From NCBI GenBank assembly GCA_022820945.1, contig JAJEEP010000073.1, positions 1 through 63,289 of the forward strand: a stretch of 63,289 nucleotides of DNA, in the 5' to 3' direction. This DNA comes from Alphaproteobacteria bacterium (GTDB taxonomy: Bacteria > Pseudomonadota > Alphaproteobacteria > UBA828). Position numbers and translations under genes: made by a program. How positions within the stretch are numbered: the first letter of the stretch is position 1; the number at the start of each line of letters is the position of its first letter. The notes beneath the pieces are model-generated. The model worked only from the letters and a program-made list of their open reading frames with translations, was not told the DNA's origin and did not search any database. This document shows, one piece after another, positions 1 to 63,289 of the stretch.

Positions 1-3000
1 CGGTCCATCAACGTGAGGTGGCGGGCGCCGGCCGTCACGAGATAAGGCACGAGCCGCTGGCCGAAGCCGCCCAGGCCGCCGGTCACGAGGTAGGTGGCGT
101 CGGGGTCCAGCAGCGGCCGCTGATCGTCGATCGGGAAGTCCGGGGCGACGGATGCTGGCGGCGCCTTTAGCACCAGCTTCCCCTGGTGCTGGCCCGCTGT
201 CATCAGGCGCAGTGCCTTCGCGTAGTCGCCATAGGGGAAGACGGTGACCGGCAGCGGCGGCACCACGCCGCGATCCAGCAGATCGAGGCAGGTCTCGGAA
301 AGCTCCCGCGAAAGCAGCGGATCGTCAGCCATCAGCCGGTCGAGGTCGATGGCCGCGAAGCGCAGGTTCTTGCGGAAGACGCGGAGACCGAGGGCGCTGT
401 CGGCGTAGATGTCGACCTTGCCGATCTCGCAGTGCCAGCCGCCCGCGCGCAGGGCCTCGAGGCAGAGTGATACGTGGCGGCCGGCGAGGGAGTTCAGCAC
501 GACGTCGACGCCCTGGCCGCCAGTCGCCGTCATCAGCTCCTCGTACCAGTCCTCGCTATGGGAATCGAAGGCCCCCCGCACCCCGAGCGCGCGTAGCCGG
601 TCGCGTTTGGCCTCGCTCCCCGCCGTGGCGTAGATCTCCGCTCCCACGTTGTTGGCGAGCGCGATGGCCGCCTGTCCGATGCCGCCCATGGCCGAGTGGA
701 TGAGCACGCGCTGGCCCTTGCGCAGCCGGGCCAGGTGAATCAGCGAGTAATAGGCGGTGACGTAGACCGAAAGCGATGACGCGGCCTCCTCCATGCTGAG
801 GCCCGCGGGCTTGGGGAACACGCGATGCTGGCCCACCACCGTGCGATTGGCGATGCAGCCGCCATCCACGAAGACCACCTCATCGCCGGGCTCGAGCCCC
901 TCCACCGCCGTCCCGGCGCGGCGGACCACACCGCTCGCCTCCATGCCGACCTCTCTGCCGAGCGCGGACCGCTCGTAGGCCAGCGCCGGCAGCAGCCCGA
1001 GCGTCACCATGACGTCGCGGAAGTTGAGCGCCGCCGCTGCCACGTCGATCTCGACGTGGTGCGGCCCCAGGGAAGGCGGGTCGTAGGTCTTCATCTGAAG
1101 GCCGGCGATCTGCCCCGCGTTATCGAGGAAGAGCCGATAGGGTGGGTTTTCGCCCTCAGGCACGCGTGGGAACGTCTTCCGATCGCTCACCACCCGTGGC
1201 ACCCACAGTTCGCCTTCGCGCACCGCAAGCTCGCGCTCGCGCAGGTCGTGCCGCGCGAGCCACGCCAACGTCTGCAAGTCGTCGGCGGCGCCCACGTCCA
1301 CGAGGCGGAAATCGAGCCTGGCCTCCTCGCCGATCTCGATCGCCATGCTGCGCACCGCCCCCCAGAGCGCACTCCCGCGCGCATCGTCCGCGTCGAAGGC
1401 CGCCTTGCGCGTCGCCACGGTCACGCGGCACTCGCAAGTGGCCTCGTCGATCCTGTAGGGCACCAGCGACTGGATGAGGCCAACGAACTGAGTGACCGCC
1501 CTCTCGCCAGTCGGATCCTCCGGATCCCAGTCGTAGAAGACGTCGATCGCCTGCACGTCCGCCGCGTGCGGCCACGCCTCGGGATCGAAGGGATCGACCG
1601 ACGCGAGCGCCTCGTAGGGGATCGGATGAACCGCAGGATCGTCGAGCAAGGCCGCCCAGTCTCCCGCAAGACTTTCCGGCTCCCCCATCACCCAACGGGA
1701 GCCCGGAAGCGCCGTCTCCTCCCCTTCGTCCGCGCGCTGCAGCGGCGCCTGCAGCAACGTCGCGCACCGGCCGGCACGCAGCGTGGTCCAGCCCGCGCCA
1801 GGCTCCACGGCCGCGCCGTCTTCGTGGGACACCAGCGCCAGGCCGCCTTCGACCGCCACCTCCTGCCAGAACCGCCAGTCGTCAGGCGTGAACGGCCCCG
1901 CGTCGCCGTGAAGGAACAGCACTTCGGCGGCGCCCCGGCGCAGCAGGCCCTCGTCGAGCGCGGAGTCCTGCCGCCCGGCCGGATCGAGGCAGTCGAAGCG
2001 CAGCGCGGCACCGTGGGCATGGAAGGCGTCGAAGCTTGTCCGGGCGCCCTCCTCGTCGTCGGCCACCAGCCAGAACTCGCTTTGTGTCTCCTCGCGCGAC
2101 AGGTGCTCGACGCAGCGATGCAGCACGGTCCGCTCCGGCTCCCTGGTGCCGGCAAACTCCAGCGCATGGCAGACGCGCGCGTTGCCGTCCTCCTCCCACT
2201 CCAGGGCGGCAAGCAAGGCGGCCGGCTCGATCTCGCCATCGGGCAACCGATCCGCAATCGCGCGGCCATTGGCGACGAACTTTGGCTGCCACGAGATGCG
2301 ATGCTTGCTGTACGGCAGGTCGACCCGTCGCGGATTCGAGATGAAGGAGATGTACTTCTCGATGTGGAGAATGAGGTCGCCGGTCGCGCCGTCGTAGCAA
2401 CTCAAGCTGCCCGAAACCCACTCGCCGGTCGGCACCGAGTATTGGCCTTTGTCGTCGACCTCGTAGCGAATTCCGCCGGGATAGGTGACGCGGCAGGTCA
2501 TGCGCGGCACCGTGGGCGGGCGCAGGAATGTCACGTTCTCGGCCCGGCGCGGAATGGCGAAGAGGTCGGCGCCGAGCATCAGATCGTAGAGATACGACTG
2601 CAATCCGCCGTCGAGCAGGGCCGGGAACAAGGTGTAGCCCTCCTCCCGGCCGCCTTGCCACAGCGCCTCGTCGACCTCGACGTCGAACAGCAGATGGTCG
2701 GTGGCCACATCACGCCTGAGCCGCCGCATGTTCCGGAAGTGGGGCCCATACTGGAACGTTTCGCCGAGTACCGTCTCGAAGCGTTCGTAGAGCTCGTCGT
2801 CCGCCGCATAGGCCAAGGGCTCGTAGTGTGACTTGTCGATCTCCGAGAGGTGTGCCGGCACGTCCGGCGCGTGGTCGGGTCCGACGCGGCGCACTTGCCC
2901 GCGGCAATGCAGCTCGCACTTTGCGTCGACTTCGTAGGGCTGAGTCGAGATCTTGAGGGTGTACTCGTCCGGCGAATTGGGGACCGGTTGCAGGGCTGTC

Positions 3001-5969
3001 TGCAACCGCACGGGAACCCTCGGGATCGGGCATGGCTGGAGAAATTCCAGCGCCTCGATATGGGCGGGGGCGCCTTCCAGAGCCTGTAGCACAAGCTCGA
3101 TGAAGCCGGCGGCCGGCATGATCGCCGCATGATGCACGCGGTGCTCCGCCAGCCACGGAAACGCTCTTTCGGAGAGCCGCGCTTCGAACAGGAGATGTTC
3201 GCTTGCGATCCGATGGCCCACCAGGGGCCCGTGCGCGTATTCGCTCCGCTGCAGGAAGAACTCGTCGTCCAGCATGTCGTCGACGCTCTTCTGCTCGTCG
3301 CGCGGGTGCCCCGGCAGCAGATGGACGATGGGGTCCGGCCTCGGATACTGGGCCGCGAAGTCCAGCGAGACCCCGGCCCTGAAGAGGGCGCCCAGGGCCT
3401 CGTGAAAACCGAGGCGCGTATCGGTGTCCCGCATGAGCGTCGGAATGGAGACAGGCGGCGATACGACGTCCTCCACACATTGCGCGACGATGGGCTGCAA
3501 GGCGGAGTGCGGTGCGAGCTCCAGCACCGCGTCGGGCCGGTGGTCGCGCTTGACCGTCTCCATCGCCGCGGCGAAGCGGACCGGCCGGCGAATGTTCGAC
3601 CACCAGTAGGCGCCGTCCAGCCGCTCCGTCTCGGCACCCGTCACCGACGAGATGAAGGGCACGTCAGCGCCGAATTCGCGATCGTCGAGGAAGGAGAGCG
3701 CCTCCAGCGCATCGTCCCTGATCGCGTCCATCGCCCGGGAGTGGAAGGCGATGTTCCCCGGGATCAGGCGGTTCTGGAGGCTGCGCCGGTCCAGCTCCTC
3801 CATCACGGGCTGCAGGTCGTCCTCGCGGCCGCAGATGACGGTATTGGCCGGCGCGTTCTCGCAGGCGATCTCGACCTGTACGGGCCCGTCGCCGTCGAGG
3901 CGGAAGGGCACGTCAAGCCCATCCAGCAGCCCCTCCACGCCCGGCCGGTCGAGACCGATCGCCAGCATGCGGCCGGAGCCTGCCACGCGCTGCTGCAGGG
4001 TGGCGCGATGGAAGACCAGACGCGTTGCATCTGCGAGCGAGAGCGCGCCTGAGGCATACGCCGCGGCCACCTCGCCGGAGCTGTGGCCGATGACGCAATC
4101 CGGATAGACGCCCCAGGTCTTGAACAGCTCCACCAGCGCGCACTGGATCATAAAGATGGCGGGCTGGGCGAGTTGAACCTCGTCGAGCTGCTCTTGAGGG
4201 GCCTCAAAGCAGGCCTCGCGCAACGAGGTCCGTGCATGGTCTCGCCAGTGGTCGTCGATGGCGTCGATGGTGCGGCGAAACACCGGATGGGCCTCGTAGA
4301 GATCGCGGCCGCAGCCGGCCCACTGCGTCCCCTGGCCTGCGAACACCATGACCAGCCGCCGCTCTCCGTCCTCTGCCGTGGCAATCGGCGCTTCCTCCTC
4401 CGCAAAGGCATCCAGCGCGTCAATCAGATCGGTCACACCGTGCACCGCAAACGCCGTCCGCGCGGCGAAGTGGGTGCGGCGGCGGCTCAGGTTGCCGGCG
4501 AGCGCGTAGAGCTCCACCGGCTCCTCGTCGAGCATCTGGCGCAGCCGCCCGGCGCTCTCGGCCAGCGCCTTGGGCGTTCGTGCCGAAAGCGGGATCATGA
4601 AGCCCGCCTCCGGCGCCAGCGGCACCGACCAGAACCTGGGCTGCGCCGGCCGGTACTCGCGCACCACGCAGTGGCCGTTGGCGCCGCCGAAGCCGAACGA
4701 ATTGATGCCGACGGCGACGGGGTGGTCGGGGAACGGCTCGCACTCCGTCTGCACCCGCATGGGGCAGCTATCGAAATCGATCTCCGGGTTGGGAACCTGA
4801 AAGTTGTTGGATGTCGGCGCGAAGGTGCGCCGCTGCATCATCAAGACGACCTTGAGCAGGGCGCAGTGGAAGGCCGCGGCCTCCATGTGCCCGACGTTGC
4901 TCTTGACGCTGGACACCCGCAGCGGGACCTCGCGGTCGTAGCCGCCGAATGCCTCCGCAATCGCGTTGCCCTCGATGTGGTCGCCGACGGCGGTTCCGGT
5001 CGCGTGCGCCTCGATGTAGTCGAAGTCGAGAGCGGTGCGGCCGGCGCGCGCCGCCCCCTCGTGCATCAGCGCCACCAGGCCGTGGTGGGTGGGCGCGCTA
5101 ATGAACCGGCCCGGCGCGAGCCCGACCGTGCCGTCCGCCGTCCCCGCCGCGTTGACCGCGGTTGCCTCGATCACGGCGTAGATCGGGTCGCCGTCCCGCT
5201 CGGCCGCCGCCAGGGGCTTGATGGCAAAGACGAACGATCCTTCGGCGCGCATGTAGCCGTTGGCCTGGGCATCGAAGGAACGGCACTTGCCCTCCGGGCT
5301 GAGGACCCCCATGAGGTTGAAGCCGCTACTCAGCCTGGCGCTGCCCAGATAGGTGACGGCACCGACGAGAGCCTGCTCGCAATCGCCGCAGGCGAGCGCG
5401 TTCATCGCCGCGTGCAGGGCGCTCACGCCGGCGGAACAGGCCGTGCAGTAGGTCGCCGACGACCCCATGAGGTTGAAGTGGTACGAGACCCGGTTGGCCA
5501 GCATGGCAAGGCTGATACCGGCGACGGAATACTCCGTGACCCCATGCTGCGGCCGCCAATTGGACACGGCCGGAACCTGAGAGCCGATAAAGACCCCGGT
5601 GGGGCTGTTGCGCAAGGAGTGAAGGTCCCAGCCGACGTGCTCGATCGCCTCCCACGCGCAATTCAGCAGCATCCTCACTTGCGGCTCGGTCTGCCTCAGC
5701 TCGTTGTGGGACATGCCGAAGAAGGTCCGGTCGAAGAGCAATTCGTCTTCGTCCCGAATCAGCCCTTCGTAGGGGCTCGCCAGACGCCCCGGACCCGAAA
5801 ATTCCCCGATGGGCAGGTGACCCTTGCCGTAGCGGGCGCTGATCGGCTCCTGCACGATCTCGCGCGCGCTCAACAGGCGCCAGAAGTCGGAGTCCGAGTG
5901 AATACCACCGGGCATGCGGTGGCTGTACCCGGTGATTGCAACCCCGTCGCCGATGTGAGGCCCGCCCAT
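1..5969 (-). CDS. Type I polyketide synthase, highly reducing (KS-AT-DH-ER-KR), 3' end beyond the window
   Basis: A modular multidomain synthase that extends and fully reduces a polyketide or lipid chain. The frame is open from an ATG at 5969 (GGAGAG eight bases upstream) to the left edge, about 1989 codons. The KS domain (about residues 8-430) has Cys178 in TACSAG, His322 in EAHATGT and His361 in SNVGHMEA. The AT domain (about 540-860) has GHSSGE with Ser630, and an AFHS motif that usually goes with malonyl-CoA. The DH domain (about 915-1090) has His943 in an HxxxHxxxxP motif (the second H replaces the usual G) and a later LLDGG acid. A long stretch without clear motifs (about 1100-1600) may be the KR structural subdomain. 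The ER domain (about 1600-1900) has LNFRDVM and a GGIGQAA nucleotide loop. KR begins near residue 1955 (VTGGLGGFG) and is cut. An ACP is expected beyond the edge. The KS replaces the usual DTACSSS with CTACSAG. The product is unknown. Confidence 0.93.
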   Translation of the reverse strand, partial: MGGPHIGDGVAITGYSHRMPGGIHSDSDFWRLLSAREIVQEPISARYGKGHLPIGEFSGPGRLASPYEGLIRDEDELLFDRTFFGMSHNELRQTEPQVRMLLNCAWEAIEHVGWDLHSLRNSPTGVFIGSQVPAVSNWRPQHGVTEYSVAGISLAMLANRVSYHFNLMGSSATYCTACSAGVSALHAAMNALACGDCEQALVGAVTYLGSARLSSGFNLMGVLSPEGKCRSFDAQANGYMRAEGSFVFAIKPLAAAERDGDPIYAVIEATAVNAAGTADGTVGLAPGRFISAPTHHGLVALMHEGAARAGRTALDFDYIEAHATGTAVGDHIEGNAIAEAFGGYDREVPLRVSSVKSNVGHMEAAAFHCALLKVVLMMQRRTFAPTSNNFQVPNPEIDFDSCPMRVQTECEPFPDHPVAVGINSFGFGGANGHCVVREYRPAQPRFWSVPLAPEAGFMIPLSARTPKALAESAGRLRQMLDEEPVELYALAGNLSRRRTHFAARTAFAVHGVTDLIDALDAFAEEEAPIATAEDGERRLVMVFAGQGTQWAGCGRDLYEAHPVFRRTIDAIDDHWRDHARTSLREACFEAPQEQLDEVQLAQPAIFMIQCALVELFKTWGVYPDCVIGHSSGEVAAAYASGALSLADATRLVFHRATLQQRVAGSGRMLAIGLDRPGVEGLLDGLDVPFRLDGDGPVQVEIACENAPANTVICGREDDLQPVMEELDRRSLQNRLIPGNIAFHSRAMDAIRDDALEALSFLDDREFGADVPFISSVTGAETERLDGAYWWSNIRRPVRFAAAMETVKRDHRPDAVLELAPHSALQPIVAQCVEDVVSPPVSIPTLMRDTDTRLGFHEALGALFRAGVSLDFAAQYPRPDPIVHLLPGHPRDEQKSVDDMLDDEFFLQRSEYAHGPLVGHRIASEHLLFEARLSERAFPWLAEHRVHHAAIMPAAGFIELVLQALEGAPAHIEALEFLQPCPIPRVPVRLQTALQPVPNSPDEYTLKISTQPYEVDAKCELHCRGQVRRVGPDHAPDVPAHLSEIDKSHYEPLAYAADDELYERFETVLGETFQYGPHFRNMRRLRRDVATDHLLFDVEVDEALWQGGREEGYTLFPALLDGGLQSYLYDLMLGADLFAIPRRAENVTFLRPPTVPRMTCRVTYPGGIRYEVDDKGQYSVPTGEWVSGSLSCYDGATGDLILHIEKYISFISNPRRVDLPYSKHRISWQPKFVANGRAIADRLPDGEIEPAALLAALEWEEDGNARVCHALEFAGTREPERTVLHRCVEHLSREETQSEFWLVADDEEGARTSFDAFHAHGAALRFDCLDPAGRQDSALDEGLLRRGAAEVLFLHGDAGPFTPDDWRFWQEVAVEGGLALVSHEDGAAVEPGAGWTTLRAGRCATLLQAPLQRADEGEETALPGSRWVMGEPESLAGDWAALLDDPAVHPIPYEALASVDPFDPEAWPHAADVQAIDVFYDWDPEDPTGERAVTQFVGLIQSLVPYRIDEATCECRVTVATRKAAFDADDARGSALWGAVRSMAIEIGEEARLDFRLVDVGAADDLQTLAWLARHDLRERELAVREGELWVPRVVSDRKTFPRVPEGENPPYRLFLDNAGQIAGLQMKTYDPPSLGPHHVEIDVAAAALNFRDVMVTLGLLPALAYERSALGREVGMEASGVVRRAGTAVEGLEPGDEVVFVDGGCIANRTVVGQHRVFPKPAGLSMEEAASSLSVYVTAYYSLIHLARLRKGQRVLIHSAMGGIGQAAIALANNVGAEIYATAGSEAKRDRLRALGVRGAFDSHSEDWYEELMTATGGQGVDVVLNSLAGRHVSLCLEALRAGGWHCEIGKVDIYADSALGLRVFRKNLRFAAIDLDRLMADDPLLSRELSETCLDLLDRGVVPPLPVTVFPYGDYAKALRLMTAGQHQGKLVLKAPPASVAPDFPIDDQRPLLDPDATYLVTGGLGGFGQRLVPYLVTAGARHLTLMD

Positions 5970-6307
5970 GTAATGGCTCTCCGCTAAACGGCGTCATCAA
6001 CGCCGCAACAACGACTCTTTCAGTACAAGCCGATGGTGCCAAGTACCCGACTTGTTTCGGGCAATCGTCCCGCGTTCCAAGCCATTTCGATCGCACGTCC
6101 TCCCTCTGGTCGATCCCCTATGTTGCAATCGTATATCCAGCGCCGCCATCAACTCCAATAGCGATTTCTTGTCTGTTGCATAAGATTCGCTGATTTGGGG
6201 GCGGGGCCGCGGCCGCAGCTCCCGGCACTGTCGAAGCAGCGACAGTCGGTGCTTGTGTGCCCCCGGTCTCGTCCCGTATCACACTCTTGCGTGGCGTGGA
6301 GGTGCCC
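5970..6307. other. Divergent intergenic region between PKS and radical SAM gene
   Basis: About 340 bases with no supported gene. It should hold the promoters of the minus-strand polyketide synthase and the plus-strand radical SAM gene. The part around 6120-6195 is visibly richer in A/T than its surroundings, as expected of a promoter region, but I could not pick out a convincing -35/-10 pair. Confidence 0.4.
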
Positions 6308-7470
<1,163 letters not shown>

Positions 7471-7474
<4 letters not shown>

Positions 7475-7500
7475 CGGACGCAGTTTTGTCCGTATCTAAT
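7471..7500 (+). promoter_or_regulatory. Sigma70-like promoter and possible autoregulatory operator of the DUF1778/GNAT module
   Basis: TTGACG (7471-7476) and TCTAAT (7495-7500) are 18 bases apart, about 30 bases upstream of the antitoxin ATG. A partly symmetric segment, TGTCCGTA to CGTACA (about 7487-7506), covers the -10 with two CCGTA copies. That is a plausible site for the DUF1778 antitoxin to repress its own operon. The assignment rests on pattern only. Confidence 0.45.
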
Positions 7501-7531
7501 CCGTACATTAGCTGAAATCGGGGAGGGCGCC

Positions 7532-7810
7532 ATGCCGGGGACCGCCGCGTCGCGCGGAGAGCGCATCGAGCTGCGCGCGACCAGTGAGGAGAAGCGGTTG
7601 CTGAGTGCCGCCGCCGCACACGAGCGGCTGGACCTCACCAGCTTCATCATGCGCAACGCGCTGCCCGCCGCGCGGGAAGTGGTGGATCGCGCCGAGCGCA
7701 TCGTTCTCTCCGAGCGCGACAGCGAACGCGTGCTGGCGCTGCTGGAGAACCCGCCCGAGCCGACTCCCGCCCTGATGGCAGCCGCGCGGCGGCGTTCTGC
7801 ACGCTCCTAA
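7532..7810 (+). CDS. DUF1778 antitoxin (TacA-like)
   Basis: A 92-residue protein with an N-terminal ribbon-helix-helix-like stretch (RIELRATSEEKRLLSAAA) and a long C-terminal helix with SERDSERVLALLENPP, both typical of DUF1778 antitoxins. In this family the N-terminus binds operator DNA and the C-terminus blocks the acetyltransferase toxin encoded next. A strong GGGAGG precedes the ATG. The stop is only five bases from the toxin start, so the two genes form one operon. Confidence 0.85.
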   Translation: MPGTAASRGERIELRATSEEKRLLSAAAAHERLDLTSFIMRNALPAAREVVDRAERIVLSERDSERVLALLENPPEPTPALMAAARRRSARS

Positions 7811-7815
7811 GTCCG

Positions 7816-8346
7816 GTGCTGGATTGGCGGGAAGAACCCATCGGCCGCCATCACGACCGCAAGAGCTTCGATTGCGGGGATGAGGAGCTGAACTTCTATC
7901 TCCGTCGTTACGCTCGGCAAAACCACGAAGCTGGCGGGGCCAAGACCTTCGTCGCCGTTTCTGAGACGGAGCCAGCGCGCATTCTCGGCTTCTATACGAT
8001 CAGCCCCGGCGCCATTGCTTTCGCCAACGTGCCCGAGGCCCTGACCCGGAAGCTCGGCCGCTACGATGTGCCCGTCTTTCGGCTCGGGCGTTTGGCGGTC
8101 GATCGATCCCTGCAAGGCCAGGGGCTTGGCGGCGACCTGTTGCTGGCCGCCGGCGTGCGGGCTCTTGCCGTTGCGGCGGAGGTGGGCGGGGTTGCTCTTG
8201 CCATCGATGCAAAGGACCGGAGCGCGGTGCGGTGGTACGAGAGGTTCGGCGCGGTGCCGCTGCTCGACGATCCGCTCAAGCTGATCCTGCCGCTCGCCGT
8301 CATCGCCGAGGCAGTTTCCGGCGAGGGCTTGCCAGAGGGCGGCTAA
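7816..8346 (+). CDS. GNAT-family acetyltransferase toxin (TacT-like)
   Basis: A 176-residue GNAT protein. The acetyl-CoA loop is the LQGQGLGGDLL segment (Q/RxxGxG/A). It is followed by the VRWYERFGAVPL stretch common to TacT toxins, which acetylate the amino acid on charged tRNA and stop translation. It starts at GTG 7816, immediately after the DUF1778 antitoxin, the usual arrangement of this type II toxin-antitoxin system. Length and motifs look intact, so an active toxin is likely, though its tRNA target cannot be read from sequence. Confidence 0.85.
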   Translation: MLDWREEPIGRHHDRKSFDCGDEELNFYLRRYARQNHEAGGAKTFVAVSETEPARILGFYTISPGAIAFANVPEALTRKLGRYDVPVFRLGRLAVDRSLQGQGLGGDLLLAAGVRALAVAAEVGGVALAIDAKDRSAVRWYERFGAVPLLDDPLKLILPLAVIAEAVSGEGLPEGG

Positions 8347-8393
8347 TCCGGGTCCACTGCGCCGGGCCTCCCCAACGTCGAGAAAGTCGCACC

Positions 8394-9539
8394 ATGACGC
8401 TCACCGCCAACTGGTCCTATCCCACCGCCATCCGCTTCGGCGCAGGCCGCGTCGCGGAGCTGCCTGCCGCCTGCGCCGACGCCAACATCCAGCGGCCTCT
8501 CCTCGTGACCGACCGCGGCCTGGCGTCGTTGCCGATGACGCAGGCGGCGCTCGACATCCTGGAGGCGGGCGGGCTCGGCTGCGCGGTCTTCGCCGAGGTC
8601 GACGCCAATCCCACCGAGAAGAACCTCGATGCCGGCGTCGCCGCCTACCGCGCGGGCGGCCATGACGGCGTCGTCGCCTTCGGCGGCGGCTCGGCGCTGG
8701 ATCTCGGCAAGATGGTCGCCTTCATGGCCGGCCAGACCCGCCCGGTCTGGGACTTCGAGGACGTGGGCGACTGGTGGACCCGCGCCGATGCGGACGCCAT
8801 CGCGCCCAGCGTCGCCGTTCCCACCACCGCCGGCACCGGGTCCGAGGTTGGGCGCGCCAGCGTCATCACCAACTCCGAGACGCGGGTGAAGAAGATCATC
8901 TTCCACCCCAAGGTGCTGCCCGTGGTGGTGATCGCCGACCCCGATCTCACCGTCGGCATGCCGAAGCCGATCACGGCGGGCACGGGCATGGACGCCTTCG
9001 CCCACTGCCTGGAGGCCTACTGCTCGCCTTTCTATCACCCCATGGGCCAGGGCATCGCGCTGGAGGGGCTGCGCCTCGTGCACGAGAACCTCTGCCGCGC
9101 CTACGCCGACGGCGGCGATCTGGAGGCGCGTGGCCACATGATGGCGGCCGCCAGCATGGGGGCCACGGCGTTCCAGAAGGGCCTCGGCGCGATCCACGCG
9201 CTGAGCCACCCTGTGGGCGCTGTCTTCGACACCCACCACGGCACCACCAACGCCTGCGTCATGCCCTACGTGCTCGACATGAACCGTCCTGCGGTGGAGG
9301 AGCGGCTCACCCATGCCGCCGCCTATCTCGGGATCGAGGGCGGCTACCCCGCCTTTCACGAGCGCGTGCTGGAGCTGCGCGAGACCCTGGGCATCCCCAA
9401 GACCCTGAGCGCGATGGGCGTCACCGCCGACCGCCTCGACGATCTTACCGTTATGGCCCTCGACGACCCGACGGCGGGCGGCAACCCGGTGCCCATGACG
9501 GCCGAGAACACCCGGAAACTGCTGGAAGCCTGTTTCTAG
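8394..9539 (+). CDS. Iron-containing alcohol dehydrogenase
   Basis: A 381-residue group III (Fe) alcohol dehydrogenase, expected to be a cytoplasmic NAD(P)-dependent oxidoreductase. The nucleotide-binding GGGS is in VVAFGGGSALDLGK. The metal-ligand region runs through DAFAHCLEAYCSPFYHP and HALSHPVGAVFDTHHGTTNA, which supply the Asp and three His ligands. The start is the ATG at 8394; the open frame extends further upstream into the preceding acetyltransferase gene, which argues against earlier starts. It lies upstream of an exporter, a 2-hydroxyacid dehydrogenase and hyu genes, perhaps as part of a small-molecule catabolic set. The substrate is not determinable. Confidence 0.9.
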   Translation: MTLTANWSYPTAIRFGAGRVAELPAACADANIQRPLLVTDRGLASLPMTQAALDILEAGGLGCAVFAEVDANPTEKNLDAGVAAYRAGGHDGVVAFGGGSALDLGKMVAFMAGQTRPVWDFEDVGDWWTRADADAIAPSVAVPTTAGTGSEVGRASVITNSETRVKKIIFHPKVLPVVVIADPDLTVGMPKPITAGTGMDAFAHCLEAYCSPFYHPMGQGIALEGLRLVHENLCRAYADGGDLEARGHMMAAASMGATAFQKGLGAIHALSHPVGAVFDTHHGTTNACVMPYVLDMNRPAVEERLTHAAAYLGIEGGYPAFHERVLELRETLGIPKTLSAMGVTADRLDDLTVMALDDPTAGGNPVPMTAENTRKLLEACF

Positions 9540-9622
9540 GGTTCCTTCGCCGCGCGTGAACGTCGGCAGCAAGCCGCCGCCGACTCTGGCTTTGGTCGAC
9601 CTGGGCCGCTACCGTGCGGCCG

Positions 9623-10630
9623 ATGCCGGCAGCGCCGTCAGAAAACAAGAACGCCACGCAAGGCGGCGCGCCGGATGGAGGCACGGCCGATACGGGGCGT
9701 TTGCGCGGGCGCGCGCTCATCCTGCCGACGCTGCTGCTCCTGCTCGGCGGCATCTCGTACGGCGGCATCTTCTCGGCCAACAAGCTCGCGGCCGGGGTCT
9801 CCTTCCCGGTCTTCGCGTATACGTTCTGGATCGCGCTCTTCGCCGGCCTCGCGCTGCTGATCGTGGGCGCGGCCACCCGAAATCTGCCGCCGATAAGCCG
9901 CGCACACCTGCTGCAATACCTCCGCCTCGCCCTGCTCGCGGTGATGCTGCCGGTGCTGGCGACCGCCTTCGCCGCACGCGAGCTTCCGGCCGGAGTCATC
10001 ACCCTGGTGCTCACCCTGGTGCCGGGGGTCACCTATCTGATGGCCTTCGCCATGCGGATGGAGCGGTTCGAGGCGCTGAGCCTCGCAGGGCTCGCCCTCG
10101 GTGCGGGCGGCGTGCTGCTGATCGTGCTGCCCGAGCAGAGCCTGCCGGATGCCGGCGCCTGGGTCTGGATGCTGGTGGCGCTGGTGGCTGCGATCGCAGC
10201 GGCGGGCTCCAACGTCGTCGCCGCCGCCTACCGCCCGCCGCAGACGCATTCGCTCGCGCTCGCCTGCGGCATCCTGCTCGCCGCGGCGGTCGTCATGCTG
10301 CCGGTGATGCTGGTGGCGGACGGCCCCTATCTCTTCGCCGACGCGGGCTGGCCGGGAATCGCCGGCATGGCCTGGGCCGCGACGATCCACTGCGTCACCT
10401 TCTACTGCTTCCAGGAGGTGACGCGGCGCGCCGGCGCGGTCTTCTTCGCACAGTTCAACTATATCGTGGTCGCCGCCGGCATCTTCTGGGCGCTGCTGCT
10501 CTTCGACGAATCGCTCAGCATCTGGGTGTGGGGGGCGCTGGCCTGCATGGTGATCGGCATCTGGCTGGTCAATACCGGTGCCCGGCGCCGTACGGCCGGT
10601 GCCCGGCGACGCGCGGAAGGCGCCTCGTGA
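9623..10630 (+). CDS. EamA/DMT-superfamily transporter
   Basis: An inner-membrane protein of about 335 residues with roughly ten hydrophobic segments in two repeated halves, the layout of EamA drug/metabolite exporters. The first segment (LILPTLLLLLGGISYGG) begins about 30 residues in, after a hydrophilic lead. The ATG at 9623 is preferred, and a GTG lies nine bases upstream. The protein ends in a basic Arg-rich tail. The substrate is unknown; its place between the alcohol dehydrogenase and the hydroxyacid dehydrogenase suggests efflux or uptake of a metabolite of that set. Confidence 0.85.
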   Translation: MPAAPSENKNATQGGAPDGGTADTGRLRGRALILPTLLLLLGGISYGGIFSANKLAAGVSFPVFAYTFWIALFAGLALLIVGAATRNLPPISRAHLLQYLRLALLAVMLPVLATAFAARELPAGVITLVLTLVPGVTYLMAFAMRMERFEALSLAGLALGAGGVLLIVLPEQSLPDAGAWVWMLVALVAAIAAAGSNVVAAAYRPPQTHSLALACGILLAAAVVMLPVMLVADGPYLFADAGWPGIAGMAWAATIHCVTFYCFQEVTRRAGAVFFAQFNYIVVAAGIFWALLLFDESLSIWVWGALACMVIGIWLVNTGARRRTAGARRRAEGAS

Positions 10631-10710
10631 GGCGCGCCGCACGCCCGGCCACGCTCGCAGCGGCGGTGCCTGCTACAATCGGCCGCCCATAGCGATCCTG
10701 GAGGCAACCG

Positions 10711-11667
10711 GTGCGCGCAATCTTCTTCGACTGTCCTTCCTTCCTGGCCGAGCTCTACGACGACGAGCTCAAGGCGATCGTTCCCGATCTGGCCATGACC
10801 ATCGACGACGTGCCGGGCGACGATGTCGCGGCCTACGTCGGCGACGCGGTCGGCGTCATCAACGACCACACCTACATGACGGAAGAGGTGCTTGCCGCCT
10901 GCCGCGCGCTGAAGGTCATCGTCTTCATGGGAACCGGCGCCTCGAGCTATATCAACGTGGAGGCGGCGGAGAAGCTGGGTATCGAAGTGCGCACCATCAA
11001 GGGCTACGGCGACGTGACGGTGGCCGAGCACGCGCTCGCGCTGATGTTCGATTGCGGCCGCCAGACCGCGCGCATGGATCGCGCGCTGCGCGGAGGCTCC
11101 TGGCGCACGCTGGATGGTGTGGAGTTCGCGGGCAAGACCCTGGGCGTCGTCGGCACCGGCGGAGTCGGACGCGAGATGGTGCGCCTCGGCAACGGGATCG
11201 GCATGGAGGTCATCGCCTGGAACCGGAGCGGCGTGCCCGCCGATCTTCCGTGCCGGGCGGCCGAAACCCTCGACGCGCTGCTCGGAGAATCCCACGTTGT
11301 CTCGCTTCATCTCGGCCTCAACGACGAGACCAGGGGCATCGTCGATGGGCGCCGCCTCGCCCTGATGCGCTCCGATGCCATGCTGATCAACACCGCGCGC
11401 GGCGCGGTCATCGACGAGGCGGCCCTGATCGACACGCTGCGGAACGGCAGGATTCGCGCCGCCGGGCTCGATGTCTTCGCCGACGAGCCCATCGACGGGA
11501 GCCATCCCCTGGCGGCGCTGGAGAACGTGACGCTGACCCCTCACGCCGCCTTCATGACCGCCGAGGCCTCTTACCGCCTGCTGCGGATGGCGCTGGAGCT
11601 CATGCGCGATGCACTGGAGGGCCTGGGGCTGCCGGCGCCCGAGGCGGGCGCAGGCGGCAACCCATGA
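10711..11667 (+). CDS. D-isomer-specific 2-hydroxyacid dehydrogenase
   Basis: A 318-residue NAD-dependent enzyme interconverting a 2-hydroxyacid and a 2-oxoacid. The Rossmann motif is GVVGTGGVG (about residues 147-155). The NTARGAVIDE stretch carries the substrate Arg, the Glu lies in the ADEPIDGSHP region, and the catalytic His is in LTPHAAFMT. The GTG start at 10711 has GGAGG eight bases upstream. Its TGA overlaps the ATG of the following hyuA-hyuB fusion (ATGA), so the two are probably translationally coupled and act on related substrates. A 3-phosphoglycerate role is less likely because no ACT domain follows. Confidence 0.88.
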   Translation: MRAIFFDCPSFLAELYDDELKAIVPDLAMTIDDVPGDDVAAYVGDAVGVINDHTYMTEEVLAACRALKVIVFMGTGASSYINVEAAEKLGIEVRTIKGYGDVTVAEHALALMFDCGRQTARMDRALRGGSWRTLDGVEFAGKTLGVVGTGGVGREMVRLGNGIGMEVIAWNRSGVPADLPCRAAETLDALLGESHVVSLHLGLNDETRGIVDGRRLALMRSDAMLINTARGAVIDEAALIDTLRNGRIRAAGLDVFADEPIDGSHPLAALENVTLTPHAAFMTAEASYRLLRMALELMRDALEGLGLPAPEAGAGGNP

Positions 11668-14600
11668 GCGAGGCATCCGCCCGCGGCCGGCTCGGGGTCG
11701 ATGTCGGCGGCACCTTCACCGACCTGCTGCTGGTCGATCCGGACTCGGCGGCCATGCGCATCGCCAAGGTGCCGTCGACCCCGGCGGACCAGTCCGACGG
11801 CTTCATGGCGGGCCTTGGCGCGCTCGGCGAGGCGGCAAGCGGGTTCGAGACAGTGGTTCACGGCACCACGGTCGGCACCAACGCCGTGCTGGAGCGCAAG
11901 GGTGTGCGCTGCGCCCTCGTCACGACCCAGGGCTTCCGCGACACGCTGGAGCTCGGCCGACGCACCCGGCCCAACCCGTGGGGCATGTTCGGCAGCTTCG
12001 ATCCCATCGTGCCGCGGGAGCGCCGCTTCGAGGTGGCTGAGAGGATCGACGCCTCGGGCGCCGTGCTCACTCCCCTCGACGAGGACGGGGTGCGAGAGGC
12101 GGTCGGGGCCGCGCGGGCGAGCGGTGCCGAGGCGTTGATCGTCCACTTCATCCACGCCTATCTCAACCCCGATCACGAGCGGCGCGCCCGCGCCATCGCC
12201 CGCGAGGTATGGCCCGGCGTCCACATCACGCTGGGCTCGGACATCCTGCGCGAGGTGCGCGAATTCGAGCGCGGCAGCACGGCAGCGCTCAACGGCTACA
12301 TCCAGCCGATCATGACTCGCTATCTCGAGCGGATCGCGGGCCGGCTCAAGGCCGGCGCGGTCGAGTCCGAGCTGCTGGTGATGCAGGGCAACGGCGGCAT
12401 GATGACCGCCGGCATCGCCGGCGAGAAGGCGGTGCAGACGGTGATGTCCGGGCCGGCCGCCGGCGTCATCGCCGCCGCCCACCTGGGCGCCGCCGCCGGC
12501 TTCCCCAACCTCATCAGCTGCGACATGGGCGGCACCAGCTTCGACATCGCCATCGTGCAGGGCGGCGTGCCCGCCACCACGACGGAGAAGGACATCGCCT
12601 ACGGAATGCCGCTGCGCGTGCCGATGGTGGATATCCAGACCATCGGCGCTGGCGGGGGCAGCATCGCGCGGGTCGACGAGGGCGGCATCCTGCGCGTCGG
12701 TCCTGAGAGCGCGGGCGCGGCGCCAGGGCCCATCTGCTACGGCCGCGGCGGGCGGGAGCCCACGGTAACCGACGCCAATCTGCTGCTCGGCCGTATCGAC
12801 CCCGGCGCCATCGGCGGCCTGGATAGCCTGCCGGATATCGACGAGGTGCGCCGGATCGTGCGCGAGAAGATCGCAGACCCGCTCGGCCTCGACGAGGCGG
12901 AGGCCGCCGCTGCGATCCTGCAGGTGGTCTACCATCAGATGGCGGGCGCCGCGCGGCTGGTCTCCGTGGACAAGGGGCACGATCCCCGTGACTTCGCTCT
13001 CTTCGCCTTCGGTGGCGCCGGGCCGATGCACGCCACGGCCATCGCCCGCGAGCTCGGCGTGCCTCACGTGCTGGTACCGCGCTACCCCGGCATCACGTCG
13101 GCGCTCGGCTGCGTGCTCGCCGACGTGCGCCACGACTTCGTGCGCACCCTGCACCAGCCGCTGGAGGAGGTGGACCCGGCGGCGGCCGACCGCATCCTGG
13201 CGGAGCAGGGTAGGGAGGGCCGCACCCTGCTCGCGCAAGAAGGCGTGACGGTCGCAGCGGTCGAGGTCGCGCACGAGGCGGACCTCTTCTATCGCGGCCA
13301 GAGCCATGTCTTCCGCGTGTCCGTGGGGGACGGGGGCTTCGACGCGGCGGCCGTCCGCGACTCCTTCGCGGCGCTCTACCGCGAGCGCTTCGACATCGTG
13401 CTGCCGGAAATGCAGCCGATCCTGGTCAACCTGCGGACCACCGTGCGCGGCATTCGCCCGCCGCTCGATCTTGCGCTCGCGGCCGACGAGAGCGGGGCGA
13501 CGCTGGAAGCTGCGATGGTCGAGACTCGCCCGGTCTATTTCGAGAGCGCCTGGGTCGAGACGCCCATCTACCGGCGCGAGCGGCTGCCGGCCGATGCGGC
13601 ACTAACGGGGCCCGCGGTCATCCAGCAGCTCGACACCACGATCCTGGTGGAGCCGGGCTCCGAGGCCCGCGCCGATGCCCTCGGCAACCTGGTGCTCACG
13701 GTGCCACTGGCTGCGGCGGAGATGCGGGTGGGCGACGCCGACGCGCTCGACCCCGTCACCCTTGCGGTGATCGAGAGCGGCCTCCAACAGGTGTCGAGCG
13801 AGATGGACCTGGTGCACCAGCGCACCTCGTTCTCGCCGGTGATCTCGGAGGGCTTCGACCGCTCCAACGGCATCTACGACCCCGTTACCGGCCAGATCAT
13901 CGCGCAGGGCGAGCTTGGCCTGCCGATCTTCCTCGGCGTCATGCAATCTACCACCCAGGCGGTGATCGAGGCGCGTGACGACCTGGAGCCCGGCGACATC
14001 GTGATGGTCAACGACCCCTATTTCGGCGGCACCCATCTGATGGACGTCAAGATGGTGAAGCCCTTCTTCTACAAGGGCCGGCTCTGGGCCTATCTCTCCA
14101 ACACCGGCCACTGGCCCGATACCGGCGGCATGGTGCCGGGCGGCTTTCCCTCCGAGGCGACGGAAATCCAGCAGGAGGGGCTCAGGCTGCCGCCGGTGAA
14201 GCTCCACCGGCGCGGCGTGCTCGACGACGACATTCTGCAGATCGTGCTCGCGAACATCCGCGTTCCGGAGGAGCGCATCGGCGACATTCGCGCCCAGATC
14301 GGCGCGCTCTCCGTGGGCGAACGGCGCCTGACCCAGCTCCTGGACAAGCATGGGGAGGAGACGGTCAATGCCGCCATCGAGGTGCTCAAGGAGCGCTCCG
14401 AACGGCGGATGCGCACCCATATCGACTCCGTTCCCGACGGCACCTACGTCTTCTCCAGCTACATGGATTCCGACGGCGTCGACGACGAGCCGCTCGAAGT
14501 CCAGGCGAGGGTCACGGTGGAGGGCAGCGACCTTGCGGTGGACTTCGGGGGCTCCAGCCCGCTCTGCCGGGGGCCGGTCAACTCGGTCTGGGCGACGACG

Positions 14601-15431
14601 CTCGCCTCCGTCTACTGCGCGATCAAGCACATCTTCCCAGACGTTCCGATCAACGCCGGCTGCTTCCGCCCGATCGGCGTCACGCCGCCCTACGGCACCT
14701 TCCTCTATGCCGAGTACCCGAGGCCGGTCTCGGGCTGCGCGGCGGAGACGGCGCAGCGGATCATGGAGGCGGTCTTCGGCGCCATCGGCCAGGCCATGCC
14801 GGAGCGCATGTTCGCCGCCCCCGCCGGCACCAGCGGCAATTTCAGCCTTGGCGGCGAGGACCCGGCCGAGGGCCGCCGATACGTCATGTACATCTTCTCG
14901 GGCGGCGGCTACGGCGGCTGGTGGGAGGGAGACGGGCTCACCAACGGCTGCTCCTCAGTCGGCATCTCCAAGACCCAGCCGGCCGAGATCCTGGAGCAGC
15001 ACTACCCCATCCTGTTCGAGGAGTATGCGCTGCGCGAGGGCTCGGGCGGCGCCGGTCGGCATCGGGGCGGCTTCGGCGTGAGCTACCGCGTGCGCCTGCT
15101 GCGCGGCGAGGCGAAGGCGTCGTTCATGATGGACCACGGCCGCACCGGCCCGCATGGCCTCGCGGGCGGCCTGCCTGGCGCCTGCAACCGCATCGAGGTC
15201 CGCCGCGGCAACCAAGTGGAGGAGCCGCCGCACCTCTCCAAGGGCGAGGGCTACCACCTGGCGCCGGGCGATACGGTGCAGGTGCGGACCCCCGGCGGCG
15301 GCGGCCTCGGCGATCCGCTCGCCCGCTCGCCCTCGCGCGTCGCGGCCGACCTCGCCCGCGGCTACCTGACCGAGGCCGAGGCGGCGCGGGATTACGGCTA
15401 CGACCCAGGCGCGGACGAGGCAGCGGAATAA
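11664..15431 (+). CDS. Fused HyuA-HyuB hydantoinase/5-oxoprolinase family protein
   Basis: A 1255-residue ATP-dependent cyclic-amide hydrolase. Residues 1 to about 680 are HyuA-like: an ASKHA phosphate loop DVGGTFTD near the start, HGTTVGTNAVLERKG, and SCDMGGTSFD. From about residue 689 (DALDPVTLAVIESGLQ) it is HyuB-like, with MVNDPYFGGTHL, GGMVPGGFPSEATEI, and the C-terminal TPGGGGLGDPL. Eukaryotic 5-oxoprolinase has the same order and nearly the same length. The long open frame reaches back into the previous gene, but the ATGA overlap at 11664 and the start of HyuA homology fix this start. The substrate may be 5-oxoproline, a hydantoin or a related lactam; sequence alone does not decide. 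Confidence 0.92.
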   Translation: MSEASARGRLGVDVGGTFTDLLLVDPDSAAMRIAKVPSTPADQSDGFMAGLGALGEAASGFETVVHGTTVGTNAVLERKGVRCALVTTQGFRDTLELGRRTRPNPWGMFGSFDPIVPRERRFEVAERIDASGAVLTPLDEDGVREAVGAARASGAEALIVHFIHAYLNPDHERRARAIAREVWPGVHITLGSDILREVREFERGSTAALNGYIQPIMTRYLERIAGRLKAGAVESELLVMQGNGGMMTAGIAGEKAVQTVMSGPAAGVIAAAHLGAAAGFPNLISCDMGGTSFDIAIVQGGVPATTTEKDIAYGMPLRVPMVDIQTIGAGGGSIARVDEGGILRVGPESAGAAPGPICYGRGGREPTVTDANLLLGRIDPGAIGGLDSLPDIDEVRRIVREKIADPLGLDEAEAAAAILQVVYHQMAGAARLVSVDKGHDPRDFALFAFGGAGPMHATAIARELGVPHVLVPRYPGITSALGCVLADVRHDFVRTLHQPLEEVDPAAADRILAEQGREGRTLLAQEGVTVAAVEVAHEADLFYRGQSHVFRVSVGDGGFDAAAVRDSFAALYRERFDIVLPEMQPILVNLRTTVRGIRPPLDLALAADESGATLEAAMVETRPVYFESAWVETPIYRRERLPADAALTGPAVIQQLDTTILVEPGSEARADALGNLVLTVPLAAAEMRVGDADALDPVTLAVIESGLQQVSSEMDLVHQRTSFSPVISEGFDRSNGIYDPVTGQIIAQGELGLPIFLGVMQSTTQAVIEARDDLEPGDIVMVNDPYFGGTHLMDVKMVKPFFYKGRLWAYLSNTGHWPDTGGMVPGGFPSEATEIQQEGLRLPPVKLHRRGVLDDDILQIVLANIRVPEERIGDIRAQIGALSVGERRLTQLLDKHGEETVNAAIEVLKERSERRMRTHIDSVPDGTYVFSSYMDSDGVDDEPLEVQARVTVEGSDLAVDFGGSSPLCRGPVNSVWATTLASVYCAIKHIFPDVPINAGCFRPIGVTPPYGTFLYAEYPRPVSGCAAETAQRIMEAVFGAIGQAMPERMFAAPAGTSGNFSLGGEDPAEGRRYVMYIFSGGGYGGWWEGDGLTNGCSSVGISKTQPAEILEQHYPILFEEYALREGSGGAGRHRGGFGVSYRVRLLRGEAKASFMMDHGRTGPHGLAGGLPGACNRIEVRRGNQVEEPPHLSKGEGYHLAPGDTVQVRTPGGGGLGDPLARSPSRVAADLARGYLTEAEAARDYGYDPGADEAAE

Positions 15432-15456
15432 GCGGTCGCGACGCCAACGTGGCGCG

Positions 15457-15771
15457 CTACGGAACCGCCCGGTTCTCGGAGTGAGGGCGAACGCGCGCGC
15501 GTATGTCATTGCCTTGCTCAACCAAAGCCTTGGAGAGTTCACGGGTCTTCTGGGCATTCATCCAGAACTCGGGGCTCTGGCCGAAAAAGGCACCCAGTGC
15601 GATCGCGGTCTCCGCGCTCACGCCGCGCCGTTCGTGGACGATCTCGTGCAGTCGGGTCGCCGGCAGGCCGCTGTCCCGTGCGACGCCGTGAACGGTCAGC
15701 CCCATCTCCTCGATCTGCTCGCGCAAGAGGGTACCGGGGTGCGTTGCTATCCGTTGCGAGGGCACTGTCAT
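15457..15771 (-). CDS. higA: HigA-family antitoxin (XRE type)
   Basis: A 104-residue helix-turn-helix protein. HPGTLLREQIEEMGLTV followed by LPATRLHEIVHERRGVSAETAIALGAFF is the signature of HigA addiction-module antitoxins. It binds HigB and represses the operon. It lies downstream of the toxin gene with a 19-base gap, the toxin-first order characteristic of HigBA. The pair sits in the opposite orientation between the fused and split hyu genes. Confidence 0.92.
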   Translation of the reverse strand: MTVPSQRIATHPGTLLREQIEEMGLTVHGVARDSGLPATRLHEIVHERRGVSAETAIALGAFFGQSPEFWMNAQKTRELSKALVEQGNDIRARVRPHSENRAVP

Positions 15772-15790
15772 TGGTGTGGCTCCCTGCGCC

Positions 15791-16075
15791 TCAATGGTAG
15801 TGGTTGTTCAACGCCACGTCGTACGCGTCGCCATTACGCCAACGAAAACAAATCCGCCAGCCTCTGGAAACGCGGATGCTGTATTGCCCCCCGCGATCCC
15901 CGCTCAACCGTTCGAGGCGGTTCCCCGGCGGTATTCGCAGATCGTCTAGGCGTTCAGCGTAGTTGATCCGATCCAGCTTGGTCTGTGCCCGCTTCACGAT
16001 CGACGGCGGGAACGAGGGTTCGCTCGCGCCGTGGAAGACGTTCGCCGTCCGCCGGTCGGCGAAGGATCGAATCAT
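15791..16075 (-). CDS. higB: HigB-family toxin (RelE superfamily)
   Basis: A 94-residue ribosome-dependent mRNA endonuclease. The segments MIRSFADRRT, LDDLRIPPGNRLERLSGDR, YSIRVSRGWRICFRW and DVALNNHYH match HigB/HigB-1 toxins, including the conserved RISRxWRICF-like core and the C-terminal His-Tyr-His. I chose the second ATG (16075) because the family begins MIRSF. The first ATG (16087) overlaps the predicted -10 hexamer and is therefore unlikely to be transcribed. Confidence 0.92.
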   Translation of the reverse strand: MIRSFADRRTANVFHGASEPSFPPSIVKRAQTKLDRINYAERLDDLRIPPGNRLERLSGDRGGQYSIRVSRGWRICFRWRNGDAYDVALNNHYH

Positions 16076-16085
16076 ACTGCGCTCC

Positions 16086-16114
16086 ATATTACGTCACGCG
16101 TATGACGCTTTCAA
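16086..16114 (-). promoter_or_regulatory. higBA promoter with palindromic operator in the spacer
   Basis: Read on the minus strand: TTGAAA (16109-16114), a 17-base spacer, TAATAT (16086-16091). The spacer holds the inverted repeat CGTCA-N6-TGACG (16092-16107), a natural site for HigA to bind and exclude polymerase. The -10 is so close to the gene that transcription would begin only a few bases before, or at, the higB ATG, giving a leaderless or near-leaderless message. Confidence 0.65.
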
Positions 16115-16290
16115 TACTTGATTTGTCCGGACGCTTTCTGTCTTCGGTTGGTACGCAGGTGACACCCAAGGGTTCAGCCGGATTCCGACCGGCCGGTAGG
16201 TGGCAAGCCGTTGACTCGGGCGGCCTTCCTCTCCACACTCCGGCCGCTTGCTGAGGCCGGCGGAGGGAGCCGGACGGGGAGGGAGACGGC

Positions 16291-16506
16291 ATGCGCTTTT
16301 CCGACAACGGGTATTACATCGAGCGCTACGTGAAGTGCGACAACTGCGGCGTGCTCATCTACGACGAGGGCATTTCTGCCACCGTGAAGGGCAAGGACCA
16401 GCTCTTCTGTTCCGATTGGTGTGTCCAGTGGTTCACGGCGCGGGCCGACGGTGTCGAGCAGCCGCGCATTCCGCTTCCCAAGCAGGGTATCCACGAGACC
16501 GGCTGA
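16291..16506 (+). CDS. Small Cys4 protein next to hydantoinase genes
   Basis: A 71-residue cytoplasmic protein with CDNC near residue 16 and CSDWC near residue 40, which could bind one zinc as a compact ribbon. GGGAGG precedes the ATG. It ends 57 bases before hyuA and is read in the same direction, so it is probably in the same operon and may be an accessory or structural subunit. I do not recognise a named family. Confidence 0.7.
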   Translation: MRFSDNGYYIERYVKCDNCGVLIYDEGISATVKGKDQLFCSDWCVQWFTARADGVEQPRIPLPKQGIHETG

Positions 16507-16563
16507 GCGCACAGCGCCGCTCGACTCCTCCAATCACTTGGCCGTGCAAAGGGGCGGGGTAGC

Positions 16564-18603
16564 ATGAGCGATCTGGTCGGGATCGACGTGGGCGGAACCT
16601 TCACCGACTTCGTCCGCTACGATCCGGACACCCAGGCCGTCGACGTCTGGAAGACACTGTCGACCCCGGCCGACCCCATCGACGGGATCATCGACGGGTT
16701 GGACCGCTCCGGCGACGTCGGCGCCATCGGCAACATCCGCTTCGGCACCACCATCGCGACCAACGCGATCCTGGAGCGCAAGGGTGCGACGGTCGCCTAC
16801 CTGACCACCACCGGATTTCGCGACGTTCCCTTCATCCAGCGCGGCAAGCGCAAGAGCCACTACGACATTACCTGGGTCAAGGCGAAGCCGCTGGTGAAGC
16901 GGCGCCACTGCTACGAGGTGGATGAGCGGATTCTGGCGCGGGGCGAGGTCTATCGGGAGCTGGATACCGACCGCGTCCGCGCCGTCGCCCGCGAGATCAA
17001 GGCCCACGGCCGGGTCGAGGCGGTCGCCATCAACTTCCTCTTCTCCTTCGTGACGCCGGACCACGAGCGCACGGCCAGGGAAATCTTCGCCGAGGAATGC
17101 CCGGACGTCCCGGTCAGCATCTCCTACGAGGTGCTACCCAAGTGGAAGGAGTTCGAGCGCTCGTCCACCACCATCACCGACGCCTACATCAAGCCCGTCG
17201 TGGGCCACCATCTGGGCGCCATGCGGACGCGGCTCGACGAGAAGGGCGTCACCCGTCAGATCGCCGTGATCAGATCCAACGGCGGCGAGATGACCCTGGA
17301 GGGGGCCGCCCGCCATCCCATTCAGATGACCCTCTCCGGCCCCACCGGGGGCGTGGTCGGTGCCAAGCAGATCGCCCGCAGCGTCGGCGTCGATCATCTG
17401 GTCACCCTCGACATGGGCGGCACGTCAACCGATGTCTCCACGGTGGTCGGCGGTACCGAGAGCTTCACCACCAGCTTTGAGATCGAGTTCGGCCTGCCCA
17501 TCCAGATTCCCATGATCGATATCCGCACCATGGGCGCGGGCGGCGGCTCGCTCGCCTGGATCGACAAGGGCGGCATGCTGCGCATGGGGCCGGAGAGCGC
17601 GGGCGCCAATCCGGGGCCGGCCTGCTACGGCCTCGGCGGCACCCAGGCGACCGCGACCGACGCCAACCTCGCGCTCGGCCGCATCAACCCTGAGAACTTC
17701 CTCGGCGGTGCCATGGCGCTCGATGCGGACGCCGCCGCAAAGGCAATCTCCCGGGTCGCGGGCGCCATCGACAAGCCGGTCGAGGAGACCGCGCTCGCCA
17801 TGGTGCAGATCGCCAACAACAACATGATCGGCGCGCTCCGCTCGGTGCTGACCGAGCGCGGCCTCGACCCGCGCGACTTCACGTTGCTGGCCTTCGGCGG
17901 CGCGGGCCCGGTCCATGTCGCCGACCTCATGGTCCATGCCAACATCCCGAGCGGTATCGTGCCCAACCATCCGGGCCAGTTCTCGGCCTTCGGCTTCCTG
18001 ATGACCGACGCTCGGGTCGACCTGGAGCGGACGGCGCAGATGACCTCGGCCGCCTTCGATCGGGACCACGCCAACCGCGTGTTGTCCGACCTGATGCGCG
18101 AGGGCGTCGCGGCGCTCGAGGAGCAGGGCTACACCGAGAACATCGAGATCCTGCGGTCACTTGAGATGCGCTATCTCGGGCAGAACCACGAGCTCGACGT
18201 GCCCATCACCTTCGATCGCTTCGACGACAGCACGCTGCCGGGGGTGTGGGAGGCCTTCCATCGGGCCCACCACGACCGCTTCAATTTCGACATTTCCGGC
18301 GAGAAGATCGAGATGACCTCGGTCAAGGTCACGGCGGTTTCGGTGACCGACAAGCCGCAGCTCGCAGAGATCGGCCGGGCAGACGGCGCGCCCGAGCCGG
18401 CCGGCACGCGGCCGGTGCTCTTCGAGGAAGGCTGGGCGGAGACCCCGGTCCACGACCGTGCGGCGCTCCGCGAGGGACACCGCTTCGAGGGCCCCGCGCT
18501 GATCGAGGAGCCCGCGTCGGTTACCGTCGTCCGCCCCGGCCAGCCGGTGCGGATCGACCGGTACGGCAATATTCTGATCGGCGAAATCGCGCGCCAGGTC
18601 TGA
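16564..18603 (+). CDS. hyuA: HyuA-type hydantoinase/oxoprolinase subunit A
   Basis: The 679-residue ATP-binding subunit of a hydantoinase/oxoprolinase. It has DVGGTFTDFVRYD at the N-terminus, FGTTIATNAILERKG, the LDMGGTSTDVS phosphate motif, and AFGGAGPVHV. Its length matches stand-alone HyuA. It is followed after 40 bases by hyuB, and the two should form a complex. It resembles the HyuA half of the fusion at 11664 but differs at many positions, so the two systems probably handle different substrates. Confidence 0.92.
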   Translation: MSDLVGIDVGGTFTDFVRYDPDTQAVDVWKTLSTPADPIDGIIDGLDRSGDVGAIGNIRFGTTIATNAILERKGATVAYLTTTGFRDVPFIQRGKRKSHYDITWVKAKPLVKRRHCYEVDERILARGEVYRELDTDRVRAVAREIKAHGRVEAVAINFLFSFVTPDHERTAREIFAEECPDVPVSISYEVLPKWKEFERSSTTITDAYIKPVVGHHLGAMRTRLDEKGVTRQIAVIRSNGGEMTLEGAARHPIQMTLSGPTGGVVGAKQIARSVGVDHLVTLDMGGTSTDVSTVVGGTESFTTSFEIEFGLPIQIPMIDIRTMGAGGGSLAWIDKGGMLRMGPESAGANPGPACYGLGGTQATATDANLALGRINPENFLGGAMALDADAAAKAISRVAGAIDKPVEETALAMVQIANNNMIGALRSVLTERGLDPRDFTLLAFGGAGPVHVADLMVHANIPSGIVPNHPGQFSAFGFLMTDARVDLERTAQMTSAAFDRDHANRVLSDLMREGVAALEEQGYTENIEILRSLEMRYLGQNHELDVPITFDRFDDSTLPGVWEAFHRAHHDRFNFDISGEKIEMTSVKVTAVSVTDKPQLAEIGRADGAPEPAGTRPVLFEEGWAETPVHDRAALREGHRFEGPALIEEPASVTVVRPGQPVRIDRYGNILIGEIARQV

Positions 18604-18643
18604 GCTTCGAGCAGGGAGCGCGCGGCAGGGAAAGGAACCCGTC

Positions 18644-20383
18644 ATGGACATGGTCGCGATGAACATCATCGAATCCGCCATGGTCGCGATTTGCCGCGAA
18701 ATGGGCGTCAACGTGCAGAAGACCGCCTATTCCACGATCTTCTCCGAGGCCGAGGACTTCACCTGCGCGCTCGCCAATACCGAAGGCGAGATGATAGCCG
18801 TGGCCGAGTTCTGCCCGGCGCAGATCGGCGGCGTGCCCCTGTTGGTGCGCTCGATGGTGAAGGAGATTTCCCTCTCCGAAATCGACGAGGGCGACGTCAT
18901 CGTCCACAACGATCCCTATCGCGGCGGCCTGCACACGCCCGAGCACACCATGTTCAAGCCGATCTTCGTCGAAGGCGAGCTGATGGGCTTCGCCGTCGCC
19001 ATCGGCCATTTCGTCGAAGTCGGCGGCATGGTGCCGGGCGGCTTCCCCGGCGAGGCCACCGAGATCTTCCACGAGGGGCTGCGCGTACCTCCGGTCAAGA
19101 TCAAGAAGCGGGGCGAGGACGTGGTCGAGGTCTGGAAGCTGATGCTCGCGAACGTCCGCACGCCCCGGCAAAACTACGGCGACATCAGGGCGATGATCTC
19201 CGCCGTCGATCTCGGCGAGGCGCGGATGAAGGAGCTGATCGGCAAATACGGCCGCGAGACCTTCCAGCGCACTGTGATCGACCTCATGGACTATTCCGAG
19301 GCCCGGATGCGGGCCGAGATTCGGGCCTTCCCCGACGGCTGCTACCGCTTCGAGGACGGGCTCGAGGACGACGGCATCGAGGACAAGGAGTACACCATCC
19401 GCTGCGCGGTCCACGTGCAGGGCGACGAGGTGGTGATCGACTACACCGGCTCCTCGTCGCAGGCCTTGGGGCCGATCAACGCCACCTTGGGCGTCGCCTG
19501 GTCGGCCTCCTACAACGCCATGCTGCATCTCACCGATCAGACCATTCCGAAGAATTCCGGCTGCTTCCGGCCGATCCGGGTCATCGCGCCGGCAGGCTCC
19601 GTGATGAACGTGGACTATCCGGGCTCCGAGGTCGGCGGCAATACCGAGACCCATCCGCTCATCGTCGCCATCATCCTGGGGGCGATGGCACCGGCGGCGC
19701 CCGACCGGGTGATGGCCTCCGAAGGCACCACGCACGGTTGCTTCGTCTTCGGCGGCTACGACGAGCGCAACGACGAGCCCATCGGCGCCTTCGACTTCTC
19801 CTACGTGGGCTATGGCGGGCGCAGCTTCGCCGACGGCAACGACGCCACGGATTCGATCAACGGCAACTGCGCCAACACGCCGACCGAGGTGTTCGAGACG
19901 CGCTTCCCGTGGATCGTCGAGGAGTACGCGCTGCGGCCGGATTCAGGCGGCGCCGGCGCGCATCGCGGCGGCTTGAGCATCTCCAAGACGATGCTTTGTA
20001 CCGGCCCGGTGATGATCAGCCAGATGACCAACAAGCATAAGAAGGTCGCCTGGGGTCTGAACGGCGGCGGCGAGGGCGTTGCCGGCGCCACGCTCTACCA
20101 GCAGGAAGGCGCCAACCGCTGGACCACGGTGGGCGAGGCGTTCGGCAAGGTCTCGACCACAAAATATTCCAACGTGCCGATCCGCCCCGGCGAGCGGGTC
20201 TCGGTCAAGGCGCCGGGCGGTGGCGGCTACGGCGAAGCCCGCGAGCGCGCCCCCCGCGCGGTGGTAGAGGACGTGCTGGAGGGCTACGTCAGCGTCGAGG
20301 CTGCGGCGCGGGACTACGGCTACGAGGCCTCCTGGGTCGCGCGCTACGGCGAGGACGCACCGCTGCCGGAGGCAGCCGAGTAG
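18644..20383 (+). CDS. hyuB: HyuB-type hydantoinase/oxoprolinase subunit B
   Basis: A 579-residue partner of the HyuA above. Motifs include IVHNDPYRGGLHTPEH, GGMVPGGFPGEATEI, RPIRVIAPAGSVMN, and near the end KAPGGGGYGEAR followed by the YVSVEAAARDYGY tail seen in HyuB proteins. The start is the ATG at 18644, with GGAAAGG-like purines upstream. The gene order hyuA-hyuB downstream of the small Cys4 gene suggests one transcription unit ending before phaR. Confidence 0.92.
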   Translation: MDMVAMNIIESAMVAICREMGVNVQKTAYSTIFSEAEDFTCALANTEGEMIAVAEFCPAQIGGVPLLVRSMVKEISLSEIDEGDVIVHNDPYRGGLHTPEHTMFKPIFVEGELMGFAVAIGHFVEVGGMVPGGFPGEATEIFHEGLRVPPVKIKKRGEDVVEVWKLMLANVRTPRQNYGDIRAMISAVDLGEARMKELIGKYGRETFQRTVIDLMDYSEARMRAEIRAFPDGCYRFEDGLEDDGIEDKEYTIRCAVHVQGDEVVIDYTGSSSQALGPINATLGVAWSASYNAMLHLTDQTIPKNSGCFRPIRVIAPAGSVMNVDYPGSEVGGNTETHPLIVAIILGAMAPAAPDRVMASEGTTHGCFVFGGYDERNDEPIGAFDFSYVGYGGRSFADGNDATDSINGNCANTPTEVFETRFPWIVEEYALRPDSGGAGAHRGGLSISKTMLCTGPVMISQMTNKHKKVAWGLNGGGEGVAGATLYQQEGANRWTTVGEAFGKVSTTKYSNVPIRPGERVSVKAPGGGGYGEARERAPRAVVEDVLEGYVSVEAAARDYGYEASWVARYGEDAPLPEAAE

Positions 20384-20403
20384 CACGCGCGAGGGCCGGG
20401 GGG

Positions 20404-21021
20404 ATGGCCGCAACCGATCAGGCCGACGAGGCCGCGCAGGCTATCGTCACCATCAAGAAGTACGCCAACCGCCGGCTCTACAACACCGCCACCAGAAGCT
20501 ATGTGACCCTCGACAACCTCTGCGACATGGTGCGCAACGGCGAGCACTTCGTGGTCCGCGACGCGAAGTCCGGCGACGACATCACCCGCCAGGTGCTGAC
20601 GCAGATCATCGTCGAGCAGGAGGCCAAGGGGCAGAACATGCTTCCGCTCAGCTTCCTGCGGCAACTGATCCAGCTTTACGGCGACAACGTCCAGGCGTTC
20701 GTGCCGAGCTATCTCGAGCTCGCCATGGAGACCTTCGCGCGCAATCGGGGGGACATGCGCGAGCGGATGAACGAGAGCTTCGGCAGCATGTTCCCTGTGG
20801 ACGAGTTCGAGGCCATGGCGGAGCGCAACATGGCGCTGATGCAAAGGACCATGGAGATGTTCGCGGGCATTCCCGCCGGCGAGCGGCGGGAAGAGGCGAA
20901 GCCCGACGGCGACGGCGACGAGGCGGCGGATGTCGGCGCCGTCCTCGACAGGCTCGACAAGATGCAGGCGCAGCTCGACGCCCTGAGCGGGCGCGGCCGA
21001 AAGGACGGGGACGACAACTGA
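20404..21021 (+). CDS. phaR: PhaR polyhydroxyalkanoate synthesis repressor
   Basis: A 205-residue DNA-binding regulator of PHA granule genes. The KKYANRRLYNTATRSYVTLDNLCDMV segment is the PHB/PHA accumulation regulator DNA-binding domain, and it is followed by the family's second block (DITRQVLTQIIVEQE) and a Met- and Asn-rich helical region. It binds polymer and releases phasin and synthase promoters. No PHA synthase lies in the window, so its targets are elsewhere. The charged C-terminus is typically variable. Confidence 0.93.
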   Translation: MAATDQADEAAQAIVTIKKYANRRLYNTATRSYVTLDNLCDMVRNGEHFVVRDAKSGDDITRQVLTQIIVEQEAKGQNMLPLSFLRQLIQLYGDNVQAFVPSYLELAMETFARNRGDMRERMNESFGSMFPVDEFEAMAERNMALMQRTMEMFAGIPAGERREEAKPDGDGDEAADVGAVLDRLDKMQAQLDALSGRGRKDGDDN

Positions 21022-21137
21022 AGGCGCGTGGCGTATTCGCACCACGACCGGCCACACTTGCTCGTTGCCGCGGTTGCTCCGACGGCATTCGCGCCTATAC
21101 CATCCCGCCACCGATCACTGGACAGACGAGGACTGGG

Positions 21138-21641
21138 ATGGTTTCAGCGACAAGGATTGCTGCGATGCTGGTCGCCGGGGCAGGGATGCTGTGTGCGGCG
21201 CATATCGCGGCAGCGGAGGAGAGCGGCACCCTACGCATCATTCGCGCATACGTTCAGGACTACACCACCATCGAGCACGGCGATGCGCGCTACACTGGCG
21301 GTTCCCTCAAGGGCTCGGTCACCGTCCTAGAGAGCAGTGGCGGCCCGTTCGTCGAGGGCACGCATGAGCGGATCACCTGCGTGGTCCATGCGAAGAGCAC
21401 GGACGCGGGCATCGATCTCGACGCGCCTTGCACGATGACCGCCCCCTCGGGCGACACGTGGTACACCCACTCGAAACGGCGCACAGGCACCGTGGAGACG
21501 GGCGGCGGCGGCCCCGGCACGATGGAGATTCTTGGCGGCACCGGCGTCTACGCAGGCATCAGCGGCAGCTGCACCTACGATGTCGGTTACTTGCCGGACA
21601 ATTGGGTCGCCATGATCGCGGACTGCACCTGGCAGAGGTAG
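21138..21641 (+). CDS. Secreted protein, possible allene-oxide-cyclase-like barrel
   Basis: A 167-residue protein with a signal peptide (about residues 1-26, hydrophobic core AAMLVAGAGMLCAA, likely cut after AAA). The mature part is beta-rich, with GGTGVYAGISGSCTYDV near the C-terminus, reminiscent of small barrel proteins of the allene-oxide-cyclase-like group. Three cysteines in the mature chain may form a disulfide in the periplasm. The function is unknown and the fold assignment is tentative. Confidence 0.7.
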   Translation: MVSATRIAAMLVAGAGMLCAAHIAAAEESGTLRIIRAYVQDYTTIEHGDARYTGGSLKGSVTVLESSGGPFVEGTHERITCVVHAKSTDAGIDLDAPCTMTAPSGDTWYTHSKRRTGTVETGGGGPGTMEILGGTGVYAGISGSCTYDVGYLPDNWVAMIADCTWQR

Positions 21642-21673
21642 CGCAGGCCGGGCCGGCGAAGACAGATCGAGCG

Positions 21674-21940
21674 ATGGTCGAACTGGTCGCCCACGTCGCG
21701 CTCCAGCGCCTGATTGAGGCGGCGGAGGCGGTCGAGGAGAGCCTCATGCCCAACGAGCGCGAGATGCTGCATAGTCTCAGGACCAAGTACCTCGTGCCCA
21801 TCGACGTCGATCCCTTCGACACGACGGCGCTCGAGGTCATCCTGCGCAACGTCGAGGTGCGCAAGGGCTACGACTTCGATCCACGAAAGGACGGCGGCCG
21901 GGTTATCGACCTGCCGCGCACCGGCGACAACAAGGCGTGA
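21674..21940 (+). CDS. Hypothetical protein, 88 residues
   Basis: A short soluble protein beginning MVELVAHVALQRLIEAA. It is helical in the first half and has an acidic/basic segment (NVEVRKGYDFDPRKDGG) in the second. It follows the secreted protein by about 30 bases in the same direction. I recognise no family, and coding status rests on length, position and a protein-like composition. Confidence 0.45.
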   Translation: MVELVAHVALQRLIEAAEAVEESLMPNEREMLHSLRTKYLVPIDVDPFDTTALEVILRNVEVRKGYDFDPRKDGGRVIDLPRTGDNKA

Positions 21941-22010
21941 GCAGTACCGTCCGCACTGGGCAGGCGGACGTTTGCAAATTTCTTCGATCATCCGAAAGGA
22001 AGCGTGGACC

Positions 22011-22586
22011 ATGATCAAACGCACTCTCGGGGCCGTTCTGGTCGCGGCCGGCCTGGCGATCTCTGGCGCGGCAGCTCAGGCCGCCGACTACACCATCGAT
22101 TCGGGTCACAGCTTCGTTCAGTTCAAGATCTCCCACATCGGCGTGTCCTGGATGATCGGCACCTTCGAGAAGGTGTCCGGCAGCTTCACCTTCGATTCGG
22201 AGGCCGGGCCCGAGGAGCAATCCATCGCGGTCGAGATCGATACCGCCAGCGTCGATACCAACCATGCGGAACGCGACAAGCACCTGCGCTCGGCGGACTT
22301 CCTGGACGTCGACGAGTACCCCACGGCGACCTTCGTCAGCACCGGCTACGAGGGCGACGGCGAGAGCGGCGTGATGACGGGCGATCTGACGCTCCACGGC
22401 GTCACCAAGCCCATCGCCGTCGCTGTCAAGAAAGTGGGCGAGGGGAAGGACCCCTGGGGCGGCTACCGCGCCGGCTTCGAAGGCTCGGTCACGATCACCC
22501 GCAAGGATTTCGGCATGGGCTATAACCTGGGTCCGGCGGCCGAAACCATGGACCTGTTCCTGTTCATCGAAGGCACCCGCAACTAG
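22011..22586 (+). CDS. YceI-family periplasmic lipid-binding protein
   Basis: A 191-residue exported protein. The signal peptide spans about residues 1-24 (GAVLVAAGLAISGAAAQA). The mature part has the YceI pattern: YTIDSGHSFVQFKISHIGVS, the DTNHAERDKHLRSADFLDV block, and GDLTLHGVTKPI. The family folds as a beta-barrel that holds isoprenoid or quinone-like lipids. It directly precedes a cytochrome b561 gene, a common YceI neighbour, which supports a role with respiratory or redox lipids in the periplasm. Confidence 0.93.
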   Translation: MIKRTLGAVLVAAGLAISGAAAQAADYTIDSGHSFVQFKISHIGVSWMIGTFEKVSGSFTFDSEAGPEEQSIAVEIDTASVDTNHAERDKHLRSADFLDVDEYPTATFVSTGYEGDGESGVMTGDLTLHGVTKPIAVAVKKVGEGKDPWGGYRAGFEGSVTITRKDFGMGYNLGPAAETMDLFLFIEGTRN

Positions 22587-22618
22587 CGACTGCTCGGGCG
22601 CTGCCGTTGGGGGCGCCC

Positions 22619-23197
22619 ATGTGGCGAAGCGGCAGGGACCACTACGGGCTCGTCGCCATCGGCTTTCACTGGAGCATCGCCATCGCCTTCGTCGGCCTCG
22701 TCGGACTCGGCGCCTGGATGGTGGGGCTCACCTATTACGATCCCTGGTACAACGACTCCCTCGCGCTCCATAAGGCCATCGGGATCGCGGTGCTGGCGCT
22801 CGCGCTGGCCAAGCTCGGCTGGAAGCTCATCGACCGCAAACCCGGATACGGGCCGGAGGTGCGCGCTTACGAGCGCGCCGGCGCCACCGCCACGCACTGG
22901 ATTCTCGGTGCGCTCCTGATCGTGCTGCCGGTCACCGGCTACCTGATCTCGACCTCGGAAGGGGCGGGCATCGACGTGTTCGGGCTCTTCGAGGTGCCCG
23001 CGTTTTTCGACGTTTCGGGAGGGACCCGCGACCTCGCTATCGATCTCCACTACTACCTGGCATACGGCGGCATCGCCCTGGTCGGCATTCACGCCATCGC
23101 GGCCCTCAAGCACACCTTCATCGACAAGGGATCGACGCTGATCCGCATGCTGATCCCGCGCCCGCGCTCGAGTCCCGTCGATCGGTCCGTGAAATAG
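22619..23197 (+). CDS. Cytochrome b561
   Basis: A 192-residue integral membrane di-heme cytochrome with four hydrophobic helices. Candidate heme-ligand His residues lie in GFHWSIA, ALHKAIG, THWILGA, and the LHYYLAYGG to GIHAIAA helices. It is predicted to pass electrons between quinol and periplasmic acceptors. The ATG at 22619 is chosen; a TTG twelve bases earlier is possible. It follows yceI by 32 bases, probably in one operon. Confidence 0.9.
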   Translation: MWRSGRDHYGLVAIGFHWSIAIAFVGLVGLGAWMVGLTYYDPWYNDSLALHKAIGIAVLALALAKLGWKLIDRKPGYGPEVRAYERAGATATHWILGALLIVLPVTGYLISTSEGAGIDVFGLFEVPAFFDVSGGTRDLAIDLHYYLAYGGIALVGIHAIAALKHTFIDKGSTLIRMLIPRPRSSPVDRSVK

Positions 23198-23230
23198 GGC
23201 GGTGTGAGGGCGCGAAACGGGGAGGGTTTA

Positions 23231-23707
23231 ATGCTTCTGGAAGGCTCGTGCCATTGCCGTGCGGTACGGTTTTCGCTCCGGTCGAAGACGCCGCTGCCGT
23301 ACATGCATTGCTACTGCTCGATTTGCCGGAAGACCGCCGGTGGCGGCGGCTATGCCATCAATCTCGGCGGCGAGGCGGAGACGTTGAGCGTCACGGGCAG
23401 GCGCGCGCTGAAGATCTATCGCGCTCGGCTCGGGGACGGTAGCGAGAGCCCGGCCGAACGGCGCTTCTGCGGCCGCTGCGGCAGCGCGCTCTGGGTCTGG
23501 GATCCGCGCTGGCCGGAGCTGATCCACCCCTTCGCGTCGGCCATCGATACGCCGCTGCCGGCGCCGCCCGAGCGCTGCCACATCATGGTCGACTACGCGC
23601 CGGGCTGGGTCAGGGTTCCGTCTGGCGAGCGGGATCCGCATTTTGCCGAGTATCCGGATCAGTCCCTCGAAGACTGGCACCGCAGCCGCGATCTCCTCGA
23701 CCCGTGA
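23231..23707 (+). CDS. GFA-family (Gfa/CENP-V) zinc protein
   Basis: A 158-residue protein with the GFA zinc pattern: GSCHC near the N-terminus, CYCSIC in the middle and CGRCG further on. The family binds two zincs and includes glutathione-dependent formaldehyde-activating enzyme, but most members have no proven reaction. GGGAGG lies just upstream of the ATG. Assigning it to formaldehyde metabolism is not justified by sequence alone. Confidence 0.88.
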   Translation: MLLEGSCHCRAVRFSLRSKTPLPYMHCYCSICRKTAGGGGYAINLGGEAETLSVTGRRALKIYRARLGDGSESPAERRFCGRCGSALWVWDPRWPELIHPFASAIDTPLPAPPERCHIMVDYAPGWVRVPSGERDPHFAEYPDQSLEDWHRSRDLLDP

Positions 23708-23784
23708 TGGGGGCGTGCCACGCTGTCGCCCGCTTGGTATAGGTCGGCCCCGCACGGCGGTTTGTTTGTGAAGGGCAGGGGAAC

Positions 23785-24636
23785 ATGGCATCGCAAGGCA
23801 CGAACGGCGGCACCGTCAAGGCGCTCTGGCGCTATCCGGTCAAGTCCATGGCCGGCGCCAAGCTCGACGAGGCGCTGGTTACCGAGGGCGGCATCCTGGG
23901 CGACCGTGCCTATGCGGTGATCGACCGGACCAGCGGCCGGGTGGGGAGTGCCAAGACCCCCAAGAAATGGGCCGGGCTGATGGCGCTCGCCGCCGATTTC
24001 GTGGAGCCGCCCGAGCCCGGCGCGCCGCTGCCGCCCGTGCGGATTGTCTGGCCTGACGGCACGGCAAGCGTCAGCGACGGCGGAGACCCCGACGCGCGCC
24101 TTTCCGAGACCCTGGGGCGGCCGGTCACGCTCACGACGGAGCGCCCGGAGGCTCCCAGCCTGGAACGCCTCGACCCGCTCGCCGCCGACGAGACCATCGT
24201 CGATATCGGCGAGCTGATGATGGCAGGCCGGTTCTCCGACTACGCGGCGCTGCATCTCATAACCACGGCGACCATGGCGCGCCTTGCCGAGCTCCGCCCC
24301 GACTCGAAGTTCAGTGCACGCCGCTTTCGCCCCAACGTGACGATCGCGACGCCCGAGGACCAAACGGGCTTCGTCGAAAACGACTGGGTCGGGCGAGAGG
24401 TCGCTATTGGCGACGAGGTGCGTCTCCGCATCTCCGACCCGACGCCGCGCTGCTCGGTCCCGACACTTGCGCAGGAGAACCTGGAGAAAGACCCGCAGGT
24501 CCTCCGCACTCTGGTCGAGCACAACACGCTCCCCGTGCCCGTGCTCGACGGCGAATCGCTGCCCTGCGCGGGCGTCTACGGCTTCGTCATCCAGGGCGGC
24601 ACGGTGAAGCGGGGCGACGCGGTGCGGGTCGTGTAG
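23785..24636 (+). CDS. MOSC domain-containing protein
   Basis: A 283-residue protein with an N-terminal MOSC beta-barrel (YPVKSMAGAKLDEALV, GGILGDRAYAVID) and a C-terminal MOSC domain. The conserved catalytic Cys is in PTPRCSVPT, preceded by FRPNVTIATPE. Relatives such as YcbX/YiiM and mARC handle the molybdenum cofactor in N-hydroxylated compound reduction or detoxification. No ferredoxin domain follows, so electron supply would be separate. It converges on the acetamidase gene with only 12 bases between the stops. Confidence 0.88.
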   Translation: MASQGTNGGTVKALWRYPVKSMAGAKLDEALVTEGGILGDRAYAVIDRTSGRVGSAKTPKKWAGLMALAADFVEPPEPGAPLPPVRIVWPDGTASVSDGGDPDARLSETLGRPVTLTTERPEAPSLERLDPLAADETIVDIGELMMAGRFSDYAALHLITTATMARLAELRPDSKFSARRFRPNVTIATPEDQTGFVENDWVGREVAIGDEVRLRISDPTPRCSVPTLAQENLEKDPQVLRTLVEHNTLPVPVLDGESLPCAGVYGFVIQGGTVKRGDAVRVV

Positions 24637-24648
24637 GGCAGGCGCTGC

Positions 24649-25659
24649 CTACAGGTACGTCTTCGAGATCGCGGCGCCCATGGTGTACTTGGGATCGACG
24701 AAGTTGCCGAGCCGCACCTTGCCGCACTGGCTCAGCATCATGTAGGCGTCCCACTGGTCGTAGCCGTAGTCCTTGACCATCCAGCGCACCAGCTCGCGGT
24801 AGGCGATCCGGGTCGCATCCTCCAGCGGCCGGGCGCTGCCGATCGCCATGATGAAGTCGTCCGCTTCGAGCCGCGGCCAGTCGATGGTCCAGCCCTTGAT
24901 CAGGTCGACGGTGATCGCGGTCGTGGTGGGATACTCCACGGCCACGCCGCAGACCTCGCCGTCGCCCTGGCAGGCGTGGGCATCGCCGATGTAGAGCAGC
25001 GCGCCGGGCGCGCGCACCGGCAGGTAGGTGATCGTGCCGGGCCCCATGTCCGGCAGGTCCATGTTGCCGCCGTGGTCGTCCGGCGTCAGCGAGTTGATGG
25101 AATCGATCTGGGGCGAGCAGCTCAGCGTGCCGATGTGCGGCTTGTAGGGGAGGGTGACCCGGTCGCTCCAGTAGACGTTCTCTTCGTCCACCTTCACCTT
25201 GCGCACCTTCTCGGGCAGCGGCTCGTTGAGCGTGGCCGTGTAGTAGGTGCTGGTGAGCCCGCCGAATTCCTTGATCATGCAGCAGGTGCCACGGGGCTGA
25301 GGCCCGCGCGGCGCCATGCTCTCGATGTGGACGGCGAGCACGTCGCCCTTCTCGGCGCCGGCCATGAAGATCGGGCCGCACTGCGGGTTGAGGAAGGGCA
25401 CCTCCAGCAGCTCCGAGGGCACGTCGCTCTCGCTCGTGATCTTGCCTTCGAAGGCGTCGCGGGTCTCGACGATCACCCGGTCGCCCGGCTCGATGGAAAG
25501 CACCGGGTCGGCATAGGGGCCGATGGTGTAGAGATAGGTACCTTGCGTCTCCTCGGTCAGCTCGTGCGTGACCCCCGACGAGCCGCCGCCGATGCCCTTG
25601 CGGTGCATGATGGAGTCGGCGACCCAGTCGTTCGGGTAGCTGCGCATGACCATTTCCAT
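24649..25659 (-). CDS. Acetamidase/formamidase family protein
   Basis: A 336-residue zinc-type amidase hydrolysing short amides to ammonia and a carboxylate. The family signature is GDAHACQGDGEVCG, and earlier blocks include GPIFMAGAEKGDVLAVHI and GTLSCSPQI. Several Cys and His residues could hold metal. The start at 25659 (MEMVMRSYP) has GGGAAACGGG-like purines upstream. The upstream LysR gene on the same strand may regulate it. Formamide, acetamide and other amides are all possible substrates. Confidence 0.9.
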   Translation of the reverse strand: MEMVMRSYPNDWVADSIMHRKGIGGGSSGVTHELTEETQGTYLYTIGPYADPVLSIEPGDRVIVETRDAFEGKITSESDVPSELLEVPFLNPQCGPIFMAGAEKGDVLAVHIESMAPRGPQPRGTCCMIKEFGGLTSTYYTATLNEPLPEKVRKVKVDEENVYWSDRVTLPYKPHIGTLSCSPQIDSINSLTPDDHGGNMDLPDMGPGTITYLPVRAPGALLYIGDAHACQGDGEVCGVAVEYPTTTAITVDLIKGWTIDWPRLEADDFIMAIGSARPLEDATRIAYRELVRWMVKDYGYDQWDAYMMLSQCGKVRLGNFVDPKYTMGAAISKTYL

Positions 25660-25839
25660 TGCCCGTTTCCCTCCACTGATTTGCCGGCGCGGCTGGATTG
25701 TAGACGGCAGGGTCTGGGAAGCGAAGAAGCGGCGAGAGCGGTCTTTCGTGCGCGGCGTGACTCGCTCGGGCGCGTCGCTGAACGTGTCGTGACGTGAATA
25801 TCCGAGAGAGGAGGGGCGGGTGTTCCCGCGCTTCGCCCC

Positions 25840-26709
25840 TCAGGCGGCCGCTGCTTCGGCCTCCGTGTACGCGCGCTCGATTTGCCGCTTGACCGTTGCG
25901 ACCGCCTCGGACCGACGATCCAGCCCCTCCAGCAACTGGATGCAGCCCCTGCCCAGCGGCGGCAAGGCCGAGGGCTCTGACATCACGCTCAATGACCGGG
26001 GTATGGTCCCTTCGGCCATGACGGTGACGCCCATTTCGGCTTCGACCGCAGCCTGGACGACCCGCGGATCGGCGCTGCGCAGCACCTCGCGATAGGCGAT
26101 GCCCCCATCGTCGAGGGCGCCCGCCGCCGCGGCCTGCAGGAAGCAGTTGTCCGTATTCCAGGCGACCGGGATCGGCATTGACGGGTCGAGCGCGAACGCG
26201 GGCGCACGCACCCAATGAAGCTGCGGGCGACTAAGCACCGCTGCCGCCGGCGCCTCCTCGTGCAACGCGACGACGGCGAGATCCAGCGCGCGGGACTCCG
26301 TCATCTGCTGTAGCCGCCAGCTGGGCAGGCAATGGACGTCGAGCTCGGCAGCGGCGTGATTCCGCAGCATGTAGCCGAGAAGCCCCGAAAGAAGCGGCGT
26401 CTCCAACCCCTCGGCAATGCCGAGTCTGACCTCGCCGATGATCCGCTTGGACTGCAAACGCCCAACCATTCGGTCCTGCAGATCGACGAGCGACCGGATG
26501 TCGGGCAGCAGATCGCTCCCTTCGGCTGTCAGCTTCACCTCGTGATGGCTCCGTTCGAACAGGCGGGCGCCGAATGCTTCCTCCAGCTTTTGGATACGAA
26601 CCGACATCGTGGCCTGAGAGCAGCCGATGTGCCGGGCAGCCTTGGAGAAGCTGCGAGTCTCGGCAAGGCGAAGAAACGAGTGAAGCTGTTTGGTATCCAA
26701 ATCGATCAT
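25840..26709 (-). CDS. LysR-family transcriptional regulator
   Basis: A 289-residue regulator. The N-terminal winged helix-turn-helix is clear: LHSFLRLAETRSFSKAARHIGCSQATMSVRIQKLE. A substrate-binding domain begins about residue 90 (GEVRLGIAEGLETP). It lies 180 bases upstream of the acetamidase gene on the same strand, and its own promoter region (26710-26785) is AT-rich (many AAT/ATT). The acetamidase is a plausible target, and the effector is unknown. Confidence 0.9.
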   Translation of the reverse strand: MIDLDTKQLHSFLRLAETRSFSKAARHIGCSQATMSVRIQKLEEAFGARLFERSHHEVKLTAEGSDLLPDIRSLVDLQDRMVGRLQSKRIIGEVRLGIAEGLETPLLSGLLGYMLRNHAAAELDVHCLPSWRLQQMTESRALDLAVVALHEEAPAAAVLSRPQLHWVRAPAFALDPSMPIPVAWNTDNCFLQAAAAGALDDGGIAYREVLRSADPRVVQAAVEAEMGVTVMAEGTIPRSLSVMSEPSALPPLGRGCIQLLEGLDRRSEAVATVKRQIERAYTEAEAAAA

Positions 26710-26785
26710 TCAAATCAGGTATTCCCGAATAAATCATAAGTCAACATTCATGCTCAATTGTTAACCTGCATGATCTTGGCGGCCG

Positions 26786-27736
26786 TCAGTCGCGGGTGCG
26801 CCGGATATAGACGGCGGCCGCGAGCAGGATCAGCGCGCCCTTCACCACCATCTGGAACTCGATGGAGAGGCCCAGGATCACCACGATGTTGAAGAGCGAG
26901 ACCAGGATCAGGGCCGCTAGCAGGGCGCCGATCACGCTGCCTTTGCCGCCACGCAGGGAGGCGCCGCCGATCACTGCCGCCGCGATGCTGTCCAGCTCGT
27001 AGCCCTGGCCGGTCCAGTTGTCGACGATGCCGACGTAGCCGACCAGGAAGAGGCCGGCGATGGCGGCGAGTACGCCGGAGATGACGTAGGCCGAGATCAC
27101 GATGCGCTTGACCGGCAGGCCTGCCATGTGTGCCGCCTCCGGATTGTCGCCGTAGAGCAGGAGCTGTCGTCCGGGAACGCTGCGCTCCAGCATCCAGTGC
27201 GCGACGAAGGCCACCGCGATCAGCACGATCAGGATTACGGGAACGCCGCCGATGTCACCCGTCGCCAGGTATCGGAAGGTATCCGGCAGCGAGCCGCTGG
27301 GCGCGCCCTTGGTATAGGCGAAGCGGATCCCCTGCAGCACGATCATCGTCGCCAGCGTCGCGAGGAAGGGAGTCACCCGCCGATAGCTGACGAGATAGCC
27401 GTTGACGCCGCCCACCAGGGCACCGAGCAGCAAGGCGGCGACGAATGCGGTCGCGGTATTGTCGAAGACGCCGATGGAGAGCACTGCCGCGGTTGCCATG
27501 ATCGAGGCCACGGAGAGGTCCAGGCCACGCACCACGATCACGATCATCTGGCCGATGACGACGAAGCCGAGCGGCGCGGCCTGAATCAGAATATCGGTGA
27601 TGTTCTTGACGCTCAGGAAGCGCGGCGAGAGCACCGTCGTGATCGCCCAGATCACGATGAGGAAAGCCAGCAGCAACAGGACTTCGCGGGTTTTCCGGCC
27701 CCTGACCGTGCCGACGCCGCCGAGGAGGCGTGCCAT
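26786..27736 (-). CDS. Sugar ABC transporter permease (RbsC-like), second permease
   Basis: A 316-residue inner-membrane permease of the ribose/galactofuranose group with about nine to ten hydrophobic helices. It has the GLDLSVASIMA and YGDNPEAAHMAGLPV motifs of this family; the latter is the coupling loop to the ATPase. The start is the ATG at 27736, whose A is shared with the stop of the upstream permease (TGATG). The open frame extends well upstream but overlaps the previous gene, so the longer version is rejected. The transporter genes end here. Confidence 0.92.
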   Translation of the reverse strand: MARLLGGVGTVRGRKTREVLLLLAFLIVIWAITTVLSPRFLSVKNITDILIQAAPLGFVVIGQMIVIVVRGLDLSVASIMATAAVLSIGVFDNTATAFVAALLLGALVGGVNGYLVSYRRVTPFLATLATMIVLQGIRFAYTKGAPSGSLPDTFRYLATGDIGGVPVILIVLIAVAFVAHWMLERSVPGRQLLLYGDNPEAAHMAGLPVKRIVISAYVISGVLAAIAGLFLVGYVGIVDNWTGQGYELDSIAAAVIGGASLRGGKGSVIGALLAALILVSLFNIVVILGLSIEFQMVVKGALILLAAAVYIRRTRD

Positions 27737-28683
27737 CACGACCGTGCCCTCGTGACGAACAGCGAGACGGCGACGACGATGATGACGCCCTCGACGATCC
27801 ACAGATAGAAGTTCGAGACGTTCAAGAAGTTCAGAACGTTGGCGAGAAGGGCAAGCAGGATGACCGCCAGCAGCGTGCCCAGCACGCCGCCGCGGCCACC
27901 GGCGAGCAGAGTGCCGCCCACGATCACCGGCGTGATTGAGCGCAGATCGAAACCGATTCCGGCGCGCGGATCGCCTACGCCGAACCGGCCCACCAGGTAG
28001 ATCGCGGCCAGAGCGACGATGAAGCCGGAGAGCGCATAGATCAGCACCTTGGTCAGCTTGACCGGAACGCCGGAAATCCGCGCCGCGCGCTCGTCGTCGC
28101 CGATGGCGTAGACCCGGATGCCGAACCGGGTGCGCCAGAGCACGAAGCCGACGATCACGTAAGCCGCGATGACGAACAGCGTTCCCCACGGCAGGAAGCC
28201 GAAGAACCGGGCATAGACAATGTCTTCGAAGAAGATCGGCACGGAGCCGGACGGCTGCTTGGTGTGGAGCAGCGCTGCGCCGGCCATGATGGTCGATGTC
28301 GCGAGCGTCACGATCAGCGGGTGGATGCCGCTATAGGCGACAATTCCGCCGGTCAACGCACCGATCGCCGTGCCGAGCGCGAGGATGCCGATGTAGGCGG
28401 CGGCGAAGGAGTCCGGATCGGATCCGGCGAACGTAGCGAACAGGACCGAGAGGAGGCCGAGCAGACCGGCGAAGGAGAGGTCGATGCCGCCGGACAGGAT
28501 GACGACTGTCTGGGCGAGCGCCACCAGCGCGAGCGCCACCAGTTGGTCCTGGACATTGGCGATATTCAACACGGTGACGAAGCGGTCCGACGAGAACACG
28601 CCGACGATGAAGACTGCCGCGATCAGCCCGACGATCGCCAGATGGACGTTCTGGAAACGGACGGCCCGCGCGATATCAGACAT
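27736..28683 (-). CDS. Sugar ABC transporter permease (RbsC-like), first permease
   Basis: A 315-residue polytopic permease with GGIDLSFAGLLGLLSV, the coupling loop YAIGDDERAARISGVPV, and GGTLLAGGRGG. It pairs with the second permease to form the membrane channel. Its start overlaps the end of the ATPase gene by eight bases, and its end overlaps the second permease by one base, so these genes are translationally coupled. Two different permeases plus one double ATPase is the YtfQRT-YjfF/LsrABCD-type arrangement. Confidence 0.92.
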   Translation of the reverse strand: MSDIARAVRFQNVHLAIVGLIAAVFIVGVFSSDRFVTVLNIANVQDQLVALALVALAQTVVILSGGIDLSFAGLLGLLSVLFATFAGSDPDSFAAAYIGILALGTAIGALTGGIVAYSGIHPLIVTLATSTIMAGAALLHTKQPSGSVPIFFEDIVYARFFGFLPWGTLFVIAAYVIVGFVLWRTRFGIRVYAIGDDERAARISGVPVKLTKVLIYALSGFIVALAAIYLVGRFGVGDPRAGIGFDLRSITPVIVGGTLLAGGRGGVLGTLLAVILLALLANVLNFLNVSNFYLWIVEGVIIVVAVSLFVTRARS

Positions 28684-30196
28684 GGGGCGTGGGCTCGCCG
28701 CCGCCCGTCGCGGCGGCGGCCACCGCCATGATTCCGTCCTCCGTGATGGCGTCGCCCAGCAGTTCGGTGGCGATTGCGCCGTCGCGCATGACGTGCACCC
28801 GGTCGCACAGCCCGACGATCTCGATCAGTTCGGAGGAGATGACCAGGATCGCCACGCCGTCGCGGGCAAGCGCGCGCAAGGTGCGGTAGATCTCGGCCTT
28901 GGTGGCGACGTCCACGCCGCGCGTCGGCTCGTCGAGAAGCAGGACCCTCGGGGCATTCTCGAGCAAGCGGCCGATCAACACCTTCTGCTGGTTGCCGCCG
29001 GAGAGCGCCGAGATGGGCTGTCCGACATGATCCACGACGACGCTGAAGCGCTCGACGACTGACCGGGAGCGCTCCTCCTCGTTGCGCGGCGAGAGTGCGA
29101 GCGCGCGGGCGCCCTTGCCGAGCGTCGACGCCGCGAAGTTCCAGGCGACCGACGCGTCGGGAAACAGGCCGTTGGCCTTACGGTCTTCCGTCAGCATGGC
29201 GAGACCGCCGGCGAGACTGCGGCCCGGTGTCCGCCTGCGGTAGGTCCTGCCTGAGAGTGCAACGGTGCCGGCGCCGCGCGCCGCCCCGAAAATCGCGAGC
29301 GCGAGCTCGGTCCTCCCCGAGCCGACCAGACCCGCCAGCCCCACGATCTCGCCCGGGCGGAGATCTAGATCGACTGGCGGCGCGCCGCCTTCTGCGACGA
29401 GGCCGCGCAGCGAGAGCGCCGGCTCCACATCGCTCGCCGGCCCGCTCTTTGGCGGGAAGAGCTCGCCCAGGCTGCGGCCGACCATCGCGGCGACGACCCT
29501 GTCATGATCGTAGTCTTCGATCGGCCCCGCGGAGGTGACGTCGCCGTCCTTCAGCACGCAGATGTCGGTGCAGACATCGAAAATCTCGTCCAGGCGGTGC
29601 GAGACGTAGACCAGCCCCATCCCTTGCTCTCGCAGGTCACCCAAAATCCGGAAGAGATGGTCGATCTCCCGGTGCGAGAGCACCGCCGTCGGCTCGTCCA
29701 GGATGAGCACGCGCGCGCGGGAGCGCAGCGCCTTGGCGATTTCCACCATCTGCGCTTCGGCGACGCTCAGCCTGTCGAGAGTTGTGTCGGGGTCCAGATC
29801 GATGCCGAGCTCCTGGAGCAGGTCCGCGCAGTCGCGGCGCAGCGCGCGCCGGTCGACCAGGCCGAGCCGGTTGCGCGGCTCCTTCTCCAGAAACACGTTC
29901 TCGGCCACGGTGAGCGCCGAGATGGTCGAGAACTCCTGGTGGACGACGGCAATGCCGGCGGCGATCGCTTCCTTGGGGCCGGCGAAGGCCACCGGTTCGC
30001 CATCGACCAAGACCTGCCCGGCCGACGGCGTGTAGACGCCGGTCATGAGCTTGATGAGGGTCGACTTGCCGGCGCCGTTCTCGCCGCAGAGCGCGATGGT
30101 CCGGCCGGCAATGACCTCAAAATCGACGTTGCGGAGGACCTCGTTGCTGCCGAAGAGCTTCGTCATGCCCTGTGCGGCAAGCACCGGATCAGCCAT
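28676..30196 (-). CDS. Sugar ABC transporter ATP-binding protein (RbsA-like, two cassettes)
   Basis: A 506-residue cytoplasmic ATPase with two fused ABC domains. The first has Walker A GENGAGKST, the LSVAEAQ signature-like segment and Walker B VLILDEPTAVL. The second has GLVGSGRTE in the Walker A position, LSGGNQQK and VLLLDEPTRGVD. The degenerate second Walker A is normal for carbohydrate-uptake-2 transporters. A GGAGG-type site precedes the ATG. A 16-bp hairpin separates it from the binding-protein gene and may lower its expression relative to that gene. Confidence 0.94.
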   Translation of the reverse strand: MADPVLAAQGMTKLFGSNEVLRNVDFEVIAGRTIALCGENGAGKSTLIKLMTGVYTPSAGQVLVDGEPVAFAGPKEAIAAGIAVVHQEFSTISALTVAENVFLEKEPRNRLGLVDRRALRRDCADLLQELGIDLDPDTTLDRLSVAEAQMVEIAKALRSRARVLILDEPTAVLSHREIDHLFRILGDLREQGMGLVYVSHRLDEIFDVCTDICVLKDGDVTSAGPIEDYDHDRVVAAMVGRSLGELFPPKSGPASDVEPALSLRGLVAEGGAPPVDLDLRPGEIVGLAGLVGSGRTELALAIFGAARGAGTVALSGRTYRRRTPGRSLAGGLAMLTEDRKANGLFPDASVAWNFAASTLGKGARALALSPRNEEERSRSVVERFSVVVDHVGQPISALSGGNQQKVLIGRLLENAPRVLLLDEPTRGVDVATKAEIYRTLRALARDGVAILVISSELIEIVGLCDRVHVMRDGAIATELLGDAITEDGIMAVAAAATGGGEPTPHV

Positions 30197-30233
30197 GTCG
30201 CCTTTCCTCCGGGCGGCGGCTTCCGGCCGCGGT

Positions 30234-30276
30234 GGTGGACGGCCCCCCGACTACCGTGGCCGGGGGGCCGTCCACC
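30234..30276 (-). terminator. Perfect 16-bp intercistronic hairpin in the sugar ABC operon
   Basis: The arms at 30234-30249 and 30261-30276 are exact inverted complements with an 11-base loop. It lies between the stop of the periplasmic binding protein gene and the start of the ATPase gene. There is no T-run, so it is better seen as an RNA-stabilising or attenuating hairpin that lets the binding protein accumulate above the membrane components than as a full terminator. Confidence 0.75.
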
Positions 30277-30288
30277 GTCACAGGCGCT

Positions 30289-31416
30289 TTATCTCGGATA
30301 GTCGGCCGAGAAGGTCTCCGGATCGTAGTCCGGGCCCACGCCGCTCGACATGATGACCGAGCCCGGCTTGTCCATCAGGGCATAGTCCTTGACGTAGACG
30401 TCGGCCTGCACCGAGGCGGTCTCTGCGCCCTCGGAGACCACGATCTGCTGGTTCACCTCGATCCGGCGCGGGATGCCCTTGCCGGCCAGCACATCGAACA
30501 GCAGCTCGAAGGACACCGCGCCCATGGCCGGCGGATAATCGATGCCAACCATCGGTACCTGGTTCTGCACGCTCAGCTGATACATCGCGTTGAAGTCGCC
30601 GCCGGTGTGCGGCGGGATCGCGCCGGTCTCGTATCCGGCGGCGAGGAAGGCCTCGATCGAGCCCGAGCCTTGCAGACCGGAATCGGCCCAGACACCGGCG
30701 ATGTCCTGACCGTACTTCTGGATCAGGGCCGACATGATCGTCTTGCCGTTGGCCGGCGACCAGGACGTGTACTGGACCTCCAGCACTTCGATGCCCGGAT
30801 ACTGGTTGAAGACCTCATGCGCCGCCTTGATGCGGTTCTCAGCCGGCGAGGCGCCGGCGAGGCCGCCCAGCATCACGACCTTGCCCTCGAAGTTCAGCGT
30901 CTCCGCCAGCCACTGGGCTGAGATGCGCCCCAGCGCCTGGTCGGAGGCGGTGACGAAGGTGATGTAGCTGTCCTTGGACGTGACCTCGCGGTCCACCAGG
31001 ACGATCGGGACTCCGCTCTTGTTCGCCCGGCGCAGCGCGGGGTCGAGCGCCTCGGCGGTCGCCGGGCTGACGAGGAGAATGTCGACACCCTGAGCGAGCA
31101 GGTCCTGAATGTCGGCGGCCTGCTTGGAGGGATTGTCGTTGGCGTCGGTGATGATGAAGCGCTCCAGCTTGTCCTTGTTGCGCTCGGCGGCGGCCTCGAT
31201 GCCGTGCAGCATGGCCACGCGCCAGGGATTGGAGAGGCTCGCGTTGGAGAAGCCGATGACGTAGGGGCCGTCCTTCTTGTGTTCGGCCGCGTCGTAGATG
31301 TCGACGCTGCCGGGGTTCCACAGGAAGGTGCGGGGAACGCCCTCGTAGTCGGCGCTCGCCGATGCCGCGAAGAACAGCCCGGCGGCTGCCAGGGTGCATA
31401 TCTTGAGTAATTTCAT
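30289..31416 (-). CDS. Sugar ABC transporter substrate-binding protein
   Basis: A 375-residue periplasmic binding protein of the ribose/LacI-like type 1 fold. The signal peptide is about residues 1-23 (KICTLAAAGLFFAASASA). The mature segments YVIGFSNASLSNPWRVAMLHGIE, DILLVSPATAEALDPALRRA and IPIVLVDRE-like strands are typical. The start is ATG 31416, with AGGGAGAG seven bases upstream; the open frame continues beyond but without homology. It is the first gene of the importer. The ligand is probably a pentose or hexose but cannot be fixed. Confidence 0.92.
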   Translation of the reverse strand: MKLLKICTLAAAGLFFAASASADYEGVPRTFLWNPGSVDIYDAAEHKKDGPYVIGFSNASLSNPWRVAMLHGIEAAAERNKDKLERFIITDANDNPSKQAADIQDLLAQGVDILLVSPATAEALDPALRRANKSGVPIVLVDREVTSKDSYITFVTASDQALGRISAQWLAETLNFEGKVVMLGGLAGASPAENRIKAAHEVFNQYPGIEVLEVQYTSWSPANGKTIMSALIQKYGQDIAGVWADSGLQGSGSIEAFLAAGYETGAIPPHTGGDFNAMYQLSVQNQVPMVGIDYPPAMGAVSFELLFDVLAGKGIPRRIEVNQQIVVSEGAETASVQADVYVKDYALMDKPGSVIMSSGVGPDYDPETFSADYPR

Positions 31417-31658
31417 GGCTATCTCTCCCTCTATGCGACGTTTTCGTATCGGTTGGATCGAAGCGCGCCGGGCCGCCGTGCAGCATGAGCGGCCCCGCTG
31501 AGTCACTTGGTTGGAATGCTACTGCATCGCCCGATTTTCCGCCAAGCCAGGCTGTCCAGGCGTGGAGGGACAACAGCTGAAAGCGCCTATCGGCTGAAGC
31601 TCTGACCTTTTCTTGCGTCAGCGAGGCGACATCGAGGCCCCTCGCGATGGACGGCCCC

Positions 31659-31980
31659 CTAATTCTCCTCCACGTTAACGCCACTCCCCTCGGGTTCGCC
31701 GGAGGGCTCCTCCATCATCTTTCTGGTTCTCTCATTGTCGGACACCGACACCGAGAACATCGAGGCTTCTTCATCGCCCAGGGAAACGAATCCGTGCGGC
31801 ATCAAGCTATCGAAACGCACCGAGTCGCCCGATTCCAGAACGGTCGGGCCGTAAGTCTCCATGTAGAATCGGGCGCTGCCGCGTAGGATGTAGATCGGCC
31901 TCCCCCCGCGTAGCTGCTCATCGTCAAGGGTTCGGTCCGTCCCGTCGGCACCTGAGCCAACGCCGGTTGAGAGGCGCCTT
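31659..31980 (-). pseudogene. Remnant of a cupin-domain (probably XRE-cupin) regulator
   Basis: The open stretch encodes only the last ~105 residues of a cupin: RGGRPIYILRGSARFYMETYG, GDSVRFDSLMPHGFVSLGDEEA, then MFSVSVS. The sequence corresponds to the C-terminal sensor of short XRE-cupin regulators, but no helix-turn-helix is found upstream. The frame is closed by TGA near 31984 with no good start before the internal ATG at 31859-31861. It is likely a decayed gene that once regulated a neighbour. Confidence 0.5.
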
Positions 31981-32373
31981 CATCGCAATTTCGTTGCTCA
32001 GCGCGTCATATGTGCCGAGCGGCGTCGGTCGAGCCGACCGAATTGCCCCACAGACCCCGTCTGTCCCGAGCCCGAGTGAGTAGGCGCGATGCTGTTCCTG
32101 ATTTCTTGTCGGGTCTTCCCGCGTGGGAGCCGCGCGGCACGGGGACAGGAATAGCCGTCTCGCGCGCAAGACGAGATGGTTCGCGGTAGCTCTGGCCGAT
32201 CGAATGGCGCGTACCGTGCGGGCGCCGACAATTCGAGACCGGTGTAGACTGGATGCGGACGACAGACGGCGTTACGGGCATGGGCTTCACGCCAATTAGC
32301 GTTTACTGTCGGTCGCAGTAGGTCTGCTGAACACTCTCGGCGCGCCCGTCCGCTACCAGTTGGCCCTTCCCGG
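31981..32373. other. Non-coding/degenerate stretch
   Basis: About 390 bases with short overlapping frames on both strands but no family similarity or convincing ribosome site. It is probably decayed DNA linked to the cupin remnant plus the upstream region of the following dehydrogenase. Confidence 0.4.
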
Positions 32374-33366
32374 ATGACCACGACTCTTCCCTGCGTTCTC
32401 GTCACTCACGACCCGTCGCCGGAGGCGCGCGCCGCCTACCGGCACGAGCTCGGCTCGGGCTGCGAACTGCTCTTTCGGTCCGATCTCGCTCCGGCGGAGT
32501 GGGACTCTGCGCGGGCGCGGGCGCGCGCGCTGATCGCTCTGAACCCTCGGATCGAGATCACGGCCGACGATGTCGCAGCCATGACGGCGCTCGGCTTCGT
32601 GCAGCTCCTGCCCGCAGGCGTCGATCACGTGCCGCTGCATCTCTTCCCGCGCGAGCTGCCCATTGCCTCGAACGCCGGCGCCTACGCCGGCCAGATGGCG
32701 GAGTTCGTGCTGGCACTGACGCTGGCTGCCGCCAAGCGGCTGTCGGTCGAGCACGGGGAGATGCGCGAGGGGCGGTTCAACCAGTTCGTCGACAACAGGA
32801 CGCTCAAGGGAGCGGCGTGCGCGATCCTCGGCTTCGGCGGCGCCGGGCGCGCTGCGGCCCGGCTGTTTCGGCTGCTGGGCGCCCAGATCCACGCGATCAA
32901 CCGCAGCGGTGAGACCGACGAGGAGGTGGCGTTCATCGGCACCCTGGCGGCGCTGGAAGATGTGCTCTGTCGTGCCGACGTGGTCGTCATCTCGCTGTCC
33001 CTGACCGGAGCGACGGCGGGGCTGATCGGCGCGCGCGAGCTCGGCTGGATGAAGGACGATGCGATCCTGGTCAATGTCGCGCGCGGCGAAATCATCGATC
33101 AGGATGCGCTCTACCGCCATCTGGTCGACAACGAGCGCTTCTTCGCCTGCCTGGAATCGTGGTGGATCGAACCGGTGCGGCACGGCGAGTTCCGCATCGC
33201 CCATCCGTTCCTGGACCTGCCCAACGTGATCGCGGCGCCGCACAACTCCGCCAGCGTGCCCGGCGGGCAGGTCGAAGCGGTGCGCCAGGGCGCGCGCAAC
33301 GTGCGCCGATGGCTGGACGGCAAGGTTCCCCGAAACCTGCTGGGCGCGGACGAGCGCGGAGGCTGA
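32374..33366 (+). CDS. D-2-hydroxyacid dehydrogenase (NAD-dependent)
   Basis: A 330-residue Rossmann enzyme. The nucleotide motif is GFGGAGRAAA (about residues 154-163). VNVARGEIIDQDAL carries the substrate Arg, and a late APHNSAS supplies His-type chemistry. The expected Glu region reads CLESWWIEP, not a standard DEP motif, so this is a divergent member, perhaps of the phosphoglycerate/glyoxylate reductase group. It stands alone between a decayed region and tRNA genes. The reaction is NAD(P)H-dependent 2-oxoacid reduction; the substrate is unknown. Confidence 0.87.
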   Translation: MTTTLPCVLVTHDPSPEARAAYRHELGSGCELLFRSDLAPAEWDSARARARALIALNPRIEITADDVAAMTALGFVQLLPAGVDHVPLHLFPRELPIASNAGAYAGQMAEFVLALTLAAAKRLSVEHGEMREGRFNQFVDNRTLKGAACAILGFGGAGRAAARLFRLLGAQIHAINRSGETDEEVAFIGTLAALEDVLCRADVVVISLSLTGATAGLIGARELGWMKDDAILVNVARGEIIDQDALYRHLVDNERFFACLESWWIEPVRHGEFRIAHPFLDLPNVIAAPHNSASVPGGQVEAVRQGARNVRRWLDGKVPRNLLGADERGG

Positions 33367-33601
33367 AGAGCCAGGCATCGGTTCGGCGCCCAGACGCGGG
33401 ACGTTGCTGCGGACGCAGGGCAGCCACCGCTGCCAATCCGCACGCCGGACACGCAGGTCACGAAACGAACGCGACGCCGTTTACGTGCGCGTGCGCTGGT
33501 TCTTGATCCTTGCTGCTTCCCAATGGATTCCCGATCTCGATGACAGGCGGAAGGCCGCAGTCAGGGAACCAGGGCTTGTCTTTGTAAATCGAGGAGAAGG
33601 G

Positions 33602-33677
<76 letters not shown>

Positions 33678-33840
33678 ACGTGCGGGCGAGATTTGCCACG
33701 ATTCAGAACGCGGTGCAACCGGCCCCCGCCGCCGACGCCGCCAAGGCGACGGTATCTGGAATGCCGGCCGGCTTGGTGCTATATAGGGCCCGCAATTGGA
33801 CGTTCAGCCGGGAGGTGAGCGGCCAAACAGCGATCGATGA

Positions 33841-33916
33841 TCCCCGGTAGCTCAGTTGGTAGAGCAAGCGGCTGTTAACCGCTGGGTCGCTGGTTCGAGT
33901 CCGGCCCGGGGAGCCA
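33841..33916 (+). tRNA. tRNA-Asn (GTT anticodon)
   Basis: A 76-base cloverleaf, with acceptor TCCCCGG pairing CCGGGGA, D-arm GCTC/GAGC, anticodon loop CTGTTAA (GTT), T-loop GGTTCGAGTCC, discriminator G and encoded CCA. A TATATA box about 60 bases upstream may be its -10. Confidence 0.97.
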
Positions 33917-34031
33917 GTTTCGGGGCCGCCGGCGCGGGCGGCCCGCCAAAGGACGCGAGACCCCGAAGGGCAATCCCGGCGGGGTCTCGTCGTTTGTGTT
34001 CGGAGCACCGTGCCGACGCTTCAGGCGCGCA

Positions 34032-34700
34032 TCAACTCTGCGTGAACATCTCGCCGTCGAAGCGCTCGCGGGTGGCGATCTCCTCCACCGGGCGGCGCCT
34101 CAACTTGGTGAGTTGCTTGACCGGGCGCCCGAAAGGCATGACCGCGCAGACCGCGTGATCCTCCGGGATGTTGAGCAGCGTCTTGATCTCGGGCTCGTGG
34201 GCGATGGGGAGGGTCGTGATCGTGCCGCCGAACCCGTTCTGACGGGCTGCCAACAGCAGGCTCCAGGCGAAGGGATAGATCGAGGCCCCGCCGATCACGC
34301 CGACGCGGTCCAGATACTGATCGGTCGCGGCGACGACCTTGAGGTCGACACAGACCACGAGCACGACAGAGGACTTGATCAATGGCTCGGTCAGCATGGC
34401 CGGCGCCGAAGTCGCCTCGATCTGCTCGGGCGTGAGCTTGGTCGGAATCCAGGCGCTCCAGGGGCTTTCGCCTGCGTCCATCTGGGCGCGGTAGCGCTTG
34501 GCGACGGGCACGGTCAGGTCCGAGAGCCGCTGCCTGGTGGCCATGTCGCGCACGATGATGACCCGATTACCCTGGCGATTGCCCCCGCTCGGCGAGAAGC
34601 GGGCGTTCTCGATCATCTCGTAGATCACCTCGTCGGGCAGGTGATCGTCGGTGAAGTCGCGACAGGCGAAGGTCGTGCGCATGGCCTCGTACAGTTCCAT
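34032..34700 (-). CDS. Nitroreductase-family oxidoreductase
   Basis: A 222-residue FMN-dependent protein. The FMN-binding start is TTFACRDFTDDHLP followed by ARFSPSGGNRQGNRVIIV, and the later IGGASIYPFAWSLLLAARQNGFGG and PFGRPVKQL segments fit the nitroreductase fold. It is probably a cytoplasmic NAD(P)H enzyme reducing quinones, nitro groups or enoates. It is isolated, with no obvious operon partner. A role in sterol metabolism is not indicated by sequence although that cluster begins 0.8 kb away. Confidence 0.9.
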   Translation of the reverse strand: MELYEAMRTTFACRDFTDDHLPDEVIYEMIENARFSPSGGNRQGNRVIIVRDMATRQRLSDLTVPVAKRYRAQMDAGESPWSAWIPTKLTPEQIEATSAPAMLTEPLIKSSVVLVVCVDLKVVAATDQYLDRVGVIGGASIYPFAWSLLLAARQNGFGGTITTLPIAHEPEIKTLLNIPEDHAVCAVMPFGRPVKQLTKLRRRPVEEIATRERFDGEMFTQS

Positions 34701-35058
34701 CGATTCGTCCTCTCAGCGTTCGGCGACATACCCGGCGGCGACAAAGCCCACCCGGTCGCAGGGTATGCCGAAAGGGGCCGGCAACGGACGGACCACCATC
34801 AATAGAATGCAACTAACTGTATTCACGCCATATTCCCGGTGGACGGTTCCTCTGTCCCCACATTGATACCCACACGCCGGGCGGCGACAGGTGGGCACGC
34901 TTGGCAAGCTTATACGGTCGACACTCTGGAAACCAATATCCATCGCGCTCACCCTGGGGTTTGTAGCCGTCGATCGGCGCGTAGATTCGACGCTGATCGG
35001 CGTACTAGGGCATTTTTCAATCTTAGAGAATTCTTAGAATTTTCAATCGCTTGGAAAT
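34701..35058. other. Non-coding region with AT-rich stretch
   Basis: No gene can be supported. The segment from about 35005 to 35065 is clearly AT-rich (runs such as TTTTTCAATCTTAGAGAATTC) and unlike the surrounding GC-rich DNA, which suggests transferred or IS-derived DNA upstream of the istB remnant. Confidence 0.45.
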
Positions 35059-35154
35059 GTGTTTCAAGATACCGGCGCACTGCTCGACCGCATCACCCAC
35101 CACCTCCATATCCTGGAAATGAACGCGGACAGCTACCGGTTCAAGCAGAGCTGA
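35059..35154 (+). pseudogene. IS21-family istB 3' remnant
   Basis: A 31-codon stretch ending at TGA 35152-35154 encodes ALLDRITHHLHILEMN then DSYRFKQS. This is the C-terminus of IstB, the IS21 helper ATPase. The rest of istB and the transposase istA are absent. It is the last piece of a deleted insertion sequence, oriented towards the sterol genes. Confidence 0.6.
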
Positions 35155-35530
35155 TCGCGGCGCCGGTCTCCTTCCGAATAATCCCGCTTGCCCCCGTGGG
35201 CCCACAGGCCCAGCCTGCGCGCGGGCGGCCAGCCGCGCGGAGGCGCGTCGCCCCGCGCGCGGGGCCCTCCCGTGGACTACGCGGACAAGCTGACGCCGAG
35301 ATCCTGGTACAATTTTACTCCGCCGCAGTGCAGGCCGGAGCCAAGCCCCATTACGGCATCTCCAAGGGGGATATTTGCGTTTCGGGAATTTCGACAGACT
35401 TTGCCAAGGGGGCTGGGCGAGAATAGGGATCGGCAGTGCGTAGAAGCGCGACGCACCAATGCGATACGTTGGCATAACTTATGAGCGCCATAAGCGTATT
35501 CTCTTGGACGTTATATGACTAAATTGAATA
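35155..35530. mobile_element. Probable IS21-derived tail and promoter region of the sterol genes
   Basis: After the istB stop come about 280 bases with a TGGTACAATTTTACTCCGCC block (near 35307) of a type I associate with IS21 flanks, then an AT-richer part. The palindrome CTTATG-N5-CATAAG at 35478-35494 could be an operator for the P450 gene about 180 bases further on. No protein gene is seen. The IS boundary cannot be placed exactly. Confidence 0.4.
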
Positions 35531-35657
35531 GATTTTGCCCTGTCGGGATTCGTGCTGACCTGCCCCCGAAGCCCACGACTTCTATTTCAGGAGGCCCGAG
35601 GAAGAGCTGAACGCCAAGGCCGTCTACCGCTTCACCGTACCCATCTTCGGACGCGGC
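35531..35657 (+). pseudogene. 5' remnant of CYP51, out of frame at a run of five C
   Basis: Codons 35531-35566 read DFALSGFVLTCP, and codons from 35568 read EAHDFYFRRPEEELNAKAVY, in frame with the P450 body. CYP51 proteins have a matching stretch (…LLTGPEAHEFFFRAP…). The two halves are joined only if one C of the run 35563-35567 is removed; as read, TGA at 35556-35558 closes the P450 frame. The first ~60-80 residues of CYP51, including the membrane anchor region, have no counterpart upstream. Confidence 0.65.
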
Positions 35658-36755
35658 GTGGCCTACGACACCTCCCCGGACATCATGGCGGAGCAGCTGG
35701 GCTTTCTGTTTCCGGCGCTCCGCGAGGCGGCCATGCGCAGATACGCCCTCATCATGTTCGACGAGGCGCGGCAGTTCGCCGACTCCCTGGGCAAGGAGGG
35801 GGATATCGATCTGCCGCAGGCGATGAACGAGCTCACGGTCAAGATCGCCAGCCGCTGCCTGATCGGACAGGAGGTCCGCGATCGGGTGGACACCGGCTTT
35901 GCCGAGATCTATCGCGACCTGCAGAAGGGCCTTAACACCCTGGGATTTTTCCTCCCCAGACTTCCCGTCGCAGCGCATCGAAAGCGCGACGAGGCCCGGC
36001 GACGGGTGGCGGAGCTCTTCGGCGGAATCATGGATGCGCGCCGGAACGCCGAGGCCAGCCCCGACGACTTCATGCAGACGCTGATGAACGCCCGCTACAA
36101 GAGCGGCCGCGCGCTCAGCGACGACGAGATCACGGGGATCCTGCTGACGGTGCTCTTCGCGGGTCAGCACACCAGCGCGGTGCTCGCGACCTGGACCGGC
36201 CTGGAGTTGCTCAGGGCGCCGGCGTACCTGGCACGGGTGAGAGACGAGGTGCAGGAGGTTTACCGCGAAGCGGGGTCCATGAGCATCGACAGCCTCCAGC
36301 GCCTGCCGGCTCTGGAGAACGCCGTCCGCGAGTGCGAGCGCCTGCATCCGCCTCTGATAATGCTGATCCGAAAGGTGCTCGAACCCCTGCGCTACGGAGA
36401 CTGCGTGGTGCCCGCAGGCACCATGGCGATGGTGTCGCCGGCGGTCTCTCACCGCCTGCCCCATGTGTTCGCCGACCCGGAGCGGTTCTTTCCGGACCGG
36501 TTCGCCCCTCCTGCGAGCGAGGACAAGCAGCACCACTACGCCCTGATCGGCTTCGGCGGCGGCAAGCACGCGTGCATGGGCAAGAACTTCGCGTACATGC
36601 AGCTCAAGGCGATCTGGACCGTTCTACTGGATCGCTTCGATTTCTCTCTCAGCGGCGCGTTTCCACGTCCGAACTACGGCAGCTGGGTGACCGGGCCTGA
36701 GAGACCGTGCCGCGTCCGCTACCGTCGCCGCGCGCAGCCGAGCGTTTTCTCATGA
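35658..36755 (+). CDS. CYP51-like sterol 14-alpha-demethylase, N-terminally truncated
   Basis: A 365-residue cytochrome P450 of the CYP51 family, which removes the C-14 methyl of lanosterol-type sterols. Motifs: I-helix FAGQHTSAVLATW (the His before Thr is characteristic of CYP51), ExxR in ECERLHPP, and heme loop FGGGKHACMGKN with the ligand Cys codon at 36573-36575. The AYDTSPDIMAEQLGF and ELTVKIASRCLIGQEVRD segments also match CYP51. The start used (GTG 35658) is the first in the open frame. Homology continues upstream across a frameshift, so as read the product lacks its N-terminus and is probably inactive. Its TGA overlaps the next ATG (ATGA). It could be intact if the frameshift is a sequencing error and an N-terminus were present, but none is seen. 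Confidence 0.85.
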   Translation: MAYDTSPDIMAEQLGFLFPALREAAMRRYALIMFDEARQFADSLGKEGDIDLPQAMNELTVKIASRCLIGQEVRDRVDTGFAEIYRDLQKGLNTLGFFLPRLPVAAHRKRDEARRRVAELFGGIMDARRNAEASPDDFMQTLMNARYKSGRALSDDEITGILLTVLFAGQHTSAVLATWTGLELLRAPAYLARVRDEVQEVYREAGSMSIDSLQRLPALENAVRECERLHPPLIMLIRKVLEPLRYGDCVVPAGTMAMVSPAVSHRLPHVFADPERFFPDRFAPPASEDKQHHYALIGFGGGKHACMGKNFAYMQLKAIWTVLLDRFDFSLSGAFPRPNYGSWVTGPERPCRVRYRRRAQPSVFS

Positions 36756-38701
36756 GCGGCGCCGCGTCGCGGCCTTACGACGTGGCCATCGTCGGCGCGG
36801 GGCCGGTCGGGAGCTTGTGCGCGCTCGCTCACGCGCGGAAGGGCGCCCGGGTGGCCCTTCTCGAAGCGAATCCCAAGGCGTCCCAGCGTCTGGCGGGCGA
36901 ATGGCTGCATCCGCCTGGCGTCCAGATACTGCAGGACTTCGGGATCGGGCTGGACACCCTGCCCCGCAGCGCCGCGGGCAGGGGCTTCGTGGTGTTTCCC
37001 GATGACGGCTCGGAGCCGATCGTCCTTCCCTACGTGAATGGCTCGCAGGGTCTGGCCTGCGAGCATGCGTTGCTCGTCTCGAAGCTGCGGGACGCCATCG
37101 GGAACGAAGCGGACGTGGATTTCTTCACCCCCGCGCGGGTCGGTGCGGTCGAAGACGGCCGGCTGGTCTATACCAGCAACGGCACGGTTCACACCCTCGA
37201 TGCCGCACGAATAGTCGGCGCCGACGGCCGCGCCTCGATCGTGCGCCAGTCGCTCGGCCTGTCGACGGAGCCGATGCTCTGCTCGCGCATGCTGGGGGTC
37301 ACGGTGAGCGGTGTGAGCCTGCCCTTCGAAGGTCATGGCCATGTGCTGCTCGGCGGCCCGGGGCCGATACTCGCTTACGGCTTGGCAAACGATTGCGTCC
37401 GGATCATCGCCGATGTTCCGCTGGACCGCTGGTCACGCCAGGACCGGGTCGGCTTCCTGACGGAATCCTATGCAGCCCTGCTGCCGGAGGCTCTCAGGCC
37501 GGCGTTCGTCGAGGCGCTGCGGGCGGGGCAATTCCACGTTGCAGCCAATCAGTTGCGGCCACGCGTCACTTACGGCACCCCGCGTCGCGTGCTGATCGGC
37601 GACGCGGCCGGACACTACCACCCTATGACGGCGGTCGGCATGACCCTCGGTTTCGGCGATGCGCTCGCCCTCGCCGAGGGCGGGAACTTTGGCGACTTCG
37701 CCGCCGAGCGCTTCCGGGCGACCCATGTGCCGGAGTTGCTCGCCATGGGGCTCTACGAGGTCTTTGCCGATCATCGGCCCGAGGCGGTGGCGATGAGACA
37801 CGCGGTCTACCGGGGGCTGCGAACGAACCCCGTTTACCGGGAGCGGACCTCGCGGGTACTCGCCTGCGAAGACCGATCCGCGCTCGGGATGGGTCTCGCG
37901 TTTTTCGGAACGGCAGCCCGGGCGGCGGCCGTGGAGATTCCGCTTTCCCTCCGCCAGTTCGCTCCGCGTCGGGGTCTGAAGATCTTCGGTGCGCTCGCCG
38001 TTCGTCTCTGGTGGCTCTTGCGTTGGGGTCTGCAGCTGCGCCGGTCAAGACGCGAGGGCGGGCAGAATGATGATCGGTCGCTGGACAGCCTGGCCCGTGC
38101 ACTCTTGCACTCCATGCCGCCGGGGCTCGACGCTGCCGGGTCCGGCCGGCCGAAGGACCCCGAGGCGCCCGATGCCAGTCCGGCACTGGAGAGCGCGACG
38201 GCGCAGCTCCTCAGTCTCCAGGGCAAGGACGGCGACTGGGAAGGCGAGATGGTCTGGTGCCCCATGCTCACAGCGCAATACGTGCTGCTGCACCACATCA
38301 TCGTGCGGCCGCTCGAGCCCGGCCGGCGCCGGCGCGTGCTGCGCTCGTTCGAACGGACCCGTCTCGAAGGCGGCGCGTGGGGCCTGCACGAGCACGCGTC
38401 GCCCCACCTCTTCGTCACCGCCCTGGTCTACGTCGCGGCGAGACTACTCGGCGTCGAGCGTGACGATCCCCTTGTCGAGCCGGCCCGGCATTTCATACAG
38501 GCCGAGGGGATCGTGGCCATTCCGAGCTGGGGAAAGTTCTGGCTGGCGCTGCTGAACCTCTACGACTGGCGCGGGGTCAACGCCGTCCTGCCGGAGCTGT
38601 GGAGCCTGCCGCGGCGCATACCCTTGCATCCCTCCAACTGGTACTGCCACACGCGGCTCATCTACATGGCAATGGCGGCGGTTTACGCGCACCGCTTCTA
38701 G
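36752..38701 (+). CDS. Squalene monooxygenase fused to N-terminal part of oxidosqualene cyclase
   Basis: The first 649 codons of a fused sterol enzyme. Residues 1 to about 400 are squalene monooxygenase: FAD loop VAIVGAGPVGS, RLAGEWLHPPG (RxxGExLxPxG), GADGRAS, and GDAAGHYHPMTAVGM with Asp284, matching the squalene epoxidase GD motif. A charged linker (about 430-480) leads to a QW-type repeat and cyclase sequence GKFWLALLNLYDWRG, LPLHPSNWYCHTR-like. At codon 650 (38699-38701) there is TAG, and the cyclase continues in the same frame beyond it. The start ATG at 36752 overlaps the CYP51 stop. The enzyme converts squalene to oxidosqualene; the cyclase half is incomplete here. Confidence 0.88.
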   Translation: MSGAASRPYDVAIVGAGPVGSLCALAHARKGARVALLEANPKASQRLAGEWLHPPGVQILQDFGIGLDTLPRSAAGRGFVVFPDDGSEPIVLPYVNGSQGLACEHALLVSKLRDAIGNEADVDFFTPARVGAVEDGRLVYTSNGTVHTLDAARIVGADGRASIVRQSLGLSTEPMLCSRMLGVTVSGVSLPFEGHGHVLLGGPGPILAYGLANDCVRIIADVPLDRWSRQDRVGFLTESYAALLPEALRPAFVEALRAGQFHVAANQLRPRVTYGTPRRVLIGDAAGHYHPMTAVGMTLGFGDALALAEGGNFGDFAAERFRATHVPELLAMGLYEVFADHRPEAVAMRHAVYRGLRTNPVYRERTSRVLACEDRSALGMGLAFFGTAARAAAVEIPLSLRQFAPRRGLKIFGALAVRLWWLLRWGLQLRRSRREGGQNDDRSLDSLARALLHSMPPGLDAAGSGRPKDPEAPDASPALESATAQLLSLQGKDGDWEGEMVWCPMLTAQYVLLHHIIVRPLEPGRRRRVLRSFERTRLEGGAWGLHEHASPHLFVTALVYVAARLLGVERDDPLVEPARHFIQAEGIVAIPSWGKFWLALLNLYDWRGVNAVLPELWSLPRRIPLHPSNWYCHTRLIYMAMAAVYAHRF

Positions 38702-40162
38702 GCGCCCGTCACGCCCCCGATCGCGGCGCTGCGGGAAGAGCTGTTTCCCCAAGGATTTGCCGACGTCGATTTCTCCGCCACCCGCAATTCCCTGCGGGAG
38801 GCCGACCTCTACGCGCGGCCGAGCGTGTGGCTTAAGGTTGGATACACGATTGCGCGCGTGTTCGATCGGCTCCACGACAAACGCCTGCGCGCCCGATGCA
38901 CGGAGGCGATCGTCCGGCAGATCAGATGGGAGCTGCAGACCACCAGCCATACGAGCATCTCTCCGGTGAGCGGCCTTCTCAACATGCTTGCCCTGTGGCT
39001 GCGCGATCCGGACGACGCCGATTTGCGCCAGGCGCTCGCGAAGCTGGACGACTGGTTTTGGGAAGACGAGGAAGAGGGTGCGCGTGTCGTCGGCGCGAGA
39101 AGCGCCTCGTGGGACAGCGGCTTCGCGTTGCAGGCACTGGCAGCAGCGCCCGCGTTCGACGGGGTCGGGGACGCGCTGCAGCGCGGCGCCGACTTCCTAC
39201 TCGGAGAACAGATTGCCGCCAGCTTCGACGGTTTTCGCGAGGCCTATCGAACCGACCCCAGGGGCGGCTGGTGCTTTGCCGGGGGATGGCATGGCTGGCC
39301 GGTGAGCGACTGCACTGCGGAAGCGGTGCTCGGACTTCACGCTGCCGGTCGCGGCGCTGTGCACGCGAGCGCGTTGCGCGATGCGGTCGGGTTCATGCTG
39401 CGTTGCCAGAACCGCGATGGCGGATTCGGCAGCTACGAGGCGCGACGCTCGGCTTTCGGTTTGGAGTGGATGAATCCGGCCGAGATGTTCGGCGATTCGA
39501 TGACCGAGCAATCCTATGTCGAGTGCACCGCGTCCTGCCTCGCGGCGCTCGCCGCCTGCGCGGAGGACGTTCCGCAGATCGCGGATGGAGCCGTGACGGG
39601 CGCCATGTCCCGGGCCGATGCCTGGCTTCGCCGGACCCAGGAAAGCGACGGGTCGTGGCGCGGCGTGTGGGGGGTTCAGTTCATTTACGGAACCCTCTTC
39701 GGAATCAGGGGTCTTCTATCGGCCGGAGCCGGCCCCGACGATCCGGCGCTTCGCTCGGCCTGCCGCTGGCTGCTAGAGCGCCAGCGGGAAGACGGCGGAT
39801 GGGGCGAGCACCACAGTGGATGCCTGACCGGCCGGTACGTGCCGCACGAGGAAAGCCAGGTCATCCAGACCGCGTGGGCCTTGATTGCACTCCTCGAGGC
39901 GAACGAAATGAACTGGATTGCGATCTCGCGGGGCGCCCGCTTCCTGCTCGACGCGCAAGACGCGGACGGAACATGGCCCAAGCAGGACATGGCGGGCGTG
40001 TTCTTCCGAACGGCGCTCCTGGATTACGTGCTCTATCGACAGTATTTCCCGCTGCACGCGCTCGCTCTCTACGAGCGGCGCCGCCGCGAGCGGCTGGGTC
40101 TCGCCGCCGCCCCGCGCGCTGCCGATGCGCCTGCAGCTCCGTCGGAGGCGGCTGCAGCCTGA
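38702..40162 (+). CDS. C-terminal part of oxidosqualene cyclase, downstream of an in-frame TAG
   Basis: The same frame as the preceding entry continues without a further stop for 486 codons of oxidosqualene (lanosterol/cycloartenol-type) cyclase. Right after the TAG come APVTPPIAALREELFPQ and SATRNSLREADLY, matching the cyclase family without a gap. The catalytic motif is DCTAE (Asp codon 39308), not the DxDD of squalene-hopene cyclases. WGVQFIYGTLFGIRGL and DGGWGEHHSGC are also cyclase-specific, as are several QxxDGxW repeats. If independently translated, the first GTG is at 38825, too far in for a working cyclase. If TAG were read through or were an error, one 1136-residue fusion would result. 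The product is probably a tetracyclic sterol precursor. Confidence 0.88.
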   Translation, partial: APVTPPIAALREELFPQGFADVDFSATRNSLREADLYARPSVWLKVGYTIARVFDRLHDKRLRARCTEAIVRQIRWELQTTSHTSISPVSGLLNMLALWLRDPDDADLRQALAKLDDWFWEDEEEGARVVGARSASWDSGFALQALAAAPAFDGVGDALQRGADFLLGEQIAASFDGFREAYRTDPRGGWCFAGGWHGWPVSDCTAEAVLGLHAAGRGAVHASALRDAVGFMLRCQNRDGGFGSYEARRSAFGLEWMNPAEMFGDSMTEQSYVECTASCLAALAACAEDVPQIADGAVTGAMSRADAWLRRTQESDGSWRGVWGVQFIYGTLFGIRGLLSAGAGPDDPALRSACRWLLERQREDGGWGEHHSGCLTGRYVPHEESQVIQTAWALIALLEANEMNWIAISRGARFLLDAQDADGTWPKQDMAGVFFRTALLDYVLYRQYFPLHALALYERRRRERLGLAAAPRAADAPAAPSEAAAA

Positions 40163-40224
40163 TCCCGGTCCTGAGCGTCGGCGTTCCGGCGCAGTCGCGC
40201 GCGGTCGAGACGGCCCGCTTCGGA

Positions 40225-41256
40225 TCAGTCGCGCGGGGGCCCGGGCTTGCGGGCCAAGAAAAAGAACATCGGCGTGAAGACGCCGGACCTGCCGCCGTCC
40301 ACCAGCGCGTACGCCGCCGCGTTCAAGAGCGTGCAGACCTCACGGGAGCCCTCGGGAAAGAGCCGAAGCCTTTCCCCGACCCGCAAGGTCAGATTGGTCA
40401 GCGCGCGGCCGACGGGCGTGCGCGGAATGCTTGAAAGGCTGAGGTCCCGACCCTGCAAGGCACGGTACCAGGGCATCTCCGGGTCTGCATCGGGTGCGCG
40501 GTCGCGCGCTTCCAGGAGTTCGAATCCCGCCGTCTGCAACGCGGCGGAAACCTCCGACGTGGAAGCGATGTCCGGCAGCGCATCGCCCACCATGATGTCG
40601 TTCTTGATTCGCAGATGCTCCGCGTTCGCCGAATCGAATTTCTCGGTGAGGCACCAATCGTAGCCTGCGAAGCAGGCTCCGGGGCGCAGCACGCGCAAGA
40701 CCTCCCGGAACGCGTCTGTCTTGTCGGGCGCGTGGGGCATGGACTCGATCGCAATGGCAGCGTCGTAGCGGTCGTCTTCCTCAGGAATCTGCATGTAGTC
40801 GCCGTGAATGAAGCGGCATAACGACTGGACATCCTGGGTGTGAAGTTTGGCGCGCTCGATCTGGTAGGCGTTGTTGTTGATTCCGACAAAGCTGGCCCCT
40901 GAATGGCGCGCCAGATTGCCCATCGGCCCGCCGACCCCGCACCCCACATCGAGGACTCGCATGCCCGGTTTCAGGGACAACCGTTCGGCCAGAAAATGCT
41001 GGTGCCGCAGTAGCGACGCCTTGAAGCTCTCGCCCCGCCTTCGGGGAGCGAAGTGAAAGGATTGCCCCCAGCCGAATTCGTAGAAGTCGGTGACCAGGTC
41101 GTAGTAGCGATTCACGAACGAGCGATAATGCTCCTTCCTGCGCTCCAGGCCGGCGTCGTAGATGTCAGTGTATCCATCGACCGTGGACTTCACGTCGTCT
41201 GGGGCGAGATTCGCGAGGGAGCGCGGTTTCGATCGTGCGGCCGAGGTGCGATTCAT
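40225..41256 (-). CDS. Sterol C-24 methyltransferase (ERG6/SMT-like)
   Basis: A 343-residue SAM-dependent enzyme that methylates C-24 of the sterol side chain. The sterol-binding region is YEFGWGQSFHF (residues 59-69). The SAM motif is VLDVGCGVGG (101-110), followed by INNNAYQIERAK. A third region, AIESMPHAPDKTDAFREVL (from about 169), matches the SMT acidic pocket. The C-terminal GYDWCLTEKFDSANAEH block is also SMT-specific. It is convergent with the cyclase gene (62 bases apart) and divergent from the membrane protein at 41445. Length and motifs look intact. Bacterial members are known but uncommon. Confidence 0.92.
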   Translation of the reverse strand: MNRTSAARSKPRSLANLAPDDVKSTVDGYTDIYDAGLERRKEHYRSFVNRYYDLVTDFYEFGWGQSFHFAPRRRGESFKASLLRHQHFLAERLSLKPGMRVLDVGCGVGGPMGNLARHSGASFVGINNNAYQIERAKLHTQDVQSLCRFIHGDYMQIPEEDDRYDAAIAIESMPHAPDKTDAFREVLRVLRPGACFAGYDWCLTEKFDSANAEHLRIKNDIMVGDALPDIASTSEVSAALQTAGFELLEARDRAPDADPEMPWYRALQGRDLSLSSIPRTPVGRALTNLTLRVGERLRLFPEGSREVCTLLNAAAYALVDGGRSGVFTPMFFFLARKPGPPRD

Positions 41257-41444
41257 CCGTGCACTTTGCCAGAGCCGCGCGCCGTACCCAAGACTTTAGA
41301 ATCATGGGAAGCCACGGTAGCTCGCTCCATGAGGCCGATATCGAGGGCGTTCCGAGCGCGTCACCTTTGTCCGGAGCTCCGGGCGCTCGGCAGGGTACAA
41401 TGCAGCGAGCCGCCACGCCGCAGACTCTGACAGGATCGGATCAC

Positions 41445-42179
41445 ATGCCCGAGGAGCAAACCGAGCGAGCCGGTTCCGAATACGGCGCACACCGGACTTG
41501 GTTGGCAATATCGCCGATCGTGTTCACCGGGTTGATCATCGCGATTCTGACAGCGGCCGGCATCGGTGCACGCTACGGCGTTCGCGGGGATTTCGACGTC
41601 TTTCATGTACTCCTGATACTCTTCTTTTCGATCAACCTGGTGATATGCCACTGGGAGGTGTGCCTCTTCTTCAGGCGGGATTATATCGAGAAGCGTGCCG
41701 AATACTGGCGCGAGCGTCGAGACGAAACGGGCCGGACATCGGCCGTCGAATTCCTTACTGGAAGGGTTCCGTTGACGCGAATATTGTCGTCGACGGTATG
41801 GGCCGACGTTTGGGCGACGTATGCCCAATTCGACGGTTCCTACGCCGACCGGCGCACGTATGGCTACAACGCGGATGTCGCCAACGGCTTCGTAACGCCG
41901 GTACCGACACTGATCCTCTTCGCGGCCTTTACCGTCGATTTCTTGCCCGCCCTCGTCGCCGGCATCATCGGAGCGATGCTGTTCTGGCAGTTGATCTACG
42001 CAACCTCGGTCTATTGGGTCAGCTTCTTCGTGGCCAAGCAGCAACGCCGCCTCGGCCGCAAGGATATGTACATCTATATCTGGGGACTGAATTGCCCATG
42101 GGTGCTGTTCGCCCTGCTGGGACTCTACGTCTCCGTTCGCCTGATCCTGAACGGCAACTACAGCGTTCTCGGCTATTGA
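41445..42179 (+). CDS. Polytopic membrane protein, possible EXPERA/emopamil-binding-like
   Basis: A 244-residue inner-membrane protein with about five hydrophobic segments (near 20-42, 50-75, 152-175, 178-198, 208-235). Parts align by eye with the sterol delta8-delta7 isomerase (EBP) fold: INLVICHW against the EBP helix bearing its His and Glu, WATYAQFDGSY against the KEYAKGDSRY loop, and a late NCPW with the Asn and Trp three apart, as in EBP. The presumed catalytic His and Glu positions are not conserved (Asn, Cys, Asn), so isomerase activity is uncertain. It is divergent from the methyltransferase and shares its upstream region. Otherwise the family is unrecognised. Confidence 0.6.
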   Translation: MPEEQTERAGSEYGAHRTWLAISPIVFTGLIIAILTAAGIGARYGVRGDFDVFHVLLILFFSINLVICHWEVCLFFRRDYIEKRAEYWRERRDETGRTSAVEFLTGRVPLTRILSSTVWADVWATYAQFDGSYADRRTYGYNADVANGFVTPVPTLILFAAFTVDFLPALVAGIIGAMLFWQLIYATSVYWVSFFVAKQQRRLGRKDMYIYIWGLNCPWVLFALLGLYVSVRLILNGNYSVLGY

Positions 42180-42492
42180 TCGCGACTTCCCCCGGAACAA
42201 CGCCGATCAAGACGACTGACCTCGCCAGGCCCTCAGCTTGCTCAGCCGCTCGAACGGGTATTGCGGTGCGGATCCCGACGTCGCTAGCGCTGCTCCGTCG
42301 TGCATGCCAGGCGTCTTCAGGCTCCGTATCCCCGCAGCTGTCAGTTTCGACATTTCCCATCCCCACATTCATGCCAACACCAATGTTGGGAACGTATGCA
42401 AAGCGCTGGGAACATACGAGAGCAGTATTCTCGGCAACGTGCCGAAATAAAAAGATTTTTTAGAACTCCCGAGAACGCTCAGGGAAGGGGGC
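42180..42492. other. Intergenic region with short repeats
   Basis: No gene is supported. There is a near-direct repeat, TGGGAACGTATG and TGGGAACATACG (42381-42417). A weak hairpin CGGC-N5-GCCG is followed by an A/T-rich run near 42440-42463 and may terminate transcription of the membrane-protein gene. Confidence 0.4.
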
Positions 42493-42580
42493 TGGCGGAG
42501 GGACGGGGATTCGAACCCCGGACACCTTTCGGTGAACACGCTTTCCAGGCGTGCGCCTTAAACCACTCGGCCATCCCTCC
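42493..42580 (-). tRNA. tRNA-Ser (GGA anticodon)
   Basis: An 88-base minus-strand tRNA with acceptor GGAGGGA/TCCCTCC, anticodon loop CTGGAAA (GGA) and the long variable arm of serine tRNAs. Encoded CCA follows discriminator G. Confidence 0.97.
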
Positions 42581-42656
42581 GCGGCGGCGGAACAATAGCA
42601 ACAACCCCTGGCGCTGCAATATCGGAGACACCATATAGGGCGAAAGGAGAGGTCAT

Positions 42657-42959
42657 ATGGTGATTCTTCGGCTCGTCGGGCTCGTGCTCGGCCTGGTGTT
42701 CCTCGCGGTGCTCGGCCATGAGATCTACAAGTTCGCGAGCGTCGGCGGCTACCGCCTGGTCAGCGCCGGCGAGCTCTGGGCGCGGTCCGACGCCAACAGC
42801 CTCGTGGGCTTCCAGGCGCTGATCGAGAAGGGTGCCGCACCTTGGCTCTGGTCGGACATCGTCCTGCCGGTGCTGCTCGGCCCCGCCTGGGCGATCCCCC
42901 TGGTGCCGGCGGCGCTGCTGCTCGTGCTGGCAAGGCGCCGGCGCCGCCAACTCGCATAA
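42657..42959 (+). CDS. Small membrane protein, 100 residues
   Basis: A 100-residue protein with two hydrophobic helices, one at the N-terminus (LVGLVLGLVFLAVLG) and one near the C-terminus (PLVPAALLLVLA), ending in a run of arginines. AGGAGAGG lies just upstream of the ATG, so it is very likely translated. Its family is unknown; it lies between tRNA-Ser and lepA, convergent with lepA. Confidence 0.75.
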   Translation: MVILRLVGLVLGLVFLAVLGHEIYKFASVGGYRLVSAGELWARSDANSLVGFQALIEKGAAPWLWSDIVLPVLLGPAWAIPLVPAALLLVLARRRRRQLA

Positions 42960-42971
42960 TCCGGTAACCGC

Positions 42972-44774
42972 CTACGACTCGCTCATCTTGAGCGCGGCGA
43001 GAAACGCCTCCTGCGGAATCTCGACGTTGCCGATCTGGCGCATGCGCTTCTTGCCCTTTTTCTGCTTCTCCAGAAGCTTCCGCTTGCGCGTCACGTCGCC
43101 GCCGTAGCACTTCGCGAGCACGTCCTTGCGCAGGGGGCTCACGGTCTCGCGCGCGACGATCTTGCCGCCGATCGCGGCCTGGATTGCGATCTTGAAGAGC
43201 TGGCGCGGAATCAGCTCCTTGAGGCGGACGCAAAGCGCGCGGCCGCGCCGCTCGGCCTGACTCCGGTGGGCGATGAGGGCCAACGCGTCTACGGGCTCAC
43301 CGTTGATCATGATGGCGAGCTTGACCAGGTCGCTCTCCAGGTAGTCTTCCAGCCGGTAATCGAAGCTCGCGTAGCCGCGCGAGACCGACTTCAGCCGGTC
43401 GTAGAAATCGAACACGACCTCGTTGAGCGGAAGCCGGTAGATCACCATCGCGCGGTTGCCCGCATAGGTGAGGTCGAGCTGGACGCCGCGTTTCTCCTCA
43501 CAGAGCGCGAGCACGCCGCCGAGATGCTCGTCGGGCACCAGGATCGTCGCGTGAATCCATGGCTCGTCGATGCGCCTGATCCGTGTGGGGTCCGGCATGT
43601 CCGCCGGGTTGTGAAGCGATAGTTCCTGCCCGTCGGTCAAGGTCACGCGGTAAACCACGCTAGGCGCCGTCGCCACGAGATCGAGGCCGAACTCGCGCTC
43701 CAGTCGCTCCTGCACGATCTCCAGATGGAGCAGGCCGAGGAAGCCGCAGCGGAAGCCGAAGCCCAGAGCAGGCGAGCTCTCGGCGTCGTAATGAAAACTC
43801 GAATCGTTGAGGCGGAGCTTGGCGAGGCTCTCGCGCAGCCGCTCGTAATCGTTCGAATCGACCGGGAAGAGCCCGCAGAAGACCACGGGCACGCTGGGGC
43901 GAAAGCCCGGCAGCGCTTCCGCTGCGGGACGCCTGACTGCCGTGATCGTGTCGCCGACCTCGCAGTCCGCCACGTCCTTGATGGCGGCGGTGATGAAGCC
44001 GATCTCGCCCGGCTCCAGGCTCTCCACCAGCGTCCTCTTCGGCGTGAACACGCCCACCCGCTCGACTTCGTGCTCCGCGCCCGAGGCCATCATCCTGATC
44101 TTCATGCGTGGCGTGAGCCGGCCATGCACGACGCGCACCAGGATCACCACGCCGAGATAGGGGTCGTACCAGCTGTCGACCAGCAGCGCCGTGAGCGGCG
44201 CATCGGCGTCCCCCGCAGGCGCCGGCAAGCGGGCAACGAGCGCGTCCAGCACGGTCTCGATGCCGTGGCCGGTCTTGGCCGAGACCTCCAGGGCGCCCGA
44301 TGCGTCGATGCCGATGACGTCCTCGATCTGCTGCTTCACCCGCTCCGGCTCCGCCGAGGCGAGGTCCATCTTGTTGAGGACGGGAACGATCTCGTGGTCG
44401 TGGTCCACCGCCTGATAGGCGTTGGCGAGGGTCTGCGCCTCCACGCCCTGGGTGGCGTCGACAACCAGCAGCGAGCCTTCGCATGCCGCCAGAGAGCGGC
44501 TGACTTCGTAGGAAAAGTCGACGTGGCCGGGGGTGTCCACCAGGTTGATCAGATGCTCGGACCCGTCGGCGCCGCGATAGGCGAGGCGCACGGTCTGCGC
44601 CTTGATCGTGATGCCGCGCTCGCGCTCGAGCTCCATCGAGTCGAGCACCTGGCTCGTCATCTCGCGCTTCTGCAAGCCGCCGCAGCTCTCGATCAACCGG
44701 TCGGCGAGCGTCGACTTCCCATGATCGATGTGGGCGATGATCGCGACGTTACGGATGCGCGCGAGATCGGTCAT
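42972..44774 (-). CDS. lepA: Elongation factor 4 (LepA)
   Basis: A 600-residue translational GTPase that back-translocates or remodels stalled ribosomes. The G1 loop is AHIDHGKST, followed by [26 protein letters not shown] and NKMDL. The C-terminal region ends [19 protein letters not shown], diagnostic of LepA. Its ATG lies 37 bases after the pheT stop, making it the last gene of the translation block. The length is the family standard. Confidence 0.98.
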
Positions 44775-44810
44775 GGCCCGTCCCGAATAGTCTGCCGGCG
44801 CAGGTGTGCG

Positions 44811-47219
44811 TCAGCCGCGCAGCACGCCGCCGGTCATCTTCTCCACGTTGGCGACGATCTTCGCGGCCGCCGCGTCGATTTCCGGGTCTGTCAGCGTGCG
44901 GTCCTGGGCCTCGAGGCGAACGGCGATCGCGAGGGATTTCTTGTCCGCCTCGATGCCGGGGCCGGCATAGACGTCGAATACCGTGACCGCCTTGATCAGC
45001 GACTTCTCGGCATTGCGGGCCGCGCGCTCGACCTCCGAAGCGGGGACCGCGCTGTCGAGGATGAACGCGAAGTCGCGCTCCGCCGCCGGATAGTCGGAGG
45101 CGGCCAGTGCCTGCTTGGCGCGTGTCGCCTTCGCCTTGGGCCGGGGCAGGGCGTCGATCATCACCTCGAAGCCGACCATCGGCCCCTCGGCCCCGAGTTC
45201 GGCAACGACGCCCGGATGAAGCTCGCCGAACGTGGCCAACACGTTGGGGCCGAGACCGAGCGTGCCGACCCGGCCGGGGTGGTACCACGCCGGGCCTTCC
45301 GCCCTGGTCTGGAGGTTGCCGAGCGAGACGCCGGCCGCGTTCAGAGCGGCGAGCGCGTCGGCCTTGGCATCGAAGGGGTCCACCGGGCGCTCCGGCCCGT
45401 GCCAGTTGCGCGGTACCGCCGCCTGTGCCCGCACGCCCGCGACGACGGTGGATTGCTCCCCGGGCGCGGTGCCGGCATAGACCGGTCCCACCTCGAAGAG
45501 CGCTGTATCGGCGAAGCCGCGGTCCGCATTGCGCCGGCAAGCCTCGATCAGATTGGGGAGGATCGACGGGCGCATGGCGTCGAGCTCGGCGTTGATCGGG
45601 TTGGCCAGCACCAGCGAATCGGGCGCATCGCCGAAGAGCGCCGCGTGCTGCCTTGGCATGAACGACCAGGTCACCGCCTCGAACATGCCGCGCGCCGTGA
45701 GCGAGCGGCGCACCGCGCCGAGCCGGCGGCGCGTGGGCGAGAGCGCCGGCCGCGCCCGCTCGCTCGCCGTCGGACTGAGGGAGACCGCGGGGATCTGGTC
45801 GAAGCTCGCGATCCGCAGCACTTCCTCGACCAGGTCGGCCTCGCCGGCGATGTCCCCCCGCCAGGGCGGCGGCGCGACCGAGACCGTGCCGTTGTCCTGC
45901 TCCTCGCACGCGAAGCCGAGGGCCGTGAGGATGCCGAGCGACTCCTCCCGCTCGCAGTCGACGCCGCCGAGCGCCTTGACCCTGGAGGGGCGAAAGGCGA
46001 TTTGGCGCCGCCATGCGGGCTCTGCGCCCGCGATCACGACCTCGCTCGCCTCGCCGCCGCAGAGCTCGATCACGAGCCGGGTCATCAGCTCCATGCCCGG
46101 CCCTGCGAAGGCCGGATCGACGCCGCGCTCGAAGCGGTAGCGGGCGTCGCTCTCCAGGTTGAAGGTGCGCCCGGTCGCGGCGGTGCGGACGGGATCGAAG
46201 AGCGCGACCTCGATGAAGACGTCGGTCGTCTCCATCGTGCAGCCCGTGGGCTCGCCGCCCATCACGCCGGCGAGGCTGATCACGCCGCTCTCGTCGCCGA
46301 TCCCGGTCATGGCGTCGTCGAGCACGTAGTCCTTGCCGTTGAGCGCGGCGAACGGCGCGCCGCCCTGGCCGAGGCGGAGCCAGATGTCGCCCTTCACCTT
46401 GCCGGCATCGAAGACGTGCACCGGACGGTTGCGGTCGATGGTGAGGAAGTTGGTGAGGTCCACGAGAGCGGAAATCGGGCGCAGCCCGACCGAGGCGAGC
46501 CTCTCCTTGAGCCAGCGCGGGCTCTCGCAGTTGCGCACGCCCCGGATGTAGCGGCCGAGGAAGAGGGGGCACGGGCTCGGCCCTTCGCCGGGGAAGTCGA
46601 GGATCACGTCGATGGGGCTCGTGAACGTGCCGGCGACGGGCTCAATCTCGGCGCTCTTGAGGCGGCCGAGCCCGGCTGCCGCGAGGTCGCGGGCGATGCC
46701 GTAGACGCCCAGGCAATCGGCCCGGTTGGGCGTGATCGCGATGTCGAACAGGGGATCGTCCAGGCCCATCACTTCAGCGAAGGGCGCGCCCACCGGGGCC
46801 TCCGGGTCGAGCTCGATGATCCCCTTGTGCTCGTCGCTCAGGCCCATCTCGCGCTCGGAGCAGAGCATGCCGCAGCTCTCGACGCCCCTGATCTTCGCCT
46901 TCTTGAGCACGACGCCGGTGCCGGGGATGGTGGTACCGGGCGGGGCAAAGACGCCCTTCATGCCCGTGTGCGCATTCGGCGCACCGCAGACCACCTCGAT
47001 CTGTTCCGTGCCGGTATCGACCGTGCAGAGCCTGAGCTTGTCGGCGTTGGGATGCTGCCGCGCCTCGACCACGTAGGCGACGGTGAAGGGCGCGAGATCG
47101 TCGCCGGGCCGGCGGACCTCCTCCACCTCGAGCCCGATGGCGGTGAGCTTCGCCGCGATATCGTCGACCGACGCCTCCGTCTCCAGATGCGTCTTCAGCC
47201 ATGAGAGGGTGAACTTCAC
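44811..47219 (-). CDS. pheT: Phenylalanyl-tRNA synthetase beta subunit
   Basis: An 802-residue beta subunit. It has an N-terminal EMAP-type tRNA-binding domain (HPNADKLRLCTVDTG), a B3/B4 editing region, B5, and a C-terminal anticodon-binding (FDX-ACB) domain with YPAAERDFAFI. The GTG at 47219 is chosen because it overlaps the pheS TGA (GTGA) and matches the conserved MKFTLSWLKTHL start. The longer open frame upstream lies inside pheS. Confidence 0.97.
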   Translation of the reverse strand: MKFTLSWLKTHLETEASVDDIAAKLTAIGLEVEEVRRPGDDLAPFTVAYVVEARQHPNADKLRLCTVDTGTEQIEVVCGAPNAHTGMKGVFAPPGTTIPGTGVVLKKAKIRGVESCGMLCSEREMGLSDEHKGIIELDPEAPVGAPFAEVMGLDDPLFDIAITPNRADCLGVYGIARDLAAAGLGRLKSAEIEPVAGTFTSPIDVILDFPGEGPSPCPLFLGRYIRGVRNCESPRWLKERLASVGLRPISALVDLTNFLTIDRNRPVHVFDAGKVKGDIWLRLGQGGAPFAALNGKDYVLDDAMTGIGDESGVISLAGVMGGEPTGCTMETTDVFIEVALFDPVRTAATGRTFNLESDARYRFERGVDPAFAGPGMELMTRLVIELCGGEASEVVIAGAEPAWRRQIAFRPSRVKALGGVDCEREESLGILTALGFACEEQDNGTVSVAPPPWRGDIAGEADLVEEVLRIASFDQIPAVSLSPTASERARPALSPTRRRLGAVRRSLTARGMFEAVTWSFMPRQHAALFGDAPDSLVLANPINAELDAMRPSILPNLIEACRRNADRGFADTALFEVGPVYAGTAPGEQSTVVAGVRAQAAVPRNWHGPERPVDPFDAKADALAALNAAGVSLGNLQTRAEGPAWYHPGRVGTLGLGPNVLATFGELHPGVVAELGAEGPMVGFEVMIDALPRPKAKATRAKQALAASDYPAAERDFAFILDSAVPASEVERAARNAEKSLIKAVTVFDVYAGPGIEADKKSLAIAVRLEAQDRTLTDPEIDAAAAKIVANVEKMTGGVLRG

Positions 47220-48292
47220 GCGCTCAGTCCCCCGGCCAGGCTCGGCACGTCGAAGGGCGCGAAGCCGTAGTGGCGCAGCCAGCGCAGGTCGGCGTCGAAG
47301 AAGCTGCGCAGGTCGGGAATGCCGTACTTCAGCATGGCCGGGCGCTCGACCCCGAGGCCGAAGGCGAAGCCCTGGTAGCGCGCAGGGTCGAGCCCCACGA
47401 TCTCCAGCACCTTCGGGTGCACCATGCCGCAGCCCAGAATTTCCATCCAGTCGGCACCGTGGCCGATGCGCAGGCCCCCGCCTTCCCGCGAGCAGCCGAT
47501 GTCCATTTCGGCGGAGGGCTCGGTGAAGGGGAAGTAGCTCGGTCGGAAGCGCACCGGCAGGTCTTCGACCTCGAAGAACGCCCGCGCCAGATCGATCAGG
47601 CAACCCTTGAGATGGCCCATGTGGGTGCTCTCGTCGATCACCAGCCCCTCGATCTGATGGAACATGGGCGTGTGGGTCATGTCGTAATCGCAGCGGTAGG
47701 TGCGGCCCGGCGCGATGATCCGGTGCGGCGGCGGCTCGGCCTCCATGTGGCGGATCTGCACCGGCGAGGTGTGGGTGCGCAGCAGCATGCGCTCGCCCGC
47801 CTCGTCGGCGCCGAAATAAAAGGTGTCGTGCATCTGCCGCGCCGGGTGTTCCGGCGGGATGTTGAGCGCCGTGAAGTTGTGGAAGTCGTCCTCGATGTCG
47901 GGCCCTTCGACGACCCGAAAGCCCATGTCGGCGAGGATCGCGATCAGCTCGTCCAGAACCTGGCTGATGGGATGAACGGTACCCTCCGCCTCCGGGCGAG
48001 GCGGGAGCGTGACATCCACCCGCTCGGTCGCGAGGCGGCGGTCCAACTCGACGCGTTCCAGCGCCGCGCGGCGTTCGTCAACCGCGTCGGCGAGCCTGCG
48101 CTTGATCCGGTTGAGCCGGACGCCGGCATCCTTGCGGGCTTCGATGTCGAGACCGCCCAGTCCCTTCATCGCTTGGGAGAGAGGCGACTTCTTGCCGAGC
48201 GCGGCGACGCGCGCCTGCTCCAGTGCGGGCAGGTCGCCGGCCGCCTCGATCCCGGCCAGCATCCGCTCTTCCAGGGCGTGAAGGTCTTCCAA
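47216..48292 (-). CDS. pheS: Phenylalanyl-tRNA synthetase alpha subunit
   Basis: A 358-residue catalytic subunit. Its class II motifs include HTSPVQIRHMEA, the FHQIEGLVID region, and FPFTEPSAEMDI. The start is probably the TTG at 48292, with GGAG about nine bases upstream, because no ATG or GTG fits the family length. It follows rplT by 43 bases and overlaps pheT. The coiled N-terminal arm for tRNA binding is present. Confidence 0.94.
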   Translation of the reverse strand: MEDLHALEERMLAGIEAAGDLPALEQARVAALGKKSPLSQAMKGLGGLDIEARKDAGVRLNRIKRRLADAVDERRAALERVELDRRLATERVDVTLPPRPEAEGTVHPISQVLDELIAILADMGFRVVEGPDIEDDFHNFTALNIPPEHPARQMHDTFYFGADEAGERMLLRTHTSPVQIRHMEAEPPPHRIIAPGRTYRCDYDMTHTPMFHQIEGLVIDESTHMGHLKGCLIDLARAFFEVEDLPVRFRPSYFPFTEPSAEMDIGCSREGGGLRIGHGADWMEILGCGMVHPKVLEIVGLDPARYQGFAFGLGVERPAMLKYGIPDLRSFFDADLRWLRHYGFAPFDVPSLAGGLSA

Positions 48293-48335
48293 GGACCCTA
48301 CTCCGACGGCCGAGCCACGATGGCGCGGCGGCCGA

Positions 48336-48701
48336 TCAGCCGGTCGCGCCGTGCGCGCTCCGTGCCTGCTCCACGACGGCCGCGAACGCCGCCGGCTCAC
48401 GGACGGCGAGGTCCGCCAGCACCTTGCGGTCGATGTCCACCTTGGCGAGCGCAAGGCCGTGCATGAGCTGCGAATAAGTGAGCCCGTGCTCGCGCGCCGC
48501 GGCGTTGATCCTTTGAATCCAGAGCGCGCGGAAGCGGCGCTTGCGGGTGCGGCGGTCGCGATAGGCGTACTGCAGCGCCTTCTCGACGCGCCCGAAGGCC
48601 ACGCGGTAGCTGGAATGGCCGCGCCCGCGATAGCCGCGGGCCAGCTTCAATACCTTCTTGTGCCGGGCGTGGGTGGTCACGCCCCGCTTTACCCGTGCCA
48701 T
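48336..48701 (-). CDS. rplT: 50S ribosomal protein L20
   Basis: A 121-residue L20 with the conserved basic start [26 protein letters not shown] and the [15 protein letters not shown] core. L20 is needed for large-subunit assembly and, in many bacteria, represses its own operon by binding the message. It is preceded by rpmI at 21 bases. Confidence 0.98.
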
Positions 48702-48722
48702 GGGAATGGTCCTCCGACGCGC

Positions 48723-48920
48723 TCAGAGATAGGGCAGGAACTGCCGCACGATCGCCGCATCCGGCCCCGAGAGCACCTTGGCTCCGCGCTGATTGCGCTT
48801 CACCTTCTTCTCGCGCTTGGTCAGGTTGTGGCGATGGTATGCGGTGCGCCGGCGAAGCTTGCCGCGCCCCGTGGCGGAGAACCGCTTCTTGGCGCTGCTC
48901 TTGGTCTTGAGCTTGGACAT
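48723..48920 (-). CDS. rpmI: 50S ribosomal protein L35
   Basis: A 65-residue, strongly basic L35 ([38 protein letters not shown]). It is part of the infC-rpmI-rplT operon. The distance to infC is about 190 bases (48921-49113), long enough to hold a regulatory RNA or a second promoter; I could not define one by eye. Confidence 0.98.
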
Positions 48921-49113
48921 AAGCGTCTCGCGATCTTCGTCGTTACACGAAAAGGGATGGGGCGCGACGGGCGCGCGCCCTTGTACTCGCAGTACCGGCG
49001 GGATTCAAGGGTAGAAGCCACACTCAGCGCGGACTCACCCGCGCATGACGGGCCGCCGGCCTCGCTCATGCATCGCCGCCTAGGGGCTCGGGCGCCGGTG
49101 CGGCGCCCGACGG

Positions 49114-49650
49114 CTATTTGCAGGTCATCACCATGGTCATCTGACGGCCCTCCATCTTCGGCATCTGCTCGACCTTCGCCAGATCCTCGAGGTCGTCGCG
49201 CACGCGCATCAGCACGTTCATGCCGATATTCTGGTGAACCATCTCGCGACCCCGAAAGCGCATGGTCACCTTGACCTTGTCGCCTTCGTCGAGGAAGCGG
49301 CGGATGTTCCGCAGCTTCACATCGTAATCAGCCGCATCGATGCCGGGCCGGAACTTGACCTCCTTGATATCGATCGTCTTTTGCTTCTTGCGGGCTTCGC
49401 TGGCCTTCTTCTGGGCCTCGTACTTGTACTTGCCGAAGTCGAGGAGCTTGCACACCGGCGGTTCCGCATCCGGTGCGACCTCGACCAGGTCGAGCCCCGT
49501 CTCGTCCGCGAGCTCCAAAGCGCGCTCCACGGCGACGACGCCGACCTGCCCTCCGTTTTGATCGATGAGGCGGACACTTGCCGCCTGAATGTCATCATTG
49601 ACGCGCGGTCCTTCACGCGTCGGTGGTGCTGCGACCGGATGTCTCGCTAT
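49114..49650 (-). CDS. infC: Translation initiation factor IF-3, probable ATA start
   Basis: A 178-residue IF-3, which keeps subunits apart and proofreads initiator pairing. The conserved blocks are [50 protein letters not shown] and GREMVHQN. No ATG, GTG or TTG lies before the conserved start region. An ATA at 49650 stands six bases after GGGAGG and gives the typical (I/M)ARHPV… beginning. infC often uses a rare start codon, which lets IF-3 repress its own translation. A short ATG-initiated frame (MKGGGG then stop) overlaps this ribosome site. Confidence 0.93.
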
Positions 49651-49720
49651 CCTCCGCCTCCCTTCATCGTGGCGCTTCTCGGGCCGGCGGCGGCACCGTC
49701 ATGTCTGGTCCAGCGCCTCG

Positions 49721-51661
49721 TCAACCCGAACCCTCCCCTGCGGCCAACCGGCTGAGCGGGCTGGCCGCTTGCTGGCAAAGTGTAGTGACGGCCTCGTCCA
49801 GCGCAAGAATTTCTTGATCCCTGGAGCCCAGCCGCCGCAGCGAGACCGTGCCCTGCTCGGCCTCCCGCCCGCCGACGGCAAGGATCAGCGGGATCTTGGC
49901 TGCGCTGTGCTCGCGCACCTTGTATCCGATCTTCTCGTTGCGCAGGTCGGCGTCGACGCGAAGCCCGGCGCCATGCAGGCGCTCCGCCACCGCATTGGCG
50001 TAGTCGGCATGCTGATCGGTAATGCTCGCGACAACAGCATGCGTGGGCGAGAGCCAGAGCGGCAGATGGCCGCTGTAGTGCTCGAGCAGAATGCCGATGA
50101 AGCGCTCCAGCGAGCCGAACAGCGCCCGGTGCAGCATCACCGGCCGGTGCCGCGCGCCGTCCTCGCCGATGTAGCCGGCGTCGAGGCGCTCAGGCAGGTT
50201 CAGGTCGACCTGGAGCGTGCCGCACTGCCACTCGCGCCCGATGGCGTCGCGCAGCACGAACTCCAGCTTCGGCCCGTAGAACGCGCCCTCGCCGGGATTG
50301 TGGCTGTAGTCGATCCCCATGCTCTCCAGCGCGCCCTGGAGTGCCGCTTCCAGTCGGTCCCAGACCTCGTCCGCGCCGATGCGCTTGGGCGGCCGGTCGG
50401 CGAACTTGATCTGCACGTCGTCGAAGCCGAAGTCGCGGTAGATGTCGAGGCAGAGCTCGGTCACGCCCCGGCATTCCTCCTGGGTCTGCTCAGGTGTGCA
50501 GAAGATGTGCGCATCGTCCTGGCTGAAGGCGCGCACCCGGAGCAGGCCGTGTAGCGCGCCGGACGGCTCGTAGCGGTGGACCTTGCCGAACTCCGAGATC
50601 CTGAGCGGCAGGTCGCGGTAGCTCTTGATCCCGCGCTTGTAGACCTGCACGTGGCCTGGGCAGTTCATCGGCTTGATCGCGTAGTGCCGGCCGTCCTCGG
50701 TCTGCGAGGTGAACATGTGCTCGCGGAAGGTCTGCCAGTGGCCGGAGGCCTCCCACAGCACGCTGTCCATCATGTCGGGCGTGCTGACCTCGTGGTAGCC
50801 GGCGGCATCCTGGCGCGCGCGCATGTAGTCGACCAGCGTGCGGAAGAGCGTCCATCCCTTGGGGTGCCAGAACGCCGCGCCCGGCGCCTCCTCCTGAAAG
50901 TGGAAGAGGCCCATCTCGCGCCCGAGCCTCCGGTGGTCGCGCTTCTCCGCCTCCTCGAGGCGGTGCAGATAGGCCTTGAGCTGCTTGTCGTCAGGCCAGG
51001 CGGTGCCGTAGATGCGCTGGAGCATCTCGTTTCGCGCGTCGCCCCGCCAGTAGGCGCCGGCGACCTTGAGGAGCTTGAAGGCGCCGACCTTGCCGGTGGA
51101 GGGCAGATGCGGCCCGCGGCAGAGATCGACGAACTCCCCCTGCCGGTAGAGGGTGATGGACTCTTCCTCCGGGATCGACGCGATCAGCTCCGCCTTGTAG
51201 AGCTCGCCCATGCCCTGGAACATCTCGACCGCGTCGTCGCGCGACCAGACCTCGCGCTCGACCGTCTCGTTCCGGCTTTTGATCTCGGCCATGCGCGCCT
51301 CGATCTTCTCGAGGTCCGCAGGCGTGAAGGGCTCGTTGCGGGCGAAGTCGTAATAGAACCCGTCCTCGATGGCGGGTCCGATGGTCACCTGGACGTCGGG
51401 GTAAAGCTCCTTCACCGCTTCCGCCAGCAGGTGCGCGGCGTCATGCCGGATGACTTCGAGCGCGTCCTCGTCGCGCGCGGTGATCACGCGCACGGCCGCG
51501 TCGTCCTCGATGGGCCGGGAGAGGTCGCGCAGCTCGCCGTCGACCTCGACCAGAAGGGCTGCCTTAGCGAGTCCGGGTCCGATCGACGCCGCGAGGTCGG
51601 CGCCTGTCACAGGGGCGTCGAACGAGCGCGCCGCGCCGTCCGGCAACGAGAGTGTCGGCAT
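49721..51661 (-). CDS. thrS: Threonyl-tRNA synthetase
   Basis: A 646-residue class II synthetase. It has an N-terminal TGS domain ([13 protein letters not shown]), an editing domain with [11 protein letters not shown] (HxxxH) and a later [10 protein letters not shown], a catalytic core, and a C-terminal anticodon domain ([20 protein letters not shown]). The ATG at 51661 is chosen by family start; a longer open frame upstream has no homology. It heads the translation block, followed by infC after about 70 bases. Confidence 0.98.
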
Positions 51662-51929
51662 TGCGGCGGCGTCGAATCCCTGCTTGCTCGGTGAAAGTCG
51701 CGGCACTCTATCCGCGGCGCTTCGCCTGTCAAGGAAGGCTTGTTGATGCTGAATCTTGTTTTCCCTCAGGCGCCGCTCGCTTGTTCCGCTCGATCGCGCG
51801 CCGTTGCGCGCGCGGATGCGCGACGCTACGCGCTTTGCGGCGCGCTGGCGCTCGACAAGACTTTCCATTGCGGACTATATCCTTAGTTGATGGCGCGATG
51901 GTGCTGGAGTTGGGGCGCTGGAGCTGGGC

Positions 51930-52931
51930 GTGAGCGAGACCATAGTAACGCAGGTCGGTCCGGGAGAGACGCTATCTGAGATTGCAGCTCGGTATAACGT
52001 CAGCGTCGAGGAATTGCAGCGATGGAACCACATCGAAAATCCTGACTATGTGCAGGTTGGTCAGGAGATTGTTGTTTACAACCTGGTGGATGCGCCCGGT
52101 TCTGACTCGGTGGTTGGCGATTGGGGTGTTTGGATAGGGGGCGTTATCTTTCTGGCGCTTCTTGTGTTCCTATTCCGCCGAAAACGCGGTGCTGCGGCCC
52201 CGGTTTCTCGTGCCCCATCGTCCCACCAGCCGCAATCCGCTCCTGTTGTTCAGCCTCGTCCAGCGCCGAAGGCAAACGATGGAGAACTATTGGTTCGTCG
52301 GGAGTTGATGCGACGTTACCGCGATTGGATTCTGTTGAATGACGTGCTGCTCCCATCCGGACAAGGAACTGCGCAGATCGACCATATTCTGGTGTCTCCG
52401 GCCGGTGTAATACTGATTGAGACCAAGGACATGAACGGGTGGATATTTGGCAGCCCTGGCCAGAAGCTGTGGACACAATCGTTTGCGGCGGGCCGTTGGT
52501 CTCGCAAGGCAGGAATCAGGACGAAGCAGTTCACATTCTACAATCCGTTACTACAAAACGAGGGCCACGCAAACGCTCTTGTTAATCTCGGCATCGCTGG
52601 TTTTGGGCAGCTTCGGCCAATCGTGTTGTTCGTAGGAGACGCCAAACTGAAAACCGCGGACAAATTCCTGCCGCTTGATGAGCACGAGAAGATAGCGACT
52701 CAGAATCGTACATGGCGGATGCGGGGCGTCATCTGCATGGGGTTGGCAGAACTGCACCGCTACATCGCCTTCTCGGTTGACGCCCCATCGAATCCGGGCT
52801 TGACGCGTGAGAGGATGGAGACCGTCCACACCAAGATACTGGCGGCTGCAATCCCCGTGACGGCGGAATCCCACGCCAGACATGTCGAGTTTGTCCAGTC
52901 TGCAAAAGAGAAGCGCGCGACGCACCGCTAA
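51930..52931 (+). CDS. LysM-TM-NERD domain protein
   Basis: A 333-residue protein. Residues 5 to about 50 form a LysM domain (PGETLSEIAARYNVSVEELQRWN) that could bind peptidoglycan. A transmembrane helix lies about 66-84 (WGVWIGGVIFLALLVFLF), followed by a Pro/Ser-rich linker. A NERD domain starts near 115: LVRRELMRRY, LLNDVLLPSG, AQIDHILVSPAGVILIETKDMNGWI, carrying the Asp and E-x-K of PD-(D/E)xK nuclease folds. The start is GTG 51930. The DNA is visibly AT-richer than its neighbours and reads against the surrounding thrS and greA genes, which suggests acquisition by transfer. The substrate is unknown. Confidence 0.85.
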   Translation: MSETIVTQVGPGETLSEIAARYNVSVEELQRWNHIENPDYVQVGQEIVVYNLVDAPGSDSVVGDWGVWIGGVIFLALLVFLFRRKRGAAAPVSRAPSSHQPQSAPVVQPRPAPKANDGELLVRRELMRRYRDWILLNDVLLPSGQGTAQIDHILVSPAGVILIETKDMNGWIFGSPGQKLWTQSFAAGRWSRKAGIRTKQFTFYNPLLQNEGHANALVNLGIAGFGQLRPIVLFVGDAKLKTADKFLPLDEHEKIATQNRTWRMRGVICMGLAELHRYIAFSVDAPSNPGLTRERMETVHTKILAAAIPVTAESHARHVEFVQSAKEKRATHR

Positions 52932-53104
52932 CGGTTGCTTGACTCCGCCCGGCCGGATAAGAGACGGGGCACTTGAGAACGGGGCGGAACGCACGCTGTC
53001 AGACAGTTACAGAGCGCTCGTCGTCGACCGTTAGGAGGATGGGGTCGGCGCCGAGATCAGGACGCTCACCGGGGCCGCGTCGTGGTCGACGTCAACAAGT
53101 AGGG

Positions 53105-53575
53105 TCAACCGTAAAGGACGGCGGTGATCTCGTAGGTGTGGCGGCCGCCGGGGGTTTCGAGCTCCACGGAATCGCCGATGGTGCGGCCGACGAGCGCCCG
53201 CGCCAACGGAGAGGTGATGGAGAGCCGGCCCTCGCTCGCGTCGGCCTCGTCGGCGCCGACGAGTTGGTACGTGCTCTCGGCCTCGGTGTCCTCATCGACA
53301 ATGGAGACCGTCGCGCCGAACTGCACCCGGTCGCCCGAGAGCGTGCTGGTGTCGATCACCTCAGCGCCGCCGAGCTTCGATTCCAGCTCCAGAATACGCG
53401 CTTCGGTAAGGCCCTGGCGGTCTTTCGCGGCATGATATTCGGCGTTCTCCGACAGATCGCCGTGCTCGCGGGCTGCCGCGATCTCGCGCACGATGCGGGG
53501 ACGCTCGGCCTTCAGCCGGCTGAGCTCCTCCTTGAGGCGCTTGTGCCCCTCGGGCGTCATCAAGTGTCTGTCCAT
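53105..53575 (-). CDS. greA: Transcription elongation factor GreA
   Basis: A 156-residue factor that stimulates cleavage of backtracked transcripts. The N-terminal coiled coil carries the acidic tip DLSENAEYHAAK, and the C-terminal domain has the PGGRHTYEI-like end. I chose the ATG at 53575 (MDRHLMTPEGHKRL); a start eight codons earlier lacks support. It follows carB on the same strand by about 75 bases, the usual alphaproteobacterial order. Confidence 0.96.
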   Translation of the reverse strand: MDRHLMTPEGHKRLKEELSRLKAERPRIVREIAAAREHGDLSENAEYHAAKDRQGLTEARILELESKLGGAEVIDTSTLSGDRVQFGATVSIVDEDTEAESTYQLVGADEADASEGRLSITSPLARALVGRTIGDSVELETPGGRHTYEITAVLYG

Positions 53576-53649
53576 TGTCGGACTGCCGCGTGCCCGCATC
53601 CGGGGCCGCGTCCCCTCCCGAGCCTTTCGATGATCTCCCGCTGTCGGCG

Positions 53650-56916
<3,267 letters not shown>

Positions 56917-56931
56917 GGTGCGGTCGTGCCG

Positions 56932-58083
56932 TCAGCCCATCAGCCCGACGAACCGGGCGAAGAGATGCTGCGCATCCTGCGGGCCGGGCGAGGCTTCGGG
57001 GTGGTACTGGACCGAGAAGATGGGCCGGTCGTCGACGGCGAGGCCCTCAAGCGTGCCGTCGAAGAGCGAGACATGGGTGGCTGTGACGCCGGTGGGCAGC
57101 GAGTCGGCCATGACCTCGAAGCCGTGGTTCTGGCTCGTGATCTCGACCCGCCCGGTTGCCAGGTCCTTGACCGGGTGGTTGGCGCCCCGATGGCCGAACG
57201 GCATCTTTCTGGTCTCGGCGCCGAGCGCGAGCGCGAGCAGCTGGTGGCCAAGGCAGATGCCGAAGATCGGCAGCCCGCTCGCCATGAGCGACCGGATGAC
57301 CGGCACGGCATAGTCGCCGGTCGCCGCCGGGTCTCCCGGCCCGTTGGAGAGAAAGATCCCGTCAGGTTCGTGGGCGAGGATGGTGTCCGCATCTGCCGTG
57401 GCGGGCACGACGGTCACTTCGCAGCCGGTGGCCGCGAGCGAGCGCAGGATGTTCCGCTTCGCGCCGTAATCCACCGCGACCACGCGGTGACGCGGGGTCT
57501 CGAGCGTGCCGTAGGCGCCGCTCTCGACATCCCAGGTGGTCTCGGTCCAGCCGTAGGCTTGGCGGCAGCAGACCTCCTTGGCGAGGTCCATGCCCTCGAG
57601 CCCCGGCCAGGCGCGGGCCTTGGCGATGAGCGCGGCCTCGTCGAAGGCGTGCGGCTCGGACGTATGCACGAGCGCGCCGTCCTGCGCGCCGCCTGAGCGG
57701 AGCAGTCGGGTCAGTCGCCTGGTATCGACGCCGGCGATGCCGATAAGTCCCCGCCGCTCCAGCCAGCCTTCGAGGTGCTGCACCGCGCGCCAATTCGAGG
57801 GCTCGGTGACATCCGCGCGCAGCACCAGCCCGAGCGCTGCAGGAGTGCCCGCCTCCAGGTCGTCTTCGTTGGTCCCGACATTGCCGATATGGGGGAAGGT
57901 GAAGGTGATGATCTGCCCGGCGTACGAGGGGTCGGTCAGAATCTCCTGGTAGCCGCTCATCGCGGTGTTGAAGCAGATTTCGCCCACCGCCTCGCCCCGC
58001 GCGCCGAGACCGCGGCCGCGAAAGATCGTTCCGTCGGCGAGCGCAAGCGCCGCAGTGGCGGTAGGCGATCCGGTCCCTGACAT
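56932..58083 (-). CDS. carA: Carbamoyl-phosphate synthase small subunit
   Basis: A 383-residue glutamine amidotransferase subunit. The catalytic Cys is in FGICLGHQLL, and the His-x-Glu pair is in QYHPEASPGP near the end. The N-terminal CPSase domain (GEICFNTAMSGYQEILTDPSYAGQI) is complete. It is divergent from yqeY; the 239 bases between them should contain both promoters. Confidence 0.98.
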   Translation of the reverse strand: MSGTGSPTATAALALADGTIFRGRGLGARGEAVGEICFNTAMSGYQEILTDPSYAGQIITFTFPHIGNVGTNEDDLEAGTPAALGLVLRADVTEPSNWRAVQHLEGWLERRGLIGIAGVDTRRLTRLLRSGGAQDGALVHTSEPHAFDEAALIAKARAWPGLEGMDLAKEVCCRQAYGWTETTWDVESGAYGTLETPRHRVVAVDYGAKRNILRSLAATGCEVTVVPATADADTILAHEPDGIFLSNGPGDPAATGDYAVPVIRSLMASGLPIFGICLGHQLLALALGAETRKMPFGHRGANHPVKDLATGRVEITSQNHGFEVMADSLPTGVTATHVSLFDGTLEGLAVDDRPIFSVQYHPEASPGPQDAQHLFARFVGLMG

Positions 58084-58322
58084 CGAAATTCCTGCGGACC
58101 GGCCGCGCCCGATCGCCGCCCTGTCCGAATCAGAGGTGGCCGCAGTGTAGTCGGGGCCTTGCTGGGGTCAAGCATCGACCCCAAATCTCCACCTGTGGCG
58201 CGGCGGGGCATAGCTCCGTTACCGGAAGGCTCCGTCTGGAAACGAGATTCTTGTCAAGGATGAATCGTTGTTGATCGCCGACTCGGGGCCTCTATAGTCC
58301 ATGCCATTCCAAATGACGGGGG

Positions 58323-58787
58323 ATGCCCATGCTGCGACCGCAGCTGGAGGAGGCGCTTAAGCGTGCCATGAAGGCGCGCGAGCAATGCCGGGTGGCGACC
58401 ATCAGGCTCATTCTTGCGGCGCTCAAGGATCGCGACATCGCCGAGCGCGGCAAGGGCAATGGCGAGCTGGACGACAACCAGATTCTGGCCTTGTTGCAGA
58501 CGATGATTCGCCAGCGCCGCGAAAGCATCGAGCAGTACGAACGGGGCGGCCGGATCGACCTCGCCGAGCGCGAGGCCGAGGAGATCGCCGTGATTCAGAC
58601 CTTTCTGCCGCCGGCGATCGAGGGCGACGATCTGGTGTCGGCCGTGCGCGGCGTCGTGGACGACCTGAATGCCAGCACGATCAAGGACATGGGCCGCACG
58701 ATGGCTTGCCTGAAGCAAAAATATTCAGGCCGCATGGACTTCGCCAAGGCGAGCGGATTGGTGAAGGAGCTGCTCGCTTCCGGTTGA
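58323..58787 (+). CDS. GatB/YqeY domain-containing protein
   Basis: A 154-residue helical protein of the YqeY family, related to the C-terminal domain of GatB and thought to touch tRNA. Segments: KARMKA-like start, RVATIRLILAALKDRDI, ELDDNQILALLQTMIRQRRESIEQYE and DMGRTMACLKQKYSGRMDF. Two ATGs lie six bases apart (58323 and 58329). It sits upstream of dnaG and rpoD, as in many alphaproteobacteria. Confidence 0.93.
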   Translation: MPMLRPQLEEALKRAMKAREQCRVATIRLILAALKDRDIAERGKGNGELDDNQILALLQTMIRQRRESIEQYERGGRIDLAEREAEEIAVIQTFLPPAIEGDDLVSAVRGVVDDLNASTIKDMGRTMACLKQKYSGRMDFAKASGLVKELLASG

Positions 58788-58908
58788 TCCGCCAAGGCCT
58801 GCTGCTTCGGCAACGGCAGGCGGGGAGGGACCCGCCCCGAGAGGGACACAGAGGCTGGGAAACCGGCGCGAGCCGGGCCATGATGGGCGCTCAGCCAGGC
58901 GTGAGGGG

Positions 58909-60735
58909 ATGACGTTCCCACCGCAATTTCTGGACGAGATTCGCGCACGTGTTCCGCTGGAAGGCGTGATCGGCAAGCGCGTGCGGCTCTTGCGCCGCGG
59001 GCGAGAGTTGATCGGGCTCTGCCCTTTCCACAAGGAGAAGACCCCCTCCTTCACGGTGAACGAGGACAAGGGCTTCTTCCACTGCTTCGGCTGCGGCGCC
59101 CACGGCGATGTCATTGGCTTCCTCATGCGGGACGAGGGCCTTTCGTTCCCGGAGGCGGTCGAGCGCCTGGCGGGCGATGCCGGCTTGGCACTCCCCGCGC
59201 GCGACCCGCGCGCCGAGGCGCGGGAGAAGGAGCGGCACTCGCTCTTTGGCGTGATCGAGGCCGCAGCCGCCTGGTTCGAAGGCGAGCTCAAGGGCTCGCG
59301 CGGCGCGGCAGCCCGGCGCTATCTCGACGCCCGCGGCGTGGACGAGGCGACGCGTGCGCACTTCCGTCTCGGCTTCGCGCCCGACAGCCGCAACGCGCTC
59401 CGCACCGCGCTGGAGAAGGACGGTATCACCGAGGCGATGTTGCTCGATGCCGGGCTCATCGTCGCGCCGGACGACGACCGTCCTCCTTACGACCGCTTCC
59501 GCGGGCGGGTGATCTTCCCCATCTGCGACCGGCGCGGCCGGGTCGTCGCCTTCGGCGGCCGGGCGCTGGGCGAGCGCCAGCCCAAGTATCTCAACTCGCC
59601 GGAGACGCCGCTCTTCGCCAAGGGCAGCCTGCTCTATGGCCACCATCTCGCCGCTCCCGCCGCGCGCAAGGCCAACCGGGTGATCGCGGTCGAGGGCTAC
59701 ATGGATGTGATCGCGCTGCATCAGGCGGGCATCGCCGAGGCGGTGGCGCCGCTCGGCACTGCGCTTACCGAGCAGCAGCTGGAGGCGATGTGGCGGCTCG
59801 CGGAGGATCCGGTGCTCTGCTTCGACGGCGACGAGGCCGGTGTCCGCGCCGCCGCCCGTGCGGTCGAGCGGGCGTTGCCCCGGCTTAGCGCGAAACGCTC
59901 GCTGCGGTTTGCGACCCTCCCCGCGGGCCAGGACCCCGACACGATGGTGCGCGATCGTGGTCGTCGGGCGATGACCGAGATTGTCGATGCCGCGATTCCG
60001 CTTTCCGACCAGCTTTGGAATATGGTGGCGGGCGGCCGCACGCTCGACACGCCGGAGGCGCGCGCCCGGGTCAACAAGCAGCTCCAGGACCAGATTGCGC
60101 AAATCCCCGACCGCGACCTCGGCTTCCGCTATCAGGAAGATTTCCGGCAGCGCCTGCGGCTGCCATGGCAGGGGCGGCGGCCAGGTGGTGCGCCGTCGTT
60201 CGTCGCTCCCGAGCCGCCGGTGCGACCGGGCGAGGCGCTTGGCTCTGGCGGGCAAGGCACCGCGCAGCCTCGCGAGCGGGCCTTGCTTCAGATCCTGCTC
60301 AGCTTTCCTGCGCTGGCACTGGAGCAGCATGAGGCGCTGGCCGGGCTCCATTTGGAAACGCCGCGTTTCGCAGCCGTCGTGGCCGCAATGATCGACTGGG
60401 CCGAATCGGGGCCCGAGCCCGAGGGCGCGGAGTTGCGCGCGGCACTCGTCGGGCAGGGCCTGGACGGTGTGGTCGAAGAGCTGGTGGGGCAGGGCGCCCA
60501 TTTTCTGAATCGGCCAGCCAACATAGACCGCGCGCGTGATCTGTTCGTGGACGCCCTGAAGAGGCAGCACCAACGGCTCGAAGAGCAGGCGACCAGGGCC
60601 GAGGCCGAGGCCGCCCACACCGACGAAGAGGCGTGGCAGCACACCCGTGAGCGCATTCTGCGGCTGCAGGAGACCGCCAAGGCGGATACGGATATACCCG
60701 ACTTGGGTGCCGCGCCGAGGGCAAGCGGGGCGTAG
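58909..60735 (+). CDS. dnaG: DNA primase
   Basis: A 608-residue primase that makes RNA primers at the fork. The CHC2 zinc module is LCPFHKEKTPSF with a later HCFGCGAHGD. The Toprim core has VEGYMDVIALHQAG and CFDGDEAG (catalytic Glu and Asp pair). The C-terminal region is the helicase-binding part, poorly conserved. It starts at ATG 58909 and reads into the rpoD intergenic region. Confidence 0.97.
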   Translation: MTFPPQFLDEIRARVPLEGVIGKRVRLLRRGRELIGLCPFHKEKTPSFTVNEDKGFFHCFGCGAHGDVIGFLMRDEGLSFPEAVERLAGDAGLALPARDPRAEAREKERHSLFGVIEAAAAWFEGELKGSRGAAARRYLDARGVDEATRAHFRLGFAPDSRNALRTALEKDGITEAMLLDAGLIVAPDDDRPPYDRFRGRVIFPICDRRGRVVAFGGRALGERQPKYLNSPETPLFAKGSLLYGHHLAAPAARKANRVIAVEGYMDVIALHQAGIAEAVAPLGTALTEQQLEAMWRLAEDPVLCFDGDEAGVRAAARAVERALPRLSAKRSLRFATLPAGQDPDTMVRDRGRRAMTEIVDAAIPLSDQLWNMVAGGRTLDTPEARARVNKQLQDQIAQIPDRDLGFRYQEDFRQRLRLPWQGRRPGGAPSFVAPEPPVRPGEALGSGGQGTAQPRERALLQILLSFPALALEQHEALAGLHLETPRFAAVVAAMIDWAESGPEPEGAELRAALVGQGLDGVVEELVGQGAHFLNRPANIDRARDLFVDALKRQHQRLEEQATRAEAEAAHTDEEAWQHTRERILRLQETAKADTDIPDLGAAPRASGA

Positions 60736-60784
60736 CGGAGCACCCGGTTGCATCGGCGCTGCTATGCCGGTAGCCGCGCCGCGC

Positions 60785-60813
60785 TTGACTTACACACGCA
60801 GGTTTTCCAGACT
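60785..60813 (+). promoter_or_regulatory. Possible sigma70 promoter of rpoD
   Basis: TTGACT (60785-60790) and a poor CAGACT (60808-60813) are 17 bases apart, about 160 bases before rpoD. The -35 is good and the -10 weak, so this is a tentative site only. Confidence 0.3.
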
Positions 60814-60974
60814 GTTTCGGTGAAGGGGAGGCTTGACCCGGAGGCCCCCGACCCCACATCACCCCAATCGGGCGCGAGCGGCGCAGGTGCGCCACGAACC
60901 GTCCGCCGGGTCCAGCGCGTGCGCGAGCCCGAGCGGTGCCCGCCCGATCCCGAGGTCTGGAAAGGAAGAGCCGC

Positions 60975-62951
<1,977 letters not shown>

Positions 62952-62993
62952 CTGCGGCGGTCAAGGGAGCCAGGCGAAAACACAAAATTACAA

Positions 62994-63289
62994 GTAACTG
63001 CCCAGGTGGTTCATGGGCATAATTCCGCTGTTGGAGAGCCCTTGCCGGGCGGGCTTACGCGCACTTGACGGTGGCGATGAGCCGATCCGATGGGCTGGTC
63101 AGGGCTTCGATGATGTTCCAGCCCTGCTTTCTGGCGGTGGTGATGACTGATCGCAGGATGGCGAAGTTCTGGGCTCCCTGCGCGGACCGGAAGCCGCCGG
63201 AGATCTTCTGGCGCAGCTTCATCATCCGCAGGTCGCGCTCGGCCTCGTTGTTTGTGAACCCGACCTCGAGGTCGGTCAGGAACCGGAGC
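62994..63289 (-). mobile_element. End of an IS66-type insertion sequence (partial)
   Basis: The right edge enters an insertion sequence just after rpoD. A likely terminal repeat begins near GTAACTGCCC (62994), because IS66 ends commonly start GTAA; the exact boundary is a guess. The element continues beyond the window. Confidence 0.4.
63055..63289 (-). CDS. IS66-family transposase, C-terminal part
   Basis: The last 77 codons of a transposase (TnpC) read from the right edge to TAA 63055-63057. TNNEAERDLRMMKLRQKISGG and FRSAQGAQNFAILRSVITTARKQ are the IS66 C-terminal signature, with the catalytic Glu in NNEAERDLR. The rest lies beyond the window, so it cannot be judged intact or not. Confidence 0.9.
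   Translation of the reverse strand, partial: LRFLTDLEVGFTNNEAERDLRMMKLRQKISGGFRSAQGAQNFAILRSVITTARKQGWNIIEALTSPSDRLIATVKCA

Follow-up and report, generated by a model that had tools for sequence, protein, structure and literature searches.

A damaged remnant of a predicted sterol cassette of the sponge-symbiont type, probably mobile, in an alphaproteobacterial genome

The cassette remnant and its two lesions

The DNA analyzed here (the window; 63,289 nucleotides) is contig C71 of a 4.66-Mb alphaproteobacterial assembly of 178 contigs (G000; 95.2% complete, 6.5% contaminated). It was compared with seven congeners (G001-G007), of which G001, G002 and G003 carry the cassette at loci L119-L121, L121 being that of G003; a second G003 stretch, L152, matches both flanks of the insertion described below. 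The features are as follows.

33954..34724, minus strand: nitroreductase gene region, the left flank of the insertion, in the same place in G003
34778..42492, no strand assigned: insertion of 7,715 bp, compared with G003, up to the 3' end of tRNA-Ser(GGA)
35379..35553, plus strand: promoter-side region of the cassette, 79% identical to L121 16105-15930, ahead of the sdmB-like gene
35554..35564, plus strand: deletion junction; 3,778 bp present in G003 are missing here
35562..36755, plus strand: CYP51 fragment without its N-terminus (reading frame, p450 profile, solved-structure match, congener alignment)
36752..40162, plus strand: squalene monooxygenase-oxidosqualene cyclase fusion frame with one internal stop (frame, profiles, solved structures)
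38699..38701, plus strand: in-frame TAG inside the cyclase; G001-G003 have no internal stop
40225..41256, minus strand: predicted sterol C-24 methyltransferase (SMT/ERG6 type), 343 residues, intact (frame, Pfam)
41445..42179, plus strand: membrane protein of 244 residues, predicted EBP/EXPERA fold, likely sterol isomerase, intact
42493..42580, minus strand: tRNA-Ser(GGA), whose 3' end borders the insertion

A first-pass annotation had placed a CYP51, a squalene monooxygenase-oxidosqualene cyclase fusion and a C-24 methyltransferase at 35531..41256. The three proteins are real, but the CYP51 lacks its N-terminus and the fusion is interrupted, and the unit is larger than those limits: the remnant spans 35,379-42,184. 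The identity of the CYP51 is borne out by its best matches, which are solved CYP51s (E 3.8e-99), and the fragment carries FGGGKHACMG. Its alignment begins at residue 66 of an intact congener's 462-residue frame, and its p450 Pfam match at profile position 71. The fusion frame runs from an ATG at 36,752, with the monooxygenase preceding the cyclase and DCTAE within the latter. The methyltransferase matches the Sterol_MT_C profile PF08498 at 72.2 bits (cut-off 21.7) and has a SAM domain; it is the only PF08498 match in the genome. We agree in predicting a sterol C-24 methyltransferase here, and the match above the cut-off led us to reject a ubiquinone-type enzyme.

Further SMT-family proteins, 43-50% identical to that of the window, occur in the genus, some of them in congeners without a detected fusion cyclase (G006:C288:27143-28051, which is L122 7012-8052; G007:C102; G001:C73, in L124; G002:C66; and G004:C626, in L125). 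Both of those tested, from L122 and L125, were confirmed by PF08498. Three SMT paralogues came up with an in-frame TGA; for L116, the one followed through in frame, this codon marks the gene's end.

The intact gene order is seen at L121: an NAD epimerase/3β-HSD-type gene, a Rieske oxygenase gene, ERG4/ERG24, CYP51 and the fusion, followed by the SMT on the other strand and then the membrane protein gene. By Pfam the first two genes are Epimerase/3Beta_HSD and Rieske; we call them sdmB-like and sdmA-like (msbA and msbB in the literature) from domain and position. Both are present in L119-L121 and deleted in the window. There, the promoter-side region is followed almost at once by DNA from inside CYP51: over the first 136 bp compared, starting at 35,565, identity to the interior of the G003 gene is 96%. 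In G003, these two points lie 3,778 bp apart. The window has thus lost the sdmB-like gene, the sdmA-like gene, ERG24 and the first 65 residues of CYP51. The contiguous ERG24-CYP51-lanosterol synthase core that marks CSG/msb clusters is found in G001-G003; the window, with ERG24 absent, CYP51 truncated and the cyclase interrupted, does not have it. What the window does keep is the SMT at the 3' end of the cassette, encoded on the opposite strand.

We conclude, with a probability of roughly 0.83, that this locus is the remnant of a predicted, likely mobile sterol cassette of the sponge-symbiont (msb/CSG) type, broken by a 3.8-kb deletion and an in-frame stop, and that synthesis of sterols from squalene has likely been lost.

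The interrupted pathway and the fate of the surviving genes

Established knowledge of these families suggests what an intact cassette would do. The fusion would convert squalene to its epoxide and cyclize it, C-14 demethylation and delta-14 reduction would fall to CYP51 and ERG24, the SdmA/B-like enzymes would strip the C-4 methyls and the SMT would methylate C-24. From its predicted fold, conserved residues and gene neighbourhood, the EBP-like protein would shift the delta-8 double bond. Elsewhere in G000 are a separate squalene-hopene-type cyclase gene (C172:115114-117009) and two adjacent squalene/phytoene synthase-family genes (C132:12976-14600); squalene supply and hopanoids are therefore likely to have been kept. 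It had been proposed that this bacterium, or its ancestor, could make 24-alkylated sterols. The second half of that proposal fares well, given uninterrupted fusions in three of the seven congeners and the well-supported clade described below. The first half does not, with three genes and the start of CYP51 deleted and the cyclase interrupted.

Selection on the remaining genes was gauged from pairwise dN/dS. Values between the window and its congeners resemble those between congeners for the fusion (0.19-0.22 vs 0.19-0.24), the SMT (0.13-0.19 vs 0.13-0.17) and the EBP-like gene (0.23-0.30 vs 0.25-0.30), with a slight rise in the CYP51 fragment (0.14-0.17 vs 0.12-0.13). Further, 266 columns reach 98% conservation or more in the comparison sequences, and the window's fusion differs at none of them. 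Relaxed selection was therefore set aside as an independent proof of decay, as it is not seen beyond the slight rise in CYP51.

The SMT and EBP-like frames are intact, and their products may have remained active, with sterols acquired from a host as one conceivable substrate. This raises the possibility that a former sterol producer has become, through gene loss, an organism that only modifies sterols, the two retained enzymes acting on those scavenged from a host sponge. The low dN/dS of both genes is consistent with such a role, as is G006, a genome 96% complete that has no detected fusion and yet carries an EBP-like gene, an ERG4/ERG24-family gene and a PF08498 SMT-family protein. The broken genes, however, have similarly low ratios, so that no selection after the break is demonstrated; moreover, G000 has no second ERG24-type gene, and its sponge origin is deduced from relatives only. 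We regard this history as unlikely, though far from negligible.

The near absence of decay bears on the reality of the damage itself. Almost none is seen in the sequence beyond the two lesions, and both of these rest on the consensus of one MAG. The low dN/dS and the unchanged columns imply that the damage is either recent or partly an artefact of that MAG. In the extreme case, members of the living population would carry a complete, functional cassette, the two lesions would be assembly or consensus errors, and 24-alkylated sterols would be made; the intact SMT and EBP-like genes also suit this explanation. Against it, the lesions are two and independent, within about 3.2 kb of each other, and the deletion joins two parts of the cassette on a single contig. 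Searches of whole genomes detected ERG24 at no place in G000, hence on none of its 178 contigs, and at two places in each of G001, G002 and G003; likewise, an SdmA-like protein is encoded at no place in G000 and at one in each of the three intact congeners. We thus consider a working cassette improbable. Recent damage appears more likely than an artefact, because the presence of two independent lesions fits with the lack of ERG24 and SdmA-like genes throughout the genome.

The fusion, its bacterial setting and the insertion site

The part of the fusion before the stop was used as a query, and 665 proteins passed E 0.001 among 7,993 candidates scored. Among the 120 matches listed, 113 are 1,104-1,134 residues long and 112 hold DCTAE. 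The fusion is thus a natural arrangement. One intact relative, P0124 (1,132 residues), matches human lanosterol synthase (2.1e-131) more strongly than squalene-hopene cyclase (1.1e-51), and its N-terminus matches human squalene monooxygenase (1.2e-24); these matches accord with the fusion as first annotated.

Squalene-hopene cyclases (SHCs) and oxidosqualene cyclases (OSCs) share one superfamily, and a cyclase of the hopene type would make this a pathway to hopanoids, not sterols. Profiles and solved structures instead place both the window pieces and P0124 with the OSCs. P0124 scores 738 bits against the OSC model and 268 against the SHC model, with lanosterol synthase as its best solved match. 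The DCTAE in the window's frame is a mark of OSCs, and G000 has its separate hopene-type gene on C172. The hopene assignment, very improbable on these grounds, was rejected; the separation rests on the profiles and solved-structure matches.

A scan of GTDB genomes gave 226 stretches encoding fusion relatives; the 80 best were retained. A tree of the fusion has 81 rows: 79 of these 80 loci (one was dropped as short), G002 and the window. In it, the window and its congeners group together within a clade of 27 rows (SH-aLRT 100), 23 of them alphaproteobacterial, one gammaproteobacterial and three unranked, in keeping with a bacterial origin. Although the enzyme set is typical of eukaryotes, a eukaryotic contaminant contig (raised with the first-pass annotation) or a recent eukaryotic source of the genes has next to no likelihood and was rejected, since synteny with three congeners, at 87-91%, takes in tRNA-Ser, LepA and 6.6-9.3 kb on the right flank, the fusion sits in this mostly alphaproteobacterial clade, and GC resembles that of the flanks.

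An internal stop occurs in the best fusion match at three of the 80 other loci, in two of them near the C-terminus. The closest fusion relative among the matches listed, P0121 (88% identical, from a contig of 9746 bases), drops out of the common reading frame along its length and stops after 851 residues; this second related copy may be broken too.

The cassette sits at the 3' end of tRNA-Ser, and the same site is empty in G003. Window positions 33895-34777 correspond to L152 8843-9724 (92% identity) and 42493-51733 to L152 9736-18961 (91%); between these flanks G003 has 11 bp and the window 7,715 bp. That G003 has nothing there attests directly to an insertion or an excision; which way the cassette moved is our inference. 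The cassette of G003 itself lies on another contig. Among G001, G002 and G003 the cassette block aligns over about 10.5 kb, and the roughly 3-6 kb on either side do not. The insertion at a site empty in G003, together with these differing flanks, indicates at least two chromosomal sites for the cassette in one genus. By eye, no integrase was recognized in six-frame translations of the insertion ends, and a search for att-like direct repeats between the two borders returned nothing longer than an 11-bp match, which may be chance.

Across the eight genomes of the genus, the fusion is intact in three, broken in that of the window and not shown in four, two of which are only 62% and 67% complete. 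In the family, it is found in 4 of 21 genomes, all of this genus. More broadly, among the best 80 of the 226 loci, CYP51 lies beside the fusion in 64 and an SMT in 42. The earlier statement that bacteria even more rarely have all four activities together thus fails for sponge symbionts, also in light of the main text of PMC9531527.

Several variants were noted in passing. The fusion occurs without the four upstream genes at 15 of the 80 loci, several of them on short contigs; at L009, a frame with an ISXO2-like transposase domain (9358-9939) lies directly upstream of a fusion lacking the other cassette genes. L037 is a partial cassette with sdmB-like, ERG24 and fusion genes and no SdmA-like or CYP51 match, and L079 is another, with no ERG24 match. 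A second ERG4/ERG24-family type of about 390 residues is encoded outside the cassette in six congeners (G001:C115, G002:C52, G003:C73, G005:C273, G006:C5 and G007:C54) and was not found in G000.

The EBP-like protein and the published clusters

The membrane protein encoded at 41,445-42,179 carries no annotation; of the related cassettes looked at, about one in three has a relative of it as a neighbour. Its predicted model has the EBP fold, and Foldseek ranked EBP first, though only at E 0.021. Residues D130, D144, N216 and W219 are invariant. Sequence profiles are less telling. Against PF05241 the protein scores 8.4 bits, below the cut-off of 25.7; the profile matches 7 of 14 members of the family at all (best E 0.9), and one of the 14 matches NrsF (E 0.015). 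A profile of the family found no credible relative among solved structures. One protein bridges the family and EBP at an hhalign probability of 23.5%, with a single sequence on one side; a second possible bridge, L145, showed no link to EBP. The predicted fold and the one bridging protein underlie our view that this is likely a sterol isomerase. Human EBP, a 3-beta-hydroxysteroid Delta8-Delta7 isomerase (8w0r, 6oht), is 14% identical; unlike it, the bacterial protein falls below the Pfam EBP cut-off, and its isomerase role is predicted. A gene 65% identical to that of the window lies at G006:C24:30894-31622 (L132), in the 96%-complete genome without a detected fusion cyclase.

Much of what the first-pass annotation emphasized is known in kind: fused SMO/OSC proteins, complete clusters and active bacterial SMTs are already described in the main texts of PMC7074536, PMC9531527 and PMC10070321. 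Six genes are common to the intact cassettes and the msb cluster that PMC7074536 describes from a gammaproteobacterial symbiont of Melophlus: for the first three, an NAD(P)-dependent oxidoreductase, a Rieske oxygenase and a sterol reductase, and besides these a CYP51-type demethylase, a bifunctional squalene epoxidase/sterol cyclase and a SAM methyltransferase. The window differs in that its first three genes and the CYP51 start are missing and its cyclase holds a stop. The genes flanking the msb ends are said in that text not to resemble sterol genes, whereas the window has its EBP-like neighbour. According to the main text of PMC9531527, CSGs occur in 115 of 537 Ircinia MAGs from 10 phyla, and their transfer between lineages was proposed from gene trees. 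They share with our cassettes the ERG24-CYP51-LSS core, DFR and a hypothetical gene at the 5' end, and, closing the 3' end, SMT or FDFT1 in the opposite orientation; the window copy, by comparison, is a remnant, and it lies in an insertion beside tRNA-Ser. The main text of PMC10070321, on SMTs of uncultured bacteria, likewise places SMT genes within bacterial sterol clusters, reports that such SMTs alkylate C-24 in vitro, many being active, and mentions fused SMO/OSC homologues in its methods.

Word searches of the main texts found no "isomerase", EBP or EXPERA in PMC7074536; none of these, nor pseudogene, tRNA or integrase, in PMC9531527; and none of these, nor pseudogene or tRNA, in PMC10070321. 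Judged by these searches and by search listings, neither the EBP-like gene nor the tRNA-Ser site nor the decay appears to be in print. The window thus adds a broken copy, an insertion site and an EBP-like neighbour. Predicted C-8 isomerization in bacterial sterol pathways has itself been reported, by the published descriptions, through homologues in a Calothrix sp. NIES-4105 cluster (PMC10202945) and in Methylotuvimicrobium (PMC13277303). Set beside those descriptions, the present family lies below the Pfam EBP cut-off and adjoins cassettes of the sponge type.

Tentatively, and at less than even odds, we suggest that sponge-symbiont cassettes carry their own, hitherto unrecognized sterol delta8-delta7 isomerase, of a bacterial EXPERA family too divergent for Pfam and found beside cassettes in several phyla; that the cassette moves as a unit between sites that include tRNA-Ser; and that the break seen here leaves an SMT and an isomerase remodelling host sterols. 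If so, the isomerase would bridge delta-8 sterols and the delta-7/delta-5 ring system, a step missing from the main-text descriptions of the sponge clusters.

In the fossil record, steranes with alkylated side chains are taken as traces of eukaryotes or sponges, and the capacity of symbionts to complete such sterols hinges on the steps that their cassettes encode. The EBP-like gene beside these cassettes would supply a ring-isomerization step that goes unnamed in the sponge-cluster main texts searched. The presence of an OSC and an SMT in a MAG is insufficient to call the organism a sterol producer. Finally, with the fusion intact in three of its species, broken in a fourth and not seen in the other four, this genus offers a natural comparison for the roles of sterols in bacteria.
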